From the NCBI GenBank assembly GCA_020426925.1, contig JAGQPC010000268.1, positions 1 to 38,396 on the forward strand: a stretch of DNA of 38,396 nucleotides, read 5' to 3'. Every line of letters begins with the position of its first letter. Position 1 is the first letter of the stretch. The position numbers and the translations under genes are program-made. The DNA is from Planctomycetales bacterium. Its GTDB lineage: Bacteria > Planctomycetota > Planctomycetia > Pirellulales > Pirellulaceae. Of the stretch, positions 1-38,396 are shown piece by piece. The notes beneath the pieces are model-generated. The model was not told the origin of the DNA. It made no database searches and saw only the letters and a list, made by a program, of their open reading frames with translations.

Positions 1-215
1 ACCAACGAACAGGCTTGCTGTACGAACCCGAGAACATCGATGAGATGGAGGCTGCCTGCCGGTTGTTGTTGTCCAACGCGAATCTTCGCGAACGCATAGG
101 ACGCGATGCAGCGGAACACATTCGCGAGAACTACACGTGGAGGAAGAATGCGGAACGAGTCGTCGAGTTGGCTGGTGAACTGCAGCGGAACGCAAAGGAG
201 TGCACGCAATGCTAA
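1..215 (+). CDS. Glycosyltransferase family 4, C-terminal fragment (5' end outside window)
   Basis: Only the last ~70 codons lie in the window. The frame is open from the left edge and reads QRTGLLYEPEN before LRERIGRDAAEHI and ENYTWRKNAERVVEL. A 'TGLLYEP' turn followed by a helical tail ending in a YTW-type motif is what the C-terminus of GT-B fold family 4 glycosyltransferases looks like. These enzymes move a sugar from a nucleotide donor onto a growing glycan at the cytoplasmic face of the membrane. The stop (213-215) overlaps the ATG of the next glycosyltransferase by 7 nt, so the two are probably co-transcribed. The donor-binding core is missing, so substrate cannot be guessed. Confidence 0.75.
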   Translation, partial: QRTGLLYEPENIDEMEAACRLLLSNANLRERIGRDAAEHIRENYTWRKNAERVVELAGELQRNAKECTQC

Positions 216-1285
216 GTCGCATCGGCTACGTCGTAAATTCGTTTCCAAAGCTCTCCGAGACTTTCATTGCAGAAGAAATCAACGAGTTGCAAAGTCGTGG
301 AATTCAAGTGAAGTTGCTTTCGCTGAACCGGCCTTCGGAAGAAGTCCAGCACAGCATAATTACTGGCGGTCGGCTGCAGGACCTAGTGGTCCACAATGAG
401 CGAGAATTCGCCCAGTGGGCCGACCGCCATCGACCAGATCTGATTCACGCACACTTCGCAACGCAGCCAACGGAATGTGCACGTCGCCTATCACTTGAGC
501 TTGATGTGCCGTATTCATTTACCGCTCATGGATACGATGTTTATCGCAAAGCACCGACCGACCTAGCCGATCGAGCAATATCGGCCATGGCGGTAGTTAC
601 CGTCTCTGATGCAAACAAAAGCTTCCTGGTCGAGGAGTATTCGATCCCTGGCGATCACATTCATGTCATTCCGTGTGGGATCAACACCGAAAAATTTTGC
701 CCGACTGATAACAGGAAAGACATCGCCCACATTGTTTGTGTCGCGCGACTCGCGCCAGTGAAGAACCTTGGGATGTTAGTGGAAGCCTGTCGCGTCTTGC
801 GTGACCGTAACGTTGACTTTCGCTGCTCAATCGTCGGTGAAGGACGTGCGAGAGAGAGTCTCACGTGCCAAATAGAACAGCACGGGCTCGGTAATCATGT
901 GGACCTTGTCGGTGCGAAGAAGCAGGACGAAGTGGTCAAGTACTGGCAGTCGGCGGACGTTGGCGTTCTGTGCAGCTTAAGCGAAGGCATGCCCGTTTGC
1001 CTGATGGAAGCCGCGTCGTGTGGTGTTTCGGTTGTAGCGAGAGAAGTTGGCGGTGTAAGTGAACTCGTTCAGCAACGAGTGACAGGACTAACCGTTGCCT
1101 CTGAAGACACGGCAGCTTTCGCGAACGCCATTGAGACGCTGCTCAAGAACGATGGCCTGTGCGCTGCAATGTCGCGAAACGCGCGACGTGAGGCGGTCGC
1201 AAGATTCTCGGTGAAGAAACAAGTGGATAGTTTGCTTCAAATTTGGGAAACCGCTGCCGTAACATGCGAGCACGGGAACTCATGA
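209..1285 (+). CDS. Glycosyltransferase family 4 (WcaL-like)
   Basis: 358 residues from ATG 209. A GTG at 200 is in frame, but it overlaps the AAAGGAG ribosome binding site (194-200), which sits 8 nt before the ATG, so ATG is the better start. The N-terminus YVVNSFPKLSETF matches the acceptor-domain start of colanic-acid WcaL/AmsK-type enzymes. A typical AHGYDVYR segment follows, and the donor-side EX7E motif is seen as E259-GMPVCLM-E267 followed by a VGGVSELV loop. It is therefore a retaining GT-B enzyme acting at the inner membrane in polysaccharide assembly. It overlaps the previous gene by 7 nt and the next by 4 nt (ATGA). Family assignment is firm; the sugar transferred is unknown. Confidence 0.88.
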   Translation: MLSRIGYVVNSFPKLSETFIAEEINELQSRGIQVKLLSLNRPSEEVQHSIITGGRLQDLVVHNEREFAQWADRHRPDLIHAHFATQPTECARRLSLELDVPYSFTAHGYDVYRKAPTDLADRAISAMAVVTVSDANKSFLVEEYSIPGDHIHVIPCGINTEKFCPTDNRKDIAHIVCVARLAPVKNLGMLVEACRVLRDRNVDFRCSIVGEGRARESLTCQIEQHGLGNHVDLVGAKKQDEVVKYWQSADVGVLCSLSEGMPVCLMEAASCGVSVVAREVGGVSELVQQRVTGLTVASEDTAAFANAIETLLKNDGLCAAMSRNARREAVARFSVKKQVDSLLQIWETAAVTCEHGNS

Positions 1286-2355
1286 CAGATTTCACACCAG
1301 CCTTGAGCGACGCTGCAATGCCTGAGATCAAGTTGGCACTGGATCTGTCGTTTGTTGAAGCTCAATTTCAGAGAAAGCTAAAACAACTGGCCGACGGCGG
1401 AAACGTCGCAGTCCAGGACTGCAAGGTTATCCACTACAAGCCGGGACGCCGGTGTGTGATCGATTACGATGTTGTCGTGAAGCATACCCAGCAACCAAAC
1501 CAACAACACCGGCTCATCGGCAAGATCCGCGCGAATCGTTTTGGCAAATCGGGTTATCGACGCCTCAACGCGCTTTGGGAAGCTGGATTCAACCGAGAAA
1601 CCGTTCGAGTACCTGAGCCGATTGGCGTCGTTCATCAACTTCACATGTGGCTTCAGCGCCACGTACCAGGGCGAACGTTTACTGAATTGCTTGCGGCTTA
1701 CATAGCAGCCAAAAAATCCGGGTGTCGAACGCAAGCGTTGGAAGACCGACTGCTCGAATTGGCAAGTCTTGTTGCGACAGCGGTGTGGAAGTTAAGTCAA
1801 ACGCCGATCGAATTTACAACACGTCACGGCATCGAACGTGAGTGCAAGATCTTACACGAGCGTCTCTTGCCGACGCGGTCGGACTCGGACGGACCCGATG
1901 GGCGAATTCGCAAACTATTGGACCGTGTTAATGACGTGGTCGCCAAGCATGAGCACAGCAGTCGCTTCCTGCCGATTCACCGCGACTTTTATTCGGACCA
2001 GGTCATCTGTCAGCAAGACACGATTCACGTGATCGATTTTGACACTGCCAGCCTCGGAGACCCTGCGCTGGACGTAGGCAATTTCAACGCCCACATCACT
2101 GAATTTAGTCTCCGTATATTGGGCGACCCGTTCGCCTTGCAGCAGATCGAAGATGCGATTGAGCGGCAATTCTTGCAGCTTGACTGTGACAGTTCGCGGG
2201 AAGCAGTGCAGCTTTACAAGTCCTTGGCGCTTGTTCGACACATCTACATCAGTACGTTGTTCGCGGAACGCGCTCGTTTCACAGAGCAGATCCTGGAGCT
2301 ATGTGAATCTCGATTGCTGAACGGAAACTCTAAGTTGCAGGGAGCTTCCGTATGA
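1282..2355 (+). CDS. APH-fold phosphotransferase (aminoglycoside phosphotransferase/choline kinase-like)
   Basis: 357 residues from ATG 1282, which forms an ATGA overlap with the upstream glycosyltransferase stop. In-frame starts further upstream lie inside that gene and are less likely. The kinase core is visible late in the protein: catalytic loop H233-R-D-F-Y-S-D-Q, then the metal-binding segment D252-F-D-T-A-S-L-G-D-P, the standard APH-fold pair. Such enzymes transfer phosphate from ATP to small hydroxyl substrates such as sugars, choline or aminoglycosides. Its location between a glycosyltransferase and an ABC exporter suggests phosphorylation of a sugar or a precursor of a surface glycan rather than drug resistance. 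It ends in another ATGA overlap with the transporter gene. Fold is well supported; substrate is not known. Confidence 0.82.
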   Translation: MTDFTPALSDAAMPEIKLALDLSFVEAQFQRKLKQLADGGNVAVQDCKVIHYKPGRRCVIDYDVVVKHTQQPNQQHRLIGKIRANRFGKSGYRRLNALWEAGFNRETVRVPEPIGVVHQLHMWLQRHVPGRTFTELLAAYIAAKKSGCRTQALEDRLLELASLVATAVWKLSQTPIEFTTRHGIERECKILHERLLPTRSDSDGPDGRIRKLLDRVNDVVAKHEHSSRFLPIHRDFYSDQVICQQDTIHVIDFDTASLGDPALDVGNFNAHITEFSLRILGDPFALQQIEDAIERQFLQLDCDSSREAVQLYKSLALVRHIYISTLFAERARFTEQILELCESRLLNGNSKLQGASV

Positions 2356-4142
2356 ATCAGCGCAGAACTTTTTGGCAAGTCGTTTACGATAATCTGGCGG
2401 CTTCGAAGCTATCGATTTGCTGCTCCGTAGTCTCGATGATCGCACTGTCCGTTACCGACTTGCTTCGGCCGTGGCCACTGAAAATCATTTTTGATTCAAT
2501 ACTGTTGGAACACGAACTGCCAACGACATTCGCATTTCTTCAGCCGCACGTCGAATCGGACAAAGTGTTTGCGGTCGTTGTGATTGCCAGCTTGATTGTT
2601 CTCATCGCTGCGTTTCGCGGAGCGTTCGCCTTCGTCGAGACCTACCACACTTCGAAGGTCGGCAATCAAATCGCATATTCACTTCGCACGCGACTGTTTG
2701 CCCACCTTCAACGGTTGCCATTGACGTATCACAACAGCAGTCGCCGCGCCGAATTGTTGGGAAAGATAGCAGGTGATACGGCGGCTGTGAAAGGATTCTT
2801 TTCCGATTCGGCTCTACTATTGGGATCGCACGTCATCACGATACTCGGCACGTTTGTCGTCATGTTCTTGTTGAATTGGAAACTTGCTGCTGTAGTGGCG
2901 GCGACGTTTCCCATTCTGATGGGGAATATCTACTTTCTCCATCAACGTGCATCTACATCTGCAAAAAAGCAGAGAAGAAAGGAAGACCAATTAGCAAATC
3001 AAATTAGTGAGGTTCTGAGCAGCATTTATCTGGTTCAGGCGTTTGGTCGTCAGCGATACGAACAACAGCGTTTCGAGGAACAAAGCCAAGAGTACATGGC
3101 TGAAAGCTTGTCGAACGCGAGGATTGAAAGTGCGGCTTCCCGGGCGGTTGAGATTACGACGGCGTTCGGAACCTTCGCTGTTGTGTTGTACGGTGCCGTG
3201 CTGGTGATCCAAACGCAAATGACGCCCGGTACGATTCTGGTGTTTTCGAGTTACTTGCACTCGCTATATCGTCCGATTCGACGACTTGTCAAAATCAGCA
3301 TTCGACTTTCTCGCCTTCAAGTGAGCGTTGCCCGCATCAACGAAGTGTTAGCGATTGAGCCAGAAATTGTCGACCGGGCAAACGCAATTCAGGTGCAACG
3401 AGTCCGTGGCTCTATTCGCTTTGACCACGTTGCTTTTCAGTATCCCAATCGATCGGACGCGGCGCTTCGCAATATCTGTCTGCAAATACAGCCCGGCGAA
3501 CATCTCGCGATTGTGGGCGCTTCTGGAGCTGGGAAATCGACGCTCATTGGTCTGTTGTTGCGTTTGTACGAACCGAGCAGTGGCAGAATACTGATTGATG
3601 ATGTCGATGTCAGAGATTACGCCGTCGAATCAATTCGCAATCAGATTTCGATTGTCATGCAAGATTCGATGTTATTGGGAATGTCCGTGTTCGACAACAT
3701 TGCATATGGCGAATTGAATGCCACCAACGATGATGTGTTAGAGGCGGCTCGACTCGCGTGCGTGCACGACTTCGTTTTGCAGTTGCCTGACAAATACGAC
3801 ACGATTATTGGCGAACGCGGTGCCAATCTTTCCGGCGGTCAACAACGTCGTATCGCGATCGCGAGGGCAATTGTCAGAAAGAGTCCAATTCTCGTATTAG
3901 ATGAACCAATGACAGGACTGGATGCAAAAAATGCAGCCGACGTAAAACGAGCCATTCACGCCGTATCACGAAATCGGACGACGATCACGATTACCCATGA
4001 TTTGCATTCTGCCGAAATGGCGGACCGCATCATCGTTTTGGACAGAGGTTCGATCGTCGAGACCGGCAGACCGAGCGACCTGCGTCGGAACTCGGGTACT
4101 TATCGGTCACTGCGAGAGCTGGGAATGGTCAAGACCGACTAA
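2352..4142 (+). CDS. ABC transporter, fused permease and ATPase (MsbA/lipid-exporter type)
   Basis: 596 residues, the usual size for a half-transporter. The N-terminal ~330 residues contain several hydrophobic spans and an RTRLFAHLQRLPLTYH coupling-helix region typical of the type I exporter membrane domain. The C-terminal ATPase has Walker A GASGAGKST (about residues 389-397), the signature LSGGQQRR (from 493), Walker B ILVLDEP (from 513) and the switch histidine in TITHD. After Walker B it reads PMTGLD rather than the commoner ATSALD. It should work as a homodimer in the inner membrane, flipping or exporting a lipid or lipid-linked glycan. A GGGAG sequence (2340-2344) precedes the start, which overlaps the upstream stop by 4 nt. 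Phosphotransferase-like genes on both sides suggest its cargo is a phosphorylated or glycosylated product. Confidence 0.92.
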   Translation: MNQRRTFWQVVYDNLAASKLSICCSVVSMIALSVTDLLRPWPLKIIFDSILLEHELPTTFAFLQPHVESDKVFAVVVIASLIVLIAAFRGAFAFVETYHTSKVGNQIAYSLRTRLFAHLQRLPLTYHNSSRRAELLGKIAGDTAAVKGFFSDSALLLGSHVITILGTFVVMFLLNWKLAAVVAATFPILMGNIYFLHQRASTSAKKQRRKEDQLANQISEVLSSIYLVQAFGRQRYEQQRFEEQSQEYMAESLSNARIESAASRAVEITTAFGTFAVVLYGAVLVIQTQMTPGTILVFSSYLHSLYRPIRRLVKISIRLSRLQVSVARINEVLAIEPEIVDRANAIQVQRVRGSIRFDHVAFQYPNRSDAALRNICLQIQPGEHLAIVGASGAGKSTLIGLLLRLYEPSSGRILIDDVDVRDYAVESIRNQISIVMQDSMLLGMSVFDNIAYGELNATNDDVLEAARLACVHDFVLQLPDKYDTIIGERGANLSGGQQRRIAIARAIVRKSPILVLDEPMTGLDAKNAADVKRAIHAVSRNRTTITITHDLHSAEMADRIIVLDRGSIVETGRPSDLRRNSGTYRSLRELGMVKTD

Positions 4143-4169
4143 CGAGCAACCCTCGATAGCTATCTAGTA

Positions 4170-5528
4170 ATGAACGACGATACGAATCTCCCTGGCGTAG
4201 TGATCGCACTCGACGAAGCAGAGATGGCGAAGCGTTTTGCGATCATGTTGTCCCGGCGTCACCAATCACGTTTTCGAGTGAATCGGTGCATAATTCGGCG
4301 CACTCGACACCGATCCGGTCGCCGCGCCATTGTCGAGTATGAGCTTGAGCTGGTTGACACACGCGGTCATTTTATTTCGGTGTACTGGCTCACCGCGTCC
4401 ATCTATTCCTCGAAAGATGCGAGCCTTTTGGCGAAGAAAGTGTGTCGTGATGTCAACGACCAAAATCACATCGCGTTTCCATTTTTGCCTGCGGAAGCAA
4501 TCACTGATTTGAATATATTGGTTCAGCCGTTTCCGTTTGACCGACGACTTCCTGGCCTAACCGAGATGTTTACACTGACGGCGGACTCTTGCTGCGCACG
4601 TGATTTAGTGTTTGCGTTGTTTGGTGAACACTGGTCGCCGATTGATGTTCGCACCTTAGTGGCTCGCTATCGAGCAGGCCTTGCAGCGGTCCTGAAGTAC
4701 TCGATCGTCGCGCAAAACAATCGCACGTCGCAGCGGGAAATTCGCGTCGCTTTCGCCAAGGTATTTCGTAATACAGAGGCGGTGCGGCAGAACGCGAGCT
4801 CGCTTCGCAAGCTTCGGAATCACGTGCAAGCTGTCGGAGTCGTCAAGCCGGTTTGTTGCGTTGATTCTGCGGCCGCACTCGTGTTGGCGGAAACTCCCGG
4901 CCGGACGCTCGCAGACGTGCTGTTAACCGAAAGTTGTGACATTATTGATGCTGAAGTTCGCCGCGTCGCCAAAGCGTTGGCGAAGTTTAATCAAGAACCG
5001 ACGATTTTTGCGCGCGAACCATCGAATTCGCAGCACCACGAAAGTCTTGTGCGATCATGCAAGCAGCTTTGCAAGGCCGCGCCTGGATTGACGAAACGAA
5101 TCGAACGTGCAATGAATCTTGCTTCACAAGCAGAAACCGTCGCTAAAGGTACTGTGCATGGTGACCTTAAGCTTGAGCACGTATTTGTTTCACCGGGAGA
5201 AATCCATTTGATCGACTGGGACTCATATTCCAGTCGTGATCCTGTATCCGATCCCGCCATGCTCATGGTGCGGATCTTTGCCCATGGCATCGAGCACGGA
5301 GGCTCGACTGCCAACTTTCAGAGAACTGTCGATCAGTTCTGCGCTGCCTATTTTTCGGCTGTACCGCCTGCTTGGGCAAAACGACTTGCTTCGCAGTTTG
5401 CCATGGCAGTGATTGAAGTTTCGCACAGCTACTACAGGCGTCGCGAGTCGTGCTGGTTCACCCTTGCTAAGGGGCTCATAGATCAGGCCGAAAGAATGGG
5501 CACGAAATCGCCAGTAGCCACTGCATGA
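4170..5528 (+). CDS. APH-fold phosphotransferase, large form
   Basis: 452 residues, about 100 longer than the other two APH-like proteins in the window. The catalytic loop is H330-G-D-L-K-L-E-H, followed by the metal-binding L-I-D349-W-D segment, then SSRDPVSDPAML, all in the usual APH order. The first ~200 residues resemble no domain I can name, although a short RHRSGRRAIVEYEL stretch echoes the N-terminal PGRRCVIDYDV region of the protein at 1282-2355, so the two may be distant paralogues. It starts 27 nt after the ABC transporter stop, in the same direction, with no strong ribosome binding site. A kinase acting on a sugar or amino-alcohol is likely; substrate unknown. Confidence 0.78.
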   Translation: MNDDTNLPGVVIALDEAEMAKRFAIMLSRRHQSRFRVNRCIIRRTRHRSGRRAIVEYELELVDTRGHFISVYWLTASIYSSKDASLLAKKVCRDVNDQNHIAFPFLPAEAITDLNILVQPFPFDRRLPGLTEMFTLTADSCCARDLVFALFGEHWSPIDVRTLVARYRAGLAAVLKYSIVAQNNRTSQREIRVAFAKVFRNTEAVRQNASSLRKLRNHVQAVGVVKPVCCVDSAAALVLAETPGRTLADVLLTESCDIIDAEVRRVAKALAKFNQEPTIFAREPSNSQHHESLVRSCKQLCKAAPGLTKRIERAMNLASQAETVAKGTVHGDLKLEHVFVSPGEIHLIDWDSYSSRDPVSDPAMLMVRIFAHGIEHGGSTANFQRTVDQFCAAYFSAVPPAWAKRLASQFAMAVIEVSHSYYRRRESCWFTLAKGLIDQAERMGTKSPVATA

Positions 5529-5633
5529 CTCTTGAATGTCGGCTGGTTGAAGCGTTTGGCGGATGATCCGGCGAAAACGGGCTATAGCTTACGCCAAGTG
5601 CCACATACCAAACCACTGCCATCGGAGTCCAAA

Positions 5634-7076
5634 ATGGGAATGTCACGAAAACTTCACCTGGAACAACTCGACAACAAACTGATGCTGACAACGGTCGTCG
5701 AGCACGATCTGCCCAACGATCGCCAGGAACTCGCTCAAGAGTTTACGATACCGGACGATGGTGTTGTCACGATCCAAGGCGTTTCCGACGACAAGGATGA
5801 CAAAGATTTTTTTAGAGTTCGAACGGAATCGGCTGTGACGTTGACGGTCGAAGTGGAATCCAACAATGACAATGTTCCACAGTTGGAAATCGAGGACCAA
5901 AGCGGCCAAGAGGTTTTGGAAACGGAGCCCAACGACGGAATAAATTCAGGTAATGTCGTGCTTCAAGCGTGGCAAACGTACTTTCTGCGACTTCGCAGCA
6001 AAGAAAAAGGTCGCGCAGAGTATACGGTTAGCTTAGTGTTCAATGACGACAGTGGAGAGGACAACAACGATAATGGCTCGAGCGACAGTGGCCAGGGGAC
6101 GAATGGAAATGGAAACACCACGAACGGTGATGAAGGTGCCGTTCACGAAATCGAGCCGAATGATCGCAAGTCAACCGCAAATACAATCGAACTCGGTCGC
6201 GATTCAACAGTCCAGATTACCGGAACATCGGTGAGTTCAGACGACGAAGACTTTTTTACGTTTGTTGCTACCGCGTCAGGTGTTTTGACCGGAAGTATCG
6301 TGTCGCCAAACGGCAATGTTGCTCAGCTGGAAGTCGAAGATACTTCCGGCCGAAATGTCTTGGAAACGGAACCCAACGATGGCGTGAACGCAGCATCAGG
6401 GGTCGTCGAGGAAGGAAATTCTTACTTCGCACGATTGCGTAGCAAGAACGATTCGCCAGCGGAATATGTCGTCACGCTCGCGATTCAACCAGGTGCCGAC
6501 AACAGCGGAAACAACAGTGAAAATCCTGTTGTTCAACGCGGGATCGTGAACGAAGTAGAACCCAACGACAAACTCAGCCAAGCGACAGTGTTTGCGTTTG
6601 ACGACGGAGGAACCGCTCAGTTAAACGGAGTCTCGGAAGGTAGCGCCGACTCGGATTACTTCCGATTCACGGCTCAAGACACAGGGCAATTGACCGTCCA
6701 GGTAAACGGTGCGTCAACTGTTGCTCAGTTGCAGATTGAGGACGCCAACGGCCACAGGATCTTTGAAACGGAACCGAATGACGGAATCAATTCAGGTCGA
6801 GTCGGCGTAACGGCAGGTCAAACTCATTCCATCCGGCTGCGCAGCAAGAACGACAGTGCAGCAACCTATTTGACTGACTTAGCATTCCGACAAGTTGGCG
6901 ATTCAAACGGCGATCAACTGTTCGATAGTTCGGACATGGTCCGAATTTTTCAAGCGGCAAAATATCGAACTGGTGCAGAGGCTACCTTTGAAGATGGAGA
7001 CTGGAACAACGATGGCGTTTTTGACGAAAAGGATCTGATTCTGGCATTCCAAGCCGGGCGATACGTCGGCTCCTGA
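5634..7076 (+). CDS. Secreted triple-repeat (PPC-like) protein with planctomycete extracellular N-terminus and C-terminal dockerin
   Basis: 480 residues from ATG 5634, chosen because GGAG (5624-5627) lies 6 nt upstream; the frame stays open further upstream but without domain content. The N-terminus RKLHLEQLDNKLMLT is the motif found at the start of many planctomycete secreted proteins. Three ~115-residue units follow, each opening with a (D/E)xPND motif (the first degenerate, DLPND) and carrying an internal ETEPNDG and a RLRSK strand, like bacterial pre-peptidase C-terminal domains. An Asn/Gly/Asp/Ser-rich linker (about 6041-6147) separates units 1 and 2. The last ~60 residues hold two Ca-binding loops, DSNGDQLFDSSD and DWNNDGVFDEKD, as in type I dockerins. 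It probably sits outside the cell and may dock to a cohesin-like partner. No enzymatic domain is visible. Confidence 0.85.
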   Translation: MGMSRKLHLEQLDNKLMLTTVVEHDLPNDRQELAQEFTIPDDGVVTIQGVSDDKDDKDFFRVRTESAVTLTVEVESNNDNVPQLEIEDQSGQEVLETEPNDGINSGNVVLQAWQTYFLRLRSKEKGRAEYTVSLVFNDDSGEDNNDNGSSDSGQGTNGNGNTTNGDEGAVHEIEPNDRKSTANTIELGRDSTVQITGTSVSSDDEDFFTFVATASGVLTGSIVSPNGNVAQLEVEDTSGRNVLETEPNDGVNAASGVVEEGNSYFARLRSKNDSPAEYVVTLAIQPGADNSGNNSENPVVQRGIVNEVEPNDKLSQATVFAFDDGGTAQLNGVSEGSADSDYFRFTAQDTGQLTVQVNGASTVAQLQIEDANGHRIFETEPNDGINSGRVGVTAGQTHSIRLRSKNDSAATYLTDLAFRQVGDSNGDQLFDSSDMVRIFQAAKYRTGAEATFEDGDWNNDGVFDEKDLILAFQAGRYVGS

Positions 7077-7096
7077 GGTCAGCTTCAGGCGGAACG

Positions 7097-9559
7097 CTAG
7101 TTTGTGATTTGAGCTTCACATTTCCGCAGCACGATTTCAAACCGTTGTTTTAAAGTTTCACCGCCAAGCGCCGGATGTAGCGCCTTCGTGACGCGTATCA
7201 CGTCGGCTGCCTCCTCCGCGTTGTTCGTTGCTAATAAGTTTGTTGCGATGCCGAGTTTCGCGCGAAACCATTCGTCTGTCGCTGGCCTACTACCTGCAGC
7301 CAGTTGCCGCCACCGCTCGATTGCTTTTTGAGGCTGGTTTGCCATTTCCAGTGTGGCCGCCAGTTCAATTTGGAGTGGAATGCTCAACGGCTGCTTTTCT
7401 AATTGAGCTGCAAGAACTTCCACCGCCTTGTCAAATTCGCCAGCATCGCACAGGCACCGAGCGAATAACCCTCGCACGAAGTCCGGCACGTTGTCATCGT
7501 CCTGCAATGCGTACAGTTTCAGTTGCAGTGGCGCGACTTGTTTTCGCTTGCGATCAGGTGCGGCTTCGTCAATTCGGAGCATCACGTTCCGGATTACTTC
7601 CGCTTCGACTTCCGTAAGATTTCCAGACAGCTCAATTGCATCTTGAATGCGAGATTGAAGCACGTACGCCAAAACCAGCAACGTCGTCGCCTTGTTTGCA
7701 CTGCGCAGGTCGCCCAGGTCGGTGGCGTTTTTTTTGAGCTGCAGCAGCTGTTGCTCTGCGGACGTAGTTTGCGCCGTGTGCCGCAACTGAAGGTCGATTG
7801 CGTGCAGGCGAGCCCATCTTTCAAGTTCTTCGTTATTGCTTGCCAACGATTCGGCGATTGAGTTGATGTGTTGCACGCCATTTTCAATTTGCGTTGGCTT
7901 CTGCTTAACGTCCTCGGCGGCGTCTACGAGCGTCTCATGGCAACGCAAAACCGCCGAGATCACCGCAGCGTACTCTTCAAAACCGGCGTCGATCTTGTCG
8001 TAGGCTGCAAGTGCTTCCTGGGATTGTTGCTGCCGCTGTCGCAACTGCCCAAGCCACCACGCCACTTGGGAAATCGTCTTGCTGTTTGGCCACCGGTCCA
8101 AGTGCTCGCTTAGCATCGAATCATAGACCGCGAGGCTTTTGGCATTTCCGGTTCCGACCAGTTGAGCCGCATCTACAATGGCAAGCAGGTGAGCGCTACT
8201 GGCGGCGGGATGATTCGGCAGCTGTTTCGCGGCATCGCGCAGAACGTTGACCGCCGTAGAAAACTTGCCTTGTTTATGGAGAACCGCTCCCGTGCGGTGC
8301 TGAAATTCAAATACCTTGTCGTGCAACTGCTTCTCTTTTGCCGAGGTTATCGCTTGCGTATACAATGCCACAGCTTCGTCGAACGAGCCTTCCGCGTAGG
8401 CACGTGCCGCCTGTGATTCGAGGCGAGCCAACTCTGCAGCGAGCTCTGAGCCGCCTCGGAGCGTTGCGAACGCAACTTCGGCTCGCCTCTGCCAATAGCC
8501 CGGAAATTCGCGACCAATAGTCTCCAATTGCTGGGCCGCGCGGATTTGCCAAACATCACTTGGCTTTCCTGTTTCGACCGCCAGCTGAACATAAAGTCTC
8601 AAAGTCTGATACGCGAATTCAGCCAAGGTCTGTTTCTCATTGCACCGAATGCTGCGTGCTGCGTCGGCGTGTTGTTGAGCGGCGCGCAGGTCTTGCGATT
8701 CCATTTCGAGTTCCATGTGTGCAATCGCTACGGACAACTTTACACACGGTGAAAGCGACGAATCGCTGGACAGGCTGGTGAGCAATTGTCGTGCGGCGGG
8801 ACGCTGGCCAAGCTGACGACGACATTCGGCGTCCAGCAGCTTTGCCTTCGCGGCGATCGATGGATTTGCCGTCAGTCTGGAAAGCGGTTCGGTAAGATCG
8901 GTAGCTCGAGCAAGCAACGTGATTCGATCAGTTTTCGAATCAGGAAAACACTCTGCCAGATTCACCCAAGTTCGAGCCAGCTCCCAATCGACCGTTTGCA
9001 GTAGCCGCTGTAACTGGACTTGCGTGAACGGACTGCGATTTTGTGTGCGACTGTTTGCATTTCGACTTGCCGCTTCGAGTTCTTTTTGCAAGGCTTCGAA
9101 GTCTTTAATCGCCTGTCTCGACAGAGCAATCGCCGCATCAAACCGATCGTTAGTGAGGTTCGCTTCCGCATCAAACCGAGCAAACTTAGCATTTGCCGAT
9201 TTCGTAATGGCAGCTTGAATAGAGACCAAGAAACCATAAGGGCTTCCTTTATGACTGCGGACGTATGCGTCCACGACTTTTTCTGCGTCTCCAATGAGAC
9301 TCGTCCGTTCCTTTGCGTCCATCGTTGACATGTGGGCTTCGGTCGTTCGCAAGTATTCGGTCAAAGTTAACGCGCGATCCGAATCTGTCAGTTTCGTGTT
9401 CAGCAGATCCAGGCACTTTCGTTCTGCTGCACGATAGAGACCTTGCCTTCGGAGCCTCTGCACTTGTTCGAAGTCTATGGCACGAGCGAACTGACACGTT
9501 AGAAAAACGTGCAGCAGCGACAACAAAGCGACAACTCGACAACGATTCGGAAACAACAT
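7097..9559 (-). CDS. Secreted TPR-repeat protein of unknown function
   Basis: 820 residues read leftward from 9559. The N-terminus (MLFPNRCRVVALLSLLHVF, then a hydrophobic stretch ending FARA before IDFEQ) is a classical signal peptide with an AxA-type cleavage site, so the protein should be periplasmic. The rest is helical with recurrent TPR-like units, for example YAEGSFDEAVALYTQAI and HKQGKFSTAVNVLRDA, with no catalytic domain that I can see. Such proteins usually serve as scaffolds for protein complexes. Its start lies 15 nt after the stop of the pseudouridine synthase gene, so they are probably one transcript. It converges tail to tail with the dockerin gene, 20 nt apart. Confidence 0.8.
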   Translation of the reverse strand: MLFPNRCRVVALLSLLHVFLTCQFARAIDFEQVQRLRRQGLYRAAERKCLDLLNTKLTDSDRALTLTEYLRTTEAHMSTMDAKERTSLIGDAEKVVDAYVRSHKGSPYGFLVSIQAAITKSANAKFARFDAEANLTNDRFDAAIALSRQAIKDFEALQKELEAASRNANSRTQNRSPFTQVQLQRLLQTVDWELARTWVNLAECFPDSKTDRITLLARATDLTEPLSRLTANPSIAAKAKLLDAECRRQLGQRPAARQLLTSLSSDSSLSPCVKLSVAIAHMELEMESQDLRAAQQHADAARSIRCNEKQTLAEFAYQTLRLYVQLAVETGKPSDVWQIRAAQQLETIGREFPGYWQRRAEVAFATLRGGSELAAELARLESQAARAYAEGSFDEAVALYTQAITSAKEKQLHDKVFEFQHRTGAVLHKQGKFSTAVNVLRDAAKQLPNHPAASSAHLLAIVDAAQLVGTGNAKSLAVYDSMLSEHLDRWPNSKTISQVAWWLGQLRQRQQQSQEALAAYDKIDAGFEEYAAVISAVLRCHETLVDAAEDVKQKPTQIENGVQHINSIAESLASNNEELERWARLHAIDLQLRHTAQTTSAEQQLLQLKKNATDLGDLRSANKATTLLVLAYVLQSRIQDAIELSGNLTEVEAEVIRNVMLRIDEAAPDRKRKQVAPLQLKLYALQDDDNVPDFVRGLFARCLCDAGEFDKAVEVLAAQLEKQPLSIPLQIELAATLEMANQPQKAIERWRQLAAGSRPATDEWFRAKLGIATNLLATNNAEEAADVIRVTKALHPALGGETLKQRFEIVLRKCEAQITN

Positions 9560-9574
9560 CCGATTAGCACCGTC

Positions 9575-10195
9575 TCAAAAAGGAACTGGCGATTCAAATT
9601 CCAACATATCATGCGTTGCCGGATTTCGAAACGACAACTTGTGAGCGTGCAGCATCAAGCGTTCGCCATTGATCGGATTCCCGTAAATCGGGTCTCCGAC
9701 AATGGGATGTCCAATTGCCTTGCAATGAACGCGCAGCTGGTGAGAACGGCCCGTGCGCGGACGAAGCGTGACTCGAGTACGATCGCCTGAAACGGAAGCG
9801 ACTTCCAAATCTGTTATCGCTTCGCGACCCTGATCGCGATCAACGATGTAAGTCGGCGGAAGCGAGACTGTTATGTCTCGCCGCATCGGCAAGTCGATGC
9901 GTTGATTATCGGTGACAATCCCTTCAACAATCGCTGTGTAAGTTTTCGCGACGGAACGCTGTTCAAATTGCCGTCCGAGGCTTCTTTGTGTTTCCTCATC
10001 TCGAGCGAACACCAGCAATCCGGACGTGTCGCGGTCGAGCCTGTGCACAACAAGGGCTTCTGGAAACGACTGACGCAGACGCGACAAGACACAGTTGCTC
10101 TTGTCGGCAGTTCTTCCTGGAACGGACAGCAAGCCGCTGGGCTTGTCAACGACCAGCAATCGTTCCGTTTCGTAGAGGAGCGTGATTGGGGACAT
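9575..10195 (-). CDS. RluA-family pseudouridine synthase
   Basis: 206 residues from ATG at 10195; a TTG at 10243 would add 16 residues with no domain content. It isomerises uridine to pseudouridine in rRNA or tRNA. The family hallmarks are present: an N-terminal VVDKPSGLLSVPG, the catalytic loop HRLDRDTSGL with nucleophile Asp54, RSVAKTYTAIVEG, and the C-terminal GRSHQLRVHCKAIGHPIVGDP. There is no S4 RNA-binding domain, and the size suits the short RluA/TruC/RsuA-like class. The target uridine cannot be read from sequence. It is divergent from the symporter gene, with about 56 nt between their starts. Confidence 0.9.
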   Translation of the reverse strand: MSPITLLYETERLLVVDKPSGLLSVPGRTADKSNCVLSRLRQSFPEALVVHRLDRDTSGLLVFARDEETQRSLGRQFEQRSVAKTYTAIVEGIVTDNQRIDLPMRRDITVSLPPTYIVDRDQGREAITDLEVASVSGDRTRVTLRPRTGRSHQLRVHCKAIGHPIVGDPIYGNPINGERLMLHAHKLSFRNPATHDMLEFESPVPF

Positions 10196-10251
10196 CAGAT
10201 TTCTAACGCTGCCGCGTATGCTGCTAGTTGGAGGGCCGAACAATCGTTACG

Positions 10252-12135
10252 ATGTCGGCCATGGAACTTACATTTATCGATTGGTTGATTATTGTTGGCT
10301 ATCTCGCTGTAACGCTAGGGATTGGCCTCTGCTTTCGTCAGCGCGCAAGCCAAGGTCTTGCTGACTATTTTGTGTCCGGGCGTTCGCTGCCTTGGTGGAT
10401 CGCCGGAACGTCGATGGTCGCGACGACTTTTGCGGCCGACACTCCGTTGGCCGTGACGGGATTTGTGGCAAAGAACGGCTTAGCGGGAAACTGGATTTGG
10501 TGGTCGCTGGCACTGGGCGGCATGATCACCGTGTTCGTTTATGCACGGCTATGGCGGCGTGCGGAAGTTCTGACCGATGTGGAACTAATTGAGCTGCGAT
10601 ATTCCGGACCGTCTGCCGCCGGATTGCGAGGCGTACGAGCATTATACGTTGCGCTGATCATCAATCCGATCATCATCGGATGGGTCACCAAAGCTATGGT
10701 GACGGTGCTGACCGAAACGGTGCTTTACGATGCTGCCGCTCCAGTCACGGCCGAGGCCGCAGGCGCATCGGTAACGAATTGGGCGATTATTGTCGGTTTG
10801 CTGGCGATTGTCGGTGTCTATTGCACGTTGTCCGGAATGTGGGGTGTAGCCATGACCGACTTTGTGCAGTTCTTTGCCGCGATGCTGGGATGCATATTGT
10901 TGGCCGTCGTCGCAGTCGAGAAAGTTGGAGGCATTGAAAAACTTCAGGAGGGACTCAGTCAACTTCCTAACGGCGAAAACATGATGAGTTTTCTGCCCGA
11001 CGGCGTGACCGATTTGATGAAGCCGCGTGCTGAAGATTCAAACGCAGAGTTTCCCCAGCAGTGGATGCCGCTGAACATTTTCTTGATTTTCCTCTTTGTG
11101 CAGTGGTGGGCGACATGGTACCCCGGAGCCGAACCGGGTGGTGGCGGGTACGTCGTCCAGCGAATGTCCGCGTGCAAAGATGAAAGACACGCACTGTGGG
11201 CGACACTTTGGTATCAGATCGCCCATTACTGCATTCGCCCGTGGCCATGGTTGTTGGTCGCATTCGCCGCTGTGCTCTTGTACCCAGACTTGCGATCAGC
11301 TGAAGATCCGGGAGCTGGATTTGCTTGGGTCATTCGAGACGTCAGCCCCGTTGGATTACGCGGCTTGATGCTGATCACTTTCTTTTCTGCATTTATGTCA
11401 ACGATTAGTACTCAAATGAATTGGGGCGCATCGTACTTGGTTCGAGACGTCTATCAGCGGTTTTTGGCGCCTGACGCGTCGGAAGAACAGCTTACTCGAG
11501 CATCAAGAATCTCATCGGTGTTTGTGTTGATTCTAGGAGGAATCGTTAGTGGCGTGATGATCGAAGCTGGATTGGCGATCGACGAAGCTTGGGCATTATT
11601 GTTGGCGTTGGGTGCTGGTACCGGCGCGGTCTTTATGTTGCGTTGGTTTTGGTGGCGAGTTAACGCTTGGTCAGAAATCGTCGCGATGGGCGGCTCGCTG
11701 CTCTTCTTCGTGACGATCCCGCGGATTTCCGAGGCGTATCCCGATTGGCTTCCTTTGCCGGAGAACAACCGAGATCAAGTGCTGATGTTTTACGTGGCCA
11801 TTGCAACAATCGTCACTTGGCTGGTGGCAACGTTCTTAACAAAACCAACTTCGGATGAAACACTGATTGAGTTCTATCGCAAGGTCAGGCCAGGCGGATG
11901 GGGCTGGTCGCGAATCGCAAAACAGGCGTCTGACGTACGTGCTGATCGCAACGTAAGCCTGTCGTTTATGGCCGCAATTTTCGGAGCCGGCATCGTCTAT
12001 TTTACTCTGCCAGCCGTCGGAGCTTTCATTTTCAAACGCTACGACGATGGCGGTTTGCTCCTGTGCGGAGCGGCCGTTTGCGTTGTGATGGTGGGCGTGC
12101 TCATGCGAGCCATCGGCGCAAAGAACATCGTTTGA
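10252..12135 (+). CDS. Sodium:solute symporter family transporter
   Basis: 627 residues from ATG 10252. A TTG at 10228 and an ATG at 10261 are also in frame; the purine-rich GGAGGG at 10230-10235 is rather far (16 nt) from 10252, so the start is uncertain by a few codons. The protein has about 13 hydrophobic spans. Its N-terminus, DWLIIVGYLAVTLGIGL followed by ADYFVSGRSLPWWIAGTSM, is typical of the SSS family (PutP/SGLT-like), which couples inward movement of Na+ to uptake of sugars, amino acids or other solutes. An aromatic-rich segment around FVQWWATWYPGAEPGGGGY is seen in planctomycete members. Substrate is unknown; the following amidohydrolase gene hints at a possible functional pair, but they are separated by an inverted repeat. 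Confidence 0.9.
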   Translation: MSAMELTFIDWLIIVGYLAVTLGIGLCFRQRASQGLADYFVSGRSLPWWIAGTSMVATTFAADTPLAVTGFVAKNGLAGNWIWWSLALGGMITVFVYARLWRRAEVLTDVELIELRYSGPSAAGLRGVRALYVALIINPIIIGWVTKAMVTVLTETVLYDAAAPVTAEAAGASVTNWAIIVGLLAIVGVYCTLSGMWGVAMTDFVQFFAAMLGCILLAVVAVEKVGGIEKLQEGLSQLPNGENMMSFLPDGVTDLMKPRAEDSNAEFPQQWMPLNIFLIFLFVQWWATWYPGAEPGGGGYVVQRMSACKDERHALWATLWYQIAHYCIRPWPWLLVAFAAVLLYPDLRSAEDPGAGFAWVIRDVSPVGLRGLMLITFFSAFMSTISTQMNWGASYLVRDVYQRFLAPDASEEQLTRASRISSVFVLILGGIVSGVMIEAGLAIDEAWALLLALGAGTGAVFMLRWFWWRVNAWSEIVAMGGSLLFFVTIPRISEAYPDWLPLPENNRDQVLMFYVAIATIVTWLVATFLTKPTSDETLIEFYRKVRPGGWGWSRIAKQASDVRADRNVSLSFMAAIFGAGIVYFTLPAVGAFIFKRYDDGGLLLCGAAVCVVMVGVLMRAIGAKNIV

Positions 12136-12140
12136 ACAAA

Positions 12141-12207
12141 GTGGCGTAAGCTTCCAGCTTGCGATTCAGCGCAAAGGCATGTAACGCAAGCTGGAAGCTT
12201 ACGCCAC
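12141..12207. repeat. Perfect 23-bp inverted repeat (REP/MITE-like palindrome)
   Basis: The arms at 12141-12163 and 12185-12207 are exact reverse complements (left arm starts GTGGCGTAAGCTTCC and ends CAGCTTGCG), separated by 21 nt. Each arm also contains a smaller symmetric element, AAGCT-3 nt-AGCTT. There is no T-run after it, so it is not a standard rho-independent terminator. It begins 5 nt after the symporter stop and ends 17 nt before the dihydroorotase start. Size and symmetry fit a dispersed REP-like or miniature mobile element, but it could also end or attenuate transcription between the two genes. Confidence 0.85.
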
Positions 12208-12224
12208 GTATTACAAGGAATACG

Positions 12225-13583
12225 ATGACCAGAACATTGATCAAGGGAGCTACCGTTGTCTTGCCAGAGGAGACTCGGGTTGCGGACGTTGTGTTGGAAG
12301 ATGACAACACTGGCAGCGGAAAGATTGTCGACATCGATCCTTCTGGGCCAACTAGCGCCGACGAGACGATCAACGCGGAAGGGCTCCATCTGATTCCGGG
12401 TGTCATTGATGATCAGGTTCATTTTCGCGAACCGGGCTTTGAACACAAAGAAGATCTGGCAACGGCGAGTCGCGCGTGCGCCAAAGGAGGTGTGACGACA
12501 TTTCTTGAGATGCCGAACACGAATCCAAACACGACATCGCTCGACGCCTTGCACGCGAAGTTGGATTTAGCGGCCTCGAAGTCGATCGTGAATTTCGGCT
12601 TCTACATTGGTGCGACGCCTGACAATATCGATCAACTGAAACTGGCAAAACGGACTCCGGGTATTAAGGTTTTTATTGGATCCAGCACCGGCAATCTGTT
12701 GGTTGATCGTCAGGAAGCTCTCGAGCACATCTTTGCTGAAACGACGCTGCCGATTACGGCTCACTGTGAAGACGAGGCGACGATCCGCGCGAACGCCGAA
12801 CGTTTCGCTGGAACGACCGATGTTGCCGATCATTCTCGAATTCGCGACCACAAAGCCGCTGTGATCGCGACGCGTCGTGCGATTGATTTGGCCAAGCGAC
12901 ACAACCATCGGTTTCACGTTTTGCACGTTTCCACGGCAGACGAAATACCGCTGATTGCCGACCATGGAAACCTCATTACGGCCGAGGTATGTCCGCATCA
13001 TCTGTTCTTCAATGTTGACGATTATCAACGGCTGGGAACGCTCATTCAGATGAATCCTTCCGTCAAAACGAAAGCGGATAATCGCCAACTTTGGCAAGCT
13101 ATAGTGGATAATACGATACAAGTTGTTGCGACCGATCACGCGCCGCACACGCTTGAAGAAAAACGACAACCGTATCCGAAGTCGCCATCCGGTTTGCCAG
13201 CTGTCGAAAACTCACTGGCACTGATGCTGAATCAGGTGCACCAAGGGAACTGCACAATCGAGCAAGTCGTTGGCTGGATGTGCGACGCGCCTGCACGAGT
13301 TTGGGACATTGTGGACAAAGGACGCATCCAAATTGGCTTTGATGCGGACGTCGTATTGGTTGATTTGAATTTGTCGAAGGCCGTTCGTAACGAGCGACAA
13401 TTCACGAAATCAAAGTGGAGCCCGTGGGATGGCGAGACATTAACAGGTTGGGCAGTCGGCACTTGGGTGCGTGGAAACCGCGTGTTTGCATCGGAAAACG
13501 AAGACGACGAGCGAATCACGTCTCAAGCTTTGGCACGTGAAGTGCAATTTGACCATACTCGTTCTGGTTACTGGGGCAAGTGA
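12225..13583 (+). CDS. pyrC: Dihydroorotase-like cyclic amidohydrolase (class I)
   Basis: 452 residues from ATG 12225, preceded by AAGGAA at 12215-12220. An in-frame start at 12159 would run through the inverted repeat and is rejected. Amidohydrolase motifs are in order: metal-binding region D62-D-Q-V-H-F-R-E-P-G, [18 protein letters not shown] with the candidate carboxylated lysine, AHCED, VLHVST, and the C-terminal VATD304HAPH. Dihydroorotase closes carbamoyl-aspartate to dihydroorotate in pyrimidine synthesis. The first histidine of the usual HxH is Gln64; I recall [10 protein letters not shown] from a recognised dihydroorotase subgroup, so this need not mean loss of activity. No other pyrimidine gene is nearby; allantoinase or hydantoinase activity is the main alternative. 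Confidence 0.85.
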
Positions 13584-13597
13584 CAGCATTATGTCAC
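13580..13597 (+). terminator. Short hairpin at the dihydroorotase stop
   Basis: GTGACA (13580-13585) and TGTCAC (13592-13597) pair across a 6-nt loop, overlapping the stop codon of the amidohydrolase gene. There is no T-run, so it is at most a weak or factor-dependent terminator or a 3'-end stabiliser. Confidence 0.25.
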
Positions 13598-13734
13598 ATC
13601 AGTGAAGTTGCTAGCGAACACTGACGTTGCAGATATGAAACGTGACGGATTACAACAGCCCGAGAACCGCAATCACCTCCAGGCTTTTGAAATTGTTCAA
13701 ACGTGGTGCCTGGAACGGAAATGGAGGAGACCCA

Positions 13735-14034
13735 ATGGTCAAATACACACTACTCTTGCTCGCCCTTGTAACCGCGACAGCAAGTCCTTCGCTATGTTTT
13801 GCGCAGGACTTGTCGACGTTTGATCCGTCCAAAGTCAGCGAAGACAACGCTACGTTTGTCGTAGGCAGTTCGTCGAGTCCAAGCTTGTCAGCCGATGATT
13901 CACACATCATCCGAAACAGCCTCGTGATCATTGGACTGGGAATCACGTTTTGTTTGGGCATGGCACTGACAGCCACAACGATCCAGCAGAACCGCTCCAC
14001 GACTCCGCATCCAACTCGATTCTATGCATCGTAG
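13735..14034 (+). CDS. Small secreted or membrane protein, function unknown
   Basis: 99 residues from ATG 13735. The start is set by a strong GGAGGAG (13723-13729) 5 nt upstream; the frame is open earlier but lacks a signal. The N-terminus VKYTLLLLALVTATA ending in CFAQ reads as a signal peptide. A short Ser/Asp-rich part follows, then one hydrophobic span, NSLVIIGLGITFCLGMALTA, and a polar tail of about 20 residues with a single Arg near the end. The protein would be anchored with its N-terminal part outside. The tail lacks the basic cluster expected of an exosortase sorting signal. It lies between a metabolic gene and a convergent NusG-like gene at the edge of the exosortase locus. I do not recognise the family. 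Confidence 0.6.
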   Translation: MVKYTLLLLALVTATASPSLCFAQDLSTFDPSKVSEDNATFVVGSSSSPSLSADDSHIIRNSLVIIGLGITFCLGMALTATTIQQNRSTTPHPTRFYAS

Positions 14035-14052
14035 TTGAATCTGAAGTTCCAT

Positions 14053-14079
14053 CCCGCGTTTTCCATTTCTGAGCGCGGG
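14053..14079. terminator. GC-rich hairpin between convergent genes
   Basis: CCCGCG (14053-14058) pairs perfectly with CGCGGG (14074-14079) over a 15-nt loop, in the 87-nt gap where the small secreted-protein gene and the NusG-like gene converge. Position suggests a bidirectional terminator; the lack of a T-run keeps confidence low. Confidence 0.35.
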
Positions 14080-14121
14080 GTGAACAGAATCTCCAGCACA
14101 TGCTCTCATGCATTAGGAAAT

Positions 14122-14676
14122 TCAGATCGGTTCGACGATGCAGTCTTCTAGTTCTACCGAAACGCCCTGTTGAAGCATGGTGACGGCAACGAGAAGTCGT
14201 TCTTTGCCTTTGCGGTTGATGACGACTCCTTCTAAGCCTTCCATCGATCCTTTTTTGATTCGCACGCGGTTGCCGGGAACGATCCGTTTTTCGACCGTCA
14301 ATGGAGCGTCGGCGTCGATTAGCGCGGTGACGTTGAGCAAGTCCAAACGCAATCGCTCAGAGTCGTCGACCGGAAGAATATTCGAAACTCGATTAGTTGT
14401 GAGGCTCAGCACTCGCTCTTCATCGGTCGTGAACAAGAAGATGTAGCCACCAAACAGCGGAACGTGAGAGCGGACTTTGCGGCCTCGAATTATGTTGTCT
14501 TTTGACACCAGCGGAAGGTAGAACGGGATTTCGTAACCTTCAAGTGCGCGTGCGAACGCCTTTTCTTGGCGGGCCTTGGTGTAGAATACCCACCATTTCC
14601 GTTCCTCGTCGGTGACGGCTAACTCGTTCAGCAGATTCGACGGATACAGCGATGTCTCGGCAGCAAGAATCGGCAT
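14122..14676 (-). CDS. NusG/RfaH/UpxY-like transcription antiterminator
   Basis: 184 residues read leftward from ATG at 14676. The N-terminal domain starts with WWVFYTKARQEKAFARAL and continues FYLPLVSKDNIIRGRKV and VPLFGGYIFLF, the pattern of the NusG N-terminal domain that binds RNA polymerase. The C-terminal ~55 residues, VPGNRVRIKKGSMEGLEGVV onward, are a KOW domain. Length and lack of extra insertions point to a specialised paralogue (RfaH/UpxY/LoaP type) rather than housekeeping NusG. These act on long polysaccharide operons by suppressing early termination. It is divergent from the exosortase operon, with a shared 456-nt gap, so regulation of that operon is a strong inference. I did not identify its DNA or RNA recognition element. 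Confidence 0.87.
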   Translation of the reverse strand: MPILAAETSLYPSNLLNELAVTDEERKWWVFYTKARQEKAFARALEGYEIPFYLPLVSKDNIIRGRKVRSHVPLFGGYIFLFTTDEERVLSLTTNRVSNILPVDDSERLRLDLLNVTALIDADAPLTVEKRIVPGNRVRIKKGSMEGLEGVVINRKGKERLLVAVTMLQQGVSVELEDCIVEPI

Positions 14677-15132
14677 GGCAAAAACTCAGCAGATGTTCAC
14701 ATTAGTACTCTGGGCTTCGTACCACTTCAGGATCGGCTGGACAGGCTGCATGCCTGGATCCCGAATAATATACGACGGCCCGCATCGAGAATGCGGTTGA
14801 TTCTGATTGTTTTGGCTGCTGGCCGTTAAATGGCACTCGGCTTGCTTGTGAGTCCTCCGGACAGTTGTGCGGGCAATCATCTGTTGCGATTAGTACACGC
14901 TGAATCGGCAGATGAGTCAGATTCTTGACACGACGTCGAATGTCCATCAGCATCGATAGTGTTCACACTGAAAACGAATTTGCTGGGTAATACCGTGATG
15001 AAGGTTTGCTCGGCTGGTCCAATTGAGTCGCTCGCGACGGGTTGCTCCCCTCCTAAGACTCGTTCATCGCCGTCGGCCCTCCCCCAAGGAGGTTAAGGAA
15101 ACGTCGTATAACACGCCATTGAATAGTCCAAA
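14677..15132. promoter_or_regulatory. Divergent intergenic region between the NusG-like gene and the exosortase operon
   Basis: 456 nt with no convincing gene. It holds a hairpin at 14780-14796 (CCGCAT-cgaga-ATGCGG) in the leader of the NusG-like gene. A consensus -35 TTGACA lies at 14925-14930, with a poor -10 candidate CAGCAT 17 nt further on. A second hairpin at 15078-15092 (CCTCC-cccaa-GGAGG) lies about 40 nt before the exosortase start. Divergent promoters must lie here, and the long leader would suit a NusG-family regulator acting during early elongation. The exact promoters are not certain. Confidence 0.45.
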
Positions 15133-16080
15133 TTGAACAGTCCAAACCGCATCCGCACTGATACCGCGTCGAAGTCGACAGCAGGTCCACACGCCGCACC
15201 GCCGGCAGCCAATGCACGATTTGATTGGCCGGTTGTGGCTGTGTTGATTGCAGGGTTTTTGTGGGCATATTGGCCGACCCTCGTTTCGCTCGTGCAGATT
15301 TGGGATCGAGAACCGGACTACTCTCACGGCTTCTTGGTCATTCCATTGGCTGGATGCTTCCTGTGGCTGAACCGAGAACGTCGGCCTGGGTTTCGATTGC
15401 ATTGGATCGGGCTGCTAGTCATCGCCTTGAGTATCGGTCTACGAACCGTTGGAATTCGCTTTGCCATCGATTCGGTCGATGGGTATTCGATTCTTGCTTG
15501 GGCGGCCGGCGTGGCACTTCTGTTGGGTGGCGGACCGATGCTGCGCTGGGCAGCACCCGCGATCATGTTTTTGTTTTTTATGGTTCCGCTGCCGTTTCGG
15601 ATCGAAATATTGCTCAGTCAGCAGCTTCAGAGCGTCGCGACTCAGATCAGTTGCTTCGTGTTACAGCTTCTCGGGCAGCCAGCATTTGCCGAGAATACGA
15701 CGATTCTCCTAGGTGATCAGCAGCTAAAGGTTGAACAGGCCTGTTCGGGTATGCGTATATTTTTTGGCACATTCGCGTTGGCGTTTGCCTACATCATCTT
15801 TGTCCGCCGAGAGCTCTGGGAAATCGTTATTTTACTGCTAAGTGCGGCACCAATTGCTCTAATAGTGAATTCACTTCGCATTGTGGCAACCGGTTTGCTG
15901 TATCAGAACTATTCCGGTGAAATGGCTCGTAAGTTCAGCCACGACATATCCGGCTGGGTGATGATACCGCTGGCTGCCGCTCTGTTTGGGTTGCTGACGT
16001 TGTATCTAAACCGACTGGTTCGTGAGACGAGCCCTTTGGAGCTGAGCGAATTGGTCAATCGCAAACGCTCGGAAGCGTGA
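15133..16080 (+). CDS. xrt: Exosortase (PEP-CTERM-type transpeptidase/protease)
   Basis: 315 residues. The start is TTG 15133: a TAG at 15124 closes the frame just upstream and no ATG occurs before the first membrane span, so TTG is the best choice. Exosortases cut a C-terminal sorting signal from exported proteins in the inner membrane, probably passing them to a carrier. About eight hydrophobic spans are seen, and the catalytic triad is in place: Cys204 in VEQACSGMR, Arg249 in VNSLR, and His270 in FSHDISGW. The early YSHGFLVIPLAGCFLW segment is also typical. It heads a row with a tyrosine autokinase, a TPR protein and a separate EpsI-domain protein, the usual partners. No target with a PEP-CTERM tail is visible in the window. 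Confidence 0.93.
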   Translation: MNSPNRIRTDTASKSTAGPHAAPPAANARFDWPVVAVLIAGFLWAYWPTLVSLVQIWDREPDYSHGFLVIPLAGCFLWLNRERRPGFRLHWIGLLVIALSIGLRTVGIRFAIDSVDGYSILAWAAGVALLLGGGPMLRWAAPAIMFLFFMVPLPFRIEILLSQQLQSVATQISCFVLQLLGQPAFAENTTILLGDQQLKVEQACSGMRIFFGTFALAFAYIIFVRRELWEIVILLLSAAPIALIVNSLRIVATGLLYQNYSGEMARKFSHDISGWVMIPLAAALFGLLTLYLNRLVRETSPLELSELVNRKRSEA

Positions 16081-16146
16081 ACCTTGACGGCGGATTTATA
16101 GACGAGTACTTGATGAATTCCGGTTCGTTGTTTCGTTGAGAAGAAC

Positions 16147-18378
16147 ATGACATCAAAATCGACACCTAAGAAGAAACGAAACGTCGGCTCGAAGCCGATT
16201 GCGAAGGCAGGCCGTATTCAGCCAGCCGCAGCGAACGCGGCACGTGGTGCGAAGAACGACCACGAATTGTCCGTCCAGTTCTTTGTCACCACATTCGCGC
16301 GATGGTGGAAATTCGTTGTGCCCGCGACGCTGATTCTGGTTGTCGCATTGGCCGCCGGAGTGCTGTATACATTTCAGCCTGTCTTCAACGCGATTGCGTC
16401 TCTCCGAATTCAAGATTCAACTCCATACGTTGCGTTCTCCGACCATCGTGTCGACGACCGACACGACGCGAAGAAATACGTTCACACGCAAATCGAGCTA
16501 CTCCGAAGTCGCCCGATTCTCGAACAGGCGCTTAGCAAACCAGAGATCGCCCGAATCCCTGAAATCGCAAAACGCAGTGATCCAGTCGATTGGCTCGCGA
16601 CAAAGGCTCTCGTGATTCTACCCAAAGGCGATTCCGAGCTTTTGGAAGTTAGCTACGCAGGACCCGATCCCAACGATTCGGCGGCGGTGGTCAATGCGGT
16701 CGTTGATTCCTACTTCAGCTTGCACCGCGATCGTTCTGATCAGCGGATCAATCGAGTCGTCGAACTATTGGAAATAGAAAAGACTCGTCGTGAAAAACAA
16801 ATTGCCATGTTGCGATCCGAGATCGGAGAACTCGAAAAACAATTGGTAACAAAAGACCCAAACTTGATCGCGTCGACGTTGGGCAACGCCGAAGTCATCG
16901 TCAGCGACAATCCGTTGCGAGGAATCCAGGAAAGCATGGCTGCCGCTCAAGTCGAGGCCAAAGTTCTGGAAGCTCAAATTACCGCGTTGGAAGAGGCACT
17001 ACAGAATGAGCCGGAAATTCCTGAGGTTCTTCTGGCGAAGGCAGTTAACGAGCTGCCTGAAATCGCGACTACGCTAAGGCAAATTGGTGAAAAACAATCG
17101 CAACTCAGCCAAATCTTGACGAGTTCTGCGCAAGGCGAAAATGATCCGGCCTACGTTCGGTGTGAGCAGGACGTCAAGAATTTGGAAGTCTCGTTGGCCC
17201 GCTTGCGCGAAAATGCTCGACCGCGAATCGAAGCTGAAATGCGTGCATACGCAGGACTCGAACGTCAACAGAATCTGGCGAAGTTGAAAACTGATCTGGC
17301 GACGAAGAAGTTGATCGTAGCGAACATGACCGCGAATTACCAAGAGCGTCTGCGCGAGGCGAGTTTGTCGGGTGATCAAACCATGGATCTGCGAGTCAAA
17401 AAAGACACGCTGGCTCGGGAGCAGTTCGTTTACGACTTGATCGCAAAACGCGCGACGGAACTCAATACAGAAAAGAACGCACCGAATCGCGTGACACCTC
17501 TACACGCTGCAACGCCTCCAAAGATTCCTGTTGAGAGCATTCCGTGGAAGTTGCTTGCTCTTGCGACTATGTTCGGTCTTATCACGCCCATGGGCTTGGC
17601 ATGCCTGGCCGAAATGTCGGTTCGACGCGTATCAAACGTCGAGCAGTTGGAGTCTCAAGCACTGATTCCAGTCGTTGGTGAAATCGCAAAAATCCCAAAC
17701 CGAGCTTCGAGCTACACTTCAGGGACGCAGTATGAATTGGGGATATTTGAGGAAAGCATCGACAGCTTGCGCACCGGTTTGATTCTGTCTCACGAACACG
17801 AAGACATTCAAGCGATCGCTGTCGCGAGTGCCGTTTCCGGAGAAGGGAAGAGCAGCATTTCGTCGCAGTTGGCCGTGAGTCTAGCCCGGTCGACCGGCAA
17901 ACCAGTTTTGTTGATCGACGGAGACATGCGGTCGCCGGATGCTCATCGAATTTTCAACATCAGCAATCAAGTTGGATTGGCAGAAGTGTTGCAAGGCGAA
18001 AAGAAACTCGACGAAGCAATCAACACCGAATGGAGCGAGCACGTTCACATTTTGCCTGCCGGGACATTAACTAAAAGTCCGCACAATTTGCTCGGGTCTG
18101 GTGAGTTCAAGAAAGTTCTGGACGAGGCACGCCATTGGTATCGCTATATCGTCATCGACACGCCGCCAGTTCTTGCGGCAAGCGAAGCGTTGGTCATGGC
18201 CCGCGATGCCGACGCGTCGCTGGTTTGTTGCATGCGAGATGTCAGTCGCCAATCGCACACCCGCACGACATACGATCGACTTTTGAACGTTGGTGCTCGT
18301 CCCATTGGTGCCGTGCTCAACGGTGTTCCAACACGCACATATGCTCGGCGTTACGGTAGCTACGACTACTCGGGCTAG
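16147..18378 (+). CDS. Polysaccharide co-polymerase/BY-kinase (Wzc-like tyrosine autokinase)
   Basis: 743 residues, the normal size for a fused Wzz-plus-kinase protein. A cytoplasmic basic N-terminus is followed by the first membrane span (WWKFVVPATLILVVALAAG), a long periplasmic coiled-coil region, and a second span (WKLLALATMFGLITPMGLA). The C-terminal kinase has Walker A with G565-E-G-K568-S-S, Walker A' VLLID591GDMR, and Walker B VID671TPP. The tail carries four tyrosines (Y732, Y736, Y739, Y741), the usual autophosphorylation cluster. It regulates chain length and export of the polysaccharide by cycles of phosphorylation. It starts 66 nt after the exosortase stop and is very likely in the same operon. 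No matching phosphatase or outer-membrane Wza is in the window. Confidence 0.93.
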   Translation: MTSKSTPKKKRNVGSKPIAKAGRIQPAAANAARGAKNDHELSVQFFVTTFARWWKFVVPATLILVVALAAGVLYTFQPVFNAIASLRIQDSTPYVAFSDHRVDDRHDAKKYVHTQIELLRSRPILEQALSKPEIARIPEIAKRSDPVDWLATKALVILPKGDSELLEVSYAGPDPNDSAAVVNAVVDSYFSLHRDRSDQRINRVVELLEIEKTRREKQIAMLRSEIGELEKQLVTKDPNLIASTLGNAEVIVSDNPLRGIQESMAAAQVEAKVLEAQITALEEALQNEPEIPEVLLAKAVNELPEIATTLRQIGEKQSQLSQILTSSAQGENDPAYVRCEQDVKNLEVSLARLRENARPRIEAEMRAYAGLERQQNLAKLKTDLATKKLIVANMTANYQERLREASLSGDQTMDLRVKKDTLAREQFVYDLIAKRATELNTEKNAPNRVTPLHAATPPKIPVESIPWKLLALATMFGLITPMGLACLAEMSVRRVSNVEQLESQALIPVVGEIAKIPNRASSYTSGTQYELGIFEESIDSLRTGLILSHEHEDIQAIAVASAVSGEGKSSISSQLAVSLARSTGKPVLLIDGDMRSPDAHRIFNISNQVGLAEVLQGEKKLDEAINTEWSEHVHILPAGTLTKSPHNLLGSGEFKKVLDEARHWYRYIVIDTPPVLAASEALVMARDADASLVCCMRDVSRQSHTRTTYDRLLNVGARPIGAVLNGVPTRTYARRYGSYDYSG

Positions 18379-18439
18379 AAGCTCGGGCCGCTGGCACAAA
18401 GGTCGTTTTTCCGACTGGCAATTACTCTGAAGCTCACGA

Positions 18440-21400
18440 ATGCCCAACCACTATCGCTACCGATCGTCGTCAAAACGGCCCACGCGCGAGCTCAATTGGA
18501 AGCTCTTGGTTTCCACGTTGCTTTTGATCGCGTGCGCTGCTGGAGCAGGATGGTGGTGGCACCAGGCACAGCTTCGCTCACTGCGAGCAGCATTCTTGGA
18601 ACGGGCCGAAGCCGCTGAAGCGGAAGGTCATCACTCGACAGCGGCAAGCTATCTGTTCCAGTACTTGAAGCTGACCAAAGACGGATCAGAAAAGAATGAG
18701 ATGCTGGAACGAATCGCGAAAACTCGCGAGCGTGGAGCTGAAACGCCAGACGAGAAACGATCTGCCATCGAATGGTATTATCGAGCTGTCGGTGCGGCTC
18801 CCGATCGTTGCGACCTGCACGCCAGCCTCGCCCAACTGCTCCTGGACACAAAGCAGTTTTCATTGGCCGAAGAGCATGCCGACGAAGGATTGTCCATCGA
18901 TCCGGACAACTTCGAGTGCAAACGAATTCGCAGCTTGGCTCGATTTGCACTGATGCGACAAGGCAAACCGGTTTCGGTTGACGGATTGACCGACGAGCTG
19001 AAGGAACTGAACGCTCGAGATCCCGGCGACGTCGAAGTTGCAACGACTTTGGCAAGGCTGTATCGAGTAGACGGGGCGGTCGTAGAAGACACGCCCGGCG
19101 AAACTGCAAATCGAATTATTGATGCGATGGTTGCGGCAGCCGATCGGGCTCACGCCGATTCGAAGAGCCAAAACGCCGAAGGGATCGACCAGAGTCAGCA
19201 AGCCGAATCCGATGGCGTGGATCAGTCAAAGCCCTATTTGGCTCGTTATCTTTATCGTACCGAATACGGAATTGATGGAGCAGCGGAAGATATCGACACA
19301 GCGGTCGAGCTGAATCCCAGTTCGCCTATCGTTCTGATCACGGCGGCGCAAGAAGCATCAAAGTCGGGCAGCCACCAGCGAGCACTCGAATACTACCAGC
19401 AACTTGCAGATTCAGCGCCGAAGGATCCACGTGCTTATTTGGGAATCGGCCAGTGTTGGTACAAGCTCGGCCAAACAGAAAAAGCGATTCAGGCGTGGAA
19501 CGACGGGCTTGGGAAATCCGATCCGAATGATCTGGCAATCAACGTTCGTTTGGCCGATGTATTGCTCGGATTGCAGAGACTTGACGACGCGGAAACGCCA
19601 CTCGCAAATGTTAAACTAGCCATCGAGCAATTAAGCTCCACTGGTCGAGAGCACATGCGAGATTGGGCGGTGGCGTCAAACGCGTTGCTGCTCGCGAAGC
19701 ATGACGTGGCATTGAAACAATACTCAAGCGCGATAGTCCGGCTTCATCGCGTCGCTGCGACAGCAAAATCGCAGCTGACGCGCGCTGACGGAGTCACGCT
19801 TTCGTATCAAGCGTGGATTTTGCTTGGGCGAACATACGGCATGCTCGAACTTTGGGAAGATGCCGCGATCAGTTTTGATCGAGCTTTGGAAATTCTGCCT
19901 TCGTCGATGGAAACGCGGCTTTCGGCTGCACAAGCGTGGGCCGCGACGGGGCGGCTTGAAAAGGCCATTTTGTTGTGCGAACAAATCGTTCATCGGGACA
20001 ACGCGCCGGCGCTCGCATGGTCGCTGTTGGCCAAACTTCAGTTGCAGTCTCAGCTGCGATTGCCGACAGGCGAACGGCATTGGCAACCGGTTGAAAATGT
20101 GCTCGACGCGGCGTTTGAACGATATCCCGAATCGTGGGAGCTTCCGCTCGTTCAAGTGAATTATTTGATGGTTAGCAATCCGGAACTGTCGAGTGCCGAA
20201 TCAATGCGGGTGCTGCTCAATGCTGAATCGGCCCATCAAAACGAGCCTCAATTCTGGACGCTGCTCGCTCAAACCTATCAAGCGATGGGCCAGATTTCGG
20301 ATGCGGATCGAGCTGTTGCGCACCTCGAGCAAATTACGGGTCGGTCGCTCGATGCGAGGTTGGTTAAAGTTGACTTGCTTACGTCTCGCCGCCAGTTCGA
20401 AGACGCGAAGAATGTGCTGCGCTCGCTAAAAGCATCGAACGAAAACGACGCGCGTAAGCTTCGAAACGCACGGATTCGTGTTGCGGTCGCAGAAGGAGAC
20501 AGCAAGGAACTTAGCAGCGTGCTGCTCGCGGAATTGAAAGACGATCCGAAAAACGTACAGCTCCTTTCGCAACTCGCCGAACTTGCGTTTCAAGAAAGCC
20601 GGAATGCAGACTTGCGTAAATGGGTGGAAGAATTGAAGCGAATCGAAGGTGAGGCCGGTACGCAGTGGCGGTATTTTCAGGCTCGCGATGCGTTGAGATC
20701 AACAGACACAGATATCGACTCGGTCAAAGAACTTCTTTCGGATATTGATCGTTTGAGACCTTGGTGGCCGGGCGGCACGTTCTTGAAAGGGCTGATCGCC
20801 GAATACGAAAATCGTTCGGCAGATGCCGTGTCGGCTTACACTTCGGTGCTTAAGTTGGGGCTGCAAACTCCCGAAGTTTATCGGCGTCTGCTACAAGTGC
20901 TCTATCGAGACGGGCGAGTCGCCGATGCGGAGCAGTATGCTCGGCTCATGCAGCAGCGCTATCCGTTGACTCGCACGTTCAGCGGCAGCAGTTTTGATGA
21001 GAAAGGACAGCTGGGCCAAATGCGTCTTTCACTGCAGATCGCAAAGTCGGCAGTCGAACAGAATCCGAAAAACGTTGACGCAAGGCGTTGGCTTGGTCGC
21101 ATGCTGATGCTCTCCGGAGACATCGACGAAGCTGAGCAAGAGCTGAAAGAAGTGACGAGCCTAGCACCGAATGATTTGCATTCATGGTCGGCGTTGTTTT
21201 CTTTCTATTTGCAGACGAACCGTATTAACGACGCGGCTGAAACGATCGAGTCTATTGCGAAGTCGCAAGACATTTCGGACCCGGAAAAGAACTTCGTTCT
21301 AGCGCAAGGTTATCAGTTGCTTGGCCAAGGCGCAAAAGCGGAAGCTTACTACCAGGAAGTCATTCGTCTTCAACCGAACAATATCGACGCGTTGCTTCGC

Positions 21401-22834
21401 TACGCCATGTTCTTGGCGCCTTTTGATTCGCCGAGAGCCGAACAGCATGCACGGCTGGCAATGAAGATCGCCCCGGAAAACCGTGCGGTTCGTCGAGTCT
21501 TAGCGATGATTTTGGGTAATCAAGTGGACCCTGTCGCTCAGAACGAAGCGACTCAGCTGATTGACGCGAACGCGCCCGATCGTGCGGAGCTTTCGGCCGC
21601 AGATCAGCGGTTAAAGGCAGTGCTTCTGTTGCGGCAATCGACGGATGAAACCGATGCTCAGGCAGAACAGATTTTGCGAACGCTGACGGAAACGCCTCAA
21701 GACCACAAGTCGGAAATGGGCGACCGCATGTTGCTGGCGAGCCTTCTTGAACAACGTGGAAATTCGCAAGCGGCCAAAGAGCAGTACGAAACAATCTCCG
21801 GATCAGAGCCTGTGTCGTCGCGACACCTAGCCGCATACGTCGCATTTCTGATCCGCACGAAGGATTATGATTCCGCCGACAAATGGCTCGCAGCGTTGGA
21901 GAAACGGGCGAAAAACAGCTTGCTGACCGTTCAGTTGCGATGTCACTTGCACATCGAATCAGGCAATAAAGCGGCCGCGGTCCAAGCGATGGAATCGTAC
22001 GCCGCCGCCACGTTGCAAACGGTGGAAGGAGAAGACTCCACAAAACAAGTGATGCTAAACGTTGCTCAAGCGTTCGTGACTCTTGGCTTGTCCGACGCCG
22101 CGGAGAAATGGTATCAGAAGTTCAATCAAAGGTTTCCCGGTAACGAAGAGTATCTTGCCTTGCATTGGGCTCGCCACAAGAAATCGGCGAGCGCGGTCGA
22201 ACTTTGCATCAATTCGGCAAAGCAAGACCTTTCGCCGGAAACAATTGTTGCTCTGGCAAAAGTGCTGATTCTTCAGACGGACGAACCTGCTGCAACTGAC
22301 AACGACGTCGCCGAACAGATGATCGCACAGGCTCTGCAAAAGTACCCGCGCCATGACGAATTGCTGTTCTATGTAGCAAATCTTCGATTGAAACAAGGTA
22401 ATGTCGATATTGCGATCGACCTCTATCGACGTCTTGTAGACGTTAATCCAAAACACGTGTTGGCCTGGAATAATTTGGCGGCGTTACTTGCCGAACAGCC
22501 AGGTGGTTTGGACGAAGCTAATCGATGTGCCGACCGAGCAATCGATGAGGCTGGCTATACTGTTCCGACGATTGTTGACACCAAAGCGATGGTTTTGATT
22601 CAGCGAGGCGAGTACGATGCCGCCGCCAACTTGCTGGCCGAGATCATTCGTTCGCCCAATGGAAAGGACGCTCGGTTCTATTTCCATCTGGCGATCGCGC
22701 TACAGCGAAGCGGAAAGACCGAGCCAGCAGGAAAGTCTCTCGCCTTCGCAAAAGATCTGGGGCTCGCTGACAAGTTCCTTACGAAAGCAGAAGCTCGGTA
22801 TCTGGCGGAAATTAATTCGCGACTTGCACCGTAG
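18440..22834 (+). CDS. Giant membrane-anchored TPR protein of the exosortase locus
   Basis: 1464 residues. A basic N-terminus (SSKRPTRELNWK) leads into one hydrophobic span (LLVSTLLLIACAAGAGWWW), so the bulk faces the periplasm. The rest is dozens of TPR helices: examples are SYLFQYLKLTKDG, ALEYYQQLADSAPKDPRAYL, AEAYYQEVIRLQPNNIDALL and AIDLYRRLVDVNPKHVLAW. No enzymatic domain is seen. In exosortase loci of other phyla a TPR protein (PrsT-like) holds this position and is thought to be a scaffold for polysaccharide or protein export. This one is much longer. It lies between the kinase (61-nt gap) and the EpsI gene (8-nt gap). Confidence 0.87.
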   Translation: MPNHYRYRSSSKRPTRELNWKLLVSTLLLIACAAGAGWWWHQAQLRSLRAAFLERAEAAEAEGHHSTAASYLFQYLKLTKDGSEKNEMLERIAKTRERGAETPDEKRSAIEWYYRAVGAAPDRCDLHASLAQLLLDTKQFSLAEEHADEGLSIDPDNFECKRIRSLARFALMRQGKPVSVDGLTDELKELNARDPGDVEVATTLARLYRVDGAVVEDTPGETANRIIDAMVAAADRAHADSKSQNAEGIDQSQQAESDGVDQSKPYLARYLYRTEYGIDGAAEDIDTAVELNPSSPIVLITAAQEASKSGSHQRALEYYQQLADSAPKDPRAYLGIGQCWYKLGQTEKAIQAWNDGLGKSDPNDLAINVRLADVLLGLQRLDDAETPLANVKLAIEQLSSTGREHMRDWAVASNALLLAKHDVALKQYSSAIVRLHRVAATAKSQLTRADGVTLSYQAWILLGRTYGMLELWEDAAISFDRALEILPSSMETRLSAAQAWAATGRLEKAILLCEQIVHRDNAPALAWSLLAKLQLQSQLRLPTGERHWQPVENVLDAAFERYPESWELPLVQVNYLMVSNPELSSAESMRVLLNAESAHQNEPQFWTLLAQTYQAMGQISDADRAVAHLEQITGRSLDARLVKVDLLTSRRQFEDAKNVLRSLKASNENDARKLRNARIRVAVAEGDSKELSSVLLAELKDDPKNVQLLSQLAELAFQESRNADLRKWVEELKRIEGEAGTQWRYFQARDALRSTDTDIDSVKELLSDIDRLRPWWPGGTFLKGLIAEYENRSADAVSAYTSVLKLGLQTPEVYRRLLQVLYRDGRVADAEQYARLMQQRYPLTRTFSGSSFDEKGQLGQMRLSLQIAKSAVEQNPKNVDARRWLGRMLMLSGDIDEAEQELKEVTSLAPNDLHSWSALFSFYLQTNRINDAAETIESIAKSQDISDPEKNFVLAQGYQLLGQGAKAEAYYQEVIRLQPNNIDALLRYAMFLAPFDSPRAEQHARLAMKIAPENRAVRRVLAMILGNQVDPVAQNEATQLIDANAPDRAELSAADQRLKAVLLLRQSTDETDAQAEQILRTLTETPQDHKSEMGDRMLLASLLEQRGNSQAAKEQYETISGSEPVSSRHLAAYVAFLIRTKDYDSADKWLAALEKRAKNSLLTVQLRCHLHIESGNKAAAVQAMESYAAATLQTVEGEDSTKQVMLNVAQAFVTLGLSDAAEKWYQKFNQRFPGNEEYLALHWARHKKSASAVELCINSAKQDLSPETIVALAKVLILQTDEPAATDNDVAEQMIAQALQKYPRHDELLFYVANLRLKQGNVDIAIDLYRRLVDVNPKHVLAWNNLAALLAEQPGGLDEANRCADRAIDEAGYTVPTIVDTKAMVLIQRGEYDAAANLLAEIIRSPNGKDARFYFHLAIALQRSGKTEPAGKSLAFAKDLGLADKFLTKAEARYLAEINSRLAP

Positions 22835-22842
22835 GCGCGCCC

Positions 22843-23493
22843 ATGTCGAAGCAACGTAACTTGATCCTCGTGTTTGCCGTGTTGCTGACTGTTGCCTCGG
22901 GATTGTTGCATGGCTACATGACACAACGTTGGGGTGCCGACGAACGCATGCAGACCGCAGCTGCGAGGTTAGCGGAGATTCCGCAGGGAATTGGCGATTG
23001 GCAATTGCGCGAGACGAAAGACCTCAGCAAAAGTGCGATCGACATGTTGCAGTGCGCCGGCTACTTGAACAACACTTATCAAAATTCGAAAACTCAGCAG
23101 CGCATTCATGTGACACTTCTGGTCGGTCCAGGAGCCACGATGGCGATCCATCGGCCAGAGATCTGTTTCGAAAGCAGCAACTACTCTATTCTGGGAGCAA
23201 AACGCAAAGTTGAAACGGTTGATAAAAACAACAAACATCACGAGCTATGGGCCATCGACTTCGAGACAAACGATATCGGTAAGAAAAAATTGCGGGTTTT
23301 ATATGGTTGGTCCAATAGCGGCGAGTGGGCTGCCCCGGATCGTCCTCGACTGGCTTTTGCGGGCGAGCGGGTGCTGTACAAAATCCAAATCACGGACGCA
23401 GACCCGGATTTAGGGCAGGACGACGCCTCGTTGCAATTCGCGAACGTCTTATTTCCAATGTTGCAAAAGCACATCATGACATCAGCTCTGTAG
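22843..23493 (+). CDS. epsI: EpsI-domain (exosortase-associated) protein
   Basis: 216 residues from ATG 22843, 8 nt after the TPR gene. One N-terminal membrane span (LILVFAVLLTVASGLLHGY) anchors a periplasmic domain. That domain contains IPQGIGDWQLRE, a YLNNTYQN segment, and VTLLVGPGATMAIHRPEIC with H103-R-P-E-I-C108, the core motif of the EpsI/DUF3485 family. The family accompanies exosortases, sometimes fused to them; here it is a separate gene at the end of the row. Its biochemical role is not established, but it is required for polysaccharide production in some systems. A hairpin with a T-run follows 17 nt after the stop. Confidence 0.9.
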   Translation: MSKQRNLILVFAVLLTVASGLLHGYMTQRWGADERMQTAAARLAEIPQGIGDWQLRETKDLSKSAIDMLQCAGYLNNTYQNSKTQQRIHVTLLVGPGATMAIHRPEICFESSNYSILGAKRKVETVDKNNKHHELWAIDFETNDIGKKKLRVLYGWSNSGEWAAPDRPRLAFAGERVLYKIQITDADPDLGQDDASLQFANVLFPMLQKHIMTSAL

Positions 23494-23510
23494 CTAAATC
23501 CTCACGAAAT

Positions 23511-23534
23511 CTTCGCGGAATTCTGCGGAGTTTT
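23511..23534 (+). terminator. Rho-independent terminator after the exosortase-kinase-TPR-epsI operon
   Basis: A 20-nt near-palindrome at 23511-23530 (CTTCGCGGAA then TTCTGCGGAG, two G-U wobbles) is followed immediately by TTTTAT. It lies 17 nt downstream of the epsI stop. The hairpin plus T-run is the usual form of an intrinsic terminator, although the T-run is only four bases. Confidence 0.5.
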
Positions 23535-23548
23535 ATAGGTTGATAGAT

Positions 23549-23582
23549 GGCGGTCTTCGGCACAGGAAGTGCGACTATCGCC
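23549..23582 (+). promoter_or_regulatory. Structured leader upstream of the deacetylase operon
   Basis: A nested stem can form: GGCG (23549-23552) with CGCC (23579-23582), GTC (23553-23555) with GAC (23573-23575), and GCAC (23560-23563) with GTGC (23569-23572), closing on an AGGAA loop, with bulges TTCG and TAT. A competing stem pairs CTTCGGC (23555-23561) with GCCGAAG (23580-23586). It sits between the terminator and the deacetylase start. Function is not known. Confidence 0.35.
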
Positions 23583-23660
23583 GAAGTGGTGCTCGACGCC
23601 CTTCAAGAATAGCCGGCGTTCAGTCCTGTTGATCGCTCGCAGCCAACTTTGATTCGCAGC

Positions 23661-24548
23661 ATGAAAATACTCAACGCCTTTACGGTCGATGTGGAAGACT
23701 ACTTCCAAGTGTCGGCGTTTGAAAACGACATCCAGCGTCGTTCTTGGGATCGATTTCCCTCGCGCGTTGAGCGTAGTACGTTGCGGCTATTGGAGTTGTT
23801 GTCGGACTACGACATTCGAGCGACGTTCTTCGTTTTGGGGTGGGTGGCGAAACGAAATCCCGATTTGGTTCGTGCAATTGACGATGCCGGGCACGAGATC
23901 GCTTCGCACAGCTACTGGCATCGGCTGATTTACAACGTCACACCGCGACAGTTCCGCGAAGATTTACGCCGGTCAAAGCAAGTTCTAGAAGACATTGTCG
24001 GCAAGCCGATCGACATTTTCCGTTCGCCAAGTTTTTCGATCACCAAAAAATCGATTTGGGCACTGGATATTCTTGTCGAAGAAGGGTTCAAAATCGATTC
24101 GAGCGTGTTCCCGATCTACCATGACCGCTACGGGATCCCGGACGCGCAACGAGACATTCATCAAATAGAAACCAATAGCGGGACTATTTGGGAATTCCCT
24201 CCGTCGGTTATCGAATATGGCAACTTCAATCTTCCCGTGTCCGGTGGCGGCTACTTTCGACTGTACCCGGTTAGTTGGACCAATTATTGGTTGCAGCAAA
24301 TCAACGATCAAAAGAAACGTCCATTCATCTTTTACGTGCACCCGTGGGAAATCGACGATGAACAACCTCGCCTTCGAGCAGGTTCAGTTGTCTCTCGAAT
24401 TCGCCACTATATGAATCTATCGACGACCGAAGAGAAGTTGCGACGGCTGGCGAGCACTTTTCAGTTCGGGAGCGTCACGGAAGTTGTCGAACAAGCCGCG
24501 TGCACCGTTCCGAATCACGTGTATCAGCTTGCTAACGTTCACGCATAG
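23661..24548 (+). CDS. Polysaccharide deacetylase (exosortase/PEP-CTERM locus type)
   Basis: 295 residues from ATG 23661; a TTG 12 nt earlier is also in frame. A NodB-homology domain starts at once with FTVD10VED, followed by ATFFVLGW, the metal-binding HEIASH83SYWH87, and FRSPSFSI. The C-terminal part has FIFYVHPWEIDDEQP, seen in the deacetylase family tied to PEP-CTERM loci. The enzyme would remove N- or O-acetyl groups from the polysaccharide; no signal peptide is seen, so it may act in the cytoplasm or use an unrecognised route. It heads the second operon of the locus, after a terminator and a structured leader, and the glycosyltransferase genes follow closely. Confidence 0.92.
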   Translation: MKILNAFTVDVEDYFQVSAFENDIQRRSWDRFPSRVERSTLRLLELLSDYDIRATFFVLGWVAKRNPDLVRAIDDAGHEIASHSYWHRLIYNVTPRQFREDLRRSKQVLEDIVGKPIDIFRSPSFSITKKSIWALDILVEEGFKIDSSVFPIYHDRYGIPDAQRDIHQIETNSGTIWEFPPSVIEYGNFNLPVSGGGYFRLYPVSWTNYWLQQINDQKKRPFIFYVHPWEIDDEQPRLRAGSVVSRIRHYMNLSTTEEKLRRLASTFQFGSVTEVVEQAACTVPNHVYQLANVHA

Positions 24549-24606
24549 TTGGAATCGAAGGGCGATAATGAGACCCACATCGTGTGAAGACTCGAAGGTT
24601 GCGACC

Positions 24607-25620
24607 ATGAGTGACACGTTGTTCGTTTCTGTTGTTGTGCCAGTTCGCAACGAAGCGAAGTTCATCAGGCACACGCTTTGTTCTCTTATAAACCAGCAGT
24701 ACGCATCGGATAGGTCTGAAATTCTTGTTGTCGATGGACGGTCCACCGATAGCACTCGGGAAATCGTGAAGGAGTTCGCAAAACACGACTCCAATGTTCG
24801 ACTGCTGGACAATCCCAAGCAATGGTCCAGCGCCGCGCGTAATATCGGTATCCGTGAGGCTCGTGGCGACGTTGTCGTTATCGTCGACGGCCATTGCGAC
24901 ATCCCAACGGACACGTATCTCGCGAATCTTGCGCACGCGTTTGAGAAAAGCAATGCTGGCATTGTTGGTCGCCCACAGACGCTAAACGTCGAGCACGCGT
25001 CGCCGCTTCAACAAGCGATCGCGATCGCTCGAGCGTCGCGACTCGGTCATCATCCGGATTCGTTCATCTATTCGAGCGAGAGTCAGTTTGTTCCTGCGTC
25101 CAGCGTGGGCACCGCGTATCGACGTGAAGTATTCGACCGCATAGGAATGTTCGACGAAAGTTTCGATGCTTGCGAGGATGTGGAACTCAACACGCGGGCG
25201 GACAACGCGGGCGAGAAATGCTATTTCACCGAAACCGTCGGCATTCGATACTACCCGCGGGCATCACTGCGAGCGTTGTTTCGACAGATGAAACGGTACG
25301 GTCGTGGCCGCGTTCGCTTGGCAAGAAAACACTCCGGCACAGCGAGTTGGAAGTCGTTCGCGCCTGCGTTATTCGTCGCGGGCCTTCTGCTTGGTCCAGT
25401 TAGTCTGATTTTGCCCTCGTTTTTCTTTTATGCGTATCTCGTGGCCGTTTTGACGTATGTTCTTGTTGTGGCGATGACAAGTGTCATGCTGACTCTGACA
25501 AGCGGCGTGCCGAGTCATTTGTGGCGACTGCCAGCCGTATTCGTGACAGTGCATTTTGGTGCTGGCTGGGGGCTTCTGACAGAACTCATTTTCGGTAAAT
25601 CAAAGCCGATCAAGACTTAA
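24607..25620 (+). CDS. Glycosyltransferase family 2, membrane-bound (ExoA-like)
   Basis: 337 residues from ATG 24607, with GAAGG (24594-24598) 8 nt upstream. An in-frame ATG at 24568 also has a GAAGGG at good spacing and would add 13 residues, so the start is not settled. The GT-A core is clear: VSVVVPVRNEAKFI, VVDGRSTDSTREI, a DGHCDIP metal-site region, and DESFDACEDVELNTR with the ED of the acceptor site. Two or three C-terminal membrane spans (from about FAPALFVAGLLLGP) fit the ExoA-like subgroup. It adds a sugar to a lipid-linked unit at the inner membrane. The gene follows the deacetylase by ~58 nt and precedes a GT4 gene. Confidence 0.9.
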   Translation: MSDTLFVSVVVPVRNEAKFIRHTLCSLINQQYASDRSEILVVDGRSTDSTREIVKEFAKHDSNVRLLDNPKQWSSAARNIGIREARGDVVVIVDGHCDIPTDTYLANLAHAFEKSNAGIVGRPQTLNVEHASPLQQAIAIARASRLGHHPDSFIYSSESQFVPASSVGTAYRREVFDRIGMFDESFDACEDVELNTRADNAGEKCYFTETVGIRYYPRASLRALFRQMKRYGRGRVRLARKHSGTASWKSFAPALFVAGLLLGPVSLILPSFFFYAYLVAVLTYVLVVAMTSVMLTLTSGVPSHLWRLPAVFVTVHFGAGWGLLTELIFGKSKPIKT

Positions 25621-25643
25621 ACGACGAAAGCCGATTTCTGATC

Positions 25644-26795
25644 ATGCCAGCTCCAGCAAGAGTCTGTTTCGTCGTCGAGAATCTGTTGCCGGCCGGCACA
25701 GAGCTGTGGATTGTCCGCTTGATCGAACGACTCGATCGAAGCCGCGTCGAACCGTTTCTCTGTTTGCTTGACGGTGAAAACGAGCTCTCGACAAACTTGA
25801 TTCCAGACAATTGCAAAACGCTATGCTTGGGGATGAAGAGCATTTGCAGTCGTCACGGGTTGCGATCGGGGAGGCGATTCTATCGATGGCTCAAGCACAA
25901 CGATATTCAGATTGTACAAGTTCACCACGCCGATCCGACATATTTCGGTGTGCCAATTGCGAAGCTCGCCGGCGTTAAGAAAATACTGCAGACGAAATAC
26001 GATCTCGGCTATTGGCTTACTTTCCGCGATCTTTGGTTGCACCGGTTGGCTCGTCGGTTTGTCGATCTGACCGTTGCCAATTGTCGGGCATGCCAAGTCG
26101 CGGCGACTGAGCAAGAATGGGCGCCTCGGAACGGTGTCGTCGTTGTCGACAACGGGATTTCGATCGATCGCCTGGCAGAGATTGAACCGTTGAATATGAC
26201 GGATGCTCAACAAGTCAACGTCGGCATGGTGTGCAATCTGCGTTCGGTTAAAGATCCGTTCGTCTTCGTGCAGGCCGCCAAAAGCGTTTTGACAACGCGC
26301 GATAATGTGCATTTCCACATTGCGGGCGACGGAGAAATGTTCTCCCAAGTTCAGCGACATATCGACGAGGCGAATCTGACTGAGCGGTTTACCATCCATG
26401 GTGCGGTCGAGGACGTACCGAGATTCTTGGAAAGCATGCACATAGCCGTGTTGTGTTCGCAGTCCGAGGGGCTTTCGCATTCGGTATTGGAGTACATGGC
26501 TGCTGGACGAGCTATTGCTGTTACGGAAGTTGGCGGAAACTGCGAGTTGATTACTCATGAAAGCAGTGGATTGCTTTTCCGAGCCGGCGATGCAAATGGA
26601 TTAACCGCATCTATTGAACGCTATATTGCCGATCCGCCATTCGCGAATCGAATGGGTGCGAGTGCAAGAAAGGTCGTTTCCGAGCGTTATAGTTTGGAGG
26701 CGATGACAGCTCGTTTCGAAGCATTTTATTCGGGGTTGGTGAAACCACGTTCTTCGCAATCGATCGAACGTACCGCCAATTGCATCGCGACCTGA
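25644..26795 (+). CDS. Glycosyltransferase family 4
   Basis: 383 residues. The N-terminus VCFVVENLLPAGTELWIVRL is the glycine-rich acceptor-domain start seen in exopolysaccharide GT4 enzymes. VQVHHADPTYFGV follows, then the donor half with VGMVCNLRSVKDPF, FHIAGDGEMF, and the EX7E motif E275-GLSHSVL-E283 in front of AAGRAIAVTEVGG. It is a GT-B, probably retaining, enzyme acting in the cytoplasm on a lipid-linked glycan. The gap to the GT2 gene is 23 nt and to the flippase gene 12 nt, so it is inside one operon. Confidence 0.9.
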   Translation: MPAPARVCFVVENLLPAGTELWIVRLIERLDRSRVEPFLCLLDGENELSTNLIPDNCKTLCLGMKSICSRHGLRSGRRFYRWLKHNDIQIVQVHHADPTYFGVPIAKLAGVKKILQTKYDLGYWLTFRDLWLHRLARRFVDLTVANCRACQVAATEQEWAPRNGVVVVDNGISIDRLAEIEPLNMTDAQQVNVGMVCNLRSVKDPFVFVQAAKSVLTTRDNVHFHIAGDGEMFSQVQRHIDEANLTERFTIHGAVEDVPRFLESMHIAVLCSQSEGLSHSVLEYMAAGRAIAVTEVGGNCELITHESSGLLFRAGDANGLTASIERYIADPPFANRMGASARKVVSERYSLEAMTARFEAFYSGLVKPRSSQSIERTANCIAT

Positions 26796-26807
26796 TCGCA
26801 CAGCAAC

Positions 26808-28385
26808 ATGCGCAGCCGTAACATGAAAACTACCGAATCAACCGCCGAAGAAAGCACGCTCAGTGGCGAGGTGCGCAACGTCGGCAGGCATTCAGTGATT
26901 TACATGCTTGCGCCGGCGATTTCCAAGGTCATCGGCTTTCTGCTTTTCCCGCTGTACACCAGTTTTATTTCGACCAGCAACTACGGCGTCAGTTCGCTCA
27001 TCGAAATTGCCATGACGTTTGCGATGCTGGTAATGTCGGTCAACTTGGCCGATGGCATGACCAGGTTCTACTATGCGACCGACGATGAAGGTGAGCGCCG
27101 CAAAGTCGTTGTGTCGGTGATAGCGGGGATCGCCGGGATCGGAATCCCAGCTGTGTTGGTTTTCATTTTGTGCTCCGGAGCAATCGCGAACTTCATGCGA
27201 TTGGAAGTTGCTTTCGTCCCGCTATTGCGCATCGCGTTCGCTGCCGCTTGGTTTTCGATGCTGGCGGAAATCGGTTATGCCTACTTGCGCATGCGATACA
27301 AATCAAAGACGTTTGTCGCGTTAACCGTGGCGCAGATCTTGCTTTTCATTGCACTAAACGTCGTTTTCGTGGTCTTCCTGCAATTAGATATCTGGGGCAT
27401 TTTTTTCTCGACGTTAATCGTGCAAGGACTGCTAGGTGTTGGCATGGCGGTCGGAATATTGTCGGCTTTGAAGGTGAGTCCAGACTGGAAACTATTTGGA
27501 CGGATGGTGCGATTTGGTGCGCCGCTGATGCCAGCCACTGTGTCTCAGCAGCTGAACAATTACGTGCATCCGATGATGTTGCAGTGGCTGTCCGTTGCCG
27601 ATCCAGCTGTCGCGGCGACTCACGTTGGTGTCTTTGCCGCGGGACAAAAGATTGGCGTGGTCGTCAATCGCTTTGTGGTCGTTCCGTTTAACGGATTCTG
27701 GAGGCCCAGACGCATGGAACTTGTGATGCGTCAAAGTGAATCGGTCAATCGAATCCTCGCGAGAATGTGTACTTATTCGTTCGTCTTAACGGCGGCATTT
27801 GCGCTCTTGCTTTCAGTCGCCGCAAAATCCACGCTGTTGCTGATGAACGAGTACGGGCTTGTGAGTGACGAGGCTTACCTAGACGCTCATTTGGTAGTTC
27901 CGCTAATCGCACTGGCCTACACAATTCATAGTTTGGAGCCTCACTTTGCAACCGGCATGCACGCCAGCGGGCGAACCAAGCAGGCAACCGCTATTGGGCT
28001 CGTGGCACTGGCAGCAACCATTGCAACGAATTGGCTGCTAATTCCGAAATTAGGCTTCGTCGCCGCGGCAATTGCAACCAATGTCGGTGTCGTAATTCGC
28101 GCCGGGGCGTTTTTAGCGGTCAGTCAAAGGAAACTGCGGATTCCATACGAGCTTAGTCGATTGGCCATCGCCATTGTCGTTGCGGTTGGATTGTTCCTCA
28201 CCATTCGAACGGTCGAATTCGATTCGACGTGGGCGACGCTGTTAGGTGGCATCGCGATGTCGACGCTATATGCACCGCTGTTGCTTTGTTGCGGGTTCTT
28301 AGACAAAGATGAACGACTGAAACTGGCCACAACAGTTCGTGCCACATTAGCACGATTTCGTGCGGCGCGCCAGGCAACTGGCTAG
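26808..28385 (+). CDS. Wzx-type polysaccharide flippase (MATE/MVF-like)
   Basis: 525 residues; ATG 26808 is used, with another in-frame ATG at 26823 and no clear ribosome binding site for either. The protein has about 12-14 hydrophobic spans, beginning HSVIYMLAPAISKVIGFLLFPLYTSF and SNYGVSSLIEIAMTF, the standard opening of oligosaccharide flippases. It moves undecaprenyl-linked repeat units from the inner to the outer face of the membrane. It lies between the glycosyltransferase genes and the polymerase/ligase gene, completing a Wzx/Wzy set. Substrate specificity cannot be read. Confidence 0.9.
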   Translation: MRSRNMKTTESTAEESTLSGEVRNVGRHSVIYMLAPAISKVIGFLLFPLYTSFISTSNYGVSSLIEIAMTFAMLVMSVNLADGMTRFYYATDDEGERRKVVVSVIAGIAGIGIPAVLVFILCSGAIANFMRLEVAFVPLLRIAFAAAWFSMLAEIGYAYLRMRYKSKTFVALTVAQILLFIALNVVFVVFLQLDIWGIFFSTLIVQGLLGVGMAVGILSALKVSPDWKLFGRMVRFGAPLMPATVSQQLNNYVHPMMLQWLSVADPAVAATHVGVFAAGQKIGVVVNRFVVVPFNGFWRPRRMELVMRQSESVNRILARMCTYSFVLTAAFALLLSVAAKSTLLLMNEYGLVSDEAYLDAHLVVPLIALAYTIHSLEPHFATGMHASGRTKQATAIGLVALAATIATNWLLIPKLGFVAAAIATNVGVVIRAGAFLAVSQRKLRIPYELSRLAIAIVVAVGLFLTIRTVEFDSTWATLLGGIAMSTLYAPLLLCCGFLDKDERLKLATTVRATLARFRAARQATG

Positions 28386-28393
28386 GGTTTTTC

Positions 28394-29797
28394 ATGGTAA
28401 TCGCATCCGGCTACTCTCCGCCTGACATACACGAATCGCACGACGATGCGATCGCTGATGTGTTGGACGAACTAACCCCGATTCTCGATGAAGACCCGAG
28501 TAACGCTCGTTGGTCGCGAGCTCCCGCGTTATGGTTGGTTGCTGTTTACATCGGACTGTTCATCATTCGACCATGGGAAGTGATTGCTCCTTGGTTGGGC
28601 GACTTGAGATTTGAAAAGGTCTATGCGATTGGAATGATCGCGGTTGTCGCATTGACTGGCAGAAAATGGAAGCCAACCGCGCAGTGTATCAGCGTGATTG
28701 CTTTTGCCAGTGCGGTTGCACTGTCGGCGGTCTTCGCATGGAATTCGGCGTTGTCGTGGGAGCCTCTTTATCGGTATGCCACAGTTGTTGTAACGTACTT
28801 TCTGTTTGTTTCTGTCATTCGGCAAGCAGTGGACCTTTACTTTCTGATCATGACCTATGTTGGCGTCATGTGGGTTTATATCGCGAAGTCACTTTGGGAG
28901 TACTTCGTTAACGACCGACACGAATTCGCTCAGAATGTTCCACGACTCGTGGGTATCGATCTAACGTACGGTGAAACGAATGCCGTCGCGATGTCAGTAG
29001 TGCTTTCGTTACCTTTCTGGATGTTTCTGTGGCGACGACGCAAGAGCCTGACAACCGATTGGCCATCGTCTTGGTCGAAAGGGTACGTGGCCGCGGTCGC
29101 TACGTATCCGGTACTGGCGGTCACGGCCGTGTTGCTCACCAACAGTCGAGCTGGAATGCTCGGCACGGGAATGTTTGTTGTTCTCGCTCACATTCGATCG
29201 ACGCGAAAGACGTCTTGGGCGAAATCGGCGGCCATGGGGTTTGCGTTGATCGTGCTGCTGTGGATCGTCGCGCCGCAGCAACAAAAGGACCGGCTTAGTA
29301 CGCTGTGGGACCCGTCTTCCGGTCCAAGCAACGCGCACGCGTCCGCCGATGGTCGCTGGTTGGGATTCCTTGCGGGAATCGAGATGTTCGAGCGTAAGCC
29401 AATTTTTGGCGTGGGCATCGGGAACTTCTTGGACTATCGCATTTCGTTTTTGGATGGTGTTCCAAAAATTGCACACAACTTGCCAGGCGAAATTCTCGGT
29501 GAAACGGGATTGGCGGGCGCTGTCACATTTCTTGTCATGGTAGTTTTTAGCTGGCGAAACTGTCGCCGGACTATTAGCATTTGTAGAGGTTCGGCCGCGC
29601 CCACTTTCATGACATTTCACGAACTTGCATTAGCGCTTTCGAACTCTATTCTTTTACTATTACTGTTCGGACTGTCGCTGCACAATGCACTGCGGTTCAA
29701 CTGGCTATGGATAGCGGCGTTTGCCATGTGTCTTGCCTTATGCGCACGACACGCAGACGATAGCGAAATGTCTATCCACGAGCCTTCCTATGCATGA
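28394..29797 (+). CDS. O-antigen ligase/polymerase family protein (Wzy/WaaL-like)
   Basis: 467 residues. After a soluble acidic N-terminal stretch of ~45 residues there are about ten hydrophobic spans. A large external loop contains GIGNFLDYRISF and the hallmark AHNLPGEILGETGLAGAV, as in the Wzy_C domain. Such proteins polymerise lipid-linked repeat units or attach the finished chain to an acceptor, on the periplasmic face. The start lies 8 nt after the flippase stop, and the 3' end overlaps the next gene by 8 nt. Polymerase versus ligase cannot be separated by sequence alone; the adjacent Wzx and Wzc-like proteins favour polymerase. Confidence 0.87.
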   Translation: MVIASGYSPPDIHESHDDAIADVLDELTPILDEDPSNARWSRAPALWLVAVYIGLFIIRPWEVIAPWLGDLRFEKVYAIGMIAVVALTGRKWKPTAQCISVIAFASAVALSAVFAWNSALSWEPLYRYATVVVTYFLFVSVIRQAVDLYFLIMTYVGVMWVYIAKSLWEYFVNDRHEFAQNVPRLVGIDLTYGETNAVAMSVVLSLPFWMFLWRRRKSLTTDWPSSWSKGYVAAVATYPVLAVTAVLLTNSRAGMLGTGMFVVLAHIRSTRKTSWAKSAAMGFALIVLLWIVAPQQQKDRLSTLWDPSSGPSNAHASADGRWLGFLAGIEMFERKPIFGVGIGNFLDYRISFLDGVPKIAHNLPGEILGETGLAGAVTFLVMVVFSWRNCRRTISICRGSAAPTFMTFHELALALSNSILLLLLFGLSLHNALRFNWLWIAAFAMCLALCARHADDSEMSIHEPSYA

Positions 29798-30845
29798 TAC
29801 CCATCCGATTGTCGACATCTTTCGCGAACGCTATGAAGCTCAGTTTGGCGAAGTGGTTCGCTCGGTTCGCGTCGTCGAGTTTTGGGCAAGAACGTTTTCA
29901 GAAATCTACCTGCTTGAGTTCACGACAGATTCCGAGCCGCGACGAATTATCGGTAAGCGGATCATTCATCATGCCAGCAACGACGTTTACACAGATCGCG
30001 GGAATCCGGCGCAGATTGAGTTCGACGCTTTGAATTCGCTCGATTTCTCAAGCATTGAAAACTGCAACGTTCCGACACCTTGGTTGATCGACACCGAGAA
30101 GCAATGCTATTTCATGGACTTTGTCGACGGCGCAGAATTGGAATCGTTGATGGGGAATCTTCGGTTCTTCGTGCCGCGAACATCGTTCCTGCAGTTGGGA
30201 CAAGTCTATTTTCAAGCAGGCCGTTGGCTGTCTCACTTCCAGCGTTTGACTAACATCGAATTCTCTGATGAACGAGCACTCGAATCGGTTGTTTTGCACT
30301 GCAATCATCGGTTGCAGATGATTGCGGAGTCTCGCGACTATCGGATCCCGCGCTATTTCCGGCAAGTGGTGCTCGAACAGATTGAGCATCTGCTACAGTA
30401 TATTCAAGGGCCCATTCCGGTCGCTGGCTGTCACGGTGACTTCGGGCCGTGGAACATGATCATGCGAGGCGACGAGCTCACGGTCATCGACTTTTATTCG
30501 TTTCGGCGTGAATTCATCGCGATCGATCCGACCAACATTTTGGTCAACTTGGAGAACCAACGGGCCGCACCCAGCTTTAGCCGCCGTAGGATCGATTTGC
30601 TCGCTCGTCAATTCATTGCAGGCTATGGTGTCCAGCACGAACTGGATCTCGCTGCTTTAGAAATTGCCGAGATTTTTTACCGCGTTTGCAGCATCCACGG
30701 TAGCATTATTTCCAAGGGCGATCATTTGCGTGAGCGCCTGCGAACTCATCGAATTCTACGACGCAACCTTTCGTGGTTAATGAATGCGAACCAACGGCAA
30801 TCGGTTTGGAACAAAATCTCGTCCAGAACTGCGTGCCTGGCATAA
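29790..30845 (+). CDS. APH-fold phosphotransferase in the polysaccharide operon
   Basis: 351 residues from ATG 29790, which overlaps the ligase stop by 8 nt. Upstream in-frame starts lie inside the ligase gene and are not favoured. The catalytic loop is H215-G-D-F-G-P-W-N, followed by the metal-binding V-I-D234-F-Y segment, typical of the aminoglycoside phosphotransferase/choline kinase fold. It would transfer phosphate from ATP to a small molecule in the cytoplasm. Its position inside a polysaccharide operon suggests a sugar kinase or a kinase for a phospho-substituent. It is the third such gene in the window. Substrate unknown. Confidence 0.82.
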   Translation: MHDTHPIVDIFRERYEAQFGEVVRSVRVVEFWARTFSEIYLLEFTTDSEPRRIIGKRIIHHASNDVYTDRGNPAQIEFDALNSLDFSSIENCNVPTPWLIDTEKQCYFMDFVDGAELESLMGNLRFFVPRTSFLQLGQVYFQAGRWLSHFQRLTNIEFSDERALESVVLHCNHRLQMIAESRDYRIPRYFRQVVLEQIEHLLQYIQGPIPVAGCHGDFGPWNMIMRGDELTVIDFYSFRREFIAIDPTNILVNLENQRAAPSFSRRRIDLLARQFIAGYGVQHELDLAALEIAEIFYRVCSIHGSIISKGDHLRERLRTHRILRRNLSWLMNANQRQSVWNKISSRTACLA

Positions 30846-30848
30846 TCT

Positions 30849-30878
30849 TTGCCCATATTCTTCCAATAACCGTATAGT
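30849..30878 (+). promoter_or_regulatory. Possible sigma-70-type promoter before the oxidoreductase-epimerase gene
   Basis: TTGCCC (30849-30854) and TATAGT (30873-30878) are 18 nt apart, matching 4 and 5 of 6 consensus positions, in the 131-nt gap before the start at 30977. A palindrome GCTCGCGAGC (30899-30908) lies in the presumed leader. Nothing else is seen in this gap. Confidence 0.35.
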
Positions 30879-30976
30879 TTGAGAAAAAGTCCTGTAACGC
30901 TCGCGAGCTTGTTGCAAGACTCCATCAAACTTCTGGGCGAGATGAACCTTTTCTACATCAAGCGGAAGAATTGCAG

Positions 30977-33085
30977 ATGAGATTTCGAGTTGGCATCGTC
31001 GGAGCGGGGCACATCAGTGAATTCCACCTGCAAGGTCTGCAGCGATTGGATTGCGTCGAGATCGTTGGGCTCACCGATCTTGATGCCGAACTTGCAAGAA
31101 GTCGATCCGACCAATTTGGCGGATTGTCCGTCTGCTCGTCGCTGGAAGATTTGCTTTCGCAAAAGCCGGACGTCGTTCACGTTTTGACTCCTCCCGCCAG
31201 TCACGCCGAAATCGTTCTCCGTTGCCTTGAATCCGGCTGCCACGTGTTTGCCGAAAAGCCATTGGCCACAACCGTTGCTGACTGCGATCGGATTATCGAA
31301 GCGGCCGAGCGATCTGGCAAATCCGTCGGCGTCGACCATTCACTCCTGTTGGATCCATTTACGACGAAGGCACTCGTTGTGGTTCGGTCAGGGAAGATTG
31401 GACGTGTCCTGAATGTTGAATGTCATCGTAGCCAAGACTGGCCTCCGTATGTTGGCGGGCCGTTGCCTCCGCACTATGTTGATGGCGGTTTTCCTTTCCG
31501 CGACATCGGAATTCACTCGCTCTATCAGATTGAAGCGTTTCTCGGAGAAATCACCGACGCAACTTGGTCGTTTCAAAAGCTTGGTGATGACACAAACTTG
31601 GCATTCGATGATTGGCGTGCCACACTGAAATGCAATGAAGGAACAGCTCACGTGCATCTCTCCTGGAACGGGCATCCTCTGCAAGACGTGATCACCGTTC
31701 AAGGGACGGAAGGCACGATTCGTATCGATCGGTTCGGCATGAAGGTCACGACGAAGAAAATGAGCCGTCTTCCCGAACATCCGCAACGTGCCGCAAATTC
31801 GCTTATGGAAGGTCTTCAGACGCTGGTTCAAGTTCCAGTCAACTTGGCCAAGATCGTCACGAAGAAGATTCGTCGATACCACGGCCTGCAAGCCATGGTC
31901 TCTGACTTTTACGATGCTTTGCAGCATGACCGACAGCCGCTTGCGACCGCTGACGACGCTCGCCGCATCGGATATTGGGTCGAGCAAGTGGCTGCGGACG
32001 CGGACCGTCAGAAGCAGCGAATGGTGCTCGATCGACAGCCTCGACAACTGGACGCGAAAACACTTGTTACTGGTGCAACAGGTTTCATTGGGGGCCATTT
32101 GCTCGATCGATTGCTGCAAGAAACCGACGAGCGAATTCGCGTGCTTTGTCGCCGTCCAACCGAACGCTTAACGAGCAATCCTCGTTTAGAAATCATCATC
32201 GGCGATCTTGGAGATCCCGCCGCTGTCAACAAAGCAGTAGCTGGCGTCGATCGAATCTACCACGTCGGCGGAACGGTTCATGGCGAGCCACATGACTTCT
32301 ACCGCGGCTCGGTGATTGGAACGAAGAATATTGTGGACGCGGCACTCAAGCATGAAGTTCAACAGCTTATTCATATCAGCTCGCTGAGTGTTCTGCACTC
32401 GGCGAAATTCCGCAAGAAGGATCGCATAACCGAAACGTGGCCGCTGGAACCAAAAGCGGAAGCACGAGGACATTACACGCAGACGAAGCTGGAAGCTGAA
32501 AAGATCGTTGTCGACGCTGCGAAACAATACAAGTTGCCCGTCGTGATTCTGCGACCGGCAGAAGTGATCGGAGCCGGTGCTCCTCTGTTGTCGCCGGGTG
32601 TCGCCAAGAAAGTAAAAAACAGATTGTTGATTCTGGGCGATGGTACGCTGTCAGTGCCGCTGGTAAACGTTCACGACTTGGTCGATGCAATCTGCATCGT
32701 CTGCGATAAGAACGTCTTCGACGGATCGATTTATCACATCGTCGATGAACAGCAGCTTTCGCAAAACGAACTCGCGGCAAAGTACGTCGCGATGACCGGC
32801 GACAAGTTAACGATAACGCACGTACCTCGCTGGTTTCTCTCGCTGGCAGCAATTGGCATTCAGTGCCTTTGTGGAGTGCTCAAACGTCCTGCACCTCTGT
32901 CTCTATATCGACTTAAGTCTGCTCTTTCCAAACGCAATTTCGATTGCGCAAAAGCGCACCGAGAAATCGGCTGGATTCCGCAGCGCGGACTCGACCAAGC
33001 GCTTCAAGAAACACTCGACGCTCTGAACATCGAGACGGCCGACGCAGAAGAGGAGTCCGAGCACCAGGTGCCGTGCGTGTGTTGA
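30977..33085 (+). CDS. Fused Gfo/Idh/MocA oxidoreductase and NAD-dependent epimerase/dehydratase
   Basis: 702 residues from ATG 30977, with GGAAG (30964-30968) 8 nt upstream. Residues 1 to ~355 are a Gfo/Idh/MocA dehydrogenase: RVGIVG9AGH for NAD(P) binding, VHVLTPPASHAEIV, and the catalytic-region motif E93-K-P. Residues ~362-690 are an extended short-chain dehydrogenase: LVTG366ATGFIGGHLL, DRIYHVGG, HISSLSVL, and the active-site Y500xxxK504, with a VILRPAEVIGAG strand. The two halves are usually separate proteins in nucleotide-sugar or polysaccharide pathways. The fusion suggests two steps on one sugar, such as oxidation and epimerisation. There is no stop or frame change at the join. It follows the third APH-type gene by 131 nt. 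Confidence 0.9.
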   Translation: MRFRVGIVGAGHISEFHLQGLQRLDCVEIVGLTDLDAELARSRSDQFGGLSVCSSLEDLLSQKPDVVHVLTPPASHAEIVLRCLESGCHVFAEKPLATTVADCDRIIEAAERSGKSVGVDHSLLLDPFTTKALVVVRSGKIGRVLNVECHRSQDWPPYVGGPLPPHYVDGGFPFRDIGIHSLYQIEAFLGEITDATWSFQKLGDDTNLAFDDWRATLKCNEGTAHVHLSWNGHPLQDVITVQGTEGTIRIDRFGMKVTTKKMSRLPEHPQRAANSLMEGLQTLVQVPVNLAKIVTKKIRRYHGLQAMVSDFYDALQHDRQPLATADDARRIGYWVEQVAADADRQKQRMVLDRQPRQLDAKTLVTGATGFIGGHLLDRLLQETDERIRVLCRRPTERLTSNPRLEIIIGDLGDPAAVNKAVAGVDRIYHVGGTVHGEPHDFYRGSVIGTKNIVDAALKHEVQQLIHISSLSVLHSAKFRKKDRITETWPLEPKAEARGHYTQTKLEAEKIVVDAAKQYKLPVVILRPAEVIGAGAPLLSPGVAKKVKNRLLILGDGTLSVPLVNVHDLVDAICIVCDKNVFDGSIYHIVDEQQLSQNELAAKYVAMTGDKLTITHVPRWFLSLAAIGIQCLCGVLKRPAPLSLYRLKSALSKRNFDCAKAHREIGWIPQRGLDQALQETLDALNIETADAEEESEHQVPCVC

Positions 33086-33192
33086 CGCGTGGATTGAGCA
33101 ACATTGGGTTCATCCGGTAGAGAGCGGCAAATCCCCATTCTTTTACGGTCGCGGATGTACATTGCGATCCAGTTGCTTTACGCTCAGTCGTT

Positions 33193-35187
33193 ATGACTCA
33201 CCGGAAACGAAACGCCTCAAGAAGATCGCAATCATCTGAACGTCGGTACGGGTGGCGGTTCTACTACGCTGGATTAATGTTGCTGGCTGCTTTGGTGGTG
33301 ATCGGAGTTATGATTCACAGGGCTCGAGAAACTTCTCGTAATGCCCCAAGTGATTCGGTCTCACTTCGATTGGCTGATGCAAGGCCCCATGTGTCGACTT
33401 TGGACAAATCGGTTGACGCTTCAACTTCACCGTGGAGCGGAATTGACGATCCCAGTAGCGATGGCTGGGACAGCGAAGTATTCAGTGCTCTGGCGACCCA
33501 GCAGCTAAATAGGATCGGCAAGTTCCTGACGCAGGCTAATCCGATCGACAAGCAGGAGCTGAAATCGTTGCTGGCTGCAACATTCCGTTGCGAAGATCTG
33601 CTTCCACTGTTATCCGAGTGCTACCGCGACGAGGCGTTGATTGTCGAACGAATGGAAGGCGAAACGCAGACGTCCAGCAATGACTCGTCGCCGCAATCAA
33701 TTCAAGGTTTGGCATTCCACGGAGTGGATGGGATGCTTCAGGCATTATCTCAATTTAAGACGCTGTTGGCAGACACGGACGCAAGCCATTCTAAATTCAA
33801 AGTGTTTCGAGTTGAGCAGTCTTCCGAAGGCATTACGACTCGACAGTATTTTTCCCTGTCGGGTCATGGCTCACGACGAACGATCCAGCATAACGCCACA
33901 TGGTCGGCGCGGTGGCAGCCGAGCGAGGATGGCAAGCGTCCCCGCCTACTTTCCATCAGTGTGGAAGATGTTGAGCAAGTGAGCACACATGGGGCGCAAC
34001 GAAGCAAGCTCTTTTCGGACTGTACCGAATCGGCTTTGGCCGGGAATGAAAGTTATGAAAAACAATTAAAGCTAGGCTGGAATCACTGGCTCGAACGCGG
34101 ACAAGATGACCACCATTATTTCATTCTGTCTACACCTGGTCTCGCAATCGGCGACGTTGATGGTGACGGCTTGGATGATTTGTATCTGTGTCAAGAAGGA
34201 GGACTTCCCAATCGCCTGTTTCGTCAACAGATGGACGGAACGCTGCTCGACATTTCTGAAGAAGCGGGCGTCGACTTGCTGGAAAACTCTCGGTCAGCAC
34301 TCCTGGTCGACTTGGACAATGATGGTGATCAAGACTTGGTTGTTGCGGTCCTCGGTGGCATCGTTATCGCGAAAGGAAATGGACTCGGGGAGTTTTCGAT
34401 CCATGATGTCTTGCCAACTGCGGATGATGTGATGTCTCTTTCGGCCGCCGATTTCGATCAGGACGGGCGACTTGATGTTTACGTCTGCGCGTATGCCCCA
34501 AGTAGTTTCTTAGAGCAGTCAATGAATGTTTTGATAGCCGCCGAAGCCGAGAATTTTGTCTATCACGATGCCAACAACGGCGCGCAAAACCATCTCTTTC
34601 GCAACGAGACAACAGCCAAGGATGGATGGCGATTTCGCGACGTCACCAAAGAGATCGGCCTGTATGAAAACAATCGGCGCTGGAGTCTCGCCGCGTCTTG
34701 GGAAGATTTTGATAACGATGGCGATCAAGATCTTTATGTGGCAAACGACTACGGACGAAACAACCTCTATCGAAACGATTTGGACGCGAGTGGACGGCGG
34801 CGTTTTGCAGACGTGGCAGCGACGGCTGGCGTCGAAGACAGTGCTTCGGGAATGTCCGTCAGCTGGTCCGACTATGACCAAGATGGTTGGATGGATATCT
34901 ACGTCAGCAATATGTACTCTTCGGCCGGAAATCGAATCGCCTATCAAGAACGCTTCAAAGCTGATGCACCATTGGATGTCAAACAGCGGCTGCAACGGTT
35001 CGCCCGTGGAAACACGTTGTTGCAAAATCAGCGAGACGGCACGTTTGCCGATACAAGCCTCGAAGCTGGCGTTACGATGGGCCGCTGGGCATGGGGCTCG
35101 CAGTTTGTCGACATCAACAACGATGGGCGCGACGACCTTGTCGTTGCCAATGGCTATATCACGACTGAAGACACGAGCGATTTGTGA
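33193..35187 (+). CDS. FG-GAP/VCBS repeat protein, N-terminal part before an in-frame UGA
   Basis: 664 residues to the UGA at 35185. A basic N-terminus and one hydrophobic span (FYYAGLMLLAALVVIGVMI) anchor the protein, leaving the rest outside the inner membrane. From about residue 319 there are six calcium-binding DxDxDG-type blades: GDVDGDGLDDLYL, VDLDNDGDQDLVV, ADFDQDGRLDVYV, EDFDNDGDQDLYV, SDYDQDGWMDIYV and VDINNDGRDDLVV. A seventh (LDWDLDGDLDVWV) is found only after the UGA, in the same frame. The sequence stops in VVANGYITTEDTSDL. This is the CRTAC1/UnbV family. It should be considered with the gene part at 35209-37725 as one protein of 1510 residues, interrupted by the UGA at codon 665. 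Confidence 0.85.
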   Translation: MTHRKRNASRRSQSSERRYGWRFYYAGLMLLAALVVIGVMIHRARETSRNAPSDSVSLRLADARPHVSTLDKSVDASTSPWSGIDDPSSDGWDSEVFSALATQQLNRIGKFLTQANPIDKQELKSLLAATFRCEDLLPLLSECYRDEALIVERMEGETQTSSNDSSPQSIQGLAFHGVDGMLQALSQFKTLLADTDASHSKFKVFRVEQSSEGITTRQYFSLSGHGSRRTIQHNATWSARWQPSEDGKRPRLLSISVEDVEQVSTHGAQRSKLFSDCTESALAGNESYEKQLKLGWNHWLERGQDDHHYFILSTPGLAIGDVDGDGLDDLYLCQEGGLPNRLFRQQMDGTLLDISEEAGVDLLENSRSALLVDLDNDGDQDLVVAVLGGIVIAKGNGLGEFSIHDVLPTADDVMSLSAADFDQDGRLDVYVCAYAPSSFLEQSMNVLIAAEAENFVYHDANNGAQNHLFRNETTAKDGWRFRDVTKEIGLYENNRRWSLAASWEDFDNDGDQDLYVANDYGRNNLYRNDLDASGRRRFADVAATAGVEDSASGMSVSWSDYDQDGWMDIYVSNMYSSAGNRIAYQERFKADAPLDVKQRLQRFARGNTLLQNQRDGTFADTSLEAGVTMGRWAWGSQFVDINNDGRDDLVVANGYITTEDTSDL

Positions 35188-35225
35188 AGTTTTTTTTGGC
35201 GGCACGTCGTGTCGCAATCGAGAAA
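35185..35225 (+). promoter_or_regulatory. In-frame UGA followed by a SECIS-like hairpin
   Basis: UGA 35185-35187 interrupts one continuous frame (DTSDL-UGA-SFFWRHVVSQS). A 17-nt hairpin GCGGCACGTCGTGTCGC occupies 35199-35215: 7 base pairs including one G-U, with apical loop GTC. It begins 11 nt after the UGA. A weak lower stem TTTTT (35191-35195) with AGAAA (35221-35225) can extend it. Spacing, size and a G at the first loop position match the known bacterial selenocysteine insertion geometry. This is inference; a nonsense mutation is the alternative. Confidence 0.5.
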
Positions 35226-37725
35226 TCTGGCAGATGACATCCATTCCAACGACAGAACGCGAAGCAGTGCCCAGCTAACTTCGATGATGCGTAAAGGCAG
35301 GTCGTTCAGTGGCCGCGAGAGGAACTGCTGCTTCCTGAACACTTTGTCAGACGCCGACGCGAACGGACGTTTTGCCAACGTCGCGGCCGCATCTGGTCTC
35401 GACTTTGCAGACGACGGACGTGCAATAGGAAGCCTGGATTGGGACCTGGATGGCGATTTGGACGTTTGGGTGACAAATCGAAATGCTCCGCGGTTGCGAC
35501 TGATGAGGAACGATACACAGCACCAAAACCGCTACGTTGCTTTTCGGTTGATTGGCAATGGGACGACAGTCAACCGCGACGCGATCGGTACTCGCATGGA
35601 AATAGTCACACAGGATGAACCGAACACGGTCCGCGCAAAGACGCTACGTGCCGGTGACGCGTTCCTGTCACAGTCAAGCAAGTGGCTGCACTTCGGGCTT
35701 GGCAAGCACGGCTCAATTAAGTCGGTTCGCGTACGTTGGCCCGATGGCTCAGTTGAAGAGTTCGGTCCAGTCACCGCAAATCAACGTTACCAAATCAAGC
35801 AATCTTCGGGACAAATCGAAAGTTGGGAACCGCCAGCTCGAAATCTTGCAATTTATCCGTGGACGCCCACGCTGCCTGAGCGATCATCAGCGGCACGAGT
35901 CCCTCTCGTGTTTCCCGTGCGAGTTCCAAACATGTCGTATCACGACTTTGCCGGTCGGGATCACGACCTGTCGATCGGCAAACGTCCCCTGTTGCTCAAC
36001 CTGTGGGCAAGTTGGTGCTCTCCATGTTTGGCTGAACTGCAGGAACTAAAGCAACGGCACGAAGAATTCAATGAGGCGGGTTTGGATGTCGTTGCTTTAA
36101 GCGTCGACCGTTTGAGCATTGGCCAGAGCGGTGAAGGCACTCAGGCTCATTCGAATGCTGACGAACGGTTTGTCTCGGAATTGAGCGCACCTTTCGTTAT
36201 GGGCCGAGCACCCGAACAAGTAGTCGACACGATTCAGTTTTTGCACGATCTGGTGATTCACTCGCGCCAGACGTTGCCAATACCGACATCGATACTATTG
36301 GATGGCGATGGTCGGTTGATCGCCATCTACAAAGGTGATGTTTCTCCGGAAGCGGTTTTCGTCGACCTCAAGCGATCAAAGGCGACTTTTGTCGAACGTA
36401 AGACGAATGCGGCCATGATTGATGGAACGGCAATCCGTCACAGTCTGTTAGACAATGTCGCTCAACGCACTCATGCTTACACGCTTTTTCAGGCCGGTTT
36501 TGCAATGCGCAGGGCGGATCGCGTACAGGAAGCGATCAGTTATTTTTCAGATGCGGTTGCCGTCGCTCCTGAATCCGTTACAGCACATCTCTATCTGGGT
36601 GATGCGCTCGTTGAAGGGAAGCGTTACCACGATGCAATCTTACAGTATCAGTTGGTTCTACGAATGAACCCTTGTTTCAGAGGCGTGCACGTCAAACTTG
36701 CCAATGCCTTGCAGGCGATAGACCAAATCGATGAAGCGGCGGAGCATTACAAACAGTCTTTGCGATTAGTACCGGACGACGCTGACGTTCACAGCGAGCT
36801 AGGCAAACTCTTCGTCCGGCGGAAACGTTACTCCGACGCTTTGCTGCATTTTGAAAAGGCCGCGCGAATGCGGCCCGATTCGGTCGTAACGCACGTCAAC
36901 TTTGGTAACGTGCTAAAAATCACTGGCCGCTACAAGGAAGCTGCGACGGAGTATGAAGCAGCGTTGCGCATCGATCCGGATTCTGCGGAAACGCACAACA
37001 ATTTGGGTGCAGCGTTGCAGGCTCAAGATCGTTTTGACGAAGCGATCTCACATTATCGGGTCGCACTGGAACTCGACCCACAACTAGCGGTGGTCCATCG
37101 GAATTGGGGGCGAGCGCTGCAAATGAAGGGAACCTTCGAAGAGGCTGTGACGCATTTTCAAGCCGCGGTACGGATTAAGTCGGATTTCGCACAAGCTTAT
37201 TACGAGCTGGGGAGAACTCAGCTGCTGCTGAACCGTGTGAATCAGGCAGTTGAGAATCTAGAAAGAGTTCTTCGGCTAACACCGAGCGACGGCGCGGCCC
37301 ATCGCGAAATGGGGCGTGTGCTGATCATTCTGGGGCGGCTGGACGAGGGGATTAGCCATTATCGTACCAGCCTGCAGCTAAGACCAAGCGATATAGAAAC
37401 GCTGAATAATCTCGCTTGGCTATTGGCAACAACCGAAGATGACCGGGTGCGCGATGGTCAAAACGCATTCATGCTGGCTGAGCGAGCCGCTCAACTTACG
37501 AGCAATGAGGACCCACTTGTTCTGGATACGCTTGCCGCAGCTTATGCGGAAGTTGGAGATTTCGAAAAAGCGATACGATGGCAGACTAGAGCAATCGAAT
37601 TGTCGCCAAGCAACCAAAAAGATGGTCGGGCTAGGCTAGAACGCTATAGATCCGGGAGCCCATTCCGCGAACTGCGTTCTGAAAAAACAAGTCCAGCTGA
37701 TGATACATCAGCCGCGGAACGCTAA
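35209..37725 (+). CDS. UnbV/ASPIC - thioredoxin-like - TPR protein, continuation after the in-frame UGA
   Basis: The frame is open from 35188, directly after the UGA; 35209 is only the first GTG. No ribosome binding site precedes 35209 or the ATG at 35284, which argues that this part is normally reached from the upstream frame. In order it holds: a linker (SFSGRERNCCFLNT), the seventh FG-GAP blade (LDWDLDGDLDVWVTN), an ASPIC/UnbV domain (about 35575-35815), and a TlpA/redoxin-type domain. That domain carries LWASWCSPCLAEL, its cysteines being 942 and 945 of the full frame, followed by DVVALSVDRL. From about 36480 to 37620 there are some nine TPR repeats. It would lie in the periplasm and act in thiol redox or protein-complex assembly; exact role unknown. 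Confidence 0.83.
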   Translation: MSQSRNLADDIHSNDRTRSSAQLTSMMRKGRSFSGRERNCCFLNTLSDADANGRFANVAAASGLDFADDGRAIGSLDWDLDGDLDVWVTNRNAPRLRLMRNDTQHQNRYVAFRLIGNGTTVNRDAIGTRMEIVTQDEPNTVRAKTLRAGDAFLSQSSKWLHFGLGKHGSIKSVRVRWPDGSVEEFGPVTANQRYQIKQSSGQIESWEPPARNLAIYPWTPTLPERSSAARVPLVFPVRVPNMSYHDFAGRDHDLSIGKRPLLLNLWASWCSPCLAELQELKQRHEEFNEAGLDVVALSVDRLSIGQSGEGTQAHSNADERFVSELSAPFVMGRAPEQVVDTIQFLHDLVIHSRQTLPIPTSILLDGDGRLIAIYKGDVSPEAVFVDLKRSKATFVERKTNAAMIDGTAIRHSLLDNVAQRTHAYTLFQAGFAMRRADRVQEAISYFSDAVAVAPESVTAHLYLGDALVEGKRYHDAILQYQLVLRMNPCFRGVHVKLANALQAIDQIDEAAEHYKQSLRLVPDDADVHSELGKLFVRRKRYSDALLHFEKAARMRPDSVVTHVNFGNVLKITGRYKEAATEYEAALRIDPDSAETHNNLGAALQAQDRFDEAISHYRVALELDPQLAVVHRNWGRALQMKGTFEEAVTHFQAAVRIKSDFAQAYYELGRTQLLLNRVNQAVENLERVLRLTPSDGAAHREMGRVLIILGRLDEGISHYRTSLQLRPSDIETLNNLAWLLATTEDDRVRDGQNAFMLAERAAQLTSNEDPLVLDTLAAAYAEVGDFEKAIRWQTRAIELSPSNQKDGRARLERYRSGSPFRELRSEKTSPADDTSAAER

Positions 37726-37963
37726 CGCGCGACCGATGGATGAAGTATGGCTGTTTCACTCTTTGAACGCCTGATCGCGGTGATCATTTATCGAACTCGG
37801 TCCGCATCGCACGTTTGGGTCTCAGGTGTTGAACATTTGGATGCCCAAGCGTGCAGGATCAGTTGCCATTTTAACGAAAACAGCAAACTTGCAATGTGTT
37901 GTTCCTCACTTTAGGTTATGGACCTGCGGACTGACCAAACCAGCTGAAAGAGGGTGAATTTCG
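37726..37963 (+). other. Intergenic region before the last gene
   Basis: 238 nt without a supported gene. A 55-codon open frame (37747-37914) has no ribosome binding site or recognisable motif. The promoter of the following gene should be here, but I could not pick out clear -35/-10 boxes. GAGGGTGA at 37950-37957 is the ribosome binding site of the next gene. Confidence 0.4.
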
Positions 37964-38396
37964 ATGAGTTTGATGTTGAACAAGAGTACTTTTAGAAACT
38001 TGCTTGGGGCGATTGTCTTAGTTGCGTGTGTCGCCGGAAGCACAAATGCTGCAGACATCTTTTATATTCAGCGGAATGACGACCCGTCGGACGAGGGCGA
38101 CGATGCTCAGATCGAGTTTCTGGAAGGCCTAGGTCACACGCTCGACATCTGGGGTAATGATTCGGCGAATGCCGATCCAGACGGGGCCTTTGAGGCCGCG
38201 GAAGAGGCTGATCTCGTTTGGATCAATGAGTCGGTCAGCTCTGGACGCGTTGGCATTTTCTCGGACACCGAAACGCCAATTATCAACAACGAGAACTTTG
38301 CTTGTGACACGCTGGGTTGGAGTGAAGAGGGTATTCGCTCGAACGAAGGTCACGGTTCGCCCGGTACGATTCGAGACAACCTCGAGGGCGAACCTG
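37964..38396 (+). CDS. Secreted protein of unknown function, N-terminal part (runs off window)
   Basis: 144 codons are present and the frame is open to the right edge. The start ATG 37964 has a strong GAGGGTGA 6 nt upstream. The N-terminus has a basic part (NKSTFRN), a hydrophobic core (LLGAIVLVACVAGS) and a TNAA cleavage region, so a signal peptide is clear. The mature part starts DIFYIQRNDDPSDEGDD and is acidic, with DLVWINESVSSGRVGIF and a single cysteine. I do not recognise the family. The C-terminus is outside the window, so whether it ends in a sorting signal for the exosortase cannot be seen. Confidence 0.75.
   Translation, partial: MSLMLNKSTFRNLLGAIVLVACVAGSTNAADIFYIQRNDDPSDEGDDAQIEFLEGLGHTLDIWGNDSANADPDGAFEAAEEADLVWINESVSSGRVGIFSDTETPIINNENFACDTLGWSEEGIRSNEGHGSPGTIRDNLEGEP

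Follow-up and report, generated by a model that had tools for sequence, protein, structure and literature searches.

Bacterial selenoproteins of the bSECIS kind, of which E. coli fdhF is the type, share a common arrangement: a UGA followed directly by a hairpin, homologues that carry Cys at the UGA position, and a genome that encodes Sec machinery. The published criteria for a bSECIS hairpin are a stem of 4–16 bp, a loop of 3–9 nt with a G in its first two bases, a loop lying 16–37 nt from the UGA, and an MFE of at most −7.5 kcal/mol (PMC13188914). The same 2026 catalogue lists 119 prokaryotic selenoprotein families and subfamilies, among which Trx-like folds predominate, as anaerobes do among the sources; the two largest selenoproteomes it reports comprise 57 and 63 genes (PMC13188914). 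UGC-containing TlpA-family and WAxxUGC selenoproteins combine Trx-like domains with selenocysteine, and carry the Sec in the Trx active site. The TlpA/ResA thiol-disulfide oxidoreductases have a thioredoxin fold with a CxxC. CRTAC1 (cartilage acidic protein 1, PDB 9etn) and the bacterial ASPIC/UnbV proteins contain a UnbV_ASPIC domain; the human member of the CRTAC1/UnbV family is not known to have enzymatic activity.

Here we describe a gene that very probably encodes a selenoprotein, with a UGA at codon 665 read as selenocysteine. This conclusion rests on comparative sequence analysis, and no protein has been observed. What the comparison does show is that the UGA is conserved at one codon, that relatives have Cys in its place, that the hairpin following it covaries and fits the SECIS model, and that the genome encodes tRNA-Sec and SelD. 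The gene lies in a 38,396-nucleotide stretch of DNA from a planctomycete (hereafter the window), which is contig C191 of its own assembly, G000 (9.15 Mb, 83% complete, 1273 contigs). Its features, all on the forward strand, are as follows.

33193–37725 (+): whole gene, 1510 codons through the UGA, with a predicted membrane anchor, CRTAC1-like propeller, UnbV domain, Trx-like domain and TPRs
33253–33321 (+): hydrophobic segment WRFYYAGLMLLAALVVIGVMIHR behind a basic N-terminus, predicted membrane anchor or uncleaved signal, read by eye from the sequence
34129–35172 (+): FG-GAP blades 1–6 of a seven-bladed propeller, with six DxDxDG calcium motifs
35185–35187 (+): in-frame UGA, codon 665, very likely the selenocysteine codon, within DL-U-SFFWR where a helix begins (model residues 395–406)
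35199–35215 (+): putative SECIS hairpin GCGGCA-CGUCG-UGUCGC, 6-bp stem, 5-nt loop at 35205–35209
35326–35331 (+): Cys712-Cys713 in ERN-CC-FLN, candidate resolving thiol
35326–35511 (+): strands of the seventh blade with a DWDLDGDLD calcium motif, from sequence and predicted model
35581–35790 (+): UnbV_ASPIC domain PF07593 (Pfam E 7.5e-18)
35923–36348 (+): TlpA/ResA-like thioredoxin domain, CxxC at 36016–36027
36480–37620 (+): TPR array, repeat number variable

Translation of 33193–37725 gives 664 codons, one TGA, and then 845 codons in the same frame to a TAA, with no other in-frame stop; the residues flanking codon 665 are DDLVVANGYITTEDTSDL-U-SFFWR. Pfam places FG-GAP_3 before the UGA, and UnbV_ASPIC, AhpC-TSA/Redoxin and TPRs after it. 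An AlphaFold model of residues 270–1090, made with 79 homologues (mean pLDDT 93.6), contains a closed propeller that includes the part downstream of the UGA, and hence spans codon 665. A preliminary description, made from sequence alone, had claimed that 33193–35187 and 35188–37725 are one frame split by a single UGA, that six FG-GAP blades precede it with the seventh just after, and that UnbV, WCSPC thioredoxin-like and TPR domains follow without a further stop. All three claims held, by translation, by the calcium motifs and the model, and by Pfam and translation, respectively.

A seven-bladed FG-GAP propeller followed by UnbV_ASPIC meets the criterion for the CRTAC1/UnbV family, and a Trx fold with a CxxC (W-C-S-P-C, residues 941–945) that for a TlpA/ResA-like domain, a likeness also seen in structure matches. 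CRTAC1 is the best solved match, with the same fold over model residues 1–603 (Z 41.9, rmsd 2.4, 462 aligned, 21% identity). Compared with CRTAC1, the window protein adds the helix bearing the UGA between blades 6 and 7, the Trx-like domain, the TPRs and the membrane anchor, this last being a prediction read by eye; at the position of the hydrophobic segment, a lipobox-like LMSCN is found in the orthologue from G004, the closest relative. Unlike TlpA/ResA, the thioredoxin here forms only part of a far longer polypeptide, with a Cys-Cys active site and the putative Sec elsewhere. Whereas the UGC-containing TlpA-family and WAxxUGC proteins have their Sec in the Trx active site, that of the window protein would lie in the propeller (NF041054 matched only weakly, below cut-off), and against known bacterial selenoproteins generally, Sec would be carried on a beta-propeller rather than on a Trx-like fold or metalloenzyme.

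We found no description of such a beta-propeller selenoprotein family in the literature searched, although preprints and most subscription papers were outside its scope. No entry for FG-GAP, UnbV or CRTAC1 appears in the 119-family catalogue, where propellers, Planctomycetes and Verrucomicrobia also go unmentioned (PMC13188914); NCBIfam has no model fitting the Sec region. A study of planctomycete selenoproteins (PMC4807772) does not mention ASPIC, nor is the family described in its relevant main-text sections, its supplementary list aside. The recoding mechanism is known; the family, its fold and its expansion appear to be new.

Two explanations for an in-frame UGA can be considered at the outset. 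The first is that UGA has been reassigned to a sense codon throughout the genome. We found no point in its favour, and UGA is an ordinary stop in the neighbouring genes, with 11 of the 20 long frames in the window ending in TGA; reassignment can be set aside almost entirely. A second pair of same-frame reading frames in the window, at 4170–7076, meets at a TGA (5526–5528), and was rejected as a candidate: they encode an APH-like kinase and an unrelated secreted-type protein, separated by an ordinary stop. The second explanation is that the UGA is a very recent nonsense mutation, as the preliminary description had allowed, or else an error of sequencing or assembly. That there is a single UGA in one frame is consistent with this, but 26 genes of this genome, and about 120 loci elsewhere in independent assemblies, have UGA at this codon, and selection persists downstream of it. 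Against the orthologue of G004, which is collinear with the window gene and has UGA at the same codon, dN/dS is 0.14 before the UGA and 0.19 after it. A recent mutation is thus excluded, and an error is likewise next to impossible.

The spread of the family bears out this conservation, which exceeds by far what chance would give. In the window's own genome, a protein search finds 24 genes, counting the window gene, whose alignments extend to either side of codon 665 and which have exactly one TGA apiece, at that codon; a motif search adds two contigs that start exactly at the TGA, giving 26 (25 found by motif, plus C542, which is one base off the motif). The copies are 42–64% identical to the query, and are therefore true paralogues rather than strain variants; in the tree, they are scattered among the orthologues of other species. 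UGA members occur in at least 21 of 60 genomes (the window's own and relatives), and G004 on its own has at least 24; its orthologue of the window gene is 67 residues longer, which is about two TPR repeats. More widely, TGA occupies codon 665 in 124 of 131 aligned loci, drawn from Planctomycetota, Verrucomicrobiota and one Acidobacteriota MAG, and in 78 of the best 79 loci retained from a scan of 84,980 species at one genome per species. Of 392 genomes in the phylum, 24 contain the strict motif TTG-TGA-AGY...TGGCG...GTCGTG and none its reversed control, so the family is patchy but widespread. One criterion for a selenoprotein, that a UGA be conserved in position and have coding potential both before and after it, is fulfilled. 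As a separate observation, the two contigs just mentioned (C746 and C970, loci L039 and L041) have the family TGA as their position 1; the assembly apparently breaks at the common motif, and such families may fragment MAGs.

The residues that replace the UGA are informative. In a protein alignment of 79 rows, the column of codon 665 is U or C in every row, and Asp663 and Trp669 are also invariant. Cys stands at the UGA position in 10 distinct genes (L040/L175, L166–L173 and L125), which meets the selenoprotein criterion of Cys homologues. In a subfamily without UGA, with the motif DH/DY-C-THFWCHDIY, nine of ten genes have Cys, from four genomes, and one has Gly; in more remote relatives the residue is Ser, Ala or Gly. 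Among the aligned homologues, none has Trp or Arg at codon 665. Either would be expected from readthrough or simple reversion, and their absence therefore favours selenocysteine. The preliminary description had put forward selenocysteine as one possibility, and had proposed the identity of codon 665 in homologues as the test; the outcome, UGA or Cys, strongly supports it. One long-form gene, L125 from a Phycisphaerales MAG, has TGC at codon 665 with the DNA of the downstream hairpin unchanged, and is nested with support inside the UGA clade of the tree. We note that L125 (5001–6128) thus shows a Sec-to-Cys change with SECIS-like DNA retained, apparently a recent conversion of a kind that is rare in bacteria.

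The hairpin that follows the UGA begins 11 nt after it, with the loop 17 nt after it, and the window sequence satisfies all four published bSECIS criteria (6 bp; loop CGUCG; 17 nt; centroid hairpin of −10.1 kcal/mol). Across 109 distinct 45-nt sequences aligned from the UGA, the consensus is GCGRCA-GGUCG-UGUCGC at columns 15–31; the loop GGUCG compares with GGUCU in fdhF (E. coli records), at a nearly equal distance from the UGA. Pairing is retained in 95.1% of cells, against 90.7% in shuffles, while the covariation score is 0.193 against 0.098 (reached by 0 of 500 shuffles) and the cells changed on both sides number 18 against 1.9; registers slid along the alignment pair at 14–67%. The clearest covariation is at synonymous positions, where the third base of Arg670 tracks codon 674: it is A or G with Ser UCG, mostly G with Pro CCG, and mostly C or T with Ala GCG (pyrimidine versus Ala, Fisher 3.5e-9). 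In L098 and L105, Arg is AGG together with CCU, so that both sides of the neighbouring pair are altered. Synonymous variation is nearly nil at codons 671–674 and has recovered to some 2 bits by codon 676, the frozen codons within the hairpin being Gln CAG (90/96), Val GTC (97/109), Val GTG (94/96) and Ser TCG (86/88). Covariation and codon statistics together meet the selenoprotein criterion of compensatory change behind base pairing.

It is important to note that not every approach recovers this structure. RNAalifold reports no consensus structure for the 45-column alignment, and the evidence for the hairpin therefore comes from codon statistics and from a covariation test of a named structure. 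Folded singly, some members (L017, L130) adopt other structures, and the single-sequence z-scores of the window hairpin are modest (−1.0 and −1.8). A search of Rfam around the UGA returned no matching model, only a chance match to MS2. Outside the hairpin, the Leu codon before the UGA (35182–35184 in the window) is TTG in 101 of 109 sequences, despite there being six Leu codons; possibly it matters for P-site decoding or for the context of the UGA.

An alternative reading of the conserved sequence is that translation ends at the UGA and that reinitiation, perhaps at GTG codon 673, yields the second half as a separate product. This GTG, at 35209, is indeed conserved in 94 of 96 Val codons and lies within reinitiation distance of the stop. 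However, the codons between the UGA and the GTG keep their amino acids while varying synonymously (S666, W669, R670 as CGN or AGG, V672), the Cys homologues are continuous across the site, the propeller would be incomplete without its seventh blade, and the GTG is inside a base-paired element. We consider reinitiation very improbable, and the preliminary description, which had named GTG 35209 as a start candidate, is corrected on this point: it is the conserved codon of Val673 and part of the recoding hairpin.

Returning to selenocysteine, we asked what machinery the genome encodes. It has a tRNA-Sec with a TCA anticodon (69 bits) and a Sec-type SelD whose SCAGU motif contains UGA, with a hairpin of loop AGUCG downstream, meeting the criterion that tRNA-Sec and SelD be present. 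This selD (L179, 1480–2529) is itself a Sec gene whose hairpin loop is like that of the beta-propeller family. Neither selA, sought with two models, nor selB was found in the 83% complete assembly. SelA and SelB are present in most UGA-bearing relatives, and the two genes are adjacent in G004 (C2:238185–241533); a single unassembled stretch would therefore account for the absence of both. Counting any strong match to SelB, SelA or tRNA-Sec, machinery is found in 21 of 21 genomes with UGA members and 16 of 39 without (Fisher 2.5e-6), the latter being genomes with no UGA member among the matches considered, which were not exhaustive. One 99% complete genome, G002 (source of L062), has a UGA member and tRNA-Sec with no SelA or SelB above the cut-off.

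These data bear on the most serious rival, programmed readthrough, in which the hairpin would stimulate decoding of the UGA by a near-cognate tRNA (for Trp, for example) and no selenocysteine would be used. In its favour, a conserved hairpin and a UGA-A context could in principle stimulate readthrough, and SelB and SelA are not in the window's own assembly. Against it, the sense replacements are Cys and never Trp or Arg, the hairpin fits the bSECIS model and resembles that of the genome's own Sec-type SelD, and the genomes that have UGA members all have Sec machinery. Readthrough, which the preliminary description had left open, is thus made very unlikely. For decoding as selenocysteine, established knowledge suggests that SelB with Sec-tRNA(Sec) would bind the hairpin at 35199–35215 as the ribosome arrives at the UGA; from the SECIS and the machinery, we infer with high confidence that selenocysteine would be inserted to give one protein of 1510 residues.

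What such a protein would do is far less certain. In the scheme we propose, the protein would be anchored outside the cytoplasmic membrane, with Sec665 starting the helix that lies between blades 6 and 7, where a reactive selenol would be well placed; helix starts are a frequent location of reactive Cys and Sec residues. Sec665 would react with a substrate, be it a peroxide, a disulfide, or a metal or other oxidant, and a selenenyl-sulfide would form with Cys712 or Cys713, which the CxxC in the chain's own TlpA/ResA-like domain would then reduce again. The TPRs may be a docking arm, and the dozens of paralogues may serve different substrates or partners. At least one Cys at 712/713 is present in 66 of 71 long-form members and absent from 5, whereas both CxxC cysteines of the thioredoxin domain are present in all 71. 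An invariant vicinal CC at 712/713 was rejected, as usually just one Cys is there. Other subfamilies also have a second thiol near the site, U-x-C in a form of about 800 residues and C-x4-C in most of the Cys subfamily. A Sec/Cys pair re-reduced outside the cytoplasm by an in-cis thioredoxin is the simplest reading, though only a hypothesis. That Sec665 acts in redox chemistry together with Cys712/713 and the thioredoxin is an untested inference, made without a Sec–Cys distance; it remains tentative, and we would not rank its chances as high as even.

We lean, if only slightly, towards a bolder reading, that of a widespread and undescribed family of extracytoplasmic beta-propeller selenoproteins whose Sec-Cys pair is recycled by a thioredoxin on the same chain, with some 25 or more paralogues in single planctomycete genomes. 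If true, these planctomycetes would rank among the most selenoprotein-rich organisms. Standard annotation, which takes UGA as a stop, would split the genes of the family in two, and whole gene families in Planctomycetota and Verrucomicrobiota would be hidden by UGA stops. A single unlisted family that spans three phyla and accounts for at least 24 genes apiece in two genomes would change the picture of prokaryotic selenoproteins, and the Sec/Cys site would be a first functional handle on CRTAC1/UnbV proteins, pointing to redox chemistry.

Gene context gives no clear function. When the 5-kb flanks of the 79 loci were searched for conserved neighbours, only FG-GAP homologues and large LamG-type secreted proteins recurred, at ∼19 loci each. 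In the window, the gene comes after an exosortase/XrtA-type exopolysaccharide cluster (18440–30845) encoding a PrsT-like TPR protein, EpsI, a polysaccharide deacetylase, glycosyltransferases, a flippase and an O-antigen ligase; the paralogues in G000 are on other contigs, and no context is common to other family members.

The form of about 800 residues mentioned above is a second UGA subfamily (L058–L066, for example L062 and L065). It lacks the Trx/TPR part, has the motif KPDG-U-xC-[LV]W, and is followed by a different downstream hairpin, GGCUGU...ACAGCC. One of its members, in genome G005, has two TGA codons.
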